DNA from: an uncultured Alphaproteobacteria bacterium
GTDB lineage: Bacteria; Pseudomonadota; Alphaproteobacteria; HIMB59; GCA-002718135
DNA length: 64,000 bases
NCBI GenBank assembly: GCA_902521315.1
Contig: CABYRH010000002.1
Location: 146,076-210,075 of the forward strand
Direction: 5' to 3'
Shown: piece after piece, positions 1 through 64,000 of the stretch
How positions within the stretch are numbered: the stretch's first letter is position 1
Layout: each line of letters begins with the position of its first letter
The notes under the pieces: model-generated
Databases searched by the model: none
Told to the model about the DNA's origin: nothing
Seen by the model: only the letters and a program-made list of their open reading frames with translations
Translations under genes and position numbers: made by a program

Positions 1-775
1 TTAATAAAAAAACAGCTCCAAGAACACCTACCACTGGTTCTAAATACAAAAATAAAGCAGTATATGATTGTCCAATCTTGGGGATAGCAATTAATTGTGA
101 CAAAAGTGCAAAGCTATAACATACGGAAGGAATTAAAATTAAAAGATAAATATTGATATCAAAATTAAAATTTAAAGAAAAAAATATTTTTAATATTACA
201 AAGAAGAAAAAAGTATTAAAAACATTTATAAAGATATTAATTGGTATTGGTGAAATACCTTTAATAGACATTTTTTGATTTACTATAATCATACTAGTTG
301 ATCCCAGTGATGCAAGAAAAGCTAAAAGAATACCTACTATATTTATGACTTTAAAAGATGGTCCTATAACTAAAACAATTCCTAAAAATGTAACAAAAAA
401 GAGAAACTTTACAGTTAATGAAATTTTTTCTTTATCGACGATAATAGAAAATAAAAGAACATATATTGGATAGAGGCAAAAAATAAGAATTGTTAAACTA
501 ACTTCAATAAATATAACTGAAGTCAATAATCCAAGCGTTAATAATATAGAACCCGCTGATATAGATAAAAAGTATATTGGGTTTTTTTTAAAAATTTCTA
601 ATAGATTTTTTTGATAAGGGATAAAAGGTAATATAATGATTGAGGCAACTGCGTAACGTAAAAAAATGGTTAATGCCACAGAAGCACCAGAATTATATGC
701 TATTTTTGTAGTAGGGCCAATTAAGCCAAATAAAATTCCAGCAACTAAAGCAAAAATAACTCCAAATATGAACAT
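1..775 (-). CDS. DMT-superfamily (EamA-type) membrane transporter, 3' end cut off
   Basis: Reading the minus strand from an ATG at 775 gives an open frame of 258 codons that runs off the window, so the C-terminus is missing. The protein begins MFIFGVIFALVAGILFGLIG and is almost wholly hydrophobic, with about eight recognisable membrane segments. The GxxxGLxxP-like start and a late YLEPVVGVLGA stretch are typical of EamA-domain drug/metabolite exporters. Substrate cannot be told from sequence. It is divergent from the ABC ATPase gene, with 65 bases between the starts. The family call is good; the function within the family is unknown. Confidence 0.8.
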   Translation of the reverse strand, partial: MFIFGVIFALVAGILFGLIGPTTKIAYNSGASVALTIFLRYAVASIIILPFIPYQKNLLEIFKKNPIYFLSISAGSILLTLGLLTSVIFIEVSLTILIFCLYPIYVLLFSIIVDKEKISLTVKFLFFVTFLGIVLVIGPSFKVINIVGILLAFLASLGSTSMIIVNQKMSIKGISPIPINIFINVFNTFFFFVILKIFFSLNFNFDINIYLLILIPSVCYSFALLSQLIAIPKIGQSYTALFLYLEPVVGVLGAVFLL

Positions 776-840
776 TTTTTAAATTAACTTTTGACTATTT
801 GTTTTCATGCAGTTATTCAAGCTTCATTACAAAATATATT

Positions 841-1929
841 ATGAATGACACATCTCAAAGTTTCGTTAAATTTGAAAAGATCGATAAAAGTTATGATGGA
901 GAAGTGCTAGTAGTAAAAAACTTAAACCTGGATATTGCTAAGGGTGAGTTTGTAACAATGTTGGGTCCATCAGGATCAGGTAAAACAACAACTTTGATGA
1001 TGTTAGCTGGTTTTGAAACACCTACAAACGGAGAAATATTTTTAGATACCAAACCAATTAGTAAAATACCGCCCTATGAAAGAGAAATTGGAATGGTTTT
1101 TCAAAATTATGCTCTATTTCCTCATATGACAGTTGAAGAAAATTTATCCTTTCCTTTGGAAGTGAGAAAAATTTCAAAACCTGAAACAAAAGAAAAAGTC
1201 CAAAAAGCATTAGACATGGTTGAACTAGGGAATTTTGGTACAAGATTTCCAGCTCAATTATCTGGAGGTCAGCAGCAAAGAGTAGCTTTAGCAAGAGCAT
1301 TAGTATTTGAACCTCGACTAGTTTTAATGGATGAACCACTTGGAGCTTTAGATAAAAATTTACGTGAACAAATGCAATATGAAATAAAACACATTCACGA
1401 TAGAATTGGAATTACAGTTGTATATGTTACACACGACCAAAGTGAGGCATTGACTATGTCTAACAGAATAGCAGTTTTTAATGATGGAGTAGTTCAACAA
1501 TTATCGACACCAGATATTTTATATGAAAAACCTGAAAATTCATTTGTTGCTAAATTTATTGGAGAAAATAATACTCTTAATGGAATGGTTACAGATATAA
1601 ATGGAGAGACATGTACAGTTGAACTTGATAATGGATTTGGAAAAGTAAAAGCATTAAAAATTAATGTAAACGAAAAAGGTGATAAAACTCAGCTTTCAAT
1701 AAGACCAGAGAGAGTTACTATTGATAGTACCAACCCAGAAGCAAATAATTTTGAAGGCAAGATATTAGAATTAATTTATTTAGGTGACCATATCAGAGCA
1801 AGATTGAACGTTTGTGGCAATGATGAATTCATTGTAAAAGTGCCCAATGAGGGAAGTTTTAGTCACAAAGAAGGAGACTTACTAAATTTAAGCTGGAATC
1901 CTGATGATGTTCGAGCTTTAGATATTTAA
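841..1929 (+). CDS. ABC transporter ATPase, PotA-like (polyamine-type importer)
   Basis: ATP-hydrolysing subunit of an importer. It has a Walker A motif GPSGSGKT near residues 42-49, a signature LSGGQQQRVALARAL, Walker B LVLMDEP and a switch His in VTHDQ. A C-terminal TOBE-type region follows from about residue 270. The ATG at 841 was chosen: an upstream in-frame TTG at 799 would add 14 unconserved residues. Two PotB/PotC-type permeases and a binding protein lie just downstream, so it should energise that importer. There is a 130-base gap before the binding-protein gene, which probably has its own promoter. Polyamine or a related cationic substrate is a family-based guess. Confidence 0.88.
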   Translation: MNDTSQSFVKFEKIDKSYDGEVLVVKNLNLDIAKGEFVTMLGPSGSGKTTTLMMLAGFETPTNGEIFLDTKPISKIPPYEREIGMVFQNYALFPHMTVEENLSFPLEVRKISKPETKEKVQKALDMVELGNFGTRFPAQLSGGQQQRVALARALVFEPRLVLMDEPLGALDKNLREQMQYEIKHIHDRIGITVVYVTHDQSEALTMSNRIAVFNDGVVQQLSTPDILYEKPENSFVAKFIGENNTLNGMVTDINGETCTVELDNGFGKVKALKINVNEKGDKTQLSIRPERVTIDSTNPEANNFEGKILELIYLGDHIRARLNVCGNDEFIVKVPNEGSFSHKEGDLLNLSWNPDDVRALDI

Positions 1930-2021
1930 ATTTTAAATTATCCATACATACAGCCATTTTTTTTTGTTTTTAGTACTTTTTTTTAATTACTCTACATGTT
2001 ATTAAACCATCATTACAGACA

Positions 2022-2035
2022 TAATCTTAAGATTA
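2022..2035. promoter_or_regulatory. Perfect 14-bp palindrome upstream of a binding-protein gene
   Basis: TAATCTTAAGATTA is a perfect inverted repeat ending 24 bases before the ATG at 2060 and 12 bases before its Shine-Dalgarno sequence. It could be an operator, but the surrounding sequence is very AT-rich and such palindromes also arise by chance. No regulator gene is adjacent. Confidence 0.25.
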
Positions 2036-2059
2036 ATTAATTAAAATAGGAGGATATAT

Positions 2060-3163
2060 ATGTCTAAATTTACAAAAGCCTTCTTATTCGCATCTATCAT
2101 TTTTGCGCCATTTGTAGCTAATGCTGTAACTGTTGCTTCATGGGGTGGTGCTTATACAGAAAGTCAAAAGAAAGCATATGCTGACACTTATTCTGACCCA
2201 AGTTCAATTATTTTTGAAAACTATAACGGTGGTTTAGGTGAAACAAGAGCTCAAGTTGAAAGTGGAAACGTGACTTGGGACTTAGTTGATGTACTACCAG
2301 CTGACGCTATTACTGGTTGTGATGAAGGATTATTTGAAGATATTTCAGATGAAATCGCATCAATGGGTGTACCAGGACCTAATGGAGAATCAATTGCAGA
2401 AGATATGGAAAATAATGGATTAAATTACCATTCGGGTTGGGACTGTTGTGTACCACAAATTTTCTGGACTTATGTTGTATTCTACGACCCAGACGCTTTC
2501 CCAGGTGAAAAACCTGATAGTATGGCTGACTTTTTTGATGTGGAAAAATTTCCAGGCAAAAGAGGTATCCACACTTGGGCTGATGGAATTATTCAGAAAG
2601 CTTTAGTTGCAGATGGAGTTGAACCAAATGCAGTACCAACGGTTTTTGCAAATCAAACTGGTGCAATTGATAGAGCTTTTGAAGTAATGGACAAAATTAA
2701 AGATCATGTAGTATTTTGGTCTGCAGGCTCACAACCACTTGAATTAGTAAAAAGTGGTGAAGTTATAATGGCTGTTGCTTATAATGGTCGTGTTGGTGCA
2801 GCTAACCTTGCTGAAGGAGAAAACTTTGAATATATTTGGGAAGGTCAAGTATTAGACCAAGAGTATTTATGTTTAACAACTGGAGCTCCTAACAGAGATG
2901 CTGCTATTGATTTCATGATGCACGCTTCAAGCCCTGAGTCGCAAGCTGAACAGGCAAAATATATTACTTATGGACCAATGAGAGCTTCAGGTATACCAAT
3001 AATTGAAGCAAACGAACCTTGGGGTCCTGGAGGAGTAGATATTATGCCTCACATGCCTAACACTCCTGAGCGTTTAAAAGTTTCTATCGTTAATGATCCA
3101 CAATGGTGGTCAGATAATGGTGCAGAAATTAGTGAACGTTACTCAGCGTGGATGGGTAACTAA
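2060..3163 (+). CDS. Periplasmic substrate-binding protein, polyamine-type (PotD/PotF-like)
   Basis: Periplasmic receptor of the first ABC importer. A signal peptide spans residues 1-22, with cleavage likely after VANA. The mature start VASWGGAYTESQ is typical of the family 1 binding proteins that carry polyamines and related solutes (VxNWxxYI / VASWGG type). The length of 367 aa fits. A strong Shine-Dalgarno AGGAGGA at 2048-2054 sets the ATG at 2060. A stem-loop follows 30 bases after the stop, before the permease genes, which would favour excess binding protein over permeases. The ligand is not predictable; polyamine, amino acid derivative or choline-like compounds are all possible. Confidence 0.85.
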   Translation: MSKFTKAFLFASIIFAPFVANAVTVASWGGAYTESQKKAYADTYSDPSSIIFENYNGGLGETRAQVESGNVTWDLVDVLPADAITGCDEGLFEDISDEIASMGVPGPNGESIAEDMENNGLNYHSGWDCCVPQIFWTYVVFYDPDAFPGEKPDSMADFFDVEKFPGKRGIHTWADGIIQKALVADGVEPNAVPTVFANQTGAIDRAFEVMDKIKDHVVFWSAGSQPLELVKSGEVIMAVAYNGRVGAANLAEGENFEYIWEGQVLDQEYLCLTTGAPNRDAAIDFMMHASSPESQAEQAKYITYGPMRASGIPIIEANEPWGPGGVDIMPHMPNTPERLKVSIVNDPQWWSDNGAEISERYSAWMGN

Positions 3164-3193
3164 GGTTGATAATTTAAATTTACTATTTTAAAG

Positions 3194-3219
3194 TAAAGGC
3201 GAGATTTTTCTCGCCTTTA
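3194..3219 (+). terminator. Intercistronic stem-loop after binding-protein gene
   Basis: TAAAGGCGAG (3194-3203) pairs perfectly with CTCGCCTTTA (3210-3219) around a six-base loop, followed by a T-rich stretch. It stands between the binding-protein gene and the first permease gene. It can act as a partial terminator or as a block to 3' mRNA decay, raising binding protein relative to permease. Confidence 0.75.
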
Positions 3220-3226
3220 TTTATTT

Positions 3227-4504
3227 TTGGAGGATTGTATTTCTACTTCTGCATTACTTACAACGGACGGAGTTCCTTTAAAGCAAAGTTTAAAAAAAGC
3301 TGAGCGTAAAAATAAATTAAGAGCTTTCTTATTAGTTTTTCCACTATTACTTTTTATAATCGTTACGTTTGTTATGCCAATTGGCGATATGCTTTTTAGA
3401 AGTGTTGATGATAGTCAAATCAATGGAGTATTTTCAAATACTTTTAATGAATATAAAAAATGGGATAAAGAAAAAGACGTACTCCCACCAGAAGAAGTTT
3501 ATAAAGCTCTTTTTGAAGAACTTGCTTATGGGGAGAAAATACAAATTGGAAGAGCTTTAACTAGGATGAATTATTCAAAATCAGGTTGGAAAAGTCTGAT
3601 TAAGACAACTTCTAGAGAAATTAAAAAAGCTGTAAAAAAAGATGAACTTCCAAATAATTATAAAGAATTTTTAATTAGTGCTAATGATAAATGGGCTGAC
3701 CCAACTTTTTGGTATGCGATGGGGCAAATGGTGAACAATACTACACCTATTTATTATTGGAACGCTCTTGATAGAACTTATGACCAAGATCAAAATGTTG
3801 TCATGCAGGATGAAAAAAGACGAATTTATATAAAAACTTGGATTAAGACCTTAAAAATAAGCGTTTATGTTACAATTTTTTGTTTAATTCTTGGTTTTCC
3901 AGTAGCTCACCTTCTTGCAAATTTACCATTAAGATACAGTAATCTTCTTATGATTTTTGTTTTACTACCATTTTGGACATCACTTTTAGTACGAACTACT
4001 GCTTGGATTGTAATGCTTCAACAAAATGGAGTAATAAATGGAATATTGGTATGGTTAGGTATTTTGAGTGATGATGGTCGATTACAATTAGTTTATAATG
4101 AAACAGGAACTTTAATTGCTATGACACAAATATTGTTACCATTTATGATACTTCCTTTGTATAGTGTGATGAGAGTTATCCCAAAAAGTCATATGAGAGC
4201 AGCACAAAACTTAGGAGCTAAACCTGCCACTGCTTTTTGGAGAGTATATTTACCGCAAACTATACCTGGCATGAGTGCAGGCGGACTACTAGTTTTTGTT
4301 TTAGCAATTGGATATTTTATTACTCCTGAATTAGTAGGAGGTAAAGATGGAAAATTGATTGGTCATTGGATTGCTTATCATCTTAAAACAACATTAAACT
4401 GGGGCTTATGTGCCGCTTTAGGTGCAATTCTTCTTGGTGTAATGCTAATATTTTATTGGCTATATAATAAAATAGTTGGCATAGACAATATTAAGTTAGG
4501 ATAA
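3227..4504 (+). CDS. ABC permease, PotB-like
   Basis: Inner-membrane channel subunit of the polyamine-type importer. One membrane helix lies near residues 31-55. A hydrophilic insert of about 150 residues follows, then five more helices and the coupling motif RAAQNLGAKPATAFWRVYLP, which contacts the ATPase. The start is unclear. The coordinates use the only conventional in-frame start (TTG, 3227), but the Shine-Dalgarno GGAGGA at 3229-3234 overlaps it and points instead to an ATT codon at 3239. No in-frame ATG occurs before helix 1. The stop is three bases from the next permease start, so the two are translationally linked. Confidence 0.88.
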   Translation: MEDCISTSALLTTDGVPLKQSLKKAERKNKLRAFLLVFPLLLFIIVTFVMPIGDMLFRSVDDSQINGVFSNTFNEYKKWDKEKDVLPPEEVYKALFEELAYGEKIQIGRALTRMNYSKSGWKSLIKTTSREIKKAVKKDELPNNYKEFLISANDKWADPTFWYAMGQMVNNTTPIYYWNALDRTYDQDQNVVMQDEKRRIYIKTWIKTLKISVYVTIFCLILGFPVAHLLANLPLRYSNLLMIFVLLPFWTSLLVRTTAWIVMLQQNGVINGILVWLGILSDDGRLQLVYNETGTLIAMTQILLPFMILPLYSVMRVIPKSHMRAAQNLGAKPATAFWRVYLPQTIPGMSAGGLLVFVLAIGYFITPELVGGKDGKLIGHWIAYHLKTTLNWGLCAALGAILLGVMLIFYWLYNKIVGIDNIKLG

Positions 4505-4507
4505 TTA

Positions 4508-5404
4508 ATGCCACTACCAAGTTACGCAACTCCAGTACAAAGAACTTACTACTACGCCTATTTATTTTTTTGTGCTGTAGTTTTCTTTTTTTTAATTGCA
4601 CCTTTATTTGCTATTATTCCAATATCTTTTAGCGTTTCACCATTTATGGTTTTTACAGAAGGAATGCTTGCTTGGCCTCCAGATCCAGAAGCATGGTCTT
4701 TAAGATGGTATAAAAACATGATCGGTGATTGCAGTGCAGACGTTGTTTCTTCGACAGTACCTTGCTCTAAGAAATGGATGATTGGTACGGTAAATAGTTT
4801 TTATATAGGAATTATCGCAACGATTATTGCTACAACTTTGGGAACATTAGCTGCATTAGGATTAAGTAGGCCACACATGCCATACAAAGGTTTGATAATG
4901 GCAATCTTAATTTCACCAATGATCGTTCCACTAATTATAACAGCTGCAGGAATGTTCTTCTTTTATGCAAGAATAAATCTTGTTTATACTTTCACAGGTG
5001 TAATTCTTGCACACGTCGCTCTTGCTACACCTTTTGTAGTAATCACTGTAACGGCAACATTAGTTGGTTTCGATATGAATATGGTAAAAGCAGCACAAAG
5101 CTTAGGCGCTAAACCAATGAGAACATTTTTTAAAGTCATTATGCCGTTGATTTTACCAGGTATTATATCAGGAGCTTTATTTGCTTTTATTACATCGTTT
5201 GATGAAGTTGTTATAGTTATGTTTATGGCAAGTATTGATCAGTTAACTATTCCAAAACAAATGTGGGCCGGAATCAGACAAGAAATTAGCCCTGTTATTT
5301 TATGTATGGCAACTTGTTTAGTTCTACTCTCTATATTCCTATTAACTACAGTTGAGTTACTTAGAAGAAGGTCTGAAAAACTCAGAGGTATTAAAGCTCG
5401 ATAG
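4508..5404 (+). CDS. ABC permease, PotC-like
   Basis: Second channel subunit of the polyamine-type importer, 298 aa with about six membrane helices. The ATPase-coupling loop is visible as VKAAQSLGAKPMRTFFKVIM. A short soluble loop with paired cysteines (around residues 75-88) follows helix 1, as often seen in PotC/PotI relatives. It is preceded by its partner permease with a three-base gap. It is followed, four bases after the stop, by an FAD oxidoreductase gene that reads in another frame and so probably acts on the imported compound. Confidence 0.88.
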   Translation: MPLPSYATPVQRTYYYAYLFFCAVVFFFLIAPLFAIIPISFSVSPFMVFTEGMLAWPPDPEAWSLRWYKNMIGDCSADVVSSTVPCSKKWMIGTVNSFYIGIIATIIATTLGTLAALGLSRPHMPYKGLIMAILISPMIVPLIITAAGMFFFYARINLVYTFTGVILAHVALATPFVVITVTATLVGFDMNMVKAAQSLGAKPMRTFFKVIMPLILPGIISGALFAFITSFDEVVIVMFMASIDQLTIPKQMWAGIRQEISPVILCMATCLVLLSIFLLTTVELLRRRSEKLRGIKAR

Positions 5405-5408
5405 AATA

Positions 5409-6638
5409 GTGAAGAACATTGCTGTTATTGGCGCCGGCATTGTAGGAATATGTAGTGCATATTTTTTAAAAAAATCTGGATTTAATGTAACTTTAATTGA
5501 TAAAGAAAAACCAGGTACAATGACAAGTTTTGGTCATGCCTGTAGTTTTGCTGATTATGCAAATGTCCCTGTGAATTATCCAGGATTAATTTGGGATATA
5601 CCTTCAATGTTGCTTAGAAAAGATGGACCATTAGCAATAGATTTATTTTATATTTTAAAGAATTTACCTTGGGCAATAAGTTTTTTAAAAAATTGTAACA
5701 AAGAAAAGGTTAATGAAATTGCAAGTTCGCTCACCAATTTATTAAAACATTCTCAAATATCTTATGATGAAATTTTTCAAGATGTAGATGTTAGTGAATA
5801 TATAAGCCATGAAGAAAATCTTTATCTATTTGATTCTAAAAAATCATTCGAAGATAATGAGTATGCAAATGTCATAAGGAAAAATAATAATGTTAAAGTA
5901 AGAAATTTAAATAAAAATGAAGTTAAAGAATTGGAACCCAATATTGCTGATGTTTATTATGCAGGTCAAATTTTTACAGGATCTAGACATACAACAAATC
6001 CATTAGCTATAAGTAATAAAATTTTTGATAAGTTTTTAGAGTTAGGTGGTATTTATATCAATCAAAATGTAAAAAATATTATAGAGAAAGAAAACAAAAT
6101 AGAATTACGTTTAGAAGACAAAAATTTTTATTTTGATAAAATAATTGTTAGCACTGGAGCTTGGTCAAATCAAATTGCAAATAAATTTGGAGATAAGTTC
6201 CCACTCGATACCGAAAGAGGGTATCATATTTTATTTGATACAAATGAAAAACTTATTAATCGTCCAGTGGCATGGTCTGAATCTGGATTTTATTTGATCC
6301 AAATTCATGATGGTATAAGAGCTGCCGGTACTGTTGAAATTGCTGGATTAAAAAAACCTCCAAATAAAAAACGTCTTGCAATGATTGAAAGACAATCAAG
6401 AAAGGTTTTACCTCAATTACGAGAAGTTAAATCAACATGGATGGGTAGAAGGCCAACTTTACCAGATTCATTACCTGTTATTGGAAAGTCTCAAAACAAC
6501 AATAATGTCATTTATGCATTTGGACATCAACATGTTGGTTGGACATTAGGAGCTGTAACTGGAAAAATTATTGATAGTTTATCAAAAGATCAAGTGCCAA
6601 ATATTGATATTAGCGCTTATGCACCAGATCGATTTTAG
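5409..6638 (+). CDS. FAD-dependent amino-acid/amine oxidoreductase, DadA-like
   Basis: Probably oxidises an amino acid or amine to the imino/oxo form with FAD. The N-terminus AVIGAGIVGICSAYFLKKSG is the dinucleotide-binding fold. Near the C-terminus GHQHVGWTLGAVTGKIID matches the end of D-amino-acid dehydrogenases (DadA), and WMGRRPTLPDSLPVIG is also of that type. A GTG at 5409 was chosen: it starts four bases after the upstream permease stop, while an earlier in-frame start would lie inside the permease gene. Its 3' end interlocks with the convergent aldehyde dehydrogenase gene. The substrate is unknown; linkage to the importer suggests an imported amino compound. Confidence 0.8.
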   Translation: MKNIAVIGAGIVGICSAYFLKKSGFNVTLIDKEKPGTMTSFGHACSFADYANVPVNYPGLIWDIPSMLLRKDGPLAIDLFYILKNLPWAISFLKNCNKEKVNEIASSLTNLLKHSQISYDEIFQDVDVSEYISHEENLYLFDSKKSFEDNEYANVIRKNNNVKVRNLNKNEVKELEPNIADVYYAGQIFTGSRHTTNPLAISNKIFDKFLELGGIYINQNVKNIIEKENKIELRLEDKNFYFDKIIVSTGAWSNQIANKFGDKFPLDTERGYHILFDTNEKLINRPVAWSESGFYLIQIHDGIRAAGTVEIAGLKKPPNKKRLAMIERQSRKVLPQLREVKSTWMGRRPTLPDSLPVIGKSQNNNNVIYAFGHQHVGWTLGAVTGKIIDSLSKDQVPNIDISAYAPDRF

Positions 6639-8068
6639 ACTAAACTAATCCCAACGTTTTTGACTTGAAGGTATGATTTAAGTCCATCTACTCCTTTTTC
6701 GCGGCTATATCCTGATTGTTTATAACCTCCAAAGGGCGTTGCATGATTACCCGTGAACCATTTATTTACATATACTTGACCAGCTTCTAGTTTACTTGCA
6801 GTCCAAGATGCTTTTTTAAGATCTTTTGTAAAAACACCAGCACCTAGTCCATATTCAGTATCATTAGCGATATCAATTGCTTCTTCTTGATCTTCATATT
6901 CAAGAACTGAGAGTACTGGACCAAAAATTTCTTCTCTGGCTACAGTCATACTTTGTTTTACATTGTTTAGAACTGTTGGTTCCATAAAATATCCCTCACG
7001 TTCTAATCTTTTTCCACCATATGCTGCTTCTGCGCCTTCTTGGATTCCTGATCTTGCATAACCTTCAACTTTTTGAAGTTGATTTTCTGATATGACAGGA
7101 GTCAGGTCTGTATCTTTTTCTATACCGGGTCCAATTTTTAAAGATTTACTCATATCAACAAGTTTATCTACTAATTCATCTTTGATTGATTTATGAACTA
7201 CCAATCTAGACATCGCTGTACAAATTTGTCCTGCAACGCTAAATATTCCTGAACGTGCACTTTCTAAAACTTCATTTAGATCTGCGTCAGGGTACACTAT
7301 GCCAGCTGACTTACCACCTAATTCAACTACAGCAGGTATAGCTTTGTCAGCACAAGCATGAAGTATCTTTTTTCCAGTTGCGACTGAACCTGTAAATACT
7401 ACATGATTTACATCTTCATGAGATACAAGATAAGATCCTGCTTCATTTCCATATCCACAAATTATGTTTATTAATCCTTCAGGTACTCCGGCATTTTGTA
7501 TTGCTTTAGCAAAAACTGTTGCTGACAAGGGTGTTAATTCTGCAGTTTTTATAATTGTTGAATTTCCTGTAGCAAAAGAACATGACAGTGATCTTCCAAT
7601 CATTGATAATGGAAAATTCCATGGCACAACATGTGCTGATACACCAAATGGTTCTAAAACTGTGTAATCAAAAACATTTTTTGCAACAGGTATTGTTTTA
7701 CCCTCAAGTTTATCTGTTAAGCCTGCATAATAATCAAACATATCTGCTACATCATTGAATTCTTTAATTGCTGAAGCTATATTTTTTCCATTTTCATAAC
7801 AAAGAAGCTCACCGCCTTCTTTTGAAACCTTTCTTGTCTCTTCTGCAATTTTTCTCATTAGTTTCGCTCTTGAAAGTAAAGGCATATCTACAAGTACTCT
7901 GCTGTTATAAGAATTTTTAGCTGCTTCTACAGCAAGATCAACTTCATTTTTTTTTGCACATGAAATTTCACCAATGATTTTACCATTTGATGGATCATCA
8001 ACCTTTATTGTTTCTTTTGATTCGCTACTAATCCATTTTCCATCAATAAAATTTTTATATTGTTGCAC
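6635..8068 (-). CDS. NAD(P)-dependent aldehyde dehydrogenase
   Basis: Oxidises an aldehyde to the acid. All catalytic parts are visible: the oxyanion Asn in PWNFP near residue 151, the general base Glu249 in VVELGGKSAG and the nucleophile Cys283 in AGQICTAMSRL. The cofactor segment FTGSVATGKKI precedes them. Length 477 aa is standard, and the sequence resembles betaine-aldehyde and gamma-aminobutyraldehyde dehydrogenases. It lies between the DadA-like oxidoreductase and the TRAP genes, so it may oxidise the aldehyde made from an imported amine. It is a clear paralogue of the aldehyde dehydrogenase at 50685-52121. Confidence 0.92.
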   Translation of the reverse strand: MQQYKNFIDGKWISSESKETIKVDDPSNGKIIGEISCAKKNEVDLAVEAAKNSYNSRVLVDMPLLSRAKLMRKIAEETRKVSKEGGELLCYENGKNIASAIKEFNDVADMFDYYAGLTDKLEGKTIPVAKNVFDYTVLEPFGVSAHVVPWNFPLSMIGRSLSCSFATGNSTIIKTAELTPLSATVFAKAIQNAGVPEGLINIICGYGNEAGSYLVSHEDVNHVVFTGSVATGKKILHACADKAIPAVVELGGKSAGIVYPDADLNEVLESARSGIFSVAGQICTAMSRLVVHKSIKDELVDKLVDMSKSLKIGPGIEKDTDLTPVISENQLQKVEGYARSGIQEGAEAAYGGKRLEREGYFMEPTVLNNVKQSMTVAREEIFGPVLSVLEYEDQEEAIDIANDTEYGLGAGVFTKDLKKASWTASKLEAGQVYVNKWFTGNHATPFGGYKQSGYSREKGVDGLKSYLQVKNVGISLV

Positions 8069-8128
8069 TATTGTCTCTTTAAATTTTTTCCTTTTTTCTA
8101 TAATTATCTATAGTAACATAAATTAGAT

Positions 8129-8638
8129 ATGCCAAGTATAATAAAATATTACGTAAAAACCATAGATTTTATAAGTTTGAAAACTGGACGAGCAACTATG
8201 TATTTAGTTTTTGTCATGATGTTTATTTTAATTTTATCTTTTGTTACTAGAAATATTATTAATATTCCGCTTATCTGGATAATTGAAATGGCGCAATTTG
8301 TGATGACAGGTTATTATTTATTAGGGGGCGGATATTCAATGCTTACAGACGATCATGTAAGAATGGATCTTATTTATAGTAAACTTAAAGATAAAACTAA
8401 GGCGCTATTAGATTCTTTAACAAGTGTGTTTTTAATTTTTTATCTTGTTGTTCTTTTAATTGGTTCAATTTCTAGTTTAACTTATACTTTAGAAACTAAT
8501 CAAAGATTATTTACAGCATGGGCACCTTATGTTTGGCCCATCAAATCTATAATGACTTTTGGTATTTTATTAATGCTTCTCCAATCAATTGCAATTTTTT
8601 TCAAGGATATTGCAAAAGTATTAAATAGAGAAATTTGA
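8129..8638 (+). CDS. TRAP transporter small permease (DctQ-type)
   Basis: Small membrane subunit of a tripartite ATP-independent importer driven by a sodium gradient. The protein is 169 aa with four membrane segments. A WIIEMAQFVMTGYYLLGGGY stretch in helix 2 and the short DHVRMDLIY loop are typical of DctQ. The stop overlaps the start of the large permease by one base. Only 60 bases separate it from the divergent aldehyde dehydrogenase; no clear Shine-Dalgarno is present. Confidence 0.88.
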   Translation: MPSIIKYYVKTIDFISLKTGRATMYLVFVMMFILILSFVTRNIINIPLIWIIEMAQFVMTGYYLLGGGYSMLTDDHVRMDLIYSKLKDKTKALLDSLTSVFLIFYLVVLLIGSISSLTYTLETNQRLFTAWAPYVWPIKSIMTFGILLMLLQSIAIFFKDIAKVLNREI

Positions 8639-9975
8639 TGATTGCAGACCTAGTAAGTTATGAAACAATTGCAATAACTATGTTTGCAACAATGTTGCTA
8701 ATGTTATTGACTGGCCAAAGAGTATTTGGAGCAATAGGATTTGTTGCAGCAATGGCCGCATTATTATTATGGGGTGATGGTGCAGTTGAAATGCCTTACA
8801 CCGCAGCATGGAAACTATTCAAATGGTATCCCATGCTTACATTACCATTATTTATATATATGGGATATATGATCTCTGAATCTGGTATTGCAGACGATCT
8901 TTATAGAATGTTTCATGTTTATTTCGGAGGTATAAAAGGTGGTTTAGCAATTGGCACGATGGGAATGATGGTCGCTATATCTGCAATGAATGGTCTGAGT
9001 GTTGCAGGAATGGCAATTGGAGCCACCATAGCTTTACCAGCAATGTTAAAACTTGGCTATGATAAAAGAATGATAACTGGTGTCGTTCAAGCAGGAAGTT
9101 CTTTAGGAATTTTAGTTCCACCTAGCGTTGTTCTTGTATTATATGGAATGATTGCAAGGCAACCTGTAAGTAAATTATGGCTAGCGGGTATTATTCCTGG
9201 AATAATGATGGCAACATTATTTATTTTATACATTTACATAAGATGTAAGCTTCAACCTGAATTAGGTCCAGCCCTTCCAAAGGAAGAAAGACAAATTTCA
9301 AAAACTGAAAAAATGAAATTGCTACAGGCAGGCTTAATACCTTTTGCAATTTTCTTTTCAATGACTGGATTATTTTTAATGGGTATCGCAAGTCTAGTAG
9401 AATGTTCTGCAGTGGGTGCATTTGGTGCAACTCTTGCAGCATTATTTAAAGGTAAATTAAATTGGCCTGTGATTGAAAATACTTTGAAAAAAACTTTAGG
9501 TGTTTCTTGTATGTTTATGTGGATAATCTTAGCTGCTTTAAGTTTTGGAGCCGTATTTGATGGCATAGGTGCTGTAAGAGCAATTGAAACTCTATTCATA
9601 GAAAGATGGAACCTAAGTCCCTGGGGTGTATTAATAATGATGCAACTATCTTACATTTTAATGGGTATGTTTTTAGATGATACAGCAATGTTAGTAATTG
9701 TTGCGCCTTTATATGTCCCTCTTATAATTGCTTTGGGTTTTAATCCAATCTGGTACGGGGTTTTATACACAATTACATGTCAAATTGCATATATGACACC
9801 ACCATTTGGATATAATTTATTTTTAATGCGAGCAATGGCACCAAAAGAAATCGACTTGATAGACATATATAGATCAATTATTCCATTTGTATTAGTTATG
9901 TGTTTAGGCTTGGCTATAGTAATGATTTTTCCTGAAATTGCGACTTGGCTTCCTGATTATGTCTCTAGACGATAA
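8638..9975 (+). CDS. TRAP transporter large permease (DctM-type)
   Basis: Main translocating subunit of the TRAP importer, with about a dozen hydrophobic segments over 445 aa. Family landmarks include GYMISESGIADDLYRMF, the repeated glycine-rich GSSLGILVPPSVVLVLYG and the late MTPPFGYNLFLMRA. The ATG at 8638 overlaps the dctQ stop (TGATG); a TTG one codon upstream was not preferred. The binding-protein gene follows after 97 bases. The substrate class is usually a carboxylic acid or a zwitterion. Confidence 0.92.
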   Translation: MIADLVSYETIAITMFATMLLMLLTGQRVFGAIGFVAAMAALLLWGDGAVEMPYTAAWKLFKWYPMLTLPLFIYMGYMISESGIADDLYRMFHVYFGGIKGGLAIGTMGMMVAISAMNGLSVAGMAIGATIALPAMLKLGYDKRMITGVVQAGSSLGILVPPSVVLVLYGMIARQPVSKLWLAGIIPGIMMATLFILYIYIRCKLQPELGPALPKEERQISKTEKMKLLQAGLIPFAIFFSMTGLFLMGIASLVECSAVGAFGATLAALFKGKLNWPVIENTLKKTLGVSCMFMWIILAALSFGAVFDGIGAVRAIETLFIERWNLSPWGVLIMMQLSYILMGMFLDDTAMLVIVAPLYVPLIIALGFNPIWYGVLYTITCQIAYMTPPFGYNLFLMRAMAPKEIDLIDIYRSIIPFVLVMCLGLAIVMIFPEIATWLPDYVSRR

Positions 9976-10072
9976 CTAATTTGTTTATAAAGTATTCCTA
10001 ATTTTCTTGATTTATTTTTTTTAAAATAGTTAAATCACCTATTATTTCTATTTACTTTTGAAAGGGGGTATT

Positions 10073-11143
10073 ATGAAAAATAAAAAAAATCTTACTAAAA
10101 GACGTGAGTTTTTAAAAAAAGCTGGATTAATATCTGCAGGTGCAATTGGTGCTTCAACTCTAGCAGCTCCTTATGGTTATGCAGCAACTAATCCTATTAA
10201 ATGGAGATTACAAACATATTCAGGTGCACCATTAGGAGCACATGTTGTACTTCCTCAAATAGAAGCTTTTAATAAAGCAGCTCATGGTGAAATGGAGATT
10301 GAACTTTTTTATGCAGATCAATTAGTTCCTACAGATGAGCTTTTCAGAGCTATGCAAGCTGGAACCATTGATGCTGTTCAGAGTGATGATGCAACTATGG
10401 GATCGCCAGTCGATATATCTGTTTTTGGAGGTTATTTTCCATTTGCAACAAGATATAGTTTGGATGTGCCAGCAATGTTTAAATATTATGGTTTAGATGG
10501 AATTTGGGCAGAGGCATACGGGGAAGTTAAAGATGTAACATGGCTCAGTACTTCAGCTTGGGATCCATGTCATTTATTTACGGTAAATAAAAAAATTACT
10601 TCACTGGCTGATATGAAAGGTTTAAGAGTTTTTGGTGTTCCAACAGCTGGACGTTTCTTAGCACAATATGGTTTAATTCCTGTAATTGTCCCTTGGGATG
10701 ATGTTGAAGTTGCAATGCAAACAGGAGAGCTTGACGGTGTATGTTGGTGTGGATTTACTGAAGCTTATGAAGTTGGCTGGGCTGATATTTGTAATTATGC
10801 GTTAACTAATTCAGTTACAGGTGCTTGGTTTGGTTCATATTTTGCCAATTCTAAAAGTTGGGAAAAACTATCACCTAAACTTCAAGAATTATTCAAGATG
10901 TCTATTGATCAATCTCATTACTATAGACAAGTATGGTATTGGGGAGGAGAGGCAGACTTAAGGGTAAATGGTAAAAAAATGGAACTTACTAGTCTACCAG
11001 CAAATGAATGGTCAGGTGTTGTAAAAGACGCTGAAAAATTCTGGGATGATGTAGCTAGCTCAAGCCCTAGAAGTGGTAAAGTTGTTGAAGCATTCAAATT
11101 ATATGCAGCAACAATGGATAAAGCAGGATATCCTTATAGATAA
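10073..11143 (+). CDS. TRAP transporter substrate-binding protein with Tat signal (DctP-type)
   Basis: Periplasmic receptor for the TRAP importer. The N-terminus carries a twin-arginine export signal, KRREFLKKAG, then a hydrophobic stretch and a likely cut after GYAA, so it is exported folded. The body has DctP-family marks such as MQAGTIDAVQ and MQTGELDGVCW. The ATG at 10073 was chosen because the run AAAGGGGG just upstream (from 10061) is a Shine-Dalgarno at the right distance; an ATG-like start 15 bases earlier is not needed. A stem-loop follows the stop. Many Tat-exported DctP relatives bind keto or hydroxy acids, but the ligand here is unknown. Confidence 0.88.
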   Translation: MKNKKNLTKRREFLKKAGLISAGAIGASTLAAPYGYAATNPIKWRLQTYSGAPLGAHVVLPQIEAFNKAAHGEMEIELFYADQLVPTDELFRAMQAGTIDAVQSDDATMGSPVDISVFGGYFPFATRYSLDVPAMFKYYGLDGIWAEAYGEVKDVTWLSTSAWDPCHLFTVNKKITSLADMKGLRVFGVPTAGRFLAQYGLIPVIVPWDDVEVAMQTGELDGVCWCGFTEAYEVGWADICNYALTNSVTGAWFGSYFANSKSWEKLSPKLQELFKMSIDQSHYYRQVWYWGGEADLRVNGKKMELTSLPANEWSGVVKDAEKFWDDVASSSPRSGKVVEAFKLYAATMDKAGYPYR

Positions 11144-11151
11144 TATTTTTT

Positions 11152-11178
11152 AATCCAGCACTTTTAGAGTGCTGGATT
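11152..11178 (+). terminator. Stem-loop after TRAP binding-protein gene
   Basis: AATCCAGCACT (11152-11162) pairs with AGTGCTGGATT (11168-11178) around a five-base loop and is followed by a T run. It lies eight bases after the stop of the binding-protein gene and just before the glutamine-synthetase-like gene, so it is an intrinsic terminator or attenuator. Confidence 0.8.
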
Positions 11179-11195
11179 TTTTAAAGGCAAATTTA

Positions 11196-12554
11196 ATGAC
11201 AATTACTTTCAACAATCTAAAGAAAGCTATCAAAAATGATGAAATTGATACAGTTTTAGTTTGTGTCTCAGATATGCAGGGAAGATTAAATGGTAAAAGA
11301 GTTACTGGCAAAGCATTTATAGACTACGTTCATAAGGAAACTCATATGTGTGATTATCTTTATACAGTAGATATGGATATGTTTACTGTTCCTGGGTATA
11401 AATCTTCTTCATGGGAAACTGGGTATGGTGACATGACTGTAATCCCTGACTTGAAATCAATAAAAATTGCAACTTGGTTAGAAAAAACAGCTATTGTGAT
11501 TTGTGATTGCCTTGACCATCATGGAAAAAAACCGCTTGTTCATTCAACTAGACAGATTTTAAAAGATGTTATTGCTATGGCAAATAAAATGGGGTTTGAT
11601 CCAATGATTGGATCAGAATTAGAATTTTTTTTATTTGATCAAACCTATGATGAAATTCACAATAATAATTACAAAAATTTAAAAGAGTCATCTTGGTACA
11701 TACAAGATTATATGATTTTCCAAACAACAAAGGAAGAAGATGTAATGAGAGAGTTAAGAAATTCTCTCCTCAAATCTGGAATTTATGTTGAATGTTCAAA
11801 GGGTGAAGCAGCTCCTGGACAAGAAGAAATAAATGTTGTCTTCACAGACGCATTAAATATGGCAGATAATCATATTTTGATTAAAAATGCTGCTAAAGAA
11901 ATTGCTTATAAGAAAAATAAAGCAGTAACATTTATGGCAAAATATAAAGAAAATGTAGGTGGTAGTTCCTGTCATGTTCATAACTCACTTTTTGATAAGA
12001 AAACAAAAAAAAATATTTTTTATAATTCAAAGGATAAATTTGGAATGTCAGATATATTCAAAAGTTATGTTGCTGGTCAGATAAAATTTTTATCTGATAT
12101 TTCTATTTTTTTAGCACCAAATATAAATTCTTATAAAAGATTCCAAGAGGGTTCTTTCGCTCCGACAAAGTCAGTTTGGGGTATAGATAATAGAACTGCT
12201 GGTTTTAGATTAGCGGGTCATGGTTCTTCAATAAGAATAGAGTGTAGAGTACCAGGTGCAGATGTAAATCCTTATTTAGCTTTTGCTGCACTTGTCGGTG
12301 CTGGATTGTATGGAATAAAAAATAAACTTAAACTAGAGGAACCTTACAGTGGGAATATCTATGAAAAGAAAGTAAGGGAAGTTCCAAAGACATTAAATGA
12401 AGCAATTCAACTAGCAAAAAAATCTAAATTATTACCAGAAATTTTTCACTCTGATGTTTTAGATCATTATATTCATGCAGCTGAGTGGGAGCAAAAAGAT
12501 TATGATTTATCAGTTAACGACTGGCAGCTTAGAAGATATTTTGAAAGAGGATAA
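11196..12554 (+). CDS. Glutamine-synthetase-like ATP-dependent ligase (possible gamma-glutamyl-amine ligase)
   Basis: Member of the glutamine synthetase fold, 452 aa from the ATG at 11196. Visible are the metal Glu in GSELEFFLFD, the catalytic loop GGSSCHVHNSLFD with the HVH pair, the nucleotide-site YKRFQ and NRTAGFR arginines, and RIECRVPGADVNPYLAFAA. Divergence from the NGSGMHVHQS form of true GlnA suggests a GlnA-like/PuuA-like enzyme joining glutamate to an amine. The TRAP importer just upstream, and the oxidoreductase and aldehyde dehydrogenase nearby, would fit an amine route through gamma-glutamyl intermediates. An ordinary GlnA is unlikely. Confidence 0.78.
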   Translation: MTITFNNLKKAIKNDEIDTVLVCVSDMQGRLNGKRVTGKAFIDYVHKETHMCDYLYTVDMDMFTVPGYKSSSWETGYGDMTVIPDLKSIKIATWLEKTAIVICDCLDHHGKKPLVHSTRQILKDVIAMANKMGFDPMIGSELEFFLFDQTYDEIHNNNYKNLKESSWYIQDYMIFQTTKEEDVMRELRNSLLKSGIYVECSKGEAAPGQEEINVVFTDALNMADNHILIKNAAKEIAYKKNKAVTFMAKYKENVGGSSCHVHNSLFDKKTKKNIFYNSKDKFGMSDIFKSYVAGQIKFLSDISIFLAPNINSYKRFQEGSFAPTKSVWGIDNRTAGFRLAGHGSSIRIECRVPGADVNPYLAFAALVGAGLYGIKNKLKLEEPYSGNIYEKKVREVPKTLNEAIQLAKKSKLLPEIFHSDVLDHYIHAAEWEQKDYDLSVNDWQLRRYFERG

Positions 12555-12556
12555 AA

Positions 12557-13309
12557 TTAAGGTTTAGCCCTAAGACCCCCGTCGACAATTAATTCAGTAC
12601 CGGTAATAAAACTACTTTCATCGCTTAGAAGAAACATTGTTGAATTTGCTATATCACTAGGTTTTCCAACTCTTCTAAGTGGTATAACGTTAGATAGAAT
12701 TTTTTTCAATTCTGGATTTTTTTTCCATCTTTCCTGCATTGGTGTCTCTATTGGTCCTGGCAATATAGAATTTGATCTTATATTTTTGCTTGCAAACTGA
12801 ATAGATATTGATTTTGAAAGTCGTAATAAAGCCGCCTTTGAAGATCCATAAGCATCTTGAGGTTTATTGTCTCCAGATAAAGCATCAATAGATGAAATGT
12901 GAACTATAGATCCAAATTTATTTTTTTTCATTTGAGGGAGTATATTTTGTAAAACAATTACAATTGAATTTAGGTTTATAGAAAAAACTTTATCCCATGT
13001 GTTGATTTCAATTTTTTCTAAACTTACATCTTTATCAAACCACAAAACACCTACAGCATTAATTACATATTCAATTTTTTTATATTTTTTCTTTAGTTCT
13101 GTTAAACATAATTGTAAATTTTTATAGTCTGATAAATCTATTTTTTTAAATTCAATAAATTTATTTAATAGTATTTTTTTACTTGGAGTATTTATGTCTA
13201 AAATTATGACTTTAATTTCATTTTTGATTAATTTTTTTACTATTGATAATCCAATTCCACCAGAACCACCTGTAATAAGAGCTGTTCTTCCTGAGAAATT
13301 TAATTTCAT
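12557..13309 (-). CDS. SDR-family NAD(P)-dependent oxidoreductase
   Basis: Classical short-chain dehydrogenase of 250 aa. It has the cofactor motif TGGSGGIG near the N-terminus, a structural NAVG, a catalytic Ser in HISSIDALSG and the pair YGSSK. The usual C-terminal TGTELIVDGG closes the fold. The ATG at 13309 was preferred to an upstream TTG that adds two residues. It converges on the ligase gene with a two-base gap, so it is transcribed alone. The substrate, probably a sugar or hydroxy acid, cannot be told. Confidence 0.88.
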   Translation of the reverse strand: MKLNFSGRTALITGGSGGIGLSIVKKLIKNEIKVIILDINTPSKKILLNKFIEFKKIDLSDYKNLQLCLTELKKKYKKIEYVINAVGVLWFDKDVSLEKIEINTWDKVFSINLNSIVIVLQNILPQMKKNKFGSIVHISSIDALSGDNKPQDAYGSSKAALLRLSKSISIQFASKNIRSNSILPGPIETPMQERWKKNPELKKILSNVIPLRRVGKPSDIANSTMFLLSDESSFITGTELIVDGGLRAKP

Positions 13310-13379
13310 AAACAAACTATATATATAATTTAAAAAAATTTAATTGATTTAATTAATTAAAGTAACTAAACCAATTAAA

Positions 13380-14759
13380 ATGCTTAAAACCGTTACTCCA
13401 ATTGATAATTCTATACTGGTAGAGAGAAATTTTGCGACTGATAGTGAAATAGAAACTGTTCTTCAAAATGCTTACGACGCTAGGAAAGAGTGGAGAGAAA
13501 CTTCTTTACGTGAAAGAAAAGAAATAATTAGTAATTTTGTAAAATCATTCCTTTCGAATGATGAAGAAATCATTGAAAATTTATGCAAACAAATTGGTAG
13601 ACCAATTATTCAATGTCCAGGTGAAATGAGAGGTTTTGAGGAAAGAGCAAATTATATGGTTGATAATTCTGATAGAGCTTTAGAGGATTTGGTATCTAGA
13701 AAAGACTCAGAATTTGATAATTATATAAAAAAGGAACCACTTGGTACAATTTTTGTAATTGCACCTTGGAATTATCCTTTTAATACATCTGTTAACTCTA
13801 TTGTTCCAAGTCTGCTATCAGGTAATACTGTTATTTTAAAACATTCATCTCAAACACCATTATGTGCTGAACAATTATTTGATGCTGCTACTAAAGCATC
13901 ATTGCCAAAGAATATATTTCAATTTCTACATTTAGATCATTCATCTACGTCAAAAATGATTTCTGACAATAGAATAAATCATGTTTTATTTACTGGTTCA
14001 GTAAGTGGAGGAAGAGAAATAAAAAAATCTATTGGCACAAGATTTATTGGTGCAGGATTAGAACTTGGAGGAAAAGATCCAGCATACGTGAGAAGTGATT
14101 GTAACCTTGAACATGCAATCGAAAATTTAGTTGATGGCTCCTATTTTAATTCAGGTCAATCATGTTGTGGCATTGAAAGAATATATGTTGATGAAAAAAT
14201 ATATAACAAATTTGTAGATGGTTTTAAATCAATTACAGAGAAATATATTTTGGGCAATCCACTAGAAGAAAATACCAATTTAGGGCCTGTTGTTAGAATG
14301 AATGCAGCACAATATATAAGAGCACAAGTTTCCCAAGCATTAAATAAGGGTGCTAAAAATATAATTGACTCAAATAAATTTAAGGCTGATAATGGAACTA
14401 ATTGCTATGTTAGTCCTTCAGCTCTTATACAAGTAGATCATTCAATGGAATTTATGAAAGAGGAAACTTTTGGGCCAACTGTTGGAATAATGAAAGTTAA
14501 AAATGAAGAAGATGCTATTAATCTAATGAATGATAGTGCTTATGGATTAACTGCTAGTATTTGGACTTCTGATAAAGAGTTTGCACAAAGTATGGGATCT
14601 AAAATAGAGACAGGCACTTTTTTTATGAATAGATGCGATTATTTGGATCCAGGTCTTGCTTGGACAGGTGTAAAAGATACTGGCATTGGTGTTACTCTTT
14701 CAGTTTTAGGTTTTGATCATCTTACTCGAGCAAAAAGTTATCACATACGGACACTTTAA
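13380..14759 (+). CDS. NAD(P)-dependent aldehyde dehydrogenase
   Basis: 459-aa aldehyde dehydrogenase. Catalytic Asn131 sits in APWNYPF, Glu228 in GLELGGKDPAYV and the nucleophile Cys262 in NSGQSCCGIERIYV, where two cysteines adjoin. The cofactor segment is FTGSVSGGREI. The SCC arrangement and WTGVKDTGIGVTLS end are like succinate-semialdehyde/aldehyde dehydrogenases that partner alcohol dehydrogenases. Its stop overlaps the start of the iron-type alcohol dehydrogenase by one base, so the two probably run alcohol to aldehyde to acid in sequence. Confidence 0.92.
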   Translation: MLKTVTPIDNSILVERNFATDSEIETVLQNAYDARKEWRETSLRERKEIISNFVKSFLSNDEEIIENLCKQIGRPIIQCPGEMRGFEERANYMVDNSDRALEDLVSRKDSEFDNYIKKEPLGTIFVIAPWNYPFNTSVNSIVPSLLSGNTVILKHSSQTPLCAEQLFDAATKASLPKNIFQFLHLDHSSTSKMISDNRINHVLFTGSVSGGREIKKSIGTRFIGAGLELGGKDPAYVRSDCNLEHAIENLVDGSYFNSGQSCCGIERIYVDEKIYNKFVDGFKSITEKYILGNPLEENTNLGPVVRMNAAQYIRAQVSQALNKGAKNIIDSNKFKADNGTNCYVSPSALIQVDHSMEFMKEETFGPTVGIMKVKNEEDAINLMNDSAYGLTASIWTSDKEFAQSMGSKIETGTFFMNRCDYLDPGLAWTGVKDTGIGVTLSVLGFDHLTRAKSYHIRTL

Positions 14760-15913
14760 TGGAAATACAAAATATAAATTGGAATTATCCAACAAATATC
14801 TGGTTTGGTTTAAATAGAATTAAAGAAATTCAAAAAGCATGTGATAATTTAAATATTAAAAATCCTTTGATAGTTACTGACCCGGGTATTACCAAAACTG
14901 ATATAATTAATAAAATTAATAGCTCCCTCAATCAAAAAGCAAATATATTTAGTAAAGTAAAATCAAATCCTACAAGTCAAAATGTAGAGGAGGGAGTTAA
15001 ACAATTTAACCAAAATAATCACGATGGAGTAATAGCCGTAGGAGGTGGTTCTGGTATGGATACAGGAAAGGGTATCGCTTTTATGTCTAAACAAGAAAGA
15101 CCATTATGGGATTTTGAAGATATTGGTGATTGGTGGACAAGAGCAATTAGTGATGCGATATTTCCTATTATTGCTGTACCGACAACAGCAGGAACAGGTT
15201 CAGAGACTGGAAGAGCATCAGTTTTTACTAATGAACTAACAAAAGAAAAAAAAATAATTTTTCATCCTAAAATGCTACCTTCTGTAGTTATACTTGATCC
15301 TGATTTAACAATACCATTACCCTCATCATTGACAGCATATACCGGTATGGATGCATTGGCCCATTGTCTTGAAGCTTATTCATCTAATAATTTTCATCCT
15401 CTTTCTCAAGGAATAGCTTTAGAAGGGATAAAGATGGTTAAGGATAATTTAATTCTAGCTTATAAAGACGGAAAAAATATAAAAGCCCGAGCTAATATGC
15501 TTGCAACATCTTCTATGGGCTCAATAGCTTTCCAAAAAGGGCTTGGGGCAATTCATTCTTTAAGTCATCCTGTTGGTGCAATTTATAATACTCATCATGG
15601 ATTAACCAATGCAGTATTTATGCCATATGTTTTACAATATAATAAAGAAGGTATTGAAGAAAAAATTATTGATATTTCAAGATATATAAATTTAAAATCA
15701 GCAACATTTAATAATTTTATAGATTGGATTTTAGAGCTTAGATCTAATTTAAATATTCCTCATACTTTAAGTGAAATAATTGATGATGACAAAAATTTAG
15801 AAAAAATGAGTTTAATGGCTTTTAATGATCCTTCCACAAGTACAAATCCTATACCAGTTAATGTGGAAGATTTTTTAAAAATGTATATTAATGCCTTTAA
15901 AGGTGATTTATAA
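14759..15913 (+). CDS. Iron-containing alcohol dehydrogenase
   Basis: Group III metal-dependent alcohol dehydrogenase, 384 aa. The nucleotide-binding GGGSGMDTGKGIAF appears near residue 95, and VPTTAGTGSETG follows. The iron site can be read as the Asp and His of GMDALAHCLEAY and the His cluster of IHSLSHPVGAIYNTHHGL. It is translationally coupled to the aldehyde dehydrogenase before it. Substrates in the family include butanol, lactaldehyde, 1,2-propanediol and hydroxy acids; the neighbours suggest a short alcohol or semialdehyde. Confidence 0.9.
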   Translation: MEIQNINWNYPTNIWFGLNRIKEIQKACDNLNIKNPLIVTDPGITKTDIINKINSSLNQKANIFSKVKSNPTSQNVEEGVKQFNQNNHDGVIAVGGGSGMDTGKGIAFMSKQERPLWDFEDIGDWWTRAISDAIFPIIAVPTTAGTGSETGRASVFTNELTKEKKIIFHPKMLPSVVILDPDLTIPLPSSLTAYTGMDALAHCLEAYSSNNFHPLSQGIALEGIKMVKDNLILAYKDGKNIKARANMLATSSMGSIAFQKGLGAIHSLSHPVGAIYNTHHGLTNAVFMPYVLQYNKEGIEEKIIDISRYINLKSATFNNFIDWILELRSNLNIPHTLSEIIDDDKNLEKMSLMAFNDPSTSTNPIPVNVEDFLKMYINAFKGDL

Positions 15914-15915
15914 AT

Positions 15916-17418
15916 TTATAGTGTTGCTCCAATTATCCAAGGATTAAATTCATCATCCCCATAATCATTTATTTCACTCTTTGATTTTTCACCTGATGCA
16001 ACTGAAATTATTTTATCAAATATTTCTTTGCCAACTTCATTTACATTTGCAACGTTATCCATAATAGTACCAGCATTTATGTCCATATCTTCACTAAGTT
16101 TATTATACATATTTGTATTTGTTGCTATTTTAATACTTGGAGCGGGTTTAAATCCAAAGCATGAACCTCGACCAGTAGTAAAACAAATAATATTAGCGCC
16201 AGAAGCAACTTGACCAGTTACAGATACAGGATCATAACCTGGAGAATTCATAAAATTAAAACCTTTGGTTTTTACCTGTTCAGCATAATCCAGAACATCA
16301 ACCATATTTCTATTACCGGCTTTGGATACTGCACCTAATGATTTTTCCAGAATTGTAGTTAAGCCTCCTTTTTTATTACCAGGACTTGGATTATTATCTA
16401 ATGTGCTATCGTTGCTAGCAACATATTTTTTCCACCATTCAATTTGTTTGTTTAGTTTTTCTATATTTTTTTCGTTTGATGATTTTTCAAATAATAAATG
16501 TTCTGCTCCATATATTTCTGGAGTCTCTGACAGTAATGTTGTTCCACCATTATCAATAATCATATCTGAAGCGAAGCCCAGTGCAGGATTTGCAGTTATA
16601 CCAGAATACGAATCTGAACCACCACATTGCAAAGCAACTGTTAGTTCTGAAATGGGAATATTTGTTCTAGAAATACTATTAATTTGATTTAGTTTATTAA
16701 TAATTTTTGAAGTCACTTTCTTTATTATTTCATTTGTTCCACCTTCATCTTGAATGTTCAAATATTCAATATTTCTTTTTTCCTGATCATTGTTATACAA
16801 ACTTATTTGAGCACATTCGCATCCAAGTCCGATAACAAAAACTTTTCCAAAGTTTGGATGAATTTTAAAACCCTCAATAGTTCTGTTAAATACGCTCATA
16901 GCGTATCCAGAAGTATTCATGCCACAACCTGATGAATGTTTTAAACAAACCGCTCCATCAATATTTTCAAAATTATTATCTTTTAAATAATTATTTATTT
17001 TATCTGATATTTTTTTTACAACTGTTGCTGAACAATTAACTGTACTAATTAAACCTATATAATTCCTAGTACCTGATGATCCATTATTTCTTTTAAAGCC
17101 TTTAAAGTATTCTGTTTTTTCACTTTTATTAATATCATTTCTAATATCTTTACGGATATATTCTCTTTTGAATTCACTATATCCCATATTATGGGAATGG
17201 ACATGTTCACCAGGTTCTATATTTTTATTAGAGATTCCAATTATCTGACCATACTTAAAAATAAAATCACCACTTTTAATTTTTTTTAGAGAAATTTTAT
17301 GGCCGTAAGGAATATTATTTATAGATTTAATTCCATAATTTATATTAATATTTTCAGGAATATCCATTGGAGCGATTCCAATATTATCTTTTTCATTTAA
17401 TTTGATTATGTTAAACAT
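15916..17418 (-). CDS. uxaA: Altronate dehydratase / UxaA-family hydro-lyase (SAF domain plus dehydratase domain)
   Basis: 500-aa fused enzyme. The first ~100 residues form the SAF domain (HNMGYSEF follows GEHVHS), and the rest is the D-galactarate/altronate dehydratase domain. That part has GYIGLISTVNCSATV-like and KHSSGCGMN segments and conserved cysteines in GLGCECAQ and LQCGGSDSYSGI that may bind a metal or cluster. It removes water from aldonic or aldaric acids. The sulfolactate sulfo-lyase enzymes SuyA/SuyB share this layout when fused, so that activity is a real alternative. It is the only gene between two convergent/divergent neighbours, and the SDR is 30 bases away. The symbol is by family and not by proven substrate. 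Confidence 0.8.
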   Translation of the reverse strand: MFNIIKLNEKDNIGIAPMDIPENININYGIKSINNIPYGHKISLKKIKSGDFIFKYGQIIGISNKNIEPGEHVHSHNMGYSEFKREYIRKDIRNDINKSEKTEYFKGFKRNNGSSGTRNYIGLISTVNCSATVVKKISDKINNYLKDNNFENIDGAVCLKHSSGCGMNTSGYAMSVFNRTIEGFKIHPNFGKVFVIGLGCECAQISLYNNDQEKRNIEYLNIQDEGGTNEIIKKVTSKIINKLNQINSISRTNIPISELTVALQCGGSDSYSGITANPALGFASDMIIDNGGTTLLSETPEIYGAEHLLFEKSSNEKNIEKLNKQIEWWKKYVASNDSTLDNNPSPGNKKGGLTTILEKSLGAVSKAGNRNMVDVLDYAEQVKTKGFNFMNSPGYDPVSVTGQVASGANIICFTTGRGSCFGFKPAPSIKIATNTNMYNKLSEDMDINAGTIMDNVANVNEVGKEIFDKIISVASGEKSKSEINDYGDDEFNPWIIGATL

Positions 17419-17448
17419 AGTTTAGATTAATATATATCATAAATAATC

Positions 17449-18219
17449 ATGAACGAAATCGCAACTTATCCATCACTAAAAGATAGAGTAGTGCTTATTA
17501 CAGGAGGTGCCTCAGGAATTGGGGAAAGTATTGTTGAACAATTTGCTTCTCAAAAATCAAAAGTTGCATTTTTAGATATAAATGATGAGCTAGGTAATGA
17601 CTTATCAAAAAAAATTAAAAACAAATATGATATTGATAGTTTATTTGTAAAGTGTGATTTAAAAAATATAGAACAACTTAAAAGTTCATTAGAAAAAGTA
17701 AAAAAAGAAATTGGGCCAATTTCAATTCTAGTAAACAATGCAGCAAATGATGAGAGGCATGATCTAGATAGTGTCACTCCTGAATATTGGGATGATAGAA
17801 TGAATATTAATTTGAGACATTATTTTTTTGCAACTCAAGCTGTCTACAAAGATATGAAAGATTTAGGTAAAGGTTCCATTGTAAATATAGGTAGTTTTTC
17901 TTGGATGATTTCCCAAGGCGGTATGGCTGGATATACCACTGCAAAATCCGCCATTATGGGTTTAACAAGAACTTTAGCAAGAGATTTAGGAATCTATAAT
18001 ATTAGAGTAAATTGTATTGTTCCAGGCTGGATCATTACGGAGAGGCAAAAAAAATTATGGCTTACTCCAGAAATTGAAAAAACCCAACTTGAGAGACAAT
18101 GTATTAAGAGAATGCTTATGCCTGAAGATATATCAAAACCAGTTTTGTTTTTTGCATCTGATCAAAGCTCTGGTTGTACTGCACAGAATTATGTAATTGA
18201 TGGTGGCATAGTTAATTAA
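17449..18219 (+). CDS. SDR-family sugar/polyol dehydrogenase
   Basis: 256-aa classical short-chain dehydrogenase with TGGASGIG cofactor loop, NNAANDERHDLD, catalytic Ser in NIGSFSW and the YTTAK pair. The VPGWIITERQKKLWL stretch is typical of relatives that oxidise monosaccharides such as L-fucose, D-xylose or L-arabinose to lactones. Only 30 bases separate it from the divergent UxaA-like gene. Its stop overlaps the start of the Gfo/Idh/MocA gene by one base, so the two form one transcript and likely one pathway. Confidence 0.87.
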   Translation: MNEIATYPSLKDRVVLITGGASGIGESIVEQFASQKSKVAFLDINDELGNDLSKKIKNKYDIDSLFVKCDLKNIEQLKSSLEKVKKEIGPISILVNNAANDERHDLDSVTPEYWDDRMNINLRHYFFATQAVYKDMKDLGKGSIVNIGSFSWMISQGGMAGYTTAKSAIMGLTRTLARDLGIYNIRVNCIVPGWIITERQKKLWLTPEIEKTQLERQCIKRMLMPEDISKPVLFFASDQSSGCTAQNYVIDGGIVN

Positions 18220-19406
18220 TGAAAAAAAAATCCAAAATTGCTTTTGGTAGATTAGACTTACTCAGAAATGATACTTTAAATAATAAAAGTAAAATCCGAA
18301 TTGGTTTTATTGGTGGAGGTCCTAATTCATTTATTGGATACACACATAGGTTATCAGCAAGATTTGATAATAAATTTGAATTTGTTGCTGGGATATTTTC
18401 AAAAGATAAAAAAAAATCTAAATCTTTTGGTTCATCATTAGGATTAATTGATGATCGTTGTTACAACGATTATAAGTCTATGGCTGCAGCTGAAGCAAAA
18501 AGAAATGATGGCATTCAAGCTCTTGGAATTATGACCCCATCGGGTGATCATTATAAGATAGCAAAAGAATTTATTGAAAAAGGTATACATATTATTTGTG
18601 ACAAGCCTTTAACTGCAACAGTTGAGGATGCTGTTAAATTAAAAAAAGTTATTTTAAAAAATAAAATTGTATTTGCATTAACACACAATTACTCAAGTTA
18701 CCCAATGCTAAGAGAAGCAAAAAATATTATTTCTAATAATAAATTAGGAAAAATTAATTTGATTAATGTTGAGTATCCTCAAGGTTATACAGTCGGTGTA
18801 AAAAAGAAAGATGAAAAAGCAACATTAAAATGGAGATTAGATAAAAAACAATCTGGACCCTCAATGATATTATCTGAAATTGGAACTCATGCGTATCATT
18901 TGTTGAGATATGTGACTGGATTAGAAGCAAATGAAATTTCAGCAGAAGTAAATTCATTATCTTCAGAAATTTCAGTAGATGATAATGCTTTTGTATTATT
19001 AAGAATGCGAAATAAAGCAAGAGGTATAATCTGGGTATCATCTGCTGCAACTGGTGGAGAAAATGGTCTAAAAATTAGAGTGTATGGAACAAAAGGTTCA
19101 ATAGAGTGGTTACAGGATGATCCAAATAATCTAAAGTTTACAGAACTAGATAAACCAATGAAAGTTATAACAAGAGCAAGTAAATTAGTATCTAAATTTT
19201 CACTTTCCTCTTCAAGAATTGCTGCTGGTCACCCAGAAGGTTTTTTTGAAGCTTTTGCAAATATTTATTCAGAATTTGCTGATCAGATTCACAATAAAAA
19301 TAAAAAATATTCATTTCCAACAATTGACGATGGTGTTGCTGGTATTAAATTTATTTATGCTGCAAAAAAATCTTCTAATTTGAATTCTCGGTGGGTAAAA
19401 CTCTAA
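18219..19406 (+). CDS. Gfo/Idh/MocA-family oxidoreductase (first of tandem pair)
   Basis: 395-aa NAD(P)-dependent sugar oxidoreductase. The Rossmann motif is GFIGGGPNSFIGYTH, and the catalytic Lys lies in IICDKPLTATVEDA. The second domain has the GTHAYHLLRYVTGLEA stretch. The enzyme oxidises or epimerises sugars via keto intermediates; the GGGPNSFIG type is a distinct subgroup seen with sugar isomerases. It is coupled to the SDR before it and one base from a second Gfo protein after it. The substrate is unknown. Confidence 0.88.
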   Translation: MKKKSKIAFGRLDLLRNDTLNNKSKIRIGFIGGGPNSFIGYTHRLSARFDNKFEFVAGIFSKDKKKSKSFGSSLGLIDDRCYNDYKSMAAAEAKRNDGIQALGIMTPSGDHYKIAKEFIEKGIHIICDKPLTATVEDAVKLKKVILKNKIVFALTHNYSSYPMLREAKNIISNNKLGKINLINVEYPQGYTVGVKKKDEKATLKWRLDKKQSGPSMILSEIGTHAYHLLRYVTGLEANEISAEVNSLSSEISVDDNAFVLLRMRNKARGIIWVSSAATGGENGLKIRVYGTKGSIEWLQDDPNNLKFTELDKPMKVITRASKLVSKFSLSSSRIAAGHPEGFFEAFANIYSEFADQIHNKNKKYSFPTIDDGVAGIKFIYAAKKSSNLNSRWVKL

Positions 19407-19407
19407 A

Positions 19408-20409
19408 ATGATTAATTTTGCCTTATTAGGAACAGGAAGAATTGGGAAATTACATGCGTCAATCATAAATGATCATCCAGAAGCGAGCCTTAAATATGTT
19501 TATGACATTGATACAAGCTCTTCTAAAAAAATTGCAAAAAAATATAGTTGTGAAGTTGCAAAGACTGCAAAGGAAGCAATTTCTTCAGATCAAATCAATG
19601 CAATTTTAATTGCATCTGCCACCCCGACTCATATAGATTATATTTCTCTAGGAGCAGAATTTAATAAAGCTATATTATGTGAAAAGCCAATTGATTTAGA
19701 TATAAATAAAGTAAATAAATGTTGGCAAAAAATTAAAAAATTTAAACCAACTATTCAAATTGGTTTTAATCGTAGATTTGATCCCAATCATAATAAAGTA
19801 CAAAGCGAGGTTCTATCAGGAAAGATTGGAAAAATTGAAATGATTGTAATCACAAGTAGGGACCCAGCCCCACCTGGCATTGATTATTTAAGACAATCTG
19901 GAGGAATTTTTAGAGATTGTTCAATTCATGATTTTGATTTAGCAAGATTTATACTCAACAATGATCCAATTGTTGAAGTTTTTGCACAAGGTTCTGTAAA
20001 TGTATCAAATGATTTTAAGATTACGAAAGATTATGACACAACTATGTGTTTTATGAAATCAAAAAAAGGGGTTTTAGTTCATATAAATAATTCTAGAAGA
20101 GCTGTGTATGGGTATGATCAAAGACTCGAAGTTTTTGGAAGTAACGGTATGTTAATTTCTGATAATGTCCCGAATAATGATATTAATTATTATAATCAAA
20201 ATTTATCATTTGCAAAAAAACCTATTAAAAACTTTTTTATTGAAAGATACAAGGATGCTTATCAAATACAATTAGATAAATTCATTAAATCAATAAAAAA
20301 TAAAAAAAATACATCAGTCACTTTTGAGGATGGAAAGAATGCTTTAATTCTTGCTAATTCAGCTACTAAATCAGTCAAATTAAATAAAGTTGTAAAACCA
20401 AAATTTTAG
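19408..20409 (+). CDS. Gfo/Idh/MocA-family oxidoreductase, inositol-dehydrogenase-like
   Basis: 333-aa sugar or cyclitol dehydrogenase. It begins ALLGTGRIGKLHA and has the catalytic Lys in CEKPIDLD, with QIGFNRRFDPNH and the RDCSIHDFDLARF region that carry the Asp/His of the active site in IolG-type inositol 2-dehydrogenases. It follows the first Gfo protein after one base and precedes an SDR after 15 bases, in an SDR-Gfo-Gfo-SDR array. IolG function is plausible, but no iolB/C/D/E genes are in the window. Confidence 0.85.
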   Translation: MINFALLGTGRIGKLHASIINDHPEASLKYVYDIDTSSSKKIAKKYSCEVAKTAKEAISSDQINAILIASATPTHIDYISLGAEFNKAILCEKPIDLDINKVNKCWQKIKKFKPTIQIGFNRRFDPNHNKVQSEVLSGKIGKIEMIVITSRDPAPPGIDYLRQSGGIFRDCSIHDFDLARFILNNDPIVEVFAQGSVNVSNDFKITKDYDTTMCFMKSKKGVLVHINNSRRAVYGYDQRLEVFGSNGMLISDNVPNNDINYYNQNLSFAKKPIKNFFIERYKDAYQIQLDKFIKSIKNKKNTSVTFEDGKNALILANSATKSVKLNKVVKPKF

Positions 20410-20424
20410 TTATAGATAAATTCT

Positions 20425-21255
20425 ATGAATGAGCAATTTAAAGATAAGGTCATTATAGTTACAGGTAGTACACAAGGTAGTGGCGCGGAAACAGCAAGAT
20501 TATTAGCTAGCAGAGGTGCGAAAGCAATTACAATTTGTGGGAGGCAAGAAAATAAAGGTCTTGAAGTTAAAAATCAGATTGAAAAATTAGGCACTGAGTG
20601 TTTGTATATAAAAGCAGACCTTAAAAATGTTGATGATTGCAAAAAAATTGTTTTTGAGACTGATAAAAAATTTGGAACAATAAATTCTTTAATTAATGTT
20701 GCAGGATACACAGAAAGAGGAACAATTCTAAGTGCTACGTTAGAAAATTATGAAAATAATTATAATATTAATACCCGTGCACCTTTCATATTAATGCAAG
20801 AGACAATTAAAATAATGATTAGAGATAAGAACAAAGGAACAATTGCAAATGTATTATCTATGGCAATGTATAGTGGTATGCCATTTATTGTTGCTTATAG
20901 TGGTTCAAAAGCTGCTCTAGCTACAATGACAAAAAATATTGCAAATTCTGTCGCTAGTTATCAAATAAGAGTAAATGCCTTAAATATTGGATGGACAGAT
21001 ACTCCTGCTGAACATGATATTCAAACAAGAGTTCATAAAAAAAATTCTAATTGGTTGCAAGATGAAGAAAAAAAAGTTCCTTTTAACAGATTGATTAAGC
21101 CTATTGATGTAGCAAAAGGATTAGCATTTATGTGCTCAGAAGAATCTGGATTAATGACAGGTAGTGTAATTGATTATGATCAAACAGTACATGGCTGGCA
21201 TTCTTATTCAGCATATGAAACTAGAGTTTTGGATAATTCTCTACTAGGAGAATAA
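20425..21255 (+). CDS. SDR-family oxidoreductase
   Basis: 276-aa short-chain dehydrogenase with TGSTQGSGAETARLLA, NVAGYTERGTIL and active pair YSGSKAAL. The cofactor loop TGSTQGSG differs from the usual TGGxxGIG but keeps the glycines. A C-terminal extension of about 25 residues carries VHGWHSYSAYETRV. It is the last gene of the tandem sugar-redox array; the 86-base gap after it is AT-rich with no clear terminator. Substrate unknown. Confidence 0.83.
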   Translation: MNEQFKDKVIIVTGSTQGSGAETARLLASRGAKAITICGRQENKGLEVKNQIEKLGTECLYIKADLKNVDDCKKIVFETDKKFGTINSLINVAGYTERGTILSATLENYENNYNINTRAPFILMQETIKIMIRDKNKGTIANVLSMAMYSGMPFIVAYSGSKAALATMTKNIANSVASYQIRVNALNIGWTDTPAEHDIQTRVHKKNSNWLQDEEKKVPFNRLIKPIDVAKGLAFMCSEESGLMTGSVIDYDQTVHGWHSYSAYETRVLDNSLLGE

Positions 21256-21341
21256 TTAATCATTTTTTTCTCAACCATTTTTTAATTTTAAGCTATAATT
21301 TATAATTTACACAAATTTAAATATTAATTAATAAACTAAAA

Positions 21342-22418
21342 ATGGGAAAAAAAATAATTTCTATTAATGAAGGAAAATTATCAGAGTTTAAACTTCATAG
21401 TATTTGGCTTCGCGAAAGATTAAATGGGAGTGAATTCGTAGACCAAAATAATCTACAACGTTTATATGAACCAAGCCTCTTAGATGATAATCTATTTATA
21501 AATTCTCATAATGTTAACGAAAATATATTAAATGTCGAATTTAGTGATGGAGCAAAAGGATCTTTTAATATCGATGATCTTTATAATGAAATCAATAACA
21601 TTGATGTCATACCTGAAAAAAAAATATGGAATCTCAGTGAACAAAATTTAGAAATTTTTGATAATAATAAAATCTTTGAGAATAAAAAAGAACTTATCAA
21701 TATGCTTAAAGTATTTTATCAATATGGTTATGTAATAATCGAAAATACAAAAGCAGACGAAAATGAAGTTATAAATTTTGCTGAAAAATTAGGCCCAGTC
21801 CGAGCAACAAATTTTGGAAAATTATTTAACGTTGTCTCAAAACCAAATCCAAATGATCTTGCTTATACTGCATTAGAGTTAACATCGCATTCAGATAACC
21901 CATATAGAAAACCTGTTCCTGGAATTCAATTACTTCATTGTATTGCTAATGAATCTACAGGAGGAGATTCAAGTTTAGTTGATGGTTTTAGTGTTGCAAA
22001 TTTTTTAAAACATAACCAACCTGAATTTTACAAAGTATTAACTGAAACTAATGTTACTTTTAAATTTACAGATATTGATACTATTTTAGTTGATGAAGCA
22101 AAATTAATTGAACTAGATCATAATAATAACTTTAGACAAATACGATTTAGTGGAAGACTTGATTATGTTCCATTATTAGAGGAAAATAATCTTGATCTCT
22201 TTTATAAGGCTAGAAAATATATGTTTAAACTTTGTAATTCTGATGATTTCAAAATTAAATTTAGATTATCTAAAGGAATGATTGCAATGTTTGATAACCT
22301 AAGATTATTACATGGAAGAACTAAATTTTATCCAAATACTGGTTTTAGACATCTACAAGGATGTTATATTGATCATGATGTCACTGAGGGTAAGCTTAGA
22401 AGGTTATTAAAACCCTAA
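21342..22418 (+). CDS. Gamma-butyrobetaine-hydroxylase-like 2-oxoglutarate/Fe(II) dioxygenase
   Basis: 358-aa TauD-fold dioxygenase. The N-terminal ~90 residues (HSIWLRERLNGSEFVD) match the small domain of gamma-butyrobetaine and trimethyllysine hydroxylases. The iron ligands are the His and Asp of HSDNPYRKP and a distal His in RLLHGRTKF; the 2-oxoglutarate Arg is in GFRHLQGCYID. The enzyme would hydroxylate a quaternary amine or relative, as in carnitine synthesis. No other carnitine genes are nearby, so it is a single gene placed between the redox array and GalK. Its last codon overlaps the convergent kinase gene. Confidence 0.8.
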   Translation: MGKKIISINEGKLSEFKLHSIWLRERLNGSEFVDQNNLQRLYEPSLLDDNLFINSHNVNENILNVEFSDGAKGSFNIDDLYNEINNIDVIPEKKIWNLSEQNLEIFDNNKIFENKKELINMLKVFYQYGYVIIENTKADENEVINFAEKLGPVRATNFGKLFNVVSKPNPNDLAYTALELTSHSDNPYRKPVPGIQLLHCIANESTGGDSSLVDGFSVANFLKHNQPEFYKVLTETNVTFKFTDIDTILVDEAKLIELDHNNNFRQIRFSGRLDYVPLLEENNLDLFYKARKYMFKLCNSDDFKIKFRLSKGMIAMFDNLRLLHGRTKFYPNTGFRHLQGCYIDHDVTEGKLRRLLKP

Positions 22419-23482
22419 TTGACTTCGAAGATCTTTTCAGCAGGATAAAAATTTAATATTTTACTATACCAATTACTAAAATTATTTCTTTCAATTAATG
22501 AAACTGTAAAACCACCAAATCCACCACCAGTCAATCTGGCGCCTAGAGCGCCACATTCAACCGATCTCTGAACAATTAAATCAACATCTAAAGTAGATGC
22601 TTCAAATTCTTTAGAATATGATACGTGACTTTCGTTCATTAATTTTCCAAACTGCTGAATATTATTTTCTATTAAATTTTTTTTCGCATTAATCACTCTA
22701 TCATTTTCAAAAACTACATGCTTTGCTCTTTTTGCTATGGTATTATTGTCAAATTTATTTATTTGAAAATTTTCTTTTTTAACTTCACCTAAATATTCTA
22801 CACCAAGTTTTTTTTCAGCTTCTTGGAGTTCAGCAAATCTTTCATTATAAGAGCTATCTCTTAAATTTCGTTGTACTTCAGAGTCAATCAAACAAAATTT
22901 CCAATTTTCTGGAAAATTAATAAGTTCGTATTCTAAATTTTTACAATTCATAAAAAATGCTTTGCCATGAATACCAATAGAAGAAACCATTTGATCCATT
23001 ATTCCACCAGAAACACCTATATAGTTGAATTCTACTTTCTTTGCTAATTTTGCAATTTCTGGATCTTTTATTTTTGTTTCAAAAAAAGTATTAAGTGCTT
23101 TTAGTGTAGCAACACACAATGCTGAAGATGATGAAATACCTCTTTCTAAAGGAATATCAGATGAAATAAAAATATTTAAAAATCTAGATGAAATCTTATT
23201 TTCATCAAAAAAAATATACAAACAACCTTTTATATAATCAACCCACTCATTGTTGGTTGATTTTTTCAAATCATTGAATGTTTTTTTTTCTTTAAAATGT
23301 TGAGAATAAACTTTGAATTCATTAGAATTATTTTGAGATATCTCAATGGTATTTTTAAAAGATAAAAGTGTAGGCATGACATATCCACCAGTATAATCGG
23401 TATGTTCACCAATTAAATTTACTCTTGCATGAGCACTTTCCTTTACTTCTCCGTCTATATTAAATATATCTTTAAAACTCAT
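22415..23482 (-). CDS. galK: GalK-type GHMP kinase (galactokinase or amino-sugar kinase)
   Basis: 355-aa sugar 1-kinase. The sugar-binding GEHTDYTGG lies near residues 25-33, the phosphate loop is GISSSSALC, the catalytic Asp is in GIMDQM, and LTGGGFGG closes the fold. Galactokinase is the nearest well-known member. It diverges from a GH20 hexosaminidase with only 13 bases between the starts, and no GalT/GalE genes are near. N-acetylgalactosamine or another amino sugar is therefore a possible substrate. The symbol is by family. Confidence 0.83.
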   Translation of the reverse strand: MSFKDIFNIDGEVKESAHARVNLIGEHTDYTGGYVMPTLLSFKNTIEISQNNSNEFKVYSQHFKEKKTFNDLKKSTNNEWVDYIKGCLYIFFDENKISSRFLNIFISSDIPLERGISSSSALCVATLKALNTFFETKIKDPEIAKLAKKVEFNYIGVSGGIMDQMVSSIGIHGKAFFMNCKNLEYELINFPENWKFCLIDSEVQRNLRDSSYNERFAELQEAEKKLGVEYLGEVKKENFQINKFDNNTIAKRAKHVVFENDRVINAKKNLIENNIQQFGKLMNESHVSYSKEFEASTLDVDLIVQRSVECGALGARLTGGGFGGFTVSLIERNNFSNWYSKILNFYPAEKIFEVN

Positions 23483-23495
23483 ATAATGGCTCGTT

Positions 23496-25358
23496 ATGAC
23501 TCATCAAATTAATATATCTTTTACAAAAGAAAATAAATTAAAAATTATTCTTGATGATAAATTACTAGATTCAAATTTTAAATTGTGTTTCTCATTAGTT
23601 TATTCAATAAAATCTATAACGGGAGCTCATATAACTAAGCAAATTGGACGCTATTATGAGTTATCTATAGAAAAAAATTTAATCTTAATAGATCTACAAA
23701 TTCCTAGAATTGGTAACTTCAACCTTTCGTGTGGTCCGGAAGGTATTTTCATTATTGATACATTAAAAAATAGTAAATTAAATATAAATGTTTCAGATTT
23801 GATATTTGAAAAACCAATTAAAAAGAAATCTTATGAAGATTTAAAAACAAAAAATTTTATACCTATTATTCCTGAGCCAGAAAAAATTCATTTACAAAAT
23901 GAATTTATAAATATTCAAAATAAAACATTTAATCTAAATACGGAAATTGAAATTATTTCTATTTTGCAAAATATTATTTCAAAATTGGATATTAATTTTA
24001 CTTCTGAAAATGGATTTCCAATTTTTTTTAAAAAAGATGATCAGTTATTAAATGATCAATATTTTATGCAGATTACAAAAGATAATATTGAGATAAAATA
24101 TAATAATTATGGTGGAAAGCTTTATGGTCTTATATCTTTAGTTCATTTAATTGATTTCTATCAAACAAAGCTTCCAATTTGTACAATACACGATAATCCA
24201 AAATATCAATGGAGAGGAATGCATCTCGATTGTGCAAGACAATTCTATACTATTGATGAAATCAAACGTTTATTTAATTACATGGCATTATTTAAGCTTA
24301 ATAGATTTCACTGGCATTTAACAGATAACGAAGCGTGGAGAATTGAAATTAAAAAATATCCGGATCTATCATTAAATGGAGGATACAGAGGATATAATTT
24401 TAAAATACCACCATTGTACGGAAGTGGTTATGATAAATACGGCGGATATTACTCACAGGAAGATATCAAAGATTTAATTATATATGCAAAAAAATTAAAT
24501 ATCGAGATTATGCCTGAAATTGATTTACCAGCACATTCTTGGGCATTACTAGAAATCATGCCAGAACTTAGAGAACAGTCTTCAAATATAGTTAGTGAAG
24601 ATGTTGGTTCGTATAAGAATAATACAATAAATCCTTCCTTAGAAAAAACTGTAACTTTTTTAAAAGATATTTTGAATGAAGTAAGTGAAATTTTCTCATA
24701 TGATGTAATTCATGTTGGTGTTGATGAAAGACCAAGTAATGCGTGGGAAGGCTCTCCTGCAATTATCGAGTTTATGAAAAAAAATAATATTAAATCACAA
24801 GAGGAATATCAAGATTACTATATGAATTTTTTAATAGATTTTCTAAAATCAAAAAATAAACGAACAGCTGCATGGAATGAGGCGGCAGTGTCTCCTCATA
24901 TCGATCATGGTGTGGGTGGAAGTGCTGGAAAAATTGATAAATCATGTTTGATCTTTTCATGGGAGCATTCAGATGTTGCAAAAGAAACTACAAATAAGGG
25001 ATTTGAAACAATACTTTGTCCTGGGCAAAAAACATATTTTGATATGGCTTATAATAATTCAACTGAAGAAAGAGGTATTTGTTGGGCTGCAACTATAGAA
25101 GTAAAAGATATTCATGAATGGGACCCAATAAAAGATATAAATAAATCAGAATTGATTAAAGGGTTACAAGGTCAACTATGGTCAGAAACAATTACAGATA
25201 AAAAATTTTTTGATCAAATGATTAACCCAAGATTAGCAACTTTATCAGAAGTTGCATGGAAAGGAAAAATTTCAAGAAAATGGATAGAATTTCGTTCAGC
25301 CCTTCTAAATTCTATGAATTTCTTAAAAAAATTAGGCTGGCGATATCATAATTTTTAA
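23496..25358 (+). CDS. GH20 beta-N-acetylhexosaminidase
   Basis: 620-aa glycosidase that removes terminal GlcNAc or GalNAc. The first ~190 residues form the non-catalytic GH20 N-domain. The barrel begins at RGMHLDCARQFYTIDEIKR, with HWHLTDNEAWRIEI and the catalytic Asp-Glu of HVGVDERPS near residues 410-411. The C-terminus has QLWSETI. No signal peptide is evident, so it probably acts in the cytoplasm on imported oligosaccharides. The NagA and deaminase genes downstream on the same strand supply the next steps. Confidence 0.92.
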   Translation: MTHQINISFTKENKLKIILDDKLLDSNFKLCFSLVYSIKSITGAHITKQIGRYYELSIEKNLILIDLQIPRIGNFNLSCGPEGIFIIDTLKNSKLNINVSDLIFEKPIKKKSYEDLKTKNFIPIIPEPEKIHLQNEFINIQNKTFNLNTEIEIISILQNIISKLDINFTSENGFPIFFKKDDQLLNDQYFMQITKDNIEIKYNNYGGKLYGLISLVHLIDFYQTKLPICTIHDNPKYQWRGMHLDCARQFYTIDEIKRLFNYMALFKLNRFHWHLTDNEAWRIEIKKYPDLSLNGGYRGYNFKIPPLYGSGYDKYGGYYSQEDIKDLIIYAKKLNIEIMPEIDLPAHSWALLEIMPELREQSSNIVSEDVGSYKNNTINPSLEKTVTFLKDILNEVSEIFSYDVIHVGVDERPSNAWEGSPAIIEFMKKNNIKSQEEYQDYYMNFLIDFLKSKNKRTAAWNEAAVSPHIDHGVGGSAGKIDKSCLIFSWEHSDVAKETTNKGFETILCPGQKTYFDMAYNNSTEERGICWAATIEVKDIHEWDPIKDINKSELIKGLQGQLWSETITDKKFFDQMINPRLATLSEVAWKGKISRKWIEFRSALLNSMNFLKKLGWRYHNF

Positions 25359-25377
25359 TGTTAAACTAAAAATAAAT

Positions 25378-26523
25378 ATGAAAATAGGTGCAGTCGGTTT
25401 TGGGAATAGAACGGTAAGTGTTTATAATGAATTTTCAAAAATTAATCCTAATTTTGAAATGGTTGCTTATGTAGATCCTCAACCAATAGGTAAAGAATTT
25501 GCTGAGAAACATAATTTTTTTCCAAATAAATCATATTCAAGTTTAAACGAAATGTTGGATCGTGAGAAACTAGATATGTTAATGATTGGGTCTCCTAACC
25601 ATTTACATTTAGATCATATTAAGCTTGGATTAAGAGCTGGATTAAAAATATTTGCTGAAAAACCTATAGTAATAAATGAACAGCAAACTTTCGAATTAGC
25701 AAAACTAATTAAAGAATATGGTAAGGATAGAATCATAGTTGGTTTAGTTTTAAGATATTCGCAGCAAGCTAGATCTGTAAGAAAATTATTAGATCAAAAT
25801 GCTATTGGAAATATAATATCGATTGAAGCTTCAGAACATATCGTACCCTCGCATGGTGCTTTTTTTATGAGAAATTGGAGAAGAAAACAAAAATATTCAG
25901 GAGGCTTTATGCTTGAAAAATGTTGTCACGATATTGATTTTTATTCGATGATAACGGCAAGCAGGCCTATGAAAGTTGCTAGTTTTGGATCAAGAAGATC
26001 TTTTATACCCGATAATCTTCCAGAGGGTTCTCATGAACAATATACAAAAGACAGGCTGAAAGGTTGGGAGTCAAAATCAAATGTTTTTGATAGTGATGCT
26101 GATATTGTTGATCATCAAGTAGCAATAATTGAATATGAAAATAATGCAGTGCTATCCTTTCATACTAATATGAAGGTCCCAGATGAATATAGAAGATTTG
26201 CAGTTATTGGATCATCAGGAATGATTGAGGGAGATTTTGTTAGAGGCTATATGAAAGCTCATGATGAGAATAATAATATTTTAATCGATGAGAATTATGG
26301 AGCTGCATTTGGGAAAGAGGTTAAAGGTCATTATGGCGCAGATAGTTTGATGGCAAAAGAAATAAATAATTATTTACTTGATAATAATAACAAGTTACCT
26401 GTAGGAATAGTTGAATGTATGGAAGCTGGCATTATTGCAATGAAAATTGACGAAGCAAGAATTAATAAAAAAGTTATTGATCTTAGTGAAACTTGGGAAA
26501 GGTTAGATAGTATAATTAATTAA
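25378..26523 (+). CDS. Gfo/Idh/MocA-family oxidoreductase (with ABC importer)
   Basis: 381-aa NAD(P)-dependent sugar oxidoreductase. It has GAVGFGNRT, the catalytic Lys in FAEKPIVIN and the active-site region MLEKCCHDIDFYS. It stands directly between the GH20 gene (19-base gap) and the importer's permease gene (stop and start adjoin), so it should act on a sugar delivered by that importer or released by GH20. The exact reaction is unknown; glycosidase-type chemistry via 3-keto sugars is possible in some members. Confidence 0.87.
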   Translation: MKIGAVGFGNRTVSVYNEFSKINPNFEMVAYVDPQPIGKEFAEKHNFFPNKSYSSLNEMLDREKLDMLMIGSPNHLHLDHIKLGLRAGLKIFAEKPIVINEQQTFELAKLIKEYGKDRIIVGLVLRYSQQARSVRKLLDQNAIGNIISIEASEHIVPSHGAFFMRNWRRKQKYSGGFMLEKCCHDIDFYSMITASRPMKVASFGSRRSFIPDNLPEGSHEQYTKDRLKGWESKSNVFDSDADIVDHQVAIIEYENNAVLSFHTNMKVPDEYRRFAVIGSSGMIEGDFVRGYMKAHDENNNILIDENYGAAFGKEVKGHYGADSLMAKEINNYLLDNNNKLPVGIVECMEAGIIAMKIDEARINKKVIDLSETWERLDSIIN

Positions 26524-27426
26524 ATGAAAAAAAATAAATTAAATTCATATAACTCACAATTTTTTTTAGCTTACATTTTAATAGCTCCAGCAGTTATATA
26601 CCTTTTGTGTATAGTGGGATGGCCTTTGATAGAAACATTTAGATTATCATTTACTAATTCTAGTATAGCCGGTGAAGACTACGTTGGTTTTGAAAATTAT
26701 GAAAAACTTCTATCTAGTTCTAAATTTAGTAAAATAGCTATACGAACATTTGTATGGACCTTTTTCTCAGTTTTACTAAAGTTAATAATAGGAATGATAG
26801 GGGCTGTTTTGCTCAATGCAAGTTTGAGAGGTAGATCATTCTTTAGAATTTTAGTTTTACCTCCTTGGGTTGTGCCGATTGCAATTGGTGCACTTGGCTG
26901 GATGTGGGTTTACAATGGTCATTTTGGAATACTATCCGGTATTGGAATTCGATTAGGAATTCTAGATGGACCATTTAGTTTTTTGGCTTATAAAAATAGT
27001 GCTTTTGTTGCAACAATGGTAACCGACATCTGGGTTGGCGTACCATTTGTTACACTTTTTTTCTTAGCTGGTATGCAAGCAATTCCAAGAGATTTATATG
27101 AAGCTGCTTATTGTGATGGAGCTGGTAGATTTAGTAGATGGTATCACATAACACTACCTCAATTAACACCGGTAATTATAACTATGTCTCTAATTTCCGC
27201 TGTATCTACTTTTGTCTCTTTTGATATAATTTATATTTTAACAGAAGGTGGACCAAGAGGAGCAACAACAACTCTGATTATAGATACTTACAAAATGGCA
27301 TTGGGTAATTATAAGTTTGGTAAGGGATCTGCTAGAGCAGTAATGATCGTAATTATGATATCAACGTTTGCGATTGCATATTTTTATTTACTTTCAAGAA
27401 TAAACAAAAAGGTATCTCATGGATAA
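26524..27426 (+). CDS. Sugar ABC permease, MalF/UgpA-type
   Basis: 300-aa channel subunit with six membrane helices. The ATPase-contacting EAA loop is YEAAYCDGAGRFSRWYHI. A conserved GWPLIETFRLSF follows helix 1. It directly follows the Gfo gene and overlaps the partner permease by eight bases. No ATPase gene occurs in this cluster, so it must borrow one from elsewhere, perhaps the MalK-type ATPase at 39165-40244. Confidence 0.92.
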   Translation: MKKNKLNSYNSQFFLAYILIAPAVIYLLCIVGWPLIETFRLSFTNSSIAGEDYVGFENYEKLLSSSKFSKIAIRTFVWTFFSVLLKLIIGMIGAVLLNASLRGRSFFRILVLPPWVVPIAIGALGWMWVYNGHFGILSGIGIRLGILDGPFSFLAYKNSAFVATMVTDIWVGVPFVTLFFLAGMQAIPRDLYEAAYCDGAGRFSRWYHITLPQLTPVIITMSLISAVSTFVSFDIIYILTEGGPRGATTTLIIDTYKMALGNYKFGKGSARAVMIVIMISTFAIAYFYLLSRINKKVSHG

Positions 27427-28258
27427 ATATAGCTTACCTTTAAAAATATTTTTATATCTAAGCATAACTGTTTTTTTTATATTTATCTTATTACCCTTTG
27501 TTGAAATGTTTTACGCGTCTTTACGACCTTTAAAGCACATATTTAGATCTCCTTATCAATTTTATTCTGATGACTTATCTTTTTGGGCATATAGAGAAAT
27601 GTGGAACACAGTTCCTCTTTTAGGAAGATATATTTTTAATAGTTTTTTTATGGCTATTACAGTAACTTTTTTTACACTTTTATTTGTAATTCCTGCTGCG
27701 TACTCATACGCAAGATTTAATTTCCCATTCAAACAAGGTAGTTTATGGGTTCTTTTGGCAGTAAATATGTTTTCTGGTGCGGTATTATTAATACCTCTAT
27801 TTAAACTATTAAGATATTTTGACCTTTTAAATACATATTTTGCAATGATTGTACCAGGAATAGCATTTTGTATTCCAACTTCAATATGGCTATTGAAAGC
27901 ATATTTTGAAAAAATTCCAGTTGAGCTAGAGGAGGCAGCATATTGTGATGGAGCTTCAAGAATGGATATTCTTTTCAGAATTATTGCACCATTGAGCACT
28001 CCAGGCATTGCTGTAACTGCTATATATGCTTTTATTCAAGCTTACGCTCAACAATTCCTCTTTGCTATAACATTTAATTCAATTAGAGAATATATGCCAA
28101 TAGTATCAGGTTTAACTGAGTTCATTGGCTACCAATCTGTGAAATGGAATGAAATGATGGCAGCTTCTATTGTTGGAGTATTCCCAGTTTTAATAGTCTT
28201 TATATTTTTACAAAAGTATATTGTAGAAGGTTTAACGGCTGGGGCTGTAAAAAACTAA
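27419..28258 (+). CDS. Sugar ABC permease, MalG-type
   Basis: 279-aa partner permease with six helices, SLRPLKHIFRSPYQF after helix 1 and EAA loop EEAAYCDGASRMDILFRI. The end LTAGAVKN is typical of MalG relatives. It overlaps the upstream permease by eight bases; a 69-base gap precedes the binding-protein gene, which has its own strong ribosome-binding site. Substrate is expected to be an amino-sugar oligosaccharide from the neighbours. Confidence 0.92.
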   Translation: MDKYSLPLKIFLYLSITVFFIFILLPFVEMFYASLRPLKHIFRSPYQFYSDDLSFWAYREMWNTVPLLGRYIFNSFFMAITVTFFTLLFVIPAAYSYARFNFPFKQGSLWVLLAVNMFSGAVLLIPLFKLLRYFDLLNTYFAMIVPGIAFCIPTSIWLLKAYFEKIPVELEEAAYCDGASRMDILFRIIAPLSTPGIAVTAIYAFIQAYAQQFLFAITFNSIREYMPIVSGLTEFIGYQSVKWNEMMAASIVGVFPVLIVFIFLQKYIVEGLTAGAVKN

Positions 28259-28327
28259 TATATTAAATAAATTCGCTTGATTGTATTCATATTATAGTGG
28301 TACGGTAGTAAATAATTTGGAGGAAAC

Positions 28328-29539
28328 ATGAAATTTTTAAAAACTACTTCAATCGCTTCTTTCATATTTTTTTTGTTTTTTGGTTTCAATGCAAATTCAC
28401 AGGAATTACATGGAATTCTGTGTGGCGGTGAAATTAGACAAGCGGATATGGATGTTGCAGCAGAATTCGAAAGTGCCAATCCTGGAGTTACTATTAAATG
28501 GGAAGCTGTTCCTTGGGGAACTTGTCAGGACAAAGTAATAAACTTGGCTATTGCGGGAGATCCTGTAGATTTAGCCTATGTTGGTTCTAGAACATTAAAA
28601 GGACTTGCTGAAAATGGTCATATCATTAATGTTGACATACCTCAGTCACAAATTGGCATGTATCAACCTGGTATTTTAAATACTGTATCTCACATGGGTA
28701 AGGTTTGGGGATATCCAAGAGCTTTTTCTACAAAAGCTTTATTTATGAATTGTGATTTACTAGAGCAAGCGGGTGTTGCATGTGAAGGTCCTAAAACATG
28801 GGATGAATTATATACAATGGCTGAAGCTGTTACAAATAATGTACCAGGTGTTGCTGGAATTGGATTAACTGGTAAGGATTTTGATAATACCATGCATCAG
28901 TTCCTGAATTATTTATACAGTAATGGAGGTCAAGTTATTGATCCTGATACCAATACAATTACTTTAAATAGTTCAAATGCAGTTGAAGCTCTTGCTTTTT
29001 ATGGAAAATTAGCAAACGTAGCTCAAGAGGGCCCTTTAGCATATGAAAGATCTCAATTAAGAGATCTTCTTAATGATAAAAAAATTGCAATGTACATAGA
29101 CGGCCCATGGGGACGAGGTACTCACAATGAAGATCTAAATATGAAAACTGTTAGAATTCCTGCTGGACCACAAGGTGAGCAAGGAACATTATTAATTACT
29201 GACAGTATTGCTGTTTTTAATAATACTGGAAATGAAGAGCTTGCTAATAAATTTGCAGCAATGGTTACTTCTCCAAAGTGGCAATATAAATTAGATACTG
29301 AGTGGGGATTAACTCCAATTATGCAATACGATTCAATAGGTAGTGAAGCACCTTACAATGATGACTATTGGATGATGTTTATTGATGCAATTGGAGATGG
29401 TGGACCAGAACCTCTATTTGTTGATTATAAAGCTTTTCAATCAGTTATGAATAATATGATCCAAGGAGCAATTCTTGGTGAAGGTGATCCAGCTGATTTA
29501 GTAGCTGAAGCTGCTGAAGAGTTAGAAGAATATAAATAA
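28328..29539 (+). CDS. Sugar ABC substrate-binding protein
   Basis: 403-aa periplasmic binding protein of the MalE/UgpB class. A signal peptide covers residues 1-24 (cut near ANSQ). The mature protein has VTIKWEAVPWGTCQDKV, PKTWDELYTMAEAV and DGPWGRG, all family marks. Shine-Dalgarno GGAGGA at 28319-28324 fits the ATG at 28328. Its gene comes after the permeases, not before them. A strong stem-loop follows the stop. The ligand is probably GlcNAc-containing sugar, by context only. Confidence 0.88.
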   Translation: MKFLKTTSIASFIFFLFFGFNANSQELHGILCGGEIRQADMDVAAEFESANPGVTIKWEAVPWGTCQDKVINLAIAGDPVDLAYVGSRTLKGLAENGHIINVDIPQSQIGMYQPGILNTVSHMGKVWGYPRAFSTKALFMNCDLLEQAGVACEGPKTWDELYTMAEAVTNNVPGVAGIGLTGKDFDNTMHQFLNYLYSNGGQVIDPDTNTITLNSSNAVEALAFYGKLANVAQEGPLAYERSQLRDLLNDKKIAMYIDGPWGRGTHNEDLNMKTVRIPAGPQGEQGTLLITDSIAVFNNTGNEELANKFAAMVTSPKWQYKLDTEWGLTPIMQYDSIGSEAPYNDDYWMMFIDAIGDGGPEPLFVDYKAFQSVMNNMIQGAILGEGDPADLVAEAAEELEEYK

Positions 29540-29553
29540 TCACTTTAATATAT

Positions 29554-29578
29554 TGCTAGGGCAAAACTTGCCCTAGCA
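29554..29578 (+). terminator. Stem-loop after sugar-binding-protein gene
   Basis: TGCTAGGGCAA (29554-29564) pairs perfectly with TTGCCCTAGCA (29568-29578) around a three-base loop, followed by a short T stretch. It lies 15 bases after the stop and before the SIS-domain gene. Confidence 0.75.
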
Positions 29579-29595
29579 TTTAATGTAAAATTCAA

Positions 29596-30324
29596 ATGAG
29601 TAAATTAACAAGGTCTTATTCCTCAAAAATTAATTCAATATTAAAGAAGATATTAAAAGAAGAAGAAAAAAAATTCTTACAGTGTGCTAAATTAATTAGC
29701 AAATCATATAAAAAAGGTGGGCAGTTATATATTTTTGGAACTGGACATTCTAGATTGCTAGGAGAAGAATCATTTCACAGAGCAGGAGGTTTTGCTGCAG
29801 CTTGTCCAATAAGAGATGATGATCTCAGTTTTAAAAAAGGAGCAAGAAAAGCAACTGCTCTGGAAAGAACTCCAAATATTGCAAAAAAAGCTCTCGCTAA
29901 ATATAAAATTAGCAGCAAAGATGTATTAATGATTGTGTCTAATTCTGGCGTTAATCATGCGCCAGTTGAAGCAGCTTTAATTGCAAAGAAAAAAAAAATA
30001 AAAACTATTTCGCTAACATCTGTTAAATTTTCTAAAAAAGCTCCTCTATCTAAATTAAATAAAAGATTATTTGAAATAACAGATATATTCATTGATAATA
30101 AGATTCCACCTGGCGATGCGATTATAAATGTAAATGATAATATGGTTGGGCCAGCTTCAACAATTACCGGATCTTTTATTTTAAATTCAATTTTAATTGA
30201 AGTTGCAAATATCTTAAAAAATGAAAAATTATTCCCATTCTACATCAGTGTAAATATGCCAAATGCTAAAAAAAATAATGATATATTAGAGAAAAAATTT
30301 AGTAAGATTAATCCTCATTTATAA
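29596..30324 (+). CDS. SIS-domain protein, UPF0309-like
   Basis: 242-aa sugar-isomerase-fold protein. FGTGHSRLLGEESFHRAGG near residue 50 is the sugar-phosphate-binding loop in the form seen in UPF0309 proteins. A later VSNSGVNHAPVEAAL is the second SIS loop. No paired second SIS domain is present, so it acts as a dimer if enzymatic. It follows the transporter and precedes NagA, so it may isomerise or sense a phosphorylated amino sugar. The biochemical activity of this family is not known to me. Confidence 0.72.
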   Translation: MSKLTRSYSSKINSILKKILKEEEKKFLQCAKLISKSYKKGGQLYIFGTGHSRLLGEESFHRAGGFAAACPIRDDDLSFKKGARKATALERTPNIAKKALAKYKISSKDVLMIVSNSGVNHAPVEAALIAKKKKIKTISLTSVKFSKKAPLSKLNKRLFEITDIFIDNKIPPGDAIINVNDNMVGPASTITGSFILNSILIEVANILKNEKLFPFYISVNMPNAKKNNDILEKKFSKINPHL

Positions 30325-30379
30325 ATTTTTTAAATTTTTTTAAAAATCAAGAAATTGCTATATAAGATATTAAAGTTAG

Positions 30380-31474
30380 ATGACTGATCAAAATAAAGTT
30401 AGTGGGAAAATTATAAATCACAACTCTTCCTATGTTGGAGATGTATATTTCAATGAAAAAATTATCGACTTGAAAATAAAAGACCCTGAAGATTATGAGA
30501 ATATTATAATTCCTGGTTTTGTTGATCTCCATTGTCATGGTGGTAATGGTTTTGATGTAATGGAGGGCACACAATCAATTATTGAAATGTCAAAATATCA
30601 TTTACGGCATGGGACAACTTCAATAATGCCAACTACTTGGACAAATACTTTAGAAAATACTATTTCAGCGTTAAATGGATTTAATGAAATAAAGAGAGAT
30701 AATGGTAATAATATCCTTGGAGTTCATTTAGAGGGACCTTTTATTAATCCTAATAAACTTGGAGCTCAACCAAATTTGACTGGGAAGCCATCTTTAGATT
30801 TTATAAAAAAAATTCTTGAAATTTCTGATGTAAAAATCATTACTTTAGCTCCAGAAATTGATGGAATGCAAGAATTTATAAATGATTTAGTGGAGCTAAA
30901 TATTAAGATTCAATTTGGTCACACTTTGGCAGACTTTGATTGCTGTGAAAAAATTATGAAAAATCATGAAATTGGTTTTACACATTTGTATAATGCTATG
31001 TCTGGTAATGATCATAGATCACCAGGAGTTTTATCAGCTGCTCTTTCAAAAGGAAAATATGCTGAAATAATTTGCGATAATATTCATGTTAGTAAAGAAG
31101 CAATTAAAATTGCAAAAAAATGTATTCCTGGTTTGTATACAATAACAGATTCGATTAACGCAAGCGGACTGAGTGATGGAGAATATATATTTGCAAAAAA
31201 TAATATAAAAAAAGAAAATCATTCAGTAAAAATTATATCTGATGGTACTTTAGCCGGAAGTATTGTTACTATGGATCAAACTTTTAAAAATTTAATATCA
31301 ATGGATTTTTCATTAGAAGAAGCAGTTGCTTTAACAAGTTATAATGCTTCTAAATATTTGAATCTAGATAATGTCGGTGTTATTCAAAAAAATTTTTTAA
31401 GCAATTTTCTTATTTTAGATAAAAAATTTAATCTTAAAGAAGTTTATTTAAGAGGAAAAAAAATTAATGTCTAG
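30380..31474 (+). CDS. nagA: N-acetylglucosamine-6-phosphate deacetylase
   Basis: 364-aa amidohydrolase that removes acetate from GlcNAc-6-phosphate. Metal ligands are visible in VDLHCHGG (HxH), the Glu of GVHLEGPF, the His of FGHTLADF and FTHLYNAM, and the catalytic Asp of YTITDSINAS. It overlaps the downstream SIS deaminase by eight bases, so the two steps are coupled. No GlcNAc kinase for making its substrate is in the window. Confidence 0.93.
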   Translation: MTDQNKVSGKIINHNSSYVGDVYFNEKIIDLKIKDPEDYENIIIPGFVDLHCHGGNGFDVMEGTQSIIEMSKYHLRHGTTSIMPTTWTNTLENTISALNGFNEIKRDNGNNILGVHLEGPFINPNKLGAQPNLTGKPSLDFIKKILEISDVKIITLAPEIDGMQEFINDLVELNIKIQFGHTLADFDCCEKIMKNHEIGFTHLYNAMSGNDHRSPGVLSAALSKGKYAEIICDNIHVSKEAIKIAKKCIPGLYTITDSINASGLSDGEYIFAKNNIKKENHSVKIISDGTLAGSIVTMDQTFKNLISMDFSLEEAVALTSYNASKYLNLDNVGVIQKNFLSNFLILDKKFNLKEVYLRGKKINV

Positions 31475-32489
31475 TTCTCAAGTTTTATCCGAAGCACTCT
31501 CAATTCCAAATAAAATTAATCATTTTAGCTTGAATGATAAAAATAATTACCAAGAAATATCAAATTTGATATCAGAAAAAAAAATTGATTATGTTGTTAC
31601 TGTGGCAAGAGGTACTTCAGATTGTGCAGCTCTTTATTTGTCTTATATGTTTGCAAAATATCTTGGTTTACCAACATATAGCATGCCTCCATCTATAATA
31701 ACTTTAGAGGAATCAAAATTTGATTTTTCAAGAGCATTAGTTTTCATAATTTCTCAATCTGGAAAAAGTGAAGATTTAGTCGAATGCCATAAAATGGTAC
31801 AAAAAATGGGAGCTAAGACCATATTAATAAGTAATAATTTAAATAGCCCCATTATTAAAACATCCAATTATTTTTTTGATATAAATGCGGGAGAAGAAAA
31901 AAGTGTTGCAGCAACAAAAACCTTTGTTATGTCTTTATTGATAATTATAAAGCTTGTTTTTAATACTCTTAATAAAAAAGATATTAATAAGCAAATTGAA
32001 AAGCTAAGCGATCATTTAATTTTAGATAATCAAAATCAATGGAGTCCAAATATATTAGATAAAACGATAAGTAATGGATATATAATTAGCAGGGGTGTTG
32101 GATATGCAATTTCTAATGAAATATCATTAAAGTTTAAAGAGTTATGTCAAGAAATGATTGAGCCTTTTAGTAGCGCTGAAGTAATGCATGGTCCAAAAAG
32201 CTTGATAGAAAACTCATTCAAGTTATTTACTATATCGCTTAGAGATAAAAGTGGGATGATAGTAACAAAAGATTCTAGTCAAATTATTTCACTAACTAAT
32301 CTTCACTATGAAATTACCTATGATGAAAACTCACATACAAAATTAAGATATAACACTTGTGAAATGATAGAATTAGATCCAATAATAGTACTATCAAAAT
32401 TTTATCCATGGATTGTTAATTATTCTTTTGAAAAGGGATTAGATCCAGACAATCCTAGATATTTAACTAAAGTAACACAAACATTCTAA
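31467..32489 (+). CDS. SIS-type glucosamine/galactosamine-6-phosphate deaminase (AgaS/NagB-II-like)
   Basis: 340 aa with two SIS domains resembling the isomerase half of GlmS. ARGTSDCAALYLSYM and SQSGKSEDLVE form the first site; KSVAATKTFVMS and HGPKSLIE are later marks. No glutaminase domain is present, so it deaminates the sugar phosphate to a hexose 6-phosphate and ammonia. It overlaps nagA by eight bases, a common arrangement for NagA-NagB-II. Whether it prefers glucosamine or galactosamine phosphate is not clear. Confidence 0.85.
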   Translation: MSSSQVLSEALSIPNKINHFSLNDKNNYQEISNLISEKKIDYVVTVARGTSDCAALYLSYMFAKYLGLPTYSMPPSIITLEESKFDFSRALVFIISQSGKSEDLVECHKMVQKMGAKTILISNNLNSPIIKTSNYFFDINAGEEKSVAATKTFVMSLLIIIKLVFNTLNKKDINKQIEKLSDHLILDNQNQWSPNILDKTISNGYIISRGVGYAISNEISLKFKELCQEMIEPFSSAEVMHGPKSLIENSFKLFTISLRDKSGMIVTKDSSQIISLTNLHYEITYDENSHTKLRYNTCEMIELDPIIVLSKFYPWIVNYSFEKGLDPDNPRYLTKVTQTF

Positions 32490-32490
32490 T

Positions 32491-34104
32491 TTGAATAATA
32501 TTGATATAGCAATTATTGGTGCAGGTTCTGCAGGAAGTATAATAGCAAATAAACTTCTTAATGAAACTAATTTTAATATAGCCCTTATTGAGGCTGGACC
32601 AAAAGATAACAATCCTATTATTGATGTTCCTCTTGGTTATGGAATGACATTTTATAATAAAAAAATTAATTGGAACTTCTACTCAGAAAAACAAGATAAA
32701 TTATTCAATAGGCAAATATATTATCCAAGAGGTAAAGTTTTAGGTGGTTCTGGCTCAATAAACGCAATGGTGTATGCAAGAGGATTAAAAACAGATTATG
32801 AGAATTGGGGTAAGAACAAGGAATGGAGTTTTGAAAATATAAAAAAAGTATACAGTTCAATGGAGCAACAAATAAATGATGATAAAGAATTTCTTACAAA
32901 AGAAAAGATTCCAGTAAATAATGTAAGTAAGCATCATCATCCAATTTTAGAATATTTTTTTGATGCTAGTAATGAAATTGGTATTAAAAAAAATACAAAT
33001 TTAACTACATCAATTGAAAATCAAGTTGGTCATTATAATATTAATACTTACAACGGTACTAGACATTCATCATCAAAAGTTTTTTTAAAGCCTGTATTAA
33101 AAAATCCTAGATTAACTATATTAGACAACACTCAAGTTAAAAATTTAATAATTAAAGATAAAAAAATTACTGGTATTAAAATTCAAAATAAATCAATAGA
33201 ACAAATAATACACCTATCTCATGGAGCAATTTTATGTTCTGGCTCAATAATGACACCTTATTTGTTAATGCATTCTGGTATTGGTGACAAAGAGCATTTA
33301 AAAAAATTTGATAAAGAAATAATAATTGATAATTCTAATGTTGGAAGAAATCTTCAGGATCATCTTGGGTTAGATTATTTATTTAAAACTCATCATCATT
33401 CACTAAATAAATTGTTAGGAACTTGGCCAGGCAGAATTACTTCTGTGTTAAAATATATTTATAATAGGAAAGGACCATTATCACTAAGTATTAATCAGTC
33501 TGGAGGATATGTAAATTGGCATTCAAAACATCATTATCCCAACTTACAGATTTATTTTAATCCGTTAACTTATTCTATCACTCATAGAAATAAAAGACCT
33601 CTTCTAAAAACAGATAAATTTAATGGTTTTATTATTGGTTATAATTCTTGTCGACCAAAAAGTTTGGGCAGAGTTGCATTGAACTCTCCTAATTTTGATG
33701 ATGCACCTTTGATAGATCCAAATTTTCTATCACATGAAGAAGATATATATGATGTTAAATGTGCAATTAATTTTTCTAAAGTTTTGGCGAATACAAATAG
33801 TATAAAAAAAATAAGAAATGAAAGTGTTACACATGATCTCTTAAATGCTACTGAAGAAGAAATGATTGATCACTTTAAATCTAATGCAGTTTCTATCTAT
33901 CATCCTTGTGGTACTTGTAAAATGGATGAAGATCCTAAAAAAGGAGTTGTCTCTGAAAGATTAAAAGTTCATGGAATGGAGAATCTTTGGATTGCTGATG
34001 CATCTGTTTTTCCAAATATTACTTCTGGAAATATAAATGCCCCTGTAATGATGCTTGCTAATCTTGGAACTAAATTTATTATTGAGGATTTAAATAAGAT
34101 TTAA
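32491..34104 (+). CDS. GMC-family FAD oxidoreductase (choline-dehydrogenase-like)
   Basis: 537-aa flavoenzyme. The FAD motif is IIGAGSAGSIIANKLL, followed by YPRGKVLGGSGSINAMVYAR and later YHPCGTCKMDEDP with the active-site His, then a SGNINAPVMMLA end. The start is a TTG one base after the deaminase stop; no ATG exists upstream in frame. It probably oxidises a sugar or alcohol. The closely packed enolase-superfamily gene after it suggests a joint oxidation then dehydration path. Choline is only one family substrate, and no betaine genes are adjacent. Confidence 0.87.
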   Translation: MNNIDIAIIGAGSAGSIIANKLLNETNFNIALIEAGPKDNNPIIDVPLGYGMTFYNKKINWNFYSEKQDKLFNRQIYYPRGKVLGGSGSINAMVYARGLKTDYENWGKNKEWSFENIKKVYSSMEQQINDDKEFLTKEKIPVNNVSKHHHPILEYFFDASNEIGIKKNTNLTTSIENQVGHYNINTYNGTRHSSSKVFLKPVLKNPRLTILDNTQVKNLIIKDKKITGIKIQNKSIEQIIHLSHGAILCSGSIMTPYLLMHSGIGDKEHLKKFDKEIIIDNSNVGRNLQDHLGLDYLFKTHHHSLNKLLGTWPGRITSVLKYIYNRKGPLSLSINQSGGYVNWHSKHHYPNLQIYFNPLTYSITHRNKRPLLKTDKFNGFIIGYNSCRPKSLGRVALNSPNFDDAPLIDPNFLSHEEDIYDVKCAINFSKVLANTNSIKKIRNESVTHDLLNATEEEMIDHFKSNAVSIYHPCGTCKMDEDPKKGVVSERLKVHGMENLWIADASVFPNITSGNINAPVMMLANLGTKFIIEDLNKI

Positions 34105-34107
34105 TTT

Positions 34108-35208
34108 ATGAAAATAGTTAAACTTGAAACGTTCACAAAACCATATGTCAGTTTTGTAAAAATAACAATTGAGGATGGTTCAATAGGTTATGGTCAGATG
34201 TCAACTTATCATGCAGATATCACAGCTCAAATTTTTCATAAACAAGTAGCACCCTGGGTTTTAGGAAAAGAATATTTTGATTTTGATGATTTAGAAGATT
34301 TTATCTTTGAAAGAGAGCATAAATTTCCAGGATCATATCTTTTACGTGCAATTGCTGGTTTTGATACAGCGTTGTGGGATTTGAAAGGTAAAATTGAAAG
34401 TAAGCCCGTAGTTTCATTGATAGGAGGGTCTCCAGGTAATTTAAGAATTTATGGTTCATCAATGAAAAGAGATATTACACCAGATGATGAAGCAAATAGA
34501 TTTAAAAAACTCTTTGATGAAAAAGGCGTTAATGCATTTAAATTTAGAGTTGGTTCTGAATGTGGAAGAGGAGTTGATGAATGGGAAGGAAGAACACCTA
34601 GTATAGTCAAAACAATAAATTCGACTTTAGATAAAAGTGTAATTAAAATGGTCGATGCAAATAGTTGCTATAGTTCTATCCAAGCAATAGAAATTGGTAA
34701 ACTTTTAGAAGATAATAATGTTACTCATTTTGAGGAACCTTGTCCTTACTGGAAGCCAGAAGAAACTAAAAAAGTCACTGATAGTTTAAAGATAGATGTT
34801 ACTGGGGGTGAGCAGGATTGTGATCTGCGAATTTGGAGAGATATGGTTAACAGAAAAATTGTAAATATTTTTCAGCCTGATGTTATGTATATGGGAGGGT
34901 TGACCAAAGCTTTAAAGGTTGCTAAAATTATTGAAGAAGGCGGTTTTATCTGTACCCCACATACTGCAAATTTATCTTTAGTTACAATTTGTACAATGCA
35001 TTTTTTAAAAGCAATAAATAACTCAGGGCCCTATCTTGAATTTTCGATTGAGGGTAAAGATTATTATCCTTGGCAGCAGAATTTATTTTTAGGCGATCCT
35101 TTTAAAATATCTAACGGAATGGTTAAAATTGAAAATACTCCTGGCTGGGGTATTGAGATTAATCCTGACTGGTTAGAGAAATCAGAATATAAAAAGACAG
35201 AAATATAA
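34108..35208 (+). CDS. Enolase-superfamily (mandelate racemase-like) dehydratase
   Basis: 366-aa member of the mandelate racemase group. The catalytic KxR pair lies in AFKFRVG, metal ligands in KMVDANSCY, THFEEPCPYW and TGGEQDC, and the His base in ICTPHTANLS, with FQPDVMYMGG before it. Such enzymes remove water from sugar acids or racemise them. It is three bases after the GMC oxidoreductase and three bases before an HAD phosphatase, so the three form an operon. Sugar-acid substrate is an inference. Confidence 0.87.
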   Translation: MKIVKLETFTKPYVSFVKITIEDGSIGYGQMSTYHADITAQIFHKQVAPWVLGKEYFDFDDLEDFIFEREHKFPGSYLLRAIAGFDTALWDLKGKIESKPVVSLIGGSPGNLRIYGSSMKRDITPDDEANRFKKLFDEKGVNAFKFRVGSECGRGVDEWEGRTPSIVKTINSTLDKSVIKMVDANSCYSSIQAIEIGKLLEDNNVTHFEEPCPYWKPEETKKVTDSLKIDVTGGEQDCDLRIWRDMVNRKIVNIFQPDVMYMGGLTKALKVAKIIEEGGFICTPHTANLSLVTICTMHFLKAINNSGPYLEFSIEGKDYYPWQQNLFLGDPFKISNGMVKIENTPGWGIEINPDWLEKSEYKKTEI

Positions 35209-35211
35209 AAA

Positions 35212-35871
35212 ATGATTAAAAATATAATTTTTGATTTTGATGGTGTAATAGTTGATAGTGAAGTTTTGGTCTCTAAAGCATTTTCAAAATATTTTAAAAA
35301 ATTTGGTCATTCTTTTAAAGAGGAACAATTTTATAAATATGCTGGAAATAAAACCGTAGAAGTAATAAATTTATTATCTGCAAAATATAATATTGAAAAT
35401 AAAAAAAAATTTACAAATGAAATATATGAGATTGTTTCAGAGGTCTATGCAAAGGATTTAAAATTAGTTGAAGGAGCAAAGGATTATATTAGTAGATCAG
35501 ATAGAAATCACTACATTGGATCCAATAGTAATAAAGACAGAATTCTTGATGGTTTGAAAATTGTTGGTTTAGATAAAACATTTTTAAGTAATCAGGTTTA
35601 CTCATTTGATATGGTTAAAAGACCAAAACCTGATCCAGATATATACTTAAAGGTTTTAAATGATAATTCACTTGATAGAGAAGAAACAGTCATTATTGAA
35701 GATAGTGGGGTAGGTGTTAAAGCAGCTACTGCAGCAAAAGTAAGAGTATTTGGTCTTACTGCAGGAAAACATTGGCATTCAAATAGAGAGAAAAATGAAT
35801 TATTTGACAATGGTGCTATGAATGTGTTTAGTGATTATGAAAGTCTAGGTAAGGCAATAGAGGAACTTTAA
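35212..35871 (+). CDS. HAD-superfamily phosphatase / phosphoglucomutase-like
   Basis: 219-aa HAD hydrolase of the beta-phosphoglucomutase group. The nucleophile motif is IIFDFDGVIVDSE at the N-terminus, then SNSNKD, then KRPKPDPDIYLK and the metal Asp pair in VIIEDSGVGVKAA. A helical cap of about 65 residues sits after the first motif. It probably dephosphorylates a small sugar phosphate. Stop and next start adjoin, so it is part of the same run. Confidence 0.87.
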   Translation: MIKNIIFDFDGVIVDSEVLVSKAFSKYFKKFGHSFKEEQFYKYAGNKTVEVINLLSAKYNIENKKKFTNEIYEIVSEVYAKDLKLVEGAKDYISRSDRNHYIGSNSNKDRILDGLKIVGLDKTFLSNQVYSFDMVKRPKPDPDIYLKVLNDNSLDREETVIIEDSGVGVKAATAAKVRVFGLTAGKHWHSNREKNELFDNGAMNVFSDYESLGKAIEEL

Positions 35872-36330
35872 ATGGGACCAGATGTAAAAGGCAATCCACT
35901 GTATATTTCAGTTTATCTTTTGATAGCCTCCTACATTTTAGGCGAATTTATTTTCCCTAAATATCCACTGTTGTATATGCTTAATCTTTTAGGAATATTA
36001 ATTTTAATATTAATGCCAATTGTATTTTTTTCTTCACGAAATGCATTTAATGCTCATGAAGAGAAATTACTTCCACAAACTGAAACAAATAAAATTATAA
36101 AAACGGGAATTTTTGCTTATTCTCGAAATCCAATTTATCTTTGTTTTGTTTTATTTCATTTTGGAATGTTTCTTACTTTTGAAAATATTATGTATTTTCT
36201 TTGCTCTATAGGATTATTTTTTTGGTTAAATAACTTTGTAATATATGAAGAAGAAAAGTATTTAAAAGATAAATTTGGGGATGAATTTGAAAGATATTGT
36301 GATTCTGTAAAAAGATGGATTTTCTTCTAG
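35872..36330 (+). CDS. Isoprenylcysteine/phospholipid methyltransferase-like membrane protein
   Basis: 152-aa membrane protein with four hydrophobic segments. SRNPIYLCFVLFHFGMF and a C-terminal EEKYLKDKFGDEFERY are the marks of the ICMT/PEMT-like methyltransferase fold, in which the SAM site lies near the RNPxY and EE residues. It probably methylates a lipid or a hydrophobic compound. It follows the HAD gene with no gap. The substrate is unknown in bacterial members. Confidence 0.78.
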   Translation: MGPDVKGNPLYISVYLLIASYILGEFIFPKYPLLYMLNLLGILILILMPIVFFSSRNAFNAHEEKLLPQTETNKIIKTGIFAYSRNPIYLCFVLFHFGMFLTFENIMYFLCSIGLFFWLNNFVIYEEEKYLKDKFGDEFERYCDSVKRWIFF

Positions 36331-37187
36331 TTAAAATTTATTGAGGAAATTTTATGATTTCTTTCAAATTTAATAACAATCTGAGCTTTTTTATTTAAAT
36401 CCTTCATCATCCATTTAGTTATTTTTTCATAATGTTGAATAAAAAATTTAATTTCATTTGGTGTCATTCTTTTTGATTTTTTATTTTTTGATTGATTAGT
36501 TTTTTCCTGTTTCAACCGCCATTTAAAAACATTACCAAAAGAGGATGTTTTCAAAAAAATAAGTTCATCAAAATGGTTAAATAATTTTTTATATTCTAAT
36601 TTTAATTTATTATTATAAAAATTTCTCCATTTATATTTGGGATCTTTAATTTTTTCTAAATTATTTATATTTTTATGTAGAATTTTTTTTGGAATTTCGA
36701 AACTTCCACAACACCAACCTTCTAAGAAAAGAATATCGCATTTAGTTTTAGTTATTTTTTTCGATTTAGAGGTGTCATCAATCAATTTATCAAACAGTGG
36801 GGTTGTAATAGGGTATTTACCTTTATTGAATTGTTTTATATGTTTAACTAATTTTTCAATATCATGTGTTCCTGGAACACCTCTAGTTATTAACAATTGA
36901 TGTATTTGTTTTGATAATAGTAATCGTTGTTTTTTTGATAAATAATAATTATCTAAACTAAGCAAAAGTATTTTCTTATTATAAAATTTTTCAATAGTTT
37001 TAGAGATGATATTAATAAATGATGATTTTCCAATACCTTGAGAGCCTCCAAATAGAAATTTTTTTGATTTACTAGAGCAAATATAATTTATGATTGGAAT
37101 TAATTTATTTTCTATGTACTTTTTGGAATATTTTTTATTATATGTTTTGTGTATTTCTATTTGAATATAGTCTATTAATGAACTCAT
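36327..37187 (-). CDS. P-loop kinase, plant-type D-glycerate 3-kinase-like (GLYK)
   Basis: 286-aa kinase with a P-loop GGSQGIGKSS near residue 48, SLDNYYLSKKQR and a RGVPGTHDIEKL stretch characteristic of GLYK/uridine-kinase-like proteins. The later LFLEGWCCGSF holds a Walker B-like acid. It would phosphorylate glycerate to 3-phosphoglycerate and feed glycolysis. Lys-rich C-terminal half and low GC are in keeping with the genome. It converges on the methyltransferase with interlocked stop codons and diverges from an HAD gene by 32 bases. Confidence 0.8.
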   Translation of the reverse strand: MSSLIDYIQIEIHKTYNKKYSKKYIENKLIPIINYICSSKSKKFLFGGSQGIGKSSFINIISKTIEKFYNKKILLLSLDNYYLSKKQRLLLSKQIHQLLITRGVPGTHDIEKLVKHIKQFNKGKYPITTPLFDKLIDDTSKSKKITKTKCDILFLEGWCCGSFEIPKKILHKNINNLEKIKDPKYKWRNFYNNKLKLEYKKLFNHFDELIFLKTSSFGNVFKWRLKQEKTNQSKNKKSKRMTPNEIKFFIQHYEKITKWMMKDLNKKAQIVIKFERNHKISSINFN

Positions 37188-37219
37188 TTAATATTTATTT
37201 ATAAACAAAATACAAATAC

Positions 37220-37810
37220 ATGAAATTTCTTTTTGATTTAGGCGGTGTTTTTTTTGATTGGGACCCTCATTACTTTTATAAAGATGTATTTAAAGATAAA
37301 GAAGAAAGAGATAATTTCCTTAATAATATTTGCAATGATGAATGGAATATCCAACAAGATGCTGGAAGACTCATAAAAGATGCAGAATCTGATCTAATAA
37401 AGAATTATCCTGATTATGAAGATAAAATAAAATTATATTACAAAAATCATCATAGAATGTTCAGGAAAATCTTTCAGCATTCAGTTAATGTTTTAGATGA
37501 TTTGAAAAATAATAAATATGAGTGTTATGTTTTATCAAATTGGTCCTGGGAAACATTTCAAGGTATGGATAAAAAATACCCATTTTTAAATAAGTTTGAT
37601 GGTTTAATTATTTCTGGAAAAGAAAAATTAGTTAAACCTGATGCTCAAATATATAAATTAGCAGTAAACCGTTTTAATCTAATTCCACAAGAAACTGTTT
37701 TTATAGATGATAAAAAAGAGAATATTGAGGCTGCAAACAAACTTGGTTTTTTAACTATACATTTAACTAACCCTGAAATAATAATTCAAGAAATTAATAG
37801 ATTTATTTAA
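37220..37810 (+). CDS. HAD-superfamily hydrolase (YihX-like phosphatase)
   Basis: 196-aa HAD hydrolase. The nucleophile motif FLFDLGGVFFDWDP is at the N-terminus, LSNWSWETF gives the second motif, KLVKPDAQIYK the third and VFIDDKKENIEAA the metal-binding fourth. DLGGVxxDWDP is typical of the YihX group, which removes phosphate from alpha-D-glucose 1-phosphate or similar sugars. It lies seven bases before the GlpD-like gene. Confidence 0.87.
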   Translation: MKFLFDLGGVFFDWDPHYFYKDVFKDKEERDNFLNNICNDEWNIQQDAGRLIKDAESDLIKNYPDYEDKIKLYYKNHHRMFRKIFQHSVNVLDDLKNNKYECYVLSNWSWETFQGMDKKYPFLNKFDGLIISGKEKLVKPDAQIYKLAVNRFNLIPQETVFIDDKKENIEAANKLGFLTIHLTNPEIIIQEINRFI

Positions 37811-37817
37811 TTTAATT

Positions 37818-38969
37818 ATGAATGAAATTTTTGATATTTTAGTTATTGGAGGGGGTATTAATGGTGCTGGAATTGTAAGAGACGCCTCAGGAAGAAATTT
37901 AAAAGTTTGTTTAGTTGAAAAAAACACAGTTGGCTCAGCCACTTCGTCTTGGTCTACAAAATTAATACATGGTGGATTAAGGTATCTTGAAAATTATGAA
38001 TTTCGCCTTGTACGTGAATCTCTAAAAGAAAGAGAAGTAATTAAAAAAATTGCCAGTAATATAACAACACCATTGCCTTTTATTATACCACATCAAAAAT
38101 CTTTAAGACCTAAATGGTTAATTAAATTAGGATTATTTTTATATGATAATATTGGTGGCAAAATGACTATACCAAAATCTTCAACTATAAATATTAAAAA
38201 GGAAATTCCTAATATTTTAAAAGATCAATTTAAAATTGGTTTCCAATATTATGATTTACAAGTTGATGATAAAAAACTTGTTCAGTTAAATGTTGAAGAT
38301 GCAAAGAAAAAAGGTGCTATGATTATTCAAAATAGAAAAGTTATAGATGCAAAACGAAATAAAAATATTTGGGATATAACTTTAGATGATAACACATTAC
38401 TTAAATCTAAAATTCTTATTAATGCTGCTGGACCTTGGATAAATGAAGTTTTAAATAATGTAATTAAATTAAATTCAAATAAATCAATTCGACTTGTGAA
38501 AGGTAGTCATATAATAACTAAAAGTCTTTACAGTCAGAAAAAAGCCTTCACTTTACAAAATGAAGATAACAGAATAATTTTTGTAATACCGTATAAAGAT
38601 GAATATTCGCTTATTGGCACTACTGAAACAGAAGTTTTTTCACCAGAAAATCCTAAAATTGATGATAGTGAAATTGATTATTTATTAAACTCAGTAAATA
38701 AATATTTTGTTAAACAAATATCAAGAGATGATGTCGTAAGTTCTTATTCTGGAATCAGACCGCTTATTGAAGATTTTAAAGAAGCTTCAAAAGTTACTAG
38801 AGACTATATATTTGATTTAAATGAGGATGGTTCGCAAGCACCTTTACTAAGCATTTATGGGGGGAAATTAACAACATACAGGAAATTAGCTGAAAATGTT
38901 CTTTTAACTCTTAATAATCACATTCCCATAAATAAGAAAAATTCTTGGACTGCTGAACAAAAACTATAA
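37818..38969 (+). CDS. glpD: FAD-dependent glycerol-3-phosphate dehydrogenase, C-terminal domain absent
   Basis: 383-aa GlpD-type flavoprotein. The FAD fold is LVIGGGINGAGIVRDASGRN, then STKLIHGGLRYLENYEF, a later IGTTETEV, and SIYGGKLTTYRKLAENVL near the end. Usual GlpD proteins are near 500 aa and carry an extra helical C-terminal domain after this point. Here the frame stops just after the WTAEQ stretch, and the three frames downstream do not continue it. It may still oxidise glycerol 3-phosphate, or a similar substrate, with quinone as acceptor. Confidence 0.82.
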   Translation: MNEIFDILVIGGGINGAGIVRDASGRNLKVCLVEKNTVGSATSSWSTKLIHGGLRYLENYEFRLVRESLKEREVIKKIASNITTPLPFIIPHQKSLRPKWLIKLGLFLYDNIGGKMTIPKSSTINIKKEIPNILKDQFKIGFQYYDLQVDDKKLVQLNVEDAKKKGAMIIQNRKVIDAKRNKNIWDITLDDNTLLKSKILINAAGPWINEVLNNVIKLNSNKSIRLVKGSHIITKSLYSQKKAFTLQNEDNRIIFVIPYKDEYSLIGTTETEVFSPENPKIDDSEIDYLLNSVNKYFVKQISRDDVVSSYSGIRPLIEDFKEASKVTRDYIFDLNEDGSQAPLLSIYGGKLTTYRKLAENVLLTLNNHIPINKKNSWTAEQKL

Positions 38970-39003
38970 TTGGTATCCCTCTTAAATAACTTTTCAAATT
39001 TGG

Positions 39004-39085
39004 TGGGCAGAAAAGTTTTATAAGAGGAATACTTCTTATAGGAGGAAATAATATGAACCCTCTGCCCAATGTTATAATAATTTAA
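39004..39085 (+). ncRNA. Candidate structured leader-like RNA with ribosome-binding site and 10-codon ORF
   Basis: TGGGCAGA (39004-39011) can pair perfectly with TCTGCCCA (39061-39068). Inside lies a second hairpin, TATAAGA (39019-39025) with TCTTATA (39034-39040). Directly after it is a strong Shine-Dalgarno GGAGGA at 39041-39046 and an ATG at 39053. The ORF reads MNPLPNVIII and stops at 39085, and its second to fifth codons form part of the outer helix. It resembles no riboswitch that I recognise. It stands between two convergent genes. A translated leader, a regulatory RNA or chance is possible. Confidence 0.3.
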
Positions 39086-39123
39086 AATTATGATATTTAT
39101 TGAAAATTTTTAAAAAAGGGATG

Positions 39124-39149
39124 TATTGCCCCTTATATTAGGGGCAATA
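39124..39149 (-). terminator. Terminator at the end of the aglK gene
   Basis: TATTGCCCCT (39124-39133) pairs with AGGGGCAATA (39140-39149) around a six-base loop. On the minus strand a run of six T follows a few bases later, so it should end the aglEFGK transcript 15 bases after the aglK stop. It may also stop transcripts coming from the plus strand. Confidence 0.7.
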
Positions 39150-39164
39150 ATTAATACGATTCTA

Positions 39165-40244
39165 TTATTTAAATGCTTCGCCTGAACTATCAAATAATTG
39201 GCATCTTCCAGCAGGGAATCCTACTTTTACAGTATCACCAACTTTGATTTCAGAATGTCCTTCAGTTTCAGCAACTAATGGCTCTCCATCTTTTTCAAGG
39301 TATAGATAAGAAACGTCACCAAGCTTTTCGACAACAAATACTTTACTTTCCCAAGATCCATCTGCATCACCATTTACTACTAAGTGCTCAGGTCTAATGC
39401 CTAAAGTTACTGAGTCACCCTCTGAGGATGACGCTGACATTTTAGAGACTGATATTTTTGACATTCCCATAATATCAACTTCTGTAGCATCAGAACTTTT
39501 GCTTAATATCTTACTTGAAATAAAGTTCATTTTTGGTGATCCAATAAATCCACCAACGAACATATTATTTGGTTTATCATAAAGTTCAAGTGGTGATCCT
39601 TTTTGTGAAACGATACCTGTATCAAGTACAACAATATCATCAGCTAGGGTCATAGCTTCTGTCTGATCGTGTGTTACGTAGATCATTGTTGCTTCTAGTT
39701 CATTATGCAGTTTTGCTAATTCAACTCTCATTTGAACCCTTAATGCAGCATCAAGGTTTGAAAGTGGTTCATCAAATAAGAAAACTTTTGGTTTTCTAGT
39801 AATTGCTCTTCCAATAGCAACACGCTGCCTTTGACCACCTGAAAGTTGTTTTGGTTTTCTTAGAAGATAATCTTCTATTTGAAGAATTCTTGCTGCCTCA
39901 TTAACTCTTTCATTAATTTCATCTTTTGATCTTTTTTCTAATTTTAAACCAAAAGCCATGTTATCAAATACAGTCATATGAGGGTATAATGCATAAGATT
40001 GAAACACCATCGCAATATTTCTTTGCTTAGGTGGTAAATCATTAACTACCTGACCATCAATTGAAATTGTGCCTGAATTTATGTCTTCAAGTCCCGCTAT
40101 CATTCTTAACATAGTTGATTTACCACAACCACTTGGACCAACAAGAACTGTGAATGATTGACTTTTTATATCAAGAGAAACATCCTTAATTACATGGACG
40201 TCTCCAAAATATTTATTAACAGTATTTATATTTATATCTGCCAC
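39165..40244 (-). CDS. aglK: Sugar ABC ATPase, MalK/AglK/UgpC-type
   Basis: 359-aa ATPase with Walker A GPSGCGKST, signature LSGGQRQRVAIGRAI, Walker B VFLFDEPLS and switch VTHDQTEA. The C-terminal third is the TOBE/regulatory domain of MalK-type proteins. The start is a GTG at 40244: AAAGGAGG lies five bases upstream on the minus strand, while an upstream start would add 17 unrelated residues. It closes the alpha-glucoside-type operon and is the only MalK-type ATPase gene in the window, so it may also serve the ABC permeases at 26524-28258. Confidence 0.9.
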   Translation of the reverse strand: MADININTVNKYFGDVHVIKDVSLDIKSQSFTVLVGPSGCGKSTMLRMIAGLEDINSGTISIDGQVVNDLPPKQRNIAMVFQSYALYPHMTVFDNMAFGLKLEKRSKDEINERVNEAARILQIEDYLLRKPKQLSGGQRQRVAIGRAITRKPKVFLFDEPLSNLDAALRVQMRVELAKLHNELEATMIYVTHDQTEAMTLADDIVVLDTGIVSQKGSPLELYDKPNNMFVGGFIGSPKMNFISSKILSKSSDATEVDIMGMSKISVSKMSASSSEGDSVTLGIRPEHLVVNGDADGSWESKVFVVEKLGDVSYLYLEKDGEPLVAETEGHSEIKVGDTVKVGFPAGRCQLFDSSGEAFK

Positions 40245-40347
40245 TTCATCCTCCTTTGAGCGATCTTTCAAGTGTATGAATACATCATCATACAAATATA
40301 TTTACATTTAAAGGTATATTTATTGAAAAATCAATACTTTTTAGTAT

Positions 40348-41487
40348 TTACCCTTTAACTGATCCAGCGACTAAACCTCGTATAAAATATCTTTGTAAAG
40401 CAAAAAAGATAAATAAAGGTACAGTCATTGATACAAAAGCACCAGTAGTTAAAATTTCCCAATTTTCACCTCTAGATCCAAGTAATTCTTTTAATTTTGC
40501 AGTTAATATTATTTCACTTGGAACCTGATCTAAAAATACTAAACCTACTAAGAGATCATTCCAACACCATAAAAATTGTAAAATAAATATTGAAGCAAAA
40601 GCTGGTATCGAAAGAGGAATAATTATGCGTAAAAAAATATCATAATGAGAAGCACCATCAACTTTAGCAGCTTCCATCATTTCATTAGGTAAGCTTTTTA
40701 GAAAATTTCTTAATAGAAAAGTAGTTGAGGCTAATCCAAAACCAGTATGTGCCATCCAAACACCGGGATAGGACTTAGCCGCTACTCCAAATAATGCTCC
40801 AAAATCATTATAGATTGTTAGTATTGGTATAAGAGACATTTGAAGAGGAACAACAAGAGACGCAATTATTATTGCTAATAAAGTATCTCTTCCGTAAAAC
40901 TTCATCCAAGTTAAGGAATATGCAAAGAAAGAGCATATTATTAATGGAATTAGTGTTGAAGGCAATGCTACTGCCATTGTATTAATAAAAGCTCTGCCAA
41001 TTCCTTCTTTAAATAAAACTTCTCTGTAATTTTCAAAAGTAAATGCTGGAGGGCTTAATGATGTAGTAAATAATCTTTTACCTTTTTTCTTTTTAAATTC
41101 TGTTCTTGATCTCCATTCATAATTTCCATCTTCATCGAGAAGCACTTCACTTTCATCTTTAAAAGTTGCGATATCGCCAATATTAAATTCATTAATTTTT
41201 TTTGAAGAAATTCCAAAACTTTCTATTTTTTTCCCTGAATTATCTTCAAATAACTTTCCTTTGATTTTGAAATAACCATCTTCTTCAATTTGGCTTTCCA
41301 TTCCTGACATTCTATAAATTTCATTTACTTCTGTAGTAGTTAAGGAAGTCCACCATCCACTTATAGCTAATAAATCTTTATCTCTTAAAGAGCTAATAAA
41401 CAGACCAAAGGTGGGAATAATCCATATAATAACAAAGAAGAGAAGTAATAGTTGAGATAATAAAGATGATATTGAAAATTTCTTCAT
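40348..41487 (-). CDS. aglG: Alpha-glucoside-type ABC permease, AglG-like
   Basis: 379-aa MalG-type permease. After helix 1 it has a hydrophilic insert of about 120 residues (roughly 35-155), not seen in the shorter permease at 27419, and known for AglG relatives. The EAA loop is MEAAKVDGASHYDIFLRI and the end is RGLVAGSVKG. The start overlaps the stop of the partner permease gene by one base. The operon order aglE-aglF-aglG-aglK supports the name. Confidence 0.85.
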   Translation of the reverse strand: MKKFSISSLLSQLLLLFFVIIWIIPTFGLFISSLRDKDLLAISGWWTSLTTTEVNEIYRMSGMESQIEEDGYFKIKGKLFEDNSGKKIESFGISSKKINEFNIGDIATFKDESEVLLDEDGNYEWRSRTEFKKKKGKRLFTTSLSPPAFTFENYREVLFKEGIGRAFINTMAVALPSTLIPLIICSFFAYSLTWMKFYGRDTLLAIIIASLVVPLQMSLIPILTIYNDFGALFGVAAKSYPGVWMAHTGFGLASTTFLLRNFLKSLPNEMMEAAKVDGASHYDIFLRIIIPLSIPAFASIFILQFLWCWNDLLVGLVFLDQVPSEIILTAKLKELLGSRGENWEILTTGAFVSMTVPLFIFFALQRYFIRGLVAGSVKG

Positions 41488-42470
41488 TATATTTTTTGTT
41501 CCTGTCTATGTTTGTATAAATTCCATGCTAAGATTGGTATGACACCAATCATAATAACAATTGCTAAAACACTTCCTCTTCCCGAGTCACCACCACCTCT
41601 AAACATCCAGTCGTACATTAAGTTCGCTAAGACTCCGGTTTGCCATTCACCATTAGTCATAGCAAAAATAATATCAAATATTCTTAAAACAATTATTGTA
41701 ATTAAGGTCCAAATCACAAGTATCGTTTGTTCTAAATAAGGAATTATGATTGAAAAAAATATTTTTAACTCACTAGCTCCGTCAATTCTTGCCGCTTCAA
41801 GCATCTCCTTAGGTATGCTTCTTAATGCAGCACTAAAAATAACTAAAGCTAATCCAGTTTGTATCCAAATCATAATAGCCATCAAAAAGAAATTATTCCA
41901 CATAGGTATTGTTAACCATGCTTGTGGCTCATAACCAAGAGAAACAATTATTGCATTAAGTAATCCAATTTGTGTATTCTCAGGCCCTCTATATTCATAA
42001 ATAAATTTCCAAATTACACCAGCTCCTACAAATGATATTGCCATAGGCATAAATATTATAGATTTTGCAATTGAACCCCACCAAATTCTATCAGCTAAGT
42101 TAGCAATGACTAATCCAAAAAAAGTACTTAATGTTGGGACTACAAGTAACCATACTAAATTATTTAATATACTTCTTCTAAATTCAGGATCATTAATTGC
42201 CCATTTGTAATTGTATAGTCCAACAAATTCTCTTCCAAATTTATCATAAAAGCTAAGCCTTATAGTTTCAAAAACTGGATATAAAATAAAAATAAATAAA
42301 ACAACAAATGCGGGTGTTATAAAAACTATAACTCTTATAGAATTTTCAAAATTATATCTTTTCAGTGTTTTATTACCATAAATATCTAAAATATAATTTG
42401 AGATATGAAAGTAGGCTATAAAAAATAATATTCCTAAAAAAACAATAAATACTAAATTCAGGATAGTCAT
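41487..42470 (-). CDS. aglF: Alpha-glucoside-type ABC permease, AglF-like
   Basis: 327-aa MalF-type permease with an extra N-terminal helix, VFIVFLGILFFIAYFHI, before the usual set. The EAA loop is LEAARIDGASELKIFFSI. It is transcribed after the binding protein and separated from it by a stem-loop of 14 base pairs. The stop of this gene overlaps the aglG start. Confidence 0.85.
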   Translation of the reverse strand: MTILNLVFIVFLGILFFIAYFHISNYILDIYGNKTLKRYNFENSIRVIVFITPAFVVLFIFILYPVFETIRLSFYDKFGREFVGLYNYKWAINDPEFRRSILNNLVWLLVVPTLSTFFGLVIANLADRIWWGSIAKSIIFMPMAISFVGAGVIWKFIYEYRGPENTQIGLLNAIIVSLGYEPQAWLTIPMWNNFFLMAIMIWIQTGLALVIFSAALRSIPKEMLEAARIDGASELKIFFSIIIPYLEQTILVIWTLITIIVLRIFDIIFAMTNGEWQTGVLANLMYDWMFRGGGDSGRGSVLAIVIMIGVIPILAWNLYKHRQEQKI

Positions 42471-42491
42471 TAGTGATTAAATATATAAAAA

Positions 42492-42524
42492 AAACAGGCG
42501 AACAAGTTAATTGTTCGCCTGTTT
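42492..42524 (-). terminator. Strong stem-loop between aglE and aglF
   Basis: AAACAGGCGAACAA (42492-42505) pairs perfectly over 14 bases with TTGTTCGCCTGTTT (42511-42524) around a five-base loop. On the minus strand a T-rich run follows, so it can terminate or attenuate between the binding protein and permease genes. Confidence 0.8.
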
Positions 42525-42536
42525 ATAATTGAAAAG

Positions 42537-43841
42537 TTACTTAATTGCGTCCCAACTATCTTGGATCGCATCTGCTACATCTTGGGCAGACTTTCCATTA
42601 GTATAGTCAACCATACCAGTCCAGAAAGTTCCAGCACCAATAGCACCAGGCATTAAGTCTGACGCATCAAATCTAAACGTTGTTGCGCCTGTTAAAATTT
42701 CACCTAGTTTTCTAAAAGTTTCACTAGCATATTTACTTCCATCAACGCCTTTGTGAGGTGTTAGGAAACCACCTTTAGCCATCCAATATTCATGAGCTTC
42801 AGGATGCATTAGGAATTTAATGAACTCTATTGTCGCTTGGTTATCATTAGTAGCCGCTACTAATGTACCAGCTCCAAGTACAGGAGTTCCTAAATCTTTA
42901 GTTGCATATGCAGGAAAATAAAAGAAATCATAATCTACACCAGCTTCTACACCTTCAGGGAAAAATGCAGGAATAAAACTAGCTTGTCTATGCATCATAC
43001 ATTCTGCAGGTGAAGTGAAAAGTCCATTTGGAGCATCTCTAAAATCAGTAGTTGCTACTGCTTTAGATCCACCATTCACAAACTTGTCATTCAGCGCAAA
43101 AGTTCCAAAGAAATTCATTGCTTCAATAACTCTTGGGTCATTAAAAGGCATTTCATTGGATACCCACATATCATAAACATCAGGTGTATGTGTTCTAAGC
43201 ATGATATCTTCCATCCAGTCAGTTGCAGGCCAACCAGTTGCTGCACCTGAACCTAGACCAATACACCATGGAGTATTTCCATCTGATGCCATTTGTCTTG
43301 TTAATGCAATTAGCTCTTCCATTGTTCCAGGAACTTCGTAACCATTATCTTCAAAGTTATCTGGTGAATACCAAACCAAACTTTTTACGTTTGTTCTAAA
43401 GAAAATTGCATTAAACTGATCATTACCATTTTCATCGGCATAAGTAGAAAGATCAACCCATGATTGTCCGGCAGCATAGTTATCTAAAACCATTTGCTTA
43501 ATATCATCTCCAAGAGGAACTAATCCTCCCATAGCTGCTGCGTTTGCAGCAAGACCAGGTTGTGGAAATACAACTAGATCAGCAGCACTTCCAGCTTTTA
43601 GATCGATCATAACTTGTTGTTCAAAACTATCTGAACCACCATACTCAAAAGTTGCTCCTGTAGCTTTCTCAAATATAGCACCAACTTCTCTCATTGTTTC
43701 TTGTTCTGGTGACAACCAAGGACCAAACATAACTACTTTTTGACCAGTTAAATCTGGACCAGAATATTTGTGACCTCCAGCGTAAGCTGTGAAACTTAGA
43801 AATAATGAAGCAAGTATAATTAATAAATTTTTTATTTTCAT
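42537..43841 (-). CDS. aglE: Alpha-glucoside-type ABC substrate-binding protein, AglE-like
   Basis: 434-aa periplasmic binding protein with a signal peptide of about 21 residues (cut near AYA). WCIGLGSGAATGWPATDWME and the following MLRTHTPDVYDMW closely fit the AglE group, which binds sucrose, trehalose, maltose or other alpha-glucosides. A CGGAGG ribosome-binding site stands seven bases before the ATG. The promoter carries a LacI-type operator next to a divergent regulator, so expression should rise when the sugar is present. Confidence 0.87.
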   Translation of the reverse strand: MKIKNLLIILASLFLSFTAYAGGHKYSGPDLTGQKVVMFGPWLSPEQETMREVGAIFEKATGATFEYGGSDSFEQQVMIDLKAGSAADLVVFPQPGLAANAAAMGGLVPLGDDIKQMVLDNYAAGQSWVDLSTYADENGNDQFNAIFFRTNVKSLVWYSPDNFEDNGYEVPGTMEELIALTRQMASDGNTPWCIGLGSGAATGWPATDWMEDIMLRTHTPDVYDMWVSNEMPFNDPRVIEAMNFFGTFALNDKFVNGGSKAVATTDFRDAPNGLFTSPAECMMHRQASFIPAFFPEGVEAGVDYDFFYFPAYATKDLGTPVLGAGTLVAATNDNQATIEFIKFLMHPEAHEYWMAKGGFLTPHKGVDGSKYASETFRKLGEILTGATTFRFDASDLMPGAIGAGTFWTGMVDYTNGKSAQDVADAIQDSWDAIK

Positions 43842-43864
43842 AATTCCTCCGTAAATAATAATTA

Positions 43865-43893
43865 ATAATTATCCAAAACGTTTTGGTTGTCAA
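43865..43893 (-). promoter_or_regulatory. aglE promoter with -35 and -10 boxes
   Basis: On the minus strand TTGACA (43893-43888) is followed after 17 bases by AATTAT (43870-43865), a fair -10 box (four of six). The operator occupies most of the spacer. Confidence 0.55.
43873..43886. promoter_or_regulatory. LacI-family operator, perfect palindrome with central CG
   Basis: CCAAAACGTTTTGG is a perfect 14-bp inverted repeat with the central CG that LacI-family proteins favour. It lies in the spacer of the aglE promoter and 24 bases before the regulator's ATG, so the regulator at 43911-44936 can repress the importer and perhaps itself. Confidence 0.8.
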
Positions 43894-43910
43894 TTTATAT
43901 TATCTGGTTT

Positions 43911-44936
43911 ATGGAAAAAAATATGAATATTAAAGAATTAGCAAAAAAGCTTGATTTATCAATAACGACAGTTTCAAGGGGTTTAGCTGATTATTCAGAT
44001 GTAAGTGAAAAAACGAAAAAAAGAATTAAAAAATTTGCTGAAAAATATAATTATAATCCTAATCCTTATGCTGCAAATTTGGCATCACGAAGCTCCAAGA
44101 ACCTGGGATTCATTCTGCCATTATATGGGTTAAACTCATCTCCTCTAAATCAAATTTCATTTATTCAATTTTTGTCAGGAATGTATTCTAATCTCTCAAA
44201 AAATAATATTCAGCTGTCAATGCTCATGGCAAGAAGTCAAAATGAAGAAAAATCTTTATACGAAAAACTTATTGTAGAACAAAAAGTAAGGAACATCATT
44301 ATAAATAATTTAAGAATTAATGATAGCAGGATACCACTCTTAAAAAAAAATAAAGTTAATTTTGTAGCTTGGGGAAGAACACAAAACTTAAAAAATTATT
44401 CATGGGTAGATCTAGATAATCATAAAAGTATGCAAATTATTTTTGATCACTTAATAAAAAAAAATCATGAAAAGATTGCATTCATAAATATTAATAAAAA
44501 ATTTAATTTTGCTTATCAAAGAATGAAAACTTATTTTAGTGAAATAAAAAAATATAAAATTAGTTTTGATAAAAACCTATATATTGAAATACCCAAAAAT
44601 GATTCATTGTTAAGTGAGGAAGTTACAAGAAAATTGTTAAAAAATAAAAAAGTTACTGCTATTATATGTTGTACTGAATATATTGCGGCAGGAGCAATAC
44701 GTGCGTGTAATGATCTAAAAATAAAAATTGGTCATGACATTTCTCTTATTACGTATGATAGTTTGATAGTAAGTAATTTAATTACACCAAAAATAACTTC
44801 AATTTCTCATCCTACAGAGGACTTAGGTTACAATGCAGTAAAGTTATTAATGAGCAAGAATGGTAATGATTCTAAAAATAATTTTTATATGGCTAAGCCT
44901 ACGATTATTGATAGAGATTCAGTAAAAAAATTATAA
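43911..44936 (+). CDS. LacI-family transcriptional regulator of the agl genes
   Basis: 341 aa. The helix-turn-helix is near the N-terminus: IKELAKKLDLSITTVSRGL, followed by the hinge RSSKNLGFIL and a periplasmic-binding-protein-like sensor domain with CCTEYIAAGAIRACND and ISLITYDSL. It is divergent from aglE and should be repressed or released by an alpha-glucoside or a product. ATG 43911 is used, but the second ATG at 43923 fits the family N-terminus equally well. No clear Shine-Dalgarno is present, so the mRNA may be nearly leaderless. Confidence 0.87.
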   Translation: MEKNMNIKELAKKLDLSITTVSRGLADYSDVSEKTKKRIKKFAEKYNYNPNPYAANLASRSSKNLGFILPLYGLNSSPLNQISFIQFLSGMYSNLSKNNIQLSMLMARSQNEEKSLYEKLIVEQKVRNIIINNLRINDSRIPLLKKNKVNFVAWGRTQNLKNYSWVDLDNHKSMQIIFDHLIKKNHEKIAFININKKFNFAYQRMKTYFSEIKKYKISFDKNLYIEIPKNDSLLSEEVTRKLLKNKKVTAIICCTEYIAAGAIRACNDLKIKIGHDISLITYDSLIVSNLITPKITSISHPTEDLGYNAVKLLMSKNGNDSKNNFYMAKPTIIDRDSVKKL

Positions 44937-44948
44937 CTATACTTAATA

Positions 44949-45944
44949 TTAGGAAGTAATTTCTTTTTGAATAAAATAACTGTTATCTTTATTTTGTTTT
45001 ATTATTGCTGGAATAATTTCCTTATAGGCATCATACAAACTAGAATTAGCTTTTGGTAATTGATCTTTAATTAAATTACTCAACTTAGGTAAGTTGTATG
45101 ACGGAACGGAAGGAAACATATGATGCTCTACGTGATATTCCATGTGCCAATATAAAAAACTAAATATTGGATTAAAACGTACAGATCTAGTTGTGAACCT
45201 ATGATCTTTTATATCTTCTGGCAAACCTATGTGTTGAGTCATATTAAATATGTTAACAATGTTGCCCCAGTACCTAGGAAAAAATATTAATAATGCAGGA
45301 AGAGGGTTCATTAAATAAAATGATAGAGCAAAAGAGGCGATCCATAAAGAAACATGTATTCTTGAAATAAGACGACATTTCCAAATCTCATCTTGAGGAA
45401 TACATTCCTTCATAACAGGTGTCGTCATTCCTAACGCGTGCTTGATAGTTTCAAATTTAAAGGAGTCCTTGAACTTAACAAGTTCATAAAATGGAGCAAA
45501 ACTAAATAGGAAACTTTTTAGACTTGGATATTGATGAAATAATGCTGCTTCAAAATCATGAGGGTCAGCAACAGAAGAAGTATTGCTATGGTGTCTAAAA
45601 TGACTCCAAGTCCATCTAGTTGGTTCAAAGTCAGTCATAAAAGAACCAATTTGATAAAAAAATTCATTTAAAAATTTTGATTTGAATGCAGTTCTATGCC
45701 CGCATTCATGCCAAATTGGATTACTTGAATAAAAAAGAACACCGTAAAGCCATAACCATAAAACTGTCCACCATGTTCCCCATGTAGCTAAGGACATGTA
45801 TCCAAAAATAAATAAAAGAATAAAATATATAGTTACATGCTGTAATCCTTTTAGATCACTTTTTTTTGATAACTCTTTAAGATCTTTTTTACTTATTTCG
45901 GCTCTAAACCATTTGTCATCAACATTATCTAATTTCTCTGACAT
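44949..45944 (-). CDS. Membrane di-iron desaturase/hydroxylase, MocD-like (distal copy)
   Basis: 331-aa membrane protein with the three histidine boxes of di-iron desaturases and hydroxylases: HECGHRTAF, HFRHHSNT and YHVEHHMFP. A further TQHIGLPEDIKDHRFTTRS belongs to a subgroup that I associate with MocD of rhizopine catabolism. It has four or so membrane segments. It is the last gene of an eight-gene minus-strand run with a sugar-type importer, so a small imported molecule is a plausible substrate in place of a fatty acid. It is clearly a paralogue of the gene at 52167-53189. Confidence 0.82.
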   Translation of the reverse strand: MSEKLDNVDDKWFRAEISKKDLKELSKKSDLKGLQHVTIYFILLFIFGYMSLATWGTWWTVLWLWLYGVLFYSSNPIWHECGHRTAFKSKFLNEFFYQIGSFMTDFEPTRWTWSHFRHHSNTSSVADPHDFEAALFHQYPSLKSFLFSFAPFYELVKFKDSFKFETIKHALGMTTPVMKECIPQDEIWKCRLISRIHVSLWIASFALSFYLMNPLPALLIFFPRYWGNIVNIFNMTQHIGLPEDIKDHRFTTRSVRFNPIFSFLYWHMEYHVEHHMFPSVPSYNLPKLSNLIKDQLPKANSSLYDAYKEIIPAIIKQNKDNSYFIQKEITS

Positions 45945-46004
45945 ATATTTTCTTTATAAAACTATTATGAGATTTAAAAGACAAATATTAACTATTTTGT
46001 CTCA

Positions 46005-47060
46005 CTAAACGTCAACCCATCTTCTAATTTCATTACTTTCTATACATTTATCAATTATATTTTGAATTTTTGCACCTTGATAAAAATCGGGCTGCATATT
46101 CAAGTTTGTTTTTATTGACTCTATAAAGTTTTGATAATTACTTGGAGTTTTTGGACATTCAATAGTATCCCAAGCCATTTTATTGATATTTTCATCAATA
46201 CAAATATGCAATGTAGACCACTTAGTCCTTTCCTCATCTAGTTCAACTTTTAAAGCACCTTTTGTACAAAATACTTCTAGAATTAAAGAGTTTGCATGTC
46301 CAGTTGCATATCTTGTATTAGTTATTGTTCCAATAGCTCCATTTTCAAATCTAACTAATGAATTGAAACCATCATTAGCATCTAATGTATATTCTTTTAT
46401 TTTATTTCCTTTATCGAAGTAAGTTTTTAAATCAGTACATATTTCTTTTATGTCACCTACAGCATTAACAGCAAAATCAAAAATATGAACACCTGTATCT
46501 CCTAAAGCACCGTTACTTCCATGTTTTGTAGATAGTCTCCACAACCATTTGTCTTCCTCTCTCCAATCACCCCATTTATTACTTGTAAGCCAAGACTGAT
46601 AATAACAAGCACTAACATGTCTAGGATTTCCTATTTCTCCAGATTTTAATATTTCAACTAATCTTTGATATGCACTTGATTCCCTATAAGTAAAATTAAC
46701 CATATTAATTTTTTTAGATTGAACTGCTGCATTTACCATATCTTTTGCATCACTATAATTTTCAGCAAGTGGTTTTTCACAAAAAACATTATAACCACTT
46801 TTTAAAATTTGCAGTGTAGTCTCTTTATGAAACTTATCAGGTGTTGTATTGCTAATACCATCAAAAGTTTTTTCTTTTTCGAGCATTTCTTCTAAACTTA
46901 AATATCCTCTGATATCTGCATTTTTGTTATTTGATAAAAATATTTCTAAATTTTTTTGATTTGTATCACAAACAGCTTCAACATTGACATTTGGCATATT
47001 GTTAAATTCATCAAGATGTCTTGAAGAGATATTTCCTGTTCCAACAATACCAATTTTCAT
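46005..47060 (-). CDS. Gfo/Idh/MocA-family oxidoreductase (moc-like operon)
   Basis: 351-aa NAD(P)-dependent oxidoreductase. It opens GIVGTGNISSRHLDEF, has the catalytic Lys in VFCEKPLAENYSDA and an active-site GDTGVHIFDFAV. One base separates it from the ThuA-like gene before it. In rhizopine genes MocA is of this family, and a sugar or inositol substrate is likely given the importer in the same run. Confidence 0.87.
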   Translation of the reverse strand: MKIGIVGTGNISSRHLDEFNNMPNVNVEAVCDTNQKNLEIFLSNNKNADIRGYLSLEEMLEKEKTFDGISNTTPDKFHKETTLQILKSGYNVFCEKPLAENYSDAKDMVNAAVQSKKINMVNFTYRESSAYQRLVEILKSGEIGNPRHVSACYYQSWLTSNKWGDWREEDKWLWRLSTKHGSNGALGDTGVHIFDFAVNAVGDIKEICTDLKTYFDKGNKIKEYTLDANDGFNSLVRFENGAIGTITNTRYATGHANSLILEVFCTKGALKVELDEERTKWSTLHICIDENINKMAWDTIECPKTPSNYQNFIESIKTNLNMQPDFYQGAKIQNIIDKCIESNEIRRWVDV

Positions 47061-47061
47061 T

Positions 47062-47844
47062 TTATTTTTCTTCTGTTGGATGTCCTACACTAAAACCTTT
47101 CTTACTAATCTTTTCAATAGGTTTTGGTCTATTACTTTTGGGAGTTGGAGAATGTATATCTTCCCACAAAACTTTATTTTTCTGTTTTACAAAATGTATT
47201 GCATTTTTAATCACGATTTGCACATTTATATTATGATAAGTTGGATATGCTTCATGACCTGGTCGAAAATAAAATATTTGACCATTTCCTCTTCTATATA
47301 ATAAGCCAGATCTAAAGGTTTCTCCTCCTTCAAACCAACTAGTAAAAAGTGTTTCATCTGGAGATGGAACCTGAAAAGGCTCACCATACATTTCTTCCAT
47401 TTCTAGTTCAAAATGCGGTTGTAAACCCTCGCAGATAGGATGGCCAGGATTGCATATCCATAATCTTTCTTTTTCACCGTATTCTCTCCAAGTTAAATTA
47501 CAATTAGTACCCATTAATTTTTTAAATATCTTTGAATGATGTCCGGAATGTAATACTATCAAACCCATTCCTTCAAGAACTCGTCGTTGTACTAAATCAA
47601 CTGTTTTATCTAATACTTCGTCATGCGCTTTGTGGCCCCACCAAATAACAACATCACAATTTTTTAATAATTCTTCACTTAATCCATTTTGATCTTCTTT
47701 GAGCGTAGCAGTTTTAATTTTTAAACTATTATCAGTTGATAAAAAATCTTTTATGCATCCATGAATACCTTTGGGATAAATTTTTTTAACTTCTTCATTT
47801 TCTACTTCATGAATATTTTCATTCCAAATTATAACATTAGTCAT
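47062..47844 (-). CDS. ThuA-like protein (trehalose utilisation family)
   Basis: 260-aa glutamine-amidotransferase-fold protein. WWGHKAHDEVLDKTVD, LIVLHSGHHSKIF and the ending FYFRPGHEAYPTYHN are the ThuA marks. ThuA-like proteins are often next to Gfo/Idh/MocA enzymes and help in oxidation or conversion of sugars; the exact reaction is uncertain. It precedes the Gfo gene by one base and follows the permease by seven. Confidence 0.87.
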   Translation of the reverse strand: MTNVIIWNENIHEVENEEVKKIYPKGIHGCIKDFLSTDNSLKIKTATLKEDQNGLSEELLKNCDVVIWWGHKAHDEVLDKTVDLVQRRVLEGMGLIVLHSGHHSKIFKKLMGTNCNLTWREYGEKERLWICNPGHPICEGLQPHFELEMEEMYGEPFQVPSPDETLFTSWFEGGETFRSGLLYRRGNGQIFYFRPGHEAYPTYHNINVQIVIKNAIHFVKQKNKVLWEDIHSPTPKSNRPKPIEKISKKGFSVGHPTEEK

Positions 47845-47851
47845 TCTAGTA

Positions 47852-48826
47852 TTATCTAACTCTTTCTCCGTGTAACCGATGTCCTAGTAATGCTAGCAAT
47901 ATGATTAATCCGTTAAAGAATTGTCTCCACTCACCACTCCAGCCAATGGCAATAATTCCTATTTCCATATAGGCAATTATACCAACGCCAAATACTGCTC
48001 CAATAATAGTTCCTAACCCTCCCCAGTAAGGAGTGCCACCAACAAAAACAGCTGCTAGAGCAAGCAATAAATAACCAAATCCTTGAGTAGGGAAAAATGT
48101 ATAAGTAATCATTGTTGTAAAAATTCCACCAATAGCAGAGCCAATACCTACAAACATGAATGCTTTAATCTTCACCGCATTTACATTAATACCCATCTGT
48201 TCTGCGCTAACAGAATTATCTCCTACATGCTGAATATGAATACCAAAAACATGTTTGTTAAAAAAATAATAGCAAAATATTACAAATATTGCTGCCCAAA
48301 AAATTTGCATTGGGAAGCCATAAAAATTTCCAACTAAAAGAGGGTAGATCCAGTGGCTATCTATTTCCATAATCGTAATTGATCTGCTGTTAGATAATAA
48401 GAGAATTACACCTCTCAGTAAAAATAATACTCCAAGAGACGCAACAAGAGAGGAAAGTCTAAATACAACAATTAATGTTCCAACGAGAGCACCAATAGCT
48501 GCTCCAGTAAAAATACCTAGTACTAAACAAATAGCTGGATCAACTCCATTTTTAACAAGTAAAGCAAATACGTAAGCTGCTACAGCGTAAGTAGAGGCAA
48601 AGGAAAGATCTATTTCACCAGATGCAACTAGAAAAACTAATGGAATAGTTAAAAATATCAAAGTTGGCATCATTACAAATACTGATTGATGAAGGTTAGG
48701 TCTTATCCAAGCTTCTGGTGCACCTACTAAAAAAATTACCATTAAAAGTACAAAATATCCAATGCTTCCTAAAGCTCTTCCATTTCTGTGAAAGTAATTA
48801 CTTAAATATGAATTATTATTGCTCAT
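47852..48826 (-). CDS. Ribose/inositol-type ABC permease (RbsC-like)
   Basis: 324-aa BPD_transp_2 permease with about nine hydrophobic segments and marks such as ASGEIDLSFASTYAVAAYVF and VFVGGTPYWGGLGTIIGAVF. A single gene codes the channel, which forms a homodimer in this class. Its start overlaps the ATPase stop by one base. It should bring in the ligand of the RbsB-type protein upstream. Confidence 0.9.
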   Translation of the reverse strand: MSNNNSYLSNYFHRNGRALGSIGYFVLLMVIFLVGAPEAWIRPNLHQSVFVMMPTLIFLTIPLVFLVASGEIDLSFASTYAVAAYVFALLVKNGVDPAICLVLGIFTGAAIGALVGTLIVVFRLSSLVASLGVLFLLRGVILLLSNSRSITIMEIDSHWIYPLLVGNFYGFPMQIFWAAIFVIFCYYFFNKHVFGIHIQHVGDNSVSAEQMGINVNAVKIKAFMFVGIGSAIGGIFTTMITYTFFPTQGFGYLLLALAAVFVGGTPYWGGLGTIIGAVFGVGIIAYMEIGIIAIGWSGEWRQFFNGLIILLALLGHRLHGERVR

Positions 48827-49572
48827 TAGTGTGCTCCTATAGTATCTCTCATTATTTTCATGAGTTCTTCAGGAGTAGATATGTCATTCTTATTGAGTTG
48901 ATGAACGACTTCTCCTCTATCTAAAATTACAAATCTATCTGATATGTCGTATACATGATAAATATTATGACCAATAAATAGAACAGATCTATTTGATTTT
49001 TTTACATTTAAGACAAAATCAAAAACTTTCTGTGTTTCATTAAGAGATAAGTTATTTGTTGGCTCATCAAGAACAATTAATTCTGCTTTATTATAAATTG
49101 CTCTTGCAATTGCTACGCCTTGTCTTTCACCTCCGGATAAATTTCCAACTGGAGATTCAGCATTTATTAATTTTGATGTAAAACCTATTTCTCTAATTAA
49201 TCTATTTGCTTCAAAAATTTGTTCTTTTTCTTTAATAAAACCAAATGGATATCGAAGTTCCTTACCCATAAAAATATTTTTAACTATCGATTGTTGTGGA
49301 GTTAAAGCTCTATCTTGAAAAACAGTTTCTATACCAGACTCTCTAGCCTTGAGTGCATTCCAAGCGTTTACTTTTTTTCCTCTTATAAGTATATCACCTT
49401 CGTCAGGACTATAAACACCTACTAGTGTTTTAATTAATGTTGATTTACCTGCGCCATTATCACCAATTAAACCTACAACTTCACCTCTGGTTACTTTTAA
49501 TGATGCTTTGTTTAAAGCAGTAATACCGCCAAATCTTTTTGTAACATTATCTAATTCAATGATATTTTCCAT
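48826..49572 (-). CDS. Ribose/inositol-type ABC ATPase, single-domain
   Basis: 248-aa ATPase with Walker A GDNGAGKST, signature NLSGGERQGVAIARAI, Walker B LIVLDEPTN and the switch FIGHNIYHVYDI. Most RbsA proteins have two ATPase domains in ~500 aa; this one has only one and must act as a dimer. It overlaps the permease gene and follows the binding-protein gene after a stem-loop. Confidence 0.9.
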   Translation of the reverse strand: MENIIELDNVTKRFGGITALNKASLKVTRGEVVGLIGDNGAGKSTLIKTLVGVYSPDEGDILIRGKKVNAWNALKARESGIETVFQDRALTPQQSIVKNIFMGKELRYPFGFIKEKEQIFEANRLIREIGFTSKLINAESPVGNLSGGERQGVAIARAIYNKAELIVLDEPTNNLSLNETQKVFDFVLNVKKSNRSVLFIGHNIYHVYDISDRFVILDRGEVVHQLNKNDISTPEELMKIMRDTIGAH

Positions 49573-49583
49573 AAATTTTGAAA

Positions 49584-49609
49584 TGCTAACCCATCAAAAT
49601 GGGTTAGCA
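49584..49609 (-). terminator. Stem-loop between binding-protein and ATPase genes
   Basis: TGCTAACCCAT (49584-49594) pairs with ATGGGTTAGCA (49599-49609) around a four-base loop. It follows the stop of the binding-protein gene at once on the minus strand and lies 11 bases before the ATPase start. Only a weak T run follows, so attenuation or mRNA protection is likelier than full termination. Confidence 0.65.
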
Positions 49610-49619
49610 ATATATTTAC

Positions 49620-50615
49620 CTATCTTAAGCCTGCATCAGCAAGAGCTTTAACAGCTTGATAGTTATTTGTATCAACAAACCCTGCACCAGTATCTTGGTT
49701 TATTGCGCCAGTACCAAGTACAGCTGTTTGACAAAGTGATAACACTGGAAGATACCCTTGAAGGAAAGGTTGTTGATCAGATGTTAGATGAACATATCCT
49801 TTTTCAAACGCCGACATAATTTGTGGGCTAGTATCAAATCCAATTTGAAGTAACTCATTTGGTCCATAACCAGCTGCTTTGGCAATACCTTCTGCAACAT
49901 TCATTACATCACTTCCAGAGTGAACAATTACTTTTGTTTCAGGATTTGCATTTAACGCTGCTGAGAAAACTGGGATAGTCATATTCGGATCTGAAGCATA
50001 AGCTGGTTGTCCATCAAGAACAGTTACTGTCATTCCGTGTTCTTCAAATATTATTCTTGCACCATCTTCTCTTTGAGCTCTAGCGTAATCTCCAATAGGA
50101 ACCATTACTATAGCGTGATCTCCAGCTTTGAAACCAAATTGCCTAATTGCTTCTCTTGCAAGAGCTTTACCTTGAGTTGCTAAATTTGCTCCTACGTATC
50201 CGCCACCAAATTTTGCTCTTACACCTGATGGATCAACGTTTTGATATGTCATTAGAATACCTTTTTCAGCAGCTTGTTTTGCTAAAGGCATTAATGCTTC
50301 ATCGCCAGGATGCCCCATCATTGCAATAGCATCTACTCCAAGTCCAACTGATTCTCTAAGTTGACGGACCATTTTTTCAAAATCCCATTCTGAGTAAATA
50401 ATTTCAGCATCTGCGCCCGTATCTCTTATTGCATTCATTGCTCCTGCTGCAACTATTCCAGCAAAGCCACCAGCCTCAGGACCGCCAGCATAGAAATGCA
50501 TTTTTACGTCTGAGCACCATTTGTCACCAAGATCTTGTCCAGTTGGAGCAGCATATGCATGCATAGAAACTGGAAGAAGAAAAATTGTGATTAAAAATAA
50601 TTTTATAATTTTCAT
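49620..50615 (-). CDS. Ribose/inositol-type ABC substrate-binding protein (RbsB-like)
   Basis: 331-aa periplasmic-binding-protein type 4 receptor with signal peptide of about 22 residues (cut near AYA). Marks are GHPGDEALMPLAKQAAEKGI, YVGANLATQGKALAREA and HLTSDQQPFLQGYLP. ATG at 50615 was chosen because GGGAGG lies seven bases upstream; an earlier in-frame start would include it. It has its own promoter-like boxes. Binding proteins of this class take pentoses, inositols or other small polyols. Confidence 0.88.
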   Translation of the reverse strand: MKIIKLFLITIFLLPVSMHAYAAPTGQDLGDKWCSDVKMHFYAGGPEAGGFAGIVAAGAMNAIRDTGADAEIIYSEWDFEKMVRQLRESVGLGVDAIAMMGHPGDEALMPLAKQAAEKGILMTYQNVDPSGVRAKFGGGYVGANLATQGKALAREAIRQFGFKAGDHAIVMVPIGDYARAQREDGARIIFEEHGMTVTVLDGQPAYASDPNMTIPVFSAALNANPETKVIVHSGSDVMNVAEGIAKAAGYGPNELLQIGFDTSPQIMSAFEKGYVHLTSDQQPFLQGYLPVLSLCQTAVLGTGAINQDTGAGFVDTNNYQAVKALADAGLR

Positions 50616-50655
50616 AATTCCTCCCATGAATTAATTTAAATATTATAATAATGTT

Positions 50656-50684
50656 GTTAAACTAAAAATACCTGTGAATGTCAA
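50656..50684 (-). promoter_or_regulatory. Promoter-like boxes upstream of the RbsB-like gene
   Basis: On the minus strand TTGACA (50684-50679) stands 17 bases before TTTAAC (50661-50656), a fair -10 box (four of six). It lies just after the aldehyde dehydrogenase stop, so the importer genes may be transcribed separately. Confidence 0.4.
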
Positions 50685-52121
50685 CTAGTACAATCTTTTA
50701 CTTATTCTTTTAGTTTGTCCGTGACTGTAAATACCATCAACACCACCGTCTCTCCCATAACCTGATCTTTTATATCCACCACCTGGAAGATTGGTACCAT
50801 CTACAAACCAATCATTTTGCCAAATTATTCCTGCTTGTATCCTATCTGCTGTCCATTTTGCTTTTTGATCATCAGCAGTAAAAACACCAGAGGCTAATCC
50901 ATATTTTGTTGAATTTGCAATATTTATAGCTTCTTCTTCATCTTCAAAATCAAAAATAGATGTAACTGGACCAAAGATTTCCTCCTGCGCAATTGTTGCT
51001 TCAACTTTAACATTATCAAAAATTGTTGGTTGATAAAAATTACCTTCATCTCTATCAGCTTTATCTCCCCCTAATGTTAGGGTGGCACCAGATTGTATTC
51101 CTGATTTTACATAATTCGAAACTCTTTGCATTTGATCAGTTGAAATAAGAGGTGTTACTTGTGTTCCATCTTCGTCACCAGCACCAACTTTTAATTTTTG
51201 AGTTTTAGCTACAAGCTTTGTCATATATTCATCTTTTATTTTAGGATGAACAATTACCCTCGACATTGCTACACATATTTGTCCTGCATTAGGTTTAAAA
51301 ATTCCTTTAACAGTACTATCAACCGCTTTATCAATATCCGCGTCAGGATAAATAATAGCTGCAGACTTACCACCTAATTCAAAATGCGTAGGTATAATTC
51401 TATCAGCTGTTTCTTTTAAAATTTCTGATGCAACTTCTGGAGATCCGGTGAAAACGATATAGTCACAACCTGAATGTTGAACTAGCTTTCTTCCAGTAGT
51501 TTCACCATAACCATGAATAATATTAATAATTCCTTTAGGAACACCAACTTCTTCAAATATTTGACCATAAAAATTTGAAGAAATAGGACATAACTCAGGA
51601 GGTTTAATTACAATAGTATTGCCAACAATCCAGTTTTGCGCAACCATTCCAGAAAACAAAGAAACAGGATAATTCCATGGAACAATTTGTAGTGCTACTC
51701 CAAAAGGTTCTAAGACAACATAATTTAAAGTATCATTTCCTGATGGGATTAATTTATTTTCTATTTTATCTGTTAGTCCAGCATAGAAGTCAAATGTATC
51801 TGCCGCCCCTTTAAATTCATCTACGCATTGTTTGATGGTTTTACCATTTTCTTGACTTAAAAGCTTACCACCTTCATCTTTTCGTTCCCTTAATTTTTGA
51901 GCAATTGCTCTCATCATATTTGATTTTTCTTTTGAGTCCATATCAACTAAAATTCTTTTATCGAAAGCTCTTTTAGCTGCTTGGAAGGCTAAATCTATTT
52001 CTTCATCCAGCGCTTCATCAATATTTCCTACAATTTTTTGATTTGCTGGATTTAAAACAGGAATATTTTTTTTTGATATTGAATCAATAAATTTACCATC
52101 AATAAAATTTCTTAACTCCAT
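50685..52121 (-). CDS. NAD(P)-dependent aldehyde dehydrogenase (moc-like operon)
   Basis: 478-aa aldehyde dehydrogenase with Asn150 in VPWNYPV, Glu248 in HFELGGKSAAI and Cys283 in AGQICVAMSRVI. ATG at 52121 was chosen; a start four codons upstream adds little. It lies between the proximal desaturase and the importer genes and is a paralogue of the copy at 6635-8068. It may oxidise an aldehyde released when the desaturase-type enzymes attack an imported compound. Confidence 0.92.
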   Translation of the reverse strand: MELRNFIDGKFIDSISKKNIPVLNPANQKIVGNIDEALDEEIDLAFQAAKRAFDKRILVDMDSKEKSNMMRAIAQKLRERKDEGGKLLSQENGKTIKQCVDEFKGAADTFDFYAGLTDKIENKLIPSGNDTLNYVVLEPFGVALQIVPWNYPVSLFSGMVAQNWIVGNTIVIKPPELCPISSNFYGQIFEEVGVPKGIINIIHGYGETTGRKLVQHSGCDYIVFTGSPEVASEILKETADRIIPTHFELGGKSAAIIYPDADIDKAVDSTVKGIFKPNAGQICVAMSRVIVHPKIKDEYMTKLVAKTQKLKVGAGDEDGTQVTPLISTDQMQRVSNYVKSGIQSGATLTLGGDKADRDEGNFYQPTIFDNVKVEATIAQEEIFGPVTSIFDFEDEEEAINIANSTKYGLASGVFTADDQKAKWTADRIQAGIIWQNDWFVDGTNLPGGGYKRSGYGRDGGVDGIYSHGQTKRISKRLY

Positions 52122-52166
52122 ATATATTATCAATAAAACTAAAGTTCAGGAAGTGTCAAGTATAGT

Positions 52167-53189
52167 TTAATTATTTGGAACTTGTACGGGTATATAATAA
52201 TCTGGATTTTTTGATTTTTTAATTACAGCTGGAATTATATCTTTGTATGCAGAGTATAAAGTTTGTGGTTCTGGTAACTGATCTTTTATTATTTCATACA
52301 ATTTTGGAAGATTGTAAGATGGGACCATTGGAAACATATGATGCTCAATATGATATTCCATTTTCCAATATATAAAACTAAATACAGGGTTCAATCTTAC
52401 AGACCTAGTAGATAGACGATGATCTTTTGTATTTTCTTGCAAACCCATATGTTGAGTGATGCCCCAAATACCATTGAAAGTTGCAAAAAATTTTGGAACT
52501 AAAAATAATAATATAGGAAGTAATGAGCTAAAGTAAATTGAAGAAGCAATTATTGATATCCAAAGAAAAACAAAAATTCTTGAACTATTAATACAATCTT
52601 GAATTTTATCTTGAGGTATACAATCTCTCATAACATCTGTTTTAATTCCAAGGGCATGTTTGATAATTTCAATATATAATGATTTGTGTATAGTAAAAAA
52701 ACCAATTCCAGGAATAAAATTAATTAAAAAACTTAAAAGTGTGTGTTTAGAAAAAATACTACCATCAGCTTCGTAATCGTGAGGATCAACTGAGGCGGTA
52801 TAACTATGATGTAGAGAATGACTCCATCTCCATCTAACAGGCTCAAAGTTATTCATAAAGCTTGCAACATGATAAAAGAAATCATTTAACTTTCGTGTTT
52901 TAAAAGCTGTTCTGTGGCCACACTCATGCCAAATAGCATCTGCACCACCCCAGAACATGCAGTACGCAAGATAGAATGGAATAAACCACCAAGTTTCCCA
53001 AAAGTAAGCTGATAAGATACCTAATCCTGAAAGGGATAAAGTAAATATTATAATATGTTTCCATCCCTCGTAATCAGTTCTTTTTGACAGATTTTTAAGA
53101 GTTTTTCGGTCAATATTTGCTCTGAACCATTCATTTGAAATATTATTGATACCAGTTTGTACTTTTTGTTCTTTAGTCATATTTTTCAT
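52167..53189 (-). CDS. Membrane di-iron desaturase/hydroxylase, MocD-like (proximal copy)
   Basis: 340-aa membrane enzyme with histidine boxes HECGHRTAFK, HSLHHSYT and YHIEHHMFP and the subgroup stretch TQHMGLQENTKDHRLSTRS. It shares the same layout and many identical segments with the copy at 44949-45944. First gene of the minus-strand run. Its electron donor (ferredoxin and reductase, as MocE/MocF) is not in the window. A fatty-acid desaturase is the alternative; the context argues for a hydroxylase of a small imported molecule. Confidence 0.82.
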   Translation of the reverse strand: MKNMTKEQKVQTGINNISNEWFRANIDRKTLKNLSKRTDYEGWKHIIIFTLSLSGLGILSAYFWETWWFIPFYLAYCMFWGGADAIWHECGHRTAFKTRKLNDFFYHVASFMNNFEPVRWRWSHSLHHSYTASVDPHDYEADGSIFSKHTLLSFLINFIPGIGFFTIHKSLYIEIIKHALGIKTDVMRDCIPQDKIQDCINSSRIFVFLWISIIASSIYFSSLLPILLFLVPKFFATFNGIWGITQHMGLQENTKDHRLSTRSVRLNPVFSFIYWKMEYHIEHHMFPMVPSYNLPKLYEIIKDQLPEPQTLYSAYKDIIPAVIKKSKNPDYYIPVQVPNN

Positions 53190-53293
53190 TATAATTAATA
53201 AAAAATTAATATTTTTCCAGTAATTTTATCAATATTATTTTATAACAATCAGTATATTTAGTTTATTTAGAAAAAAATAAAAATCTTAAAATA

Positions 53294-54589
53294 ATGAATC
53301 TTACTATCGTTGGAACAGGCTATGTTGGGTTAGTAACTGGAGCATGCTTTGCCGAATTTGGTTATTCTGTAACATGTGTAGACAACGATATTAAACGCCT
53401 TGAAATACTTAAATCAGGTAAGTGTCCATTTTTTGAACCAGGTATGGATGAGCTTTTGGATAAGCATATAAACAAAACAAAATTAATAACTTTTGAATCA
53501 ACCATTAAAAATAACTTAGATAATACAGATATAATTTTTATTACTGTGGGAACTCCAACAAGAAGATTAGAGGATGAGGCTGATTTAAGTTTTGTCTGGC
53601 AAGTTGCTGAAGAAATTGCTGAAAATATAAAAAAATATTGTTTAGTTGTAACTAAGTCTACTGTTCCAGTTGGAACTACAAGAGAAGTACAAAAAATTAT
53701 TTCAAATAAAATTGATCAAAAACTTTTTGACGTAGTATCCAACCCAGAATTTCTTCGAGAGGGATCTGCAATTAATGATTTTATTAGACCGGATAGAGTA
53801 GTTATAGGAACAGAAAATAAAAAATCTGAAAATATTATGAAGGAGCTTTACAGACCTTTATTTCTTAAAGAAACTCCAATTGTAGCTACATCTATCGAAA
53901 CTTCAGAGATAATTAAATACGCATCAAATAGTTTTCTAGCTACAAAAATAGCTTTCATTAATGAGATTGCAGATTTATGCGAAGTTGTTGGAGCTGATGT
54001 TCAGCAAGTTGCGTATGCAATGGGTATAGATAAAAGGATTGGATCTAAATTTTTGAATGCTGGACCCGGATTTGGTGGTTCATGTTTTCCAAAGGATGTT
54101 AAGGCATTTGCATCAACTGCTAAAAAGAAAAATATTGATTTATCAATTATTAATGCGGTTAATAAATCTAACCAAGATCGAATAATAAAAATTTTAAATA
54201 AAATAATTTCAAATATTGAGAAAAAATCTACTATTTGTTTTCTTGGTTTAAGCTTCAAGCCTAATACTGATGATGTTAGAGACTCTACTTCCATGAAAAT
54301 TGCATCTAAACTATTTAAAAAAGGATATAATGTTCATTGCTACGATCCTGAAGCAATGAATAATGCCAAAAAAGAAAATACTAATCTTATTTTTTTCAAT
54401 TCTGCTTATGAAGCTTGTGAAGGAGCATCGTCAATTATTATTGGAACAGAATGGAATGAATTTAGAGCATTAAATTTCAATGAAATATCAAAAATTGTAA
54501 AAGAAAAAATAATCTTTGATCTAAGAAACATTTATATTCCAGAAGATTTAAAAGAGCTTGGATTTAAATACTATGGAACTGGAAAATAA
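53294..54589 (+). CDS. ugd: UDP-glucose 6-dehydrogenase
   Basis: 431-aa enzyme that makes UDP-glucuronate with two NAD. The N-terminal GTGYVGLVTGACFAEFGYSV binds NAD, VTKSTVPVGT and NPEFLREGSA line the site, and the nucleophile Cys is in GPGFGGSCFPKDVKAF near residue 260. The C-terminal half binds UDP. It overlaps the phosphomannomutase gene by 17 bases, which supplies hexose 1-phosphate for sugar nucleotides used in envelope polysaccharide. Confidence 0.93.
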   Translation: MNLTIVGTGYVGLVTGACFAEFGYSVTCVDNDIKRLEILKSGKCPFFEPGMDELLDKHINKTKLITFESTIKNNLDNTDIIFITVGTPTRRLEDEADLSFVWQVAEEIAENIKKYCLVVTKSTVPVGTTREVQKIISNKIDQKLFDVVSNPEFLREGSAINDFIRPDRVVIGTENKKSENIMKELYRPLFLKETPIVATSIETSEIIKYASNSFLATKIAFINEIADLCEVVGADVQQVAYAMGIDKRIGSKFLNAGPGFGGSCFPKDVKAFASTAKKKNIDLSIINAVNKSNQDRIIKILNKIISNIEKKSTICFLGLSFKPNTDDVRDSTSMKIASKLFKKGYNVHCYDPEAMNNAKKENTNLIFFNSAYEACEGASSIIIGTEWNEFRALNFNEISKIVKEKIIFDLRNIYIPEDLKELGFKYYGTGK

Positions 54590-55979
54590 ATTGAAAATTG
54601 AAAATTTTGATAAAGAGGTTCTAAGAGAATATGACATTAGAGGAGTAGTTGGAGATAATATTAATCAAAATACGGCCTATACAATAGGAAGGACTTTTGG
54701 ATATACTGTAATAAATCGATTACAATCTAATATAATTGCCACTGGTTATGATGGAAGATTAACATCACCAGATTTACATCAAGCTCTTTGCGAGGGTTTA
54801 AAGGATGCAGGAGCAAAAGTTATCAATATTGGTATGGGGCCAACTCCAATGACTTATTTTGCTCATTATCATCTTGAGGCTGATGCTGTTATTATGGTTA
54901 CTGGATCACATAACCCTTCAGAATATAATGGTTTCAAAATGGTTTTAGCTAAACATTCTTTTTATGCTGAAGATATCAAAAGCCTTCAAAAATTAATTGA
55001 TCAGGATAATTTAAAATTAGTAAAGGGTGAAATTATTGATAAAGATATTAAATTAGATTATACCAAGAGATTATTACAAAATATTAATCTCAATAAAAAA
55101 ATAAAAATTGCTTGGGATATTGGTAATGGCGCGATGGGAGCTGTCATTAAGGAAGTTACAAACAATTTAAATAATTCTGAAAATATATTAATTAATGAAG
55201 AAGTTGATGGCAATTTCCCTAATCATCACCCAGATCCAACTGTTCCAAAAAATATGGAGCAATTAATAAAGTCAGTCAAAGATAACAAATGTGACATAGG
55301 TCTGGCTTTTGATGGAGATGGAGATCGTTTAGGTGTTGTAGACAACTTAGGCAATTTAGTTTGGGCGGATCAGTATATGTTATTACTATGCACTGAAATA
55401 GCTAACTTATACGATAACCCAAAAATAATTATGGATGTTAAATGTAGTAAAGTTTTTTTTGATGAAACAAAAAAACTTAATTGTGATCCTATTATGTCTA
55501 AAACTGGTCACTCTCCAATAAAAGAAAAAATGAAAGAATTGAATTCACCATTATCTGGAGAAATGAGTGGCCATGTTTGTTATGCTGATGATTTCTATGG
55601 GTATGATGATGCTATGTATGTAGCACTACGACTACTTAGAATACTATGTAATCAAGAAAAATCCTTGAATGAGTTAATTAAAATATATCCAAAAACTTAT
55701 TCAACCCCTGAAACAAGGTTTGATGTAGATGAAACAAAAAAATTTTTAATTATTGAAGAAATAAAAGAAAGAATAAAAAATACAGAAGGTAAAATAATAG
55801 ATATTGACGGAATAAGAGTTGAAAATAATGATGGATGGTTCCTAATGCGAGCTAGTAATACCCAAAACCAACTAACTTGTAGAGCAGAGTCAACTTCTCG
55901 AGAAGGCCTTAAGTCTTTGATAGCAATTATTGAAAACCAGTTATCTATAAGCGGTGTAAATTATAAATTTACAATCTAA
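54573..55979 (+). CDS. Phosphomannomutase/phosphoglucomutase
   Basis: 468-aa alpha-D-phosphohexomutase. LREYDIRGVVGDNI opens the first domain, the phosphoserine loop is TGSHNPSEYNGFK near residue 111, the metal loop is FDGDGDRLGV and the sugar loop is GEMSGHVCY. ATG at 54573 is used; the frame also begins with a TTG at 54591 after the ugd stop. It converts mannose or glucose 6-phosphate to the 1-phosphate. Its end overlaps the convergent dacA gene by 11 bases. Confidence 0.92.
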   Translation: MELENKLKIENFDKEVLREYDIRGVVGDNINQNTAYTIGRTFGYTVINRLQSNIIATGYDGRLTSPDLHQALCEGLKDAGAKVINIGMGPTPMTYFAHYHLEADAVIMVTGSHNPSEYNGFKMVLAKHSFYAEDIKSLQKLIDQDNLKLVKGEIIDKDIKLDYTKRLLQNINLNKKIKIAWDIGNGAMGAVIKEVTNNLNNSENILINEEVDGNFPNHHPDPTVPKNMEQLIKSVKDNKCDIGLAFDGDGDRLGVVDNLGNLVWADQYMLLLCTEIANLYDNPKIIMDVKCSKVFFDETKKLNCDPIMSKTGHSPIKEKMKELNSPLSGEMSGHVCYADDFYGYDDAMYVALRLLRILCNQEKSLNELIKIYPKTYSTPETRFDVDETKKFLIIEEIKERIKNTEGKIIDIDGIRVENNDGWFLMRASNTQNQLTCRAESTSREGLKSLIAIIENQLSISGVNYKFTI

Positions 55980-57081
55980 CAAAACAATCACGATTATATT
56001 TTTTCAGTCTTTTACATGCTGTATACGCTTCTTTTTTAGAAAAATTTTCAAATCTAGATTCATAAAGTTGTTTACCGCTAACTTTTATCAGCACAATATT
56101 TGAAATTTTATCTTTAGTAGAAACTGGATATTTACTTTTAATTAATTTGATTTGTTTTTCTGCATTATTTCTATACTTAAATGTTCCAACCACAATGGAA
56201 TAAGCATTTTTTTTCTTTTCAATTTTTTGGTTTGCAGTCTCTTCTTTTTTAACTATTTTTTTATTACTACTTTTTGTCTTAATATTTAATTCAGCAAATT
56301 CTTTATCCATTATTATTTTTAAAGATTTGTTCCGTTGGCTTCCTGTATCACCTCCAAAAATAATTCCTATTAATCTCTTATCATCTCTGACAGCTGAAAA
56401 AGCTAACTGAAAACCAGATGCTTTTATATATCCAGTTTTAATTCCATCAGCACCATCGTAGCTTAACATTAATTTATTATGCGTTTTGTAAGTCTTACCC
56501 TGATACGTAAATTTTGTATTACTAAACAATTTATACTCTTCTGGAAAATTTGAAATTAGTGCATGTGAAAGTTTTGCTATATCTCTTGCAGTTGTTAATT
56601 GCGCTCTATTAGGAAGACCGGATGCATTTTTGAATGTTGTACTTTTCATACCTAGATTTTTTGCATATTGAGTCATAAGTTTCGCAAATTCTTTTTCAGT
56701 TCCTGCTATATTTTCTGCTACTACAGTAGCTACATCATTTGCAGATTTAATAATAAGTGCATTTACAGCGTCTCTAACTTTGATACTTGAACCTTCCTCT
56801 AAATATAACTTACTCGGCGATCTTGATGCAGCAACACTTGATACATTTAATTGACTATCGAAGCTAAGTTTTCCTTTTTTTATATAATCAAATACAATGT
56901 ATAGAGTCATTATTTTTGTTAGCGATGCTGGGTAATTTCTTGTATCAGCATTGACTTCAAATAATACTTCTTCAGTATCAAAATCTATTACTATTGCTGC
57001 TTTTTTAGCAAATAGATTTGATGAAAAACTTAATATTAAAAAACTATTTAAAATTATGACTAATAGTAAATTTTTTTTCAT
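55969..57081 (-). CDS. dacA: D-alanyl-D-alanine carboxypeptidase with SPOR domain
   Basis: 370-aa peptidoglycan enzyme of family S11. Signal peptide spans the first ~25 residues (cut near LFA). The catalytic SxxK is ASLTKIM, SxN is in KSANDVATV and KTG in GADGIKTGYIKASG. A SPOR domain from about residue 290 (YSIVVGTFKYRNNAEKQI) binds septal glycans and would target it to the division site. It trims pentapeptide side chains in the periplasm. Confidence 0.92.
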   Translation of the reverse strand: MKKNLLLVIILNSFLILSFSSNLFAKKAAIVIDFDTEEVLFEVNADTRNYPASLTKIMTLYIVFDYIKKGKLSFDSQLNVSSVAASRSPSKLYLEEGSSIKVRDAVNALIIKSANDVATVVAENIAGTEKEFAKLMTQYAKNLGMKSTTFKNASGLPNRAQLTTARDIAKLSHALISNFPEEYKLFSNTKFTYQGKTYKTHNKLMLSYDGADGIKTGYIKASGFQLAFSAVRDDKRLIGIIFGGDTGSQRNKSLKIIMDKEFAELNIKTKSSNKKIVKKEETANQKIEKKKNAYSIVVGTFKYRNNAEKQIKLIKSKYPVSTKDKISNIVLIKVSGKQLYESRFENFSKKEAYTACKRLKKYNRDCFVRL

Positions 57082-57164
57082 TTTTCAGTGATTAACATAT
57101 GATTTTCGATGCTTTCAAACATAAAAATACTTTAAAATATTTCAAAACATATTATTTAATAAAT

Positions 57165-57497
57165 ATGGCAAATGAAGATCAAAATAACAATAATAAAGAG
57201 GATTTTCAAAGAGGCTTATTATTAGACACTAAACCAAAAACAAAAAAACCATCTATGTATAATGTCTTATTATTAAATGATGATTATACCCCAATGGAAT
57301 TTGTTGTTATGGTTTTAGAAAAAATATTTAATAAAAAACAAGAAGAAGCAACACAAATAATGTTACATGTCCACAAAAACGGTATAGGAGTATGTGGAAC
57401 ATTTACTTATGAGGTAGCTGAGTCTAAATGTAAATCAGTAATGGACATGGCAAAAAAAAATGAACATCCGTTACAATGCACAATGGAAAAAAGTTAA
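57165..57497 (+). CDS. clpS: ClpS adaptor of the ClpA protease
   Basis: 110-aa adaptor that carries N-end-rule substrates to ClpAP. The core is [20 protein letters not shown] with the Asp pair that binds the amino terminus of the substrate, then [21 protein letters not shown] at 57165 gives the usual length; an upstream in-frame start would add 22 unlike residues. The stop overlaps the clpA start by one base. Confidence 0.93.
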
Positions 57498-59770
57498 TGC
57501 TGTCACAAAACTTAGAAAAAACATTAAGAGAAGCTTATCAACTAGCTACAAACTATAAACATGAGTATGTAACTTTAGAGCATTTATTATATTCTCTTTT
57601 AGAAGATCAAGATGCAATAAGTGTTCTTAAAGCGTGTGCAGTTGATATTTCACATCTGAAAGAAAGTGTTGAAAAATTTATTATTAATGATTTAGAAAAT
57701 CTAAAAGAGAATTTTACAGGAGAGCCAAAATTAACTAATGGCTTTCAAAGAGTTTTACAAAGAGCTGCAATACACGTTCAATCAAGTGGAAGAGAGAGTG
57801 TTACTGGAGCTAACATGATTGTAGCTTTATTTTCTGAGAAAGAAAGCCATGCAGTATATTTTCTTCATCAACAAAACATGAGTAGATTAGATGCTGTCCA
57901 GTATATTTCACATGGAATTTCTAAAGCTAATGAAAGTTTTGAAAATGAAGAATTTGTAGATAGTCAAACAAATGATAATAATGAAAAACAAAAACCTAAA
58001 AGTGCTTTAGGTCAATTTTGTATTAATCTTAATGAAAAATCAAAAGACGGTAAAATTGACAAGCTCATTGGAAGAAGCAAAGAACTAGATAGAACAATTC
58101 AAATTTTATGTAGAAGACAAAAAAATAATCCTTTATTCGTTGGAGACCCAGGTGTTGGAAAAACAGCAATTGCTGAAGGTTTGGCAAAAAGAATTACAGA
58201 AAAAAAAGTCCCTAAAATTATGGAGGATGCTGTAATTTATTCTTTAGATATGGGCGCATTACTTGCAGGCACAAGATACAGAGGTGATTTTGAAGAAAGA
58301 TTAAAAGCAGTTCTTAAAGAATTACAAAAGAAAGACAAAGCGGTTCTATTTATAGATGAAATCCATACGGTTATTGGTGCAGGTGCAACGAGTGGTGGTT
58401 CAATGGATGCAAGTAATTTATTAAAACCATCCTTAGGAAATGGTACACTTAAATGTATTGGATCAACAACTTATAAGGAATTTAAAAATTATTTCGAAAA
58501 AGATAGAGCTTTAGTAAGAAGGTTCCAAAAAATTGACGTTAAGGAGCCATCAAAAGATGAGACTGTTAAAATTCTTGAAGGTTTAAAAACTTACTATGAA
58601 GAACACCATAATATTAAATATTCACCGGAAGCAATAATTAGCGCAGTTGAGTTATCGAATAAATATATAGGTGATAGAAAGCTTCCAGATAAAGCTATTG
58701 ATGTTATTGATGAAGCAGGAGCATCTCAATATTTATTGCCAGAAGAAAAGAGAAAAAAAATAATTCTTTCTAAAGATATTGAAGGAGTAGTTGCTTTAAT
58801 GGCAAGAATCCCAACAAAATCTGTTAATCAAAGTGATAAGAATAGTTTAAAAAATTTAGAGAGAGATTTGAAAAATTTTGTCTTTGGTCAAGACAAAGCT
58901 ATCGAAGAATTATCATCTTCCATTAAGTTGGCAAGAGCAGGACTAAGAGAAGATGGAAAGCCAATCGGCTCATATTTATTTTCTGGGCCTACTGGGGTAG
59001 GGAAGACTGAGGTAGCTAAACAGTTAAGCAATACTCTTGGCATCAAACTTCTTAGATTTGATATGTCAGAATATATGGAGCGCCACACCGTGAGTAGATT
59101 GATTGGAGCTCCTCCTGGTTACGTAGGTTTCGATCAAGGTGGACTATTAACTGACGGGGTTGATCAAAACCCTCATTGTGTTTTGTTATTGGATGAAATT
59201 GAAAAAGCTCACTTTGATTTATTCAATATTCTTTTACAAGTAATGGACTATGGAAAACTTACTGATCATAATGGTAAGACCATAGATTTCAGAAATGTTA
59301 TATTAATTATGACCACGAATGCTGGTGCAATCGATGTTTCTAAAAACAAAATTGGATTTAATGCTAAAAGATCCAATGATGATAGTAGTGATGCTATTAA
59401 CAGAATTTTTTCACCAGAATTTAGAAATCGTATCGACTCAATTATCCATTTTAATCATTTATCCAAAAACATTGTTCTATCGATAGTAGATAAATTTATT
59501 ATAGAGATTGAAGCACAACTCGAAGATAAAGGAGTTTCATTATCAATTAATAAAGAAGCAAAGGAATTTTTAGCTGAAGAGGGTTATGATGAAGTATACG
59601 GTGCTAGAGAATTAGGTAGAGTAATACAAGAAAAAGTTAAAAAACCGATGGCTGAAGAACTTATCTTTGGTAAACTTGCTAAAGGTGGGCATGTTGAAAT
59701 TACATGTAAAGATAAAAAAATTAACTTTGAATTCTCAAATAAGCAAGAAGTAAAAAAAGAATTAGCCTAA
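57497..59770 (+). CDS. clpA: ClpA ATPase subunit of ClpAP protease
   Basis: 757-aa AAA+ unfoldase. The N-domain (residues 1-140) recognises ClpS. The first ATPase has GDPGVGKTAIAEGLA and LFIDEIHTVIGAG, the second GPTGVGKTEVAKQLS and LLLDEIEKAHFDLFN. It has no M-domain between the two, so it is ClpA and not ClpB. ATG at 57497 overlaps the clpS stop. Partner ClpP is not in the window. Confidence 0.95.
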   Translation: MLSQNLEKTLREAYQLATNYKHEYVTLEHLLYSLLEDQDAISVLKACAVDISHLKESVEKFIINDLENLKENFTGEPKLTNGFQRVLQRAAIHVQSSGRESVTGANMIVALFSEKESHAVYFLHQQNMSRLDAVQYISHGISKANESFENEEFVDSQTNDNNEKQKPKSALGQFCINLNEKSKDGKIDKLIGRSKELDRTIQILCRRQKNNPLFVGDPGVGKTAIAEGLAKRITEKKVPKIMEDAVIYSLDMGALLAGTRYRGDFEERLKAVLKELQKKDKAVLFIDEIHTVIGAGATSGGSMDASNLLKPSLGNGTLKCIGSTTYKEFKNYFEKDRALVRRFQKIDVKEPSKDETVKILEGLKTYYEEHHNIKYSPEAIISAVELSNKYIGDRKLPDKAIDVIDEAGASQYLLPEEKRKKIILSKDIEGVVALMARIPTKSVNQSDKNSLKNLERDLKNFVFGQDKAIEELSSSIKLARAGLREDGKPIGSYLFSGPTGVGKTEVAKQLSNTLGIKLLRFDMSEYMERHTVSRLIGAPPGYVGFDQGGLLTDGVDQNPHCVLLLDEIEKAHFDLFNILLQVMDYGKLTDHNGKTIDFRNVILIMTTNAGAIDVSKNKIGFNAKRSNDDSSDAINRIFSPEFRNRIDSIIHFNHLSKNIVLSIVDKFIIEIEAQLEDKGVSLSINKEAKEFLAEEGYDEVYGARELGRVIQEKVKKPMAEELIFGKLAKGGHVEITCKDKKINFEFSNKQEVKKELA

Positions 59771-60900
59771 TTTTTGAAAGGAAGATAATCTTCTAATTTT
59801 TCTTTTTGGTTATCAATAAGCTGACTTTCATTATCAAGAAAATTTTGAATAGCTTTGCTAAATTCTTGATCTTTAATCCAATGAGCACTCCATGTTTTTG
59901 TTGGCGCATAGCCTCTTTGTAATTTATGCTCACCTTGAGCTCCTGCTTCTACAATTTGTATCTTATTTTGAATTGCATATTCAATTGCTTGATAATAACA
60001 AAGTTCAAAATGTAAAAATGGTACTTCATATTTTGATCCCCATAATCGTCCATACAAATGAGTTTTGCTTAGAAAATTAATTGCAGAGGCAACCATTTTA
60101 TCTTCTTGATAAGCCATTATAAGCAATATTTTATTTTTAAAATTATGTAATATTTCAAAGAAAAATTCTTTCGTTAAATACGTAGAGCCCCACTTTCTTC
60201 CTGTTGTATCTAAATAACAATCGTAAAAAAAATTTATATGCTCTTCTTTAATATCATCTCCATTAAGTAATTTTACAGTTAAATTATTATTTTCAATACA
60301 TAGTCTTTCTCGTTTTATGATTTTTCTTTTTCGTGAAGATAAATCTTTTAAGAATTCATCAAAATTTTTATATTCATTATTATTCCAATGAAACTGTATC
60401 CCTGATCTAATCATAATATTGTCAACATTATTCCAATTAGAAGCATCATTAATAAAATTAAAATGGAGAGAAGAAACATTTATTTTTTTTGCCTCTTTTA
60501 TAATATTATTAATTACCTGAACTTGTTTTTTCTTTTTATCTTTAACTGATCTATTTAAAACAATTCTATCACCAGTAACTGGTGTAAACGGAATTGCAGA
60601 TTGAAGTTTAGGGTAATAGTTTATTCCATATCGATGATAAGCGTCAGCCCAAGAATGATCAAAAATATATTCTCCAAACGAATGGTTCTTTATATAAAGA
60701 GGACATAGTGAGATAATTTTATCATTTTCTTGCTCTATGTAATGATATGGTTGCCAACCTGTTTTGGTATTTGCACTTTTACTTTTTTCTAATGCGTGAA
60801 GAAATTCATATTGTAAGAATGGATGATCATTGCCAACACATTCATTCCACTCTGATTTGCTAACATCGCTTAATGAAGAGCAAAAAAAATATTCACTCAT
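59767..60900 (-). CDS. GNAT/FemAB-like acyltransferase (COG3146 type)
   Basis: 377-aa protein of the group sometimes labelled peptidoglycan biosynthesis or GNAT family. A long N-terminal part leads to SSRKRKIIKRERLCIENN, then YGRLWGSKYEVPFLHFELCY, and EAGAQGEHKLQRGYAPTKTWSAHW close to the C-terminus. The real substrate is not known. It converges on clpA with interlocked stops. It is common near such genes in alphaproteobacteria. Confidence 0.8.
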   Translation of the reverse strand: MSEYFFCSSLSDVSKSEWNECVGNDHPFLQYEFLHALEKSKSANTKTGWQPYHYIEQENDKIISLCPLYIKNHSFGEYIFDHSWADAYHRYGINYYPKLQSAIPFTPVTGDRIVLNRSVKDKKKKQVQVINNIIKEAKKINVSSLHFNFINDASNWNNVDNIMIRSGIQFHWNNNEYKNFDEFLKDLSSRKRKIIKRERLCIENNNLTVKLLNGDDIKEEHINFFYDCYLDTTGRKWGSTYLTKEFFFEILHNFKNKILLIMAYQEDKMVASAINFLSKTHLYGRLWGSKYEVPFLHFELCYYQAIEYAIQNKIQIVEAGAQGEHKLQRGYAPTKTWSAHWIKDQEFSKAIQNFLDNESQLIDNQKEKLEDYLPFKN

Positions 60901-60910
60901 GCTGAGTATT

Positions 60911-61375
60911 TTATTTAATTTTTATTATCGCGTCGATTTCTACAGAAATATTAAAAGGAAGTGAGTTTGAACCAACTGCAAAACGAGCATGTCTTCCCTT
61001 ATCACCGAAAATGCTAACTAATAAATCTGATGCTCCGTTTATAATTTTAGGTTGATCAGTAAAGTTTTCGTCACAATTTACAAAAGCTCCAAGCTTTAAG
61101 AAGGTGTCTAGTCTATCCCAATCCCCGTTTAGAGATGTTTTTAATGCTGAAACAATATTAATACAGCAAAGTTCTGCTGCTTTAATTCCATCTTCCTCTG
61201 ATATTTCTTTCCCCACTTTTCCACTGTATACTATTTTTCCATCAACTACTGGTCCCTGTCCTGATACATAAACTGTATTATCGGCAACTTTAAAGGGCAC
61301 ATAATTTGCCATTGGCGTTGGCATTTCTGGTATTATTAAATCTAATTTCTTGATATTTTCTTCAAAGATGTGCAT
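60911..61375 (-). CDS. RidA/YjgF-family protein, catalytic arginine not seen
   Basis: 154-aa member of the RidA/YjgF fold with VYVSGQGPVVDGKIVYSGKVG and GRHARFAVGSNSLPFNISVE near the end. Classical RidA has an Arg in ACxVARLP-like sequence that deaminates enamines and imines. Here the equivalent place reads RFAVGSNSLPFNISVEIDA and lacks that context, so it may be an RidA-like paralogue with another ligand. It is 10 bases from the acyltransferase gene and probably co-transcribed. Confidence 0.82.
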   Translation of the reverse strand: MHIFEENIKKLDLIIPEMPTPMANYVPFKVADNTVYVSGQGPVVDGKIVYSGKVGKEISEEDGIKAAELCCINIVSALKTSLNGDWDRLDTFLKLGAFVNCDENFTDQPKIINGASDLLVSIFGDKGRHARFAVGSNSLPFNISVEIDAIIKIK

Positions 61376-61420
61376 TACTATATATATAAAACATTTTGAG
61401 TGAAGGTAAAGAAAACAAAT

Positions 61421-61987
61421 ATGAATAAATTTCTAAAATTATTTATTTTCATATTTATATTCTCATTATTAATAAAAGGGGGGATTTCAATGGCAGATGA
61501 AAATAAGGATATTATTCATATGACGCTTAAAGATGGTATTGTTGTTATAGAGACAAAACCAGACGTGGCACCAAAACATGTAAAACAAATCAAACAACTT
61601 ATAGAAGAGGGACAGTATGATGGTGTCGTTTTTCATAGAGTAATTGATGGATTTATGGCTCAAACTGGAGACGTAGAATTTGGAAATTCAAATAAAGATG
61701 ACTTCAATTTATCAAGAGCAGGAACTGGTGGATCAAATCTTCCTGATATAGAAGCAGAATTTTCTTCAGAAAATCATGGAAGAGGAGCAGTATCAATGGC
61801 TAGAGCACAAAATCCTAATAGTGCAAATAGCCAATTTTTTATTTGTTTTGATGATTGTTCATTTTTAGACGGTCAATATACTGTTTGGGCTCAAGTTACT
61901 GAAGGTATGGAATATGTTGATAATATCACAAGAGGTGAGCCGCCTGCTGATCCAGATAAAATTATTAAAATGGAGATTGTAAAATAA
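61421..61987 (+). CDS. Cyclophilin-type peptidyl-prolyl isomerase
   Basis: 188-aa cyclophilin. HRVIDGFMAQTGD, the AMARAQNPNSANSQFFI-type loop (VSMARAQNPNSANSQFFIC) and the W of VWAQV are the catalytic face. The first ~23 residues are a hydrophobic signal or anchor (FLKLFIFIFIFSLLIKGG), after an ATG at 61421 lacking a Shine-Dalgarno. A second ATG at 61490 is preceded by a run of six G and would give a 165-aa cytoplasmic form, the usual PpiB length. The true start is uncertain, and both may be used. Confidence 0.9.
   Translation: MNKFLKLFIFIFIFSLLIKGGISMADENKDIIHMTLKDGIVVIETKPDVAPKHVKQIKQLIEEGQYDGVVFHRVIDGFMAQTGDVEFGNSNKDDFNLSRAGTGGSNLPDIEAEFSSENHGRGAVSMARAQNPNSANSQFFICFDDCSFLDGQYTVWAQVTEGMEYVDNITRGEPPADPDKIIKMEIVK
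61477..61492 (+). promoter_or_regulatory. Internal ribosome-binding site before ATG 61490
   Basis: A run of G at 61478-61483 lies six bases before an in-frame ATG at 61490. In a genome where most genes lack a Shine-Dalgarno, this favours initiation after the hydrophobic N-terminus of the cyclophilin. Confidence 0.5.
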
Positions 61988-61991
61988 TTAG

Positions 61992-63074
61992 ATGTTTGTT
62001 GCTGACTTGCATAATGATCTTGTGCAAAGAGTTATTGAAGGTGAAGATGTTACAAAACCTACTCCTCATGGACATACGGACATACCAAGGTTAGTAAAAT
62101 CTGAAATTGATTTAGAAATTTTAATTATTTGGGTCTCTAGCAATGCTAAAGAACCAAATTTTTTTAAGAGAGCTGATAAAATGTATGATGAGATTGAAAA
62201 AATTTCATCACATGAAGAAATTATTATTCCCAAAAAAATCTCAGACATTAATGAAGCAATAGAAAAAAATAAGTTAATGCTTCCAATTGCAATGGAAGGT
62301 GGAGAGGGTTTAGAAAATGATATCAATAATTTATATCATTTTATTGAAAGAGGGCTTTTCTATTTTGGCCCAACTTGGAATCATTCTTTGGATTGGGTTT
62401 CATCAAATTATGACGAGACATACAATTCTTCAAAACTTAAAAGTCATGGTTTAAGTAAATTTGGCAAAGAAGTAATTTCTATTTGCCAAGATAATAATGT
62501 GCTAGTTGATGTTTCGCACATTGGAGAGAAAAGTTTTTGGGATATTGCATCAATAAGTACCAAACCTTTTATTGCCTCACATTCTAGCGTGTATAATTTG
62601 TGTCCACATTTTCGTAATTTAAAAGATGATCAAATTGAAGCTATCAAAAAATCAAAAGGATTAATTGGTTTAAATCCATACCCTTTCTTTATTGATAAAT
62701 CTTTTAAAGAAAGAGAAACCAAAGAAAGAAAAAAATATATTGATGAATTAAATTCTATTGAAAGAAAATATTCAAACAAAACATCTCAATGGATCGCAAA
62801 ACAACATTTTCTTCAAAAAAAATTAGCAAATATATGTCCGAGTATTGAAATATTTGTTGATCATATTGAGTATGTAATTAATCAAATAGGTATTGATTAT
62901 GTCGGAATAGGCAGTGATTATGATGGCCTTGATTGTTTGCCAAATAAATGGAATGATTGTCTAGATCACATGATAATTCAAGAAAGTTTAGAAAAAAGAG
63001 GATATAAAAATAGTGAAATTGAAAAAATTATGGGAAAAAATATCTTAAGAGTTTTGGAGGAAATCTATAATTAG
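61992..63074 (+). CDS. M19 membrane-dipeptidase-like metallopeptidase
   Basis: 360-aa renal dipeptidase family enzyme. Zinc ligands are in ADLHNDLVQ (HxD), the bridging Glu in IAMEGGEGLE, and His in VDVSHIGEKSFW and FIASHSSVYN; the acid Asp is in VGIGSDYDGLD. It splits dipeptides, including some with a D-residue. No signal peptide is seen, so a cytoplasmic role is likely. Its 3' end overlaps the convergent LysE gene by 30 bases. Confidence 0.88.
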   Translation: MFVADLHNDLVQRVIEGEDVTKPTPHGHTDIPRLVKSEIDLEILIIWVSSNAKEPNFFKRADKMYDEIEKISSHEEIIIPKKISDINEAIEKNKLMLPIAMEGGEGLENDINNLYHFIERGLFYFGPTWNHSLDWVSSNYDETYNSSKLKSHGLSKFGKEVISICQDNNVLVDVSHIGEKSFWDIASISTKPFIASHSSVYNLCPHFRNLKDDQIEAIKKSKGLIGLNPYPFFIDKSFKERETKERKKYIDELNSIERKYSNKTSQWIAKQHFLQKKLANICPSIEIFVDHIEYVINQIGIDYVGIGSDYDGLDCLPNKWNDCLDHMIIQESLEKRGYKNSEIEKIMGKNILRVLEEIYN

Positions 63075-63662
63075 AAGTATACCAATTAAAACTAAAATTA
63101 TCCCTGATGTTTTTTGAATAAAGTTTTTTCTTCTCTGAAAAAAATTGCCCATTCCATAACTTGTTACTACAATTGAAACTATAATATACCAAATTCCATC
63201 TATTACAGATGCAGTGATGACAAGAATTGAGTGTGAAAAAAAGGATGCATCTATTTTTACAAATTGTGAAAATACTGCTGAAAACCATATGAGAATTTTA
63301 GGATTTAAAATTGCTATAGAAAAACCCTGTAAAAATGAATTAAAATTTTTTTGATTATTTATATGTTCAATTTCTTGATTTTTTTTAAAAAGAAATTGGA
63401 AGCCTATAAATAATAAAAATAAAATTCCAATAATTTGTATAAATTGAAATAGTATTTGATTTGTTGTTAAAATAATTATTAGTCCAGTTACTGCAAAAAT
63501 TGCGTACACGCCCATACCAATCCCGTGACCAATAGAAGTTAGAATGCCAGCATATCTATTTATTGTAACACTGTTTCTGATAATTAATGCCAAACTAGGC
63601 CCAGGAGACATAGCTCCAGCAATACATACTAAGGCAAATTGAAGCCAAAAGATAAAAGTCAT
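63045..63662 (-). CDS. LysE-family amino-acid/metabolite exporter
   Basis: 205-aa membrane protein with about six helices. GAMSPGPSLALIIRNSVTIN near the N-terminus and SIGHGIGMGVYAIFAV are the LysE/RhtB marks. It exports amino acids or homoserine lactones in known members. The start overlaps the pdxJ stop by four bases (ATGA). Confidence 0.87.
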   Translation of the reverse strand: MTFIFWLQFALVCIAGAMSPGPSLALIIRNSVTINRYAGILTSIGHGIGMGVYAIFAVTGLIIILTTNQILFQFIQIIGILFLLFIGFQFLFKKNQEIEHINNQKNFNSFLQGFSIAILNPKILIWFSAVFSQFVKIDASFFSHSILVITASVIDGIWYIIVSIVVTSYGMGNFFQRRKNFIQKTSGIILVLIGILLIIDFLQNS

Positions 63663-64000
63663 TTAATTTTAGTTAGAGATAAATATTTTTTAATTGTTTT
63701 TTCTAAACCATATTCAAAGGTATCACAGATCAGTGCATGACCTATAGAAACCTCTTCGACATTATTAATATTTTCTAAGAAAAATTTTAAATTTTCCAAA
63801 TTTAAATCATGGCCTGCATTCAATTTAATTTTAGGAAATTCTTTTTTTAAATATGTTGATACATCTATATAGGACATTATGGCAGTATCTTTATTTTCTG
63901 TAAAATTATGAGCATAATCGTATGTATAAAGTTCAACTCTATCAGTTTGTATAACTTCTAAATTTTCAAGTGTTTTAATCGATGGATTTACAAAAATTGA
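63659..64000 (-). CDS. pdxJ: Pyridoxine 5'-phosphate synthase PdxJ, 5' end cut off
   Basis: C-terminal 113 codons of PdxJ, which builds pyridoxine 5'-phosphate from 1-deoxyxylulose 5-phosphate and an aminoketone phosphate. The open frame continues from 63659 to the window end without a stop. SIFVNPS, DRVELYTYDYA and KLNAGHDLNLENLKFF then VSIGHALICD match the family. The N-terminal half lies outside the window. It overlaps the LysE gene by four bases. Confidence 0.88.
   Translation of the reverse strand, partial: SIFVNPSIKTLENLEVIQTDRVELYTYDYAHNFTENKDTAIMSYIDVSTYLKKEFPKIKLNAGHDLNLENLKFFLENINNVEEVSIGHALICDTFEYGLEKTIKKYLSLTKIK

Follow-up and report, generated by a model that had tools for sequence, protein, structure and literature searches.

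Organization of the eight-gene run

Within the window (the whole 64,000-nucleotide stretch of alphaproteobacterial DNA that was analysed), positions 44949-53189 hold eight open reading frames on the minus strand, separated by intergenic gaps that are all 60 bp or shorter (33, 57, 47, −1, 7, 1 and 60 bp in the order of transcription). They are listed here as transcribed, together with a hairpin and the adjoining regulator.

52167-53189, minus strand: D2, MocD-like di-iron oxygenase of the FADS family, first gene of the run (Pfam FA_desaturase, E 1e-35)
50685-52133, minus strand: aldehyde dehydrogenase, ALDH (PF00171 Aldedh, E 2e-148)
49620-50627, minus strand: periplasmic receptor of a CUT2-type sugar importer (Peripla_BP_4)
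49584-49609, no strand assigned: 11-pair hairpin in the receptor-ATPase gap, terminator-like, weak
48826-49572, minus strand: single-domain ABC ATPase, 248 aa (PF00005 ABC_tran)
47852-48826, minus strand: CUT2-type permease (BPD_transp_2, E 6e-35)
47062-47844, minus strand: ThuA-like protein (PF06283, E 2e-31)
46005-47060, minus strand: Gfo/Idh/MocA dehydrogenase (PF01408 GFO_IDH_MocA)
44949-45944, minus strand: D1, second MocD-like oxygenase (Pfam FA_desaturase, E 4e-32)
43887-44936, plus strand: LacI-family regulator (PF00356 and Peripla_BP_3)

The open reading frames agree with the eight minus-strand genes and the order given in an earlier note on this DNA, and Pfam backs every name; the motifs quoted there (HECGHRTAFK, the HxxHH boxes and TQHxGLxExxKDHR) are present in both D1 and D2. 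The hairpin was the only terminator-like site in the region vs. a shuffle mean of 3.4, so that the evidence for it is weak, and promoter-like sites showed no excess (45 vs. a shuffle mean of 53). Rfam gave zero matches across 39000-58000, and no tRNA was found within the window. The LacI-family gene lies tail to tail with D1 and is divergent from a CUT1 importer operon at 39165-43841; its association with the eight-gene run is uncertain.

The Peripla_BP_4 receptor, the BPD_transp_2 permease and the single-domain ABC ATPase make up a sugar importer of the CUT2 type, the ATPase aligning only to the first half of the sugar-importer ATPase models of about 500 residues. For the receptor, the top PDB sequence match was 4ru1 (E 1.8e-10), the top NCBIfam model was that of the rhizopine SBP (NF052284, 68 bits, with the cut-off of 420 not reached), and the AlphaFold2 model had a mean pLDDT of 51.8 (16 close sequences). 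The ALDH was closest to betaine-aldehyde dehydrogenase (TIGR01804, 438 bits, under the 668.6 cut-off), and the Gfo/Idh/MocA protein to levoglucosan dehydrogenase (NF052479, 138 bits, under the 650 cut-off).

Relation of D1 and D2 to MocD

D1 and D2 are 50-51% identical, and the three di-iron histidine boxes of the FADS family (HECGH, HxxHH and HxEHH) are invariant in 18 aligned D1/D2 proteins. In the tree, 40 rows including D1, D2 and four rhizobial MocD fall on one side of a branch with 100/99 support, and 29 other FADS, which include no biochemically characterised acyl-lipid desaturase, fall on the opposite side; the MocD-side set was named after a first tree, and five rows were dropped (three long branches and two duplicates). 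A search of 150 genomes of the phylum with the DesB model gave zero sequences over the cut-off, and none of ten scanned proteins (nine other FADS, represented by their matched parts, plus one rhizobial MocD) reached the cut-off of any model. With no curated desaturase reference found, the tree thus compares MocD with unlabelled FADS. The rhizobial MocD proteins form a clade of their own (13 rows, 99/98, including L152-L154 and L158) that excludes D1 and D2. The assignment of both oxygenases to the MocD subgroup in the earlier note therefore holds in that they side with rhizobial MocD against the 29 other FADS, but not in the narrower sense of belonging to the rhizobial clade.

These relationships bear on whether the run breaks down rhizopine itself (3-O-methyl-scyllo-inosamine) by the rhizobial route (mocDEF, mocBA, mocR, mocC). 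The MocD, MocA and MocB-type families are all represented by a MocD-type oxygenase, a Gfo/Idh/MocA enzyme and a CUT2-type receptor whose top NCBIfam model is, as noted, a rhizopine receptor. Nevertheless, we consider this reading very unlikely: the receptor scores far below the rhizopine cut-off, none of the eight genes is of the MocR or MocC type, the adjoining regulator being of the LacI type, D1 and D2 lie outside the rhizobial clade, and to our knowledge there is no marine source of rhizopine. Unlike the rhizobial system, the run also adds ThuA (or GH4 in relatives) and an ALDH, and has two oxygenases.

Conservation and transfer of the importer-oxygenase cassette

We fetched 74 loci with the receptor, many of them close relatives, and the counts below refer to informative or complete subsets. 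Of 63 informative loci, 62 have a D2-type gene no more than 4.5 kb upstream of the receptor; the ATPase and permease lie downstream of it in 63 of 64, and the ALDH is present in 58 of 63. The full eight-gene order was found in 27 of the 55 loci complete on both sides, with ugd beside D2 in every one. The neighbourhood thus recurs, as the earlier note had proposed to check, and the linkage of importer and oxygenase is not due to chance.

This linkage bears on the possibility that D1 and D2 are acyl-lipid desaturases standing beside a sugar importer by chance. The Pfam family name FA_desaturase would suit it, but the D2-importer linkage is kept across lineages, both proteins lie on the MocD side of the tree, a MocE gene adjoins D2 in 9 of 63 informative loci (in sister lineages), and the DesA/DesB models gave 27-39 bits vs. 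a cut-off of 500 bits. We find this explanation hardly credible.

D1 was present in 28 of the 55 loci complete on both sides, namely in 28 of the 40 lacking a gene for a PanB-like protein (see below) and in none of the 15 having one. D1 is a part of the cassette version found in the lineage of the window; D2 is the conserved core oxygenase. In the Rhodobacteraceae-labelled locus L061, the receptor and the ATPase are 89% and 87% identical, whereas carB is only 58-59% identical between the two groups (L257 vs. L059 and L063); judged by these identities, the importer-oxygenase cassette has been transferred between lineages. The transferred cassettes L058, L059 and L061-L064 have no ALDH and retain D2, the PanB-like gene, the importer and GH4; the transferable core is D2 plus the importer.

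Interchange of ThuA and GH4

Among the 74 loci, ThuA occurs in 53 and GH4 in 14, at the same spot and never together; 62 of the 64 loci complete downstream have one or the other after the importer, the exceptions being L022 and L033. In Photobacterium (L156), too, the receptor homologue is followed by a GH4-like gene. The GH4 and PhyH labels in relatives denote similarity to reference proteins, and the PhyH reference itself had NCBIfam matches only under cut-off. The replacement of ThuA plus Gfo/Idh/MocA by GH4 suggests that the two proteins form a module for 3-keto glycoside cleavage. It also makes a glycoside a better candidate than a free cyclitol, so that the pathway for a methylated or amino cyclitol or sugar envisaged in the earlier note is retained in part.

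A parallel is offered by the four-enzyme levoglucosan route (LgdA-B1-B2-C), whose first enzyme is a 3-dehydrogenase and which its authors compare to GH4 (PMC7676230); the top model of the window's Gfo/Idh/MocA protein is a levoglucosan dehydrogenase. Together with passages on the GH4 mechanism (PMC10628242), this suggests functional equivalence with a GH4 enzyme. The window differs in its ThuA-like partner, and its module is a putative one.

The same genes weigh on the proposal that the substrate is an N-methyl, betaine-like compound, with D2 as an N-demethylase and a sugar-type importer that has changed its ligand. Such compounds would fit the neighbours in a sister family, where a MocD/PanB-like pair adjoins a glutamine-synthetase-like gene and lies near Rieske oxygenase or GBBH-like genes, and the ALDH is of the betaine-aldehyde type. 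However, the regular presence of ThuA or GH4 after the importer and the Photobacterium GH4-like gene argue against it, and we regard it as unlikely.

Electron carriers

MocE and MocF, stated earlier to be absent, are indeed missing from the eight-gene run but not from the organism. Contig C8 of the same genome encodes both MocE (136.0 bits; model TIGR02377, cut-off 136.15 bits) and an HcaD-like (MocF-like) reductase beside two MocD paralogs, in a group that also carries another importer; having MocE and MocF in one genome with the cassette is a possible further likeness to rhizopine catabolism. In locus L044, a MocE-family ferredoxin (TIGR02377, 122 bits, under cut-off) is divergent from D2. 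Within the genus, 10 of 37 genomes have no MocE above 150 bits, and 21 of 24 genomes of the sister family have no MocE match at all, yet 22 of the 24 have a MocD-like gene; the electron donor may thus differ, or the genomes may be incomplete.

Both MocE and the PanB-like protein also accompany FADS outside the MocD side. Of the FADS on the other side, L160:8394 and L170:7788 are accompanied by MocE, MocF and PanB-like, L162:13394 by PanB-like, and that of L179 by MocE and MocF; among the more distant MocD-side stretches, three of ten carry MocE or PanB-like. For the window's version of the cassette, both proteins could act only in trans.

PanB-like proteins beside the oxygenases

The PanB-like gene, absent from the window's run, was the neighbour met most often beside MocD-like genes: it lies within 2.5 kb of a MocD-like match in 63 of 103 cases, vs. 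0 of 46 for genuine PanB. Most rhizobial moc loci read include it, in several rhizobia after mocDEF, and in the window's relatives it accompanies MocD-like genes. Its product shares the family PF02548 with PanB, ketopantoate hydroxymethyltransferase (1m3u), and keeps His134 and Glu179 in 42 of 42 sequences, but the two are separated in the tree with 100/100 support, Asp81 and Lys110 are lost in all 42 and Glu112 in at least 37. These losses make it hardly a ketopantoate synthase.

In the rhizobial loci L153, L158 and L268, MocD, MocF-like, PanB-like and PurU stand in a single run; MocE was seen in L153 and L268, and FolD follows in L153, the sole rhizobial locus scanned for it. This company suggests that the PanB-like protein may capture the carbon of demethylation on folate, and marks it as a candidate partner of MocD-type oxygenases in ocean and root-nodule bacteria. 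The rhizobial PurU/FolD link is not carried over to the window's lineage, since among 21 genomes of the taxonomic order to which the window belongs PurU was over cut-off in none and below cut-off in 19. In the open-licence literature of PubMed Central, we found none joining ketopantoate hydroxymethyltransferase with rhizopine, rhizopine was absent from the best 8 of 1,488 matches for formyltetrahydrofolate and demethylation, and look-ups in three papers on the window's lineage turned up neither rhizopine nor desaturase.

Alternatively, the oxygenases could hydroxylate a C-methyl or other carbon, the alcohol being oxidised and the ALDH yielding an acid, with no one-carbon unit formed and the PanB-like protein serving as an aldolase or isomerase later in the pathway. 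The frequency of the ALDH is consistent with this, as are the residues lost from the PanB-like proteins and a PanB-like stretch (L261) with no recognised oxygenase nearby. A Foldseek search with the poor predicted D2 model (pLDDT 63.1) ranked AlkB-AlkG third (E 0.58), AlkB being a membrane di-iron enzyme that hydroxylates, but gave nothing at E ≤0.001 and carries little weight. Pfam finds no alcohol dehydrogenase among the run's genes, the transferred cassettes lack the ALDH, and PurU after PanB-like in three rhizobial loci, with FolD in one, suits one-carbon chemistry; we therefore hold this alternative to be rather doubtful.

Returning to demethylation, we tentatively put forward, as a serious possibility, that the PanB-like proteins are an unrecognised family loading demethylase-derived one-carbon units onto tetrahydrofolate, in company with oxygenases of the MocD, Fe/2OG PhyH and FA_hydroxylase types, both in ocean bacteria and in the rhizopine clusters of rhizobia. 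The window's cassette would then be one of several methyl-harvesting modules in one streamlined genome.

Discussion

Taken together, the gene families and their linkage indicate that the cassette probably imports a methylated sugar-like compound, demethylates it by means of a MocD-type oxygenase and cleaves a sugar bond. The fuller reading, in which the catabolic cassette takes up a methylated glycoside, demethylates it oxidatively and cleaves it by 3-keto chemistry, is the most likely of those considered, at about even odds. In its favour, scyllo-inosamine induces the mocD promoter in S. meliloti L5-30 sequences (passages of PMC10107442). The families, linkage, replacement, phylogeny and transfer are read from sequence; from them we infer the substrate, the demethylation, the folate step and the roles of ALDH and D1.

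In the proposed pathway, the receptor, permease and ATPase would take up a small methylated glycoside or cyclitol-like compound, and D2, a membrane di-iron enzyme of the MocD group, would hydroxylate a methyl group, most likely an O-methyl. Electrons would reach it through a Rieske ferredoxin of the MocE type and a reductase of the MocF type, with MocE encoded next to D2 in sister lineages and both supplied from the other contig in the window genome. The methyl carbon would be released as formaldehyde or an unstable hydroxymethyl and, where a PanB-like protein is present, probably loaded onto tetrahydrofolate. Gfo/Idh/MocA and ThuA would break the glycosidic bond through C3 oxidation and elimination, a task that a single GH4 enzyme may perform in other lineages, and the ALDH would oxidise an aldehyde of the released part. 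D1 may be an additional, lineage-specific oxygenase that acts on another methyl group or on a variant of the substrate.

A mocD-like gene (42% similarity) had been noticed in seawater before, in a deep Mediterranean fosmid library (passages of PMC1976395); it stood there as a single gene and was ascribed to rhizopine catabolism in Rhizobiales, with no cluster in those passages. In the literature searched, the sole marine sugar-demethylation enzyme met was the P450 of marine Flavobacteriia, which demethylates 6-O-methyl-D-galactose (PMC10033563). There an O-methyl is shown to be removed oxidatively from a marine sugar with the help of redox partners, and the same is proposed here; the present route would use a di-iron enzyme of the FADS type with the Rieske ferredoxin family in place of a P450, and it differs in its genes for ABC import and a 3-keto glycosidase.

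The link to PanB-like proteins would also hint at where the methyl carbon goes in rhizopine catabolism, for which Sinorhizobium is a tractable test host. If true, the MocD-type route would identify both a consumer within a streamlined marine alphaproteobacterial lineage and genes open to testing, and methyl-harvesting modules would let the bacterium feed on the methylated sugars of marine dissolved organic matter.

Conservation of the cassette

The eight genes of the cassette were confirmed on the minus strand and at the positions where the earlier note had placed them, its family names agree with Pfam, and the motifs it quoted are present in both MocD-like di-iron oxygenases, D1 and D2, which share 50-51% identity. 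The intergenic gaps are at most 60 bp and all the genes lie on one strand, so that a single transcription unit is likely. A hairpin of 11 pairs (window 49584-49609) lies in the gap between the receptor and ATPase genes and perhaps sets the receptor level above that of the other genes.

The receptor, used as a query against a collection with one genome per species, gave 74 loci. A D2-type oxygenase was found in 62 of the 63 loci having at least 4.5 kb upstream of the receptor (exception L046), and the ATPase and permease in 63 of the 64 having at least 5.2 kb downstream (exception L022). The importer-oxygenase linkage recurs. Of the 55 loci that are complete both upstream and downstream, 27 show the full eight-gene order, counted on recognised genes; in each of these, ugd lies near D2 and the receptor shares 73-100% identity with that of the window. 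Upstream of the receptor, the 63 loci carry aldehyde dehydrogenase in 58 cases, a PanB-like gene in 16 and MocE in nine, each of the nine also having PanB-like. D1 was present in 28 of the 40 two-side-complete loci lacking PanB-like vs. 0 of 15 possessing it, the gene content of L033 being read differently by two analyses. In L046 (7103-7540), where D2 itself was not found, and in L049, a flavodoxin-like gene lies near the place of MocE beside D2.

Putative glycoside cleavage genes

Downstream of the permease, ThuA was found in 53 of the 74 loci, the glycosidase GH4 in 14, and both together in none; among the 64 downstream-complete loci, L022 and L033 showed neither. The ThuA and Gfo/Idh/MocA pair (in L044, L045, L049 and L050) and GH4 (in L046, L048, L052, L054 and L055) occupy one and the same position, flanked by the importer genes on one side and the CUT1 ATPase gene on the other. 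The GH4 protein reached 293 of 486 bits against an alpha-galactosidase model, and the best model for the Gfo/Idh/MocA protein was levoglucosan dehydrogenase (138 of 650 bits). One study describes the levoglucosan route as 3-dehydrogenation, elimination, hydration and reduction, which its authors compare to GH4 (PMC7676230), and another describes a dehydrogenase and an eliminase for other glycosides, analogous to GH4 (PMC10628242). We infer that ThuA/MocA and GH4 share both their substrate and the step they perform on it. In Photobacterium (L156), too, the receptor homologue is followed by a GH4-like gene (26%), and L226 has GH4-like genes close to one that is MocD-like.

Placement of the oxygenases

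Two trees of FADS proteins were built, the first of 74 proteins and the second of 69, after removal of three long-branch rows and two duplicates. Both place D1 and D2 on one side of a 100/99 branch, together with four MocD proteins of rhizobia, three proteins of the sister family and five paralogs from C8 (another contig of the same genome). In the second tree this side, named the MocD side only after the first tree was seen, comprises 40 rows, and 29 other FADS lie across the branch. The MocD kinship proposed earlier therefore holds against other FADS, but not within the 13-row clade of the rhizobial MocD proteins (99/98 in the first tree), outside which D1 and D2 fall. Against curated desaturase models, D1 and D2 scored 27-39 of 500 bits. 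None of nine other FADS (matched parts only) passed a curated model, so the tree cannot tell their distance from characterised desaturases.

Among the 29 other FADS, two of the sister family (L160:8394, L170:7788) have MocE, MocF and PanB-like alongside, L162:13394 occurs with PanB-like, and that of L179 with MocE and MocF; such partners are therefore not peculiar to the MocD side. In L160 (6860-10298) and L170 these genes lie beside an importer. More distant MocD-side stretches carried MocE or PanB-like in 3 of 10 cases (nine genomes).

Electron carriers and further modules

The earlier note had considered MocE/MocF-like carriers absent. This is true of the run, but candidates for both are encoded on C8 of the same draft genome (1.54 Mb, 35 contigs, 87% complete).

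Oxygenase clusters on contig C8
L113:9322-10308, MocD-like
L113:10314-11543, reductase, closest to HcaD models
L113:11596-11913, MocE-family ferredoxin, 136.0 bits (cut-off 136.15)
L113:11933-12760, PanB-like
L113:12764-13780, second MocD-like
L111:5747-9466, SBP-permease-ATPase-MocD-like, then PanB-like, a further MocD-like gene and one of the Gfo/Idh/MocA family
L111:12687-17376, SBP-permease-ATPase-PhyH-like-MocD-like

The L113 cluster is divergent from another receptor-ATPase-permease set. With the window, L113 and the two in L111, the genome holds four importer-oxygenase modules and seven MocD-like genes, which is notable for 1.5 Mb. A congeneric genome (G357, 96% complete) has both a window-type cassette (L223) and a C8-type cluster (L224). 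In another alphaproteobacterium, a further oxygenase pair with a sugar importer was seen, two adjoining MocD-like genes lying beside CUT1-like permeases (L217:7909-11739).

MocD-like genes occur in at least 36 of 37 genomes of the genus and at least 22 of 24 of the sister family. MocE exceeded 150 bits in 27 of the 37 (own genome included), and any match to it was found in 3 of the 24; incomplete genomes may explain part of the gaps.

The PanB-like family

Two PanB-like proteins checked match PF02548, and the family separates at 100/100 from the order's genuine PanB in a tree of 42 PanB-like (cut from 119 by similarity) and five genuine PanB. In all 42, Asp81 is replaced by Gly, Ala, Thr or Ser and Lys110 is lost, while His134, Glu179, Asp107 and Asp215 are retained. 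We take Asp81 and Lys110 to be metal- and substrate-binding residues in E. coli PanB. Among the MocD-like matches listed, one lies within 2.5 kb of 63 of 103 PanB-like genes (68 within 5 kb) and of 0 of 46 genuine PanB. Conversely, among the matches listed, 74 of 150 MocD-like genes have PanB-like within 2.5 kb, as do 23 of 24 in the sister family (two of the 24 being of a 30%-identical kind). The window run has no PanB-like, and neither D1 and D2 nor the genes most closely related to them have one nearby. In five stretches with PanB-like but no MocD, the neighbour is PhyH-like in two, FA_hydroxylase-like in one, GH4-like in one and none of these in one. Tandem PanB-like pairs without MocD lie amid PhyH-like genes in L258 (8860-13000; three) and L259 (8125-11493; two, cut by the contig end).

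In rhizobia, R. etli (L152) and Phyllobacterium (L153) show MocD, MocE, a reductase and then PanB-like, directly followed in L153 by PurU and FolD; PanB-like precedes PurU in two Sinorhizobium loci (L158, L268), and S. meliloti 1021 (L267) has MocD, MocE and PanB-like. Rhizobium Q54 (L154) carries MocDEF with a rhizopine-binding protein, PanB-like not being found within the stretch. MocD and PanB-like lie less than 3 kb apart in 8 of 8 records common to both searches, among the matches listed. Both PurU and FolD act in one-carbon folate metabolism, which suggests that PanB-like may load the methyl carbon on folate. Two papers link mocDEF to rhizopine catabolism (PMC10107442, PMC3538637).

Weight of the mechanism

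The substrate of D2 is very probably the imported compound or a product of it, and this substrate is probably a glycoside; demethylation is somewhat favoured as the reaction. For the whole statement (import, demethylation and 3-keto cleavage of a methylated glycoside), slips in minor parts being allowed for, we consider the chances even. Counting against it are the many genomes where MocE was not found, the presence of these partners beside FADS outside the MocD side as well, PurU above the cut-off in 0 of 21 genomes, and N-methyl-type neighbours in the sister family. There, a lone MocD-like gene with PanB-like (L159:9201-10972, L160:13385-15155) adjoins a glutamine-synthetase-like gene, near Rieske oxygenase or GBBH-like genes. 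Such neighbours, together with the 21 of 24 sister-family genomes lacking a MocE match, suggest that this pair is an N-methyl version.

Transfer between lineages

D2, PanB-like, receptor, ATPase and permease also occur in L059 and L061-L063 (labelled Rhodobacteraceae), L053 (Porticoccaceae) and L064 (Gammaproteobacteria), labels which for MAGs may reflect binning errors; all except L053 also have GH4. L059, L061 and L062 carry AG isolate codes and titles without MAG, and the codes AG-nnn/AH-nnn of related records presumably denote ocean single-cell genomes. L061 is 89% identical to the window in the receptor, 87% in the ATPase and 69% in D2, whereas carB of L257, a relative of the window, is 58-59% identical to that of L059 or L063. 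The 87-89% identity of receptor and ATPase, set against that of carB, indicates on sequence comparison that the cassette was moved between lineages by transfer. It lies beside ugd in the window lineage, and in L044, L050, L052 and others within a CUT1 importer operon, with the operon's second permease on one side and its ATPase on the other.

In deep Mediterranean water, a mocD-like gene had already been reported (PMC1976395). No report of PanB-like as a partner of MocD was found in the literature searched. The cassette is real, conserved and transferred, a variant of MocD-type catabolism, and the PanB-like partner is the most interesting part of these findings.
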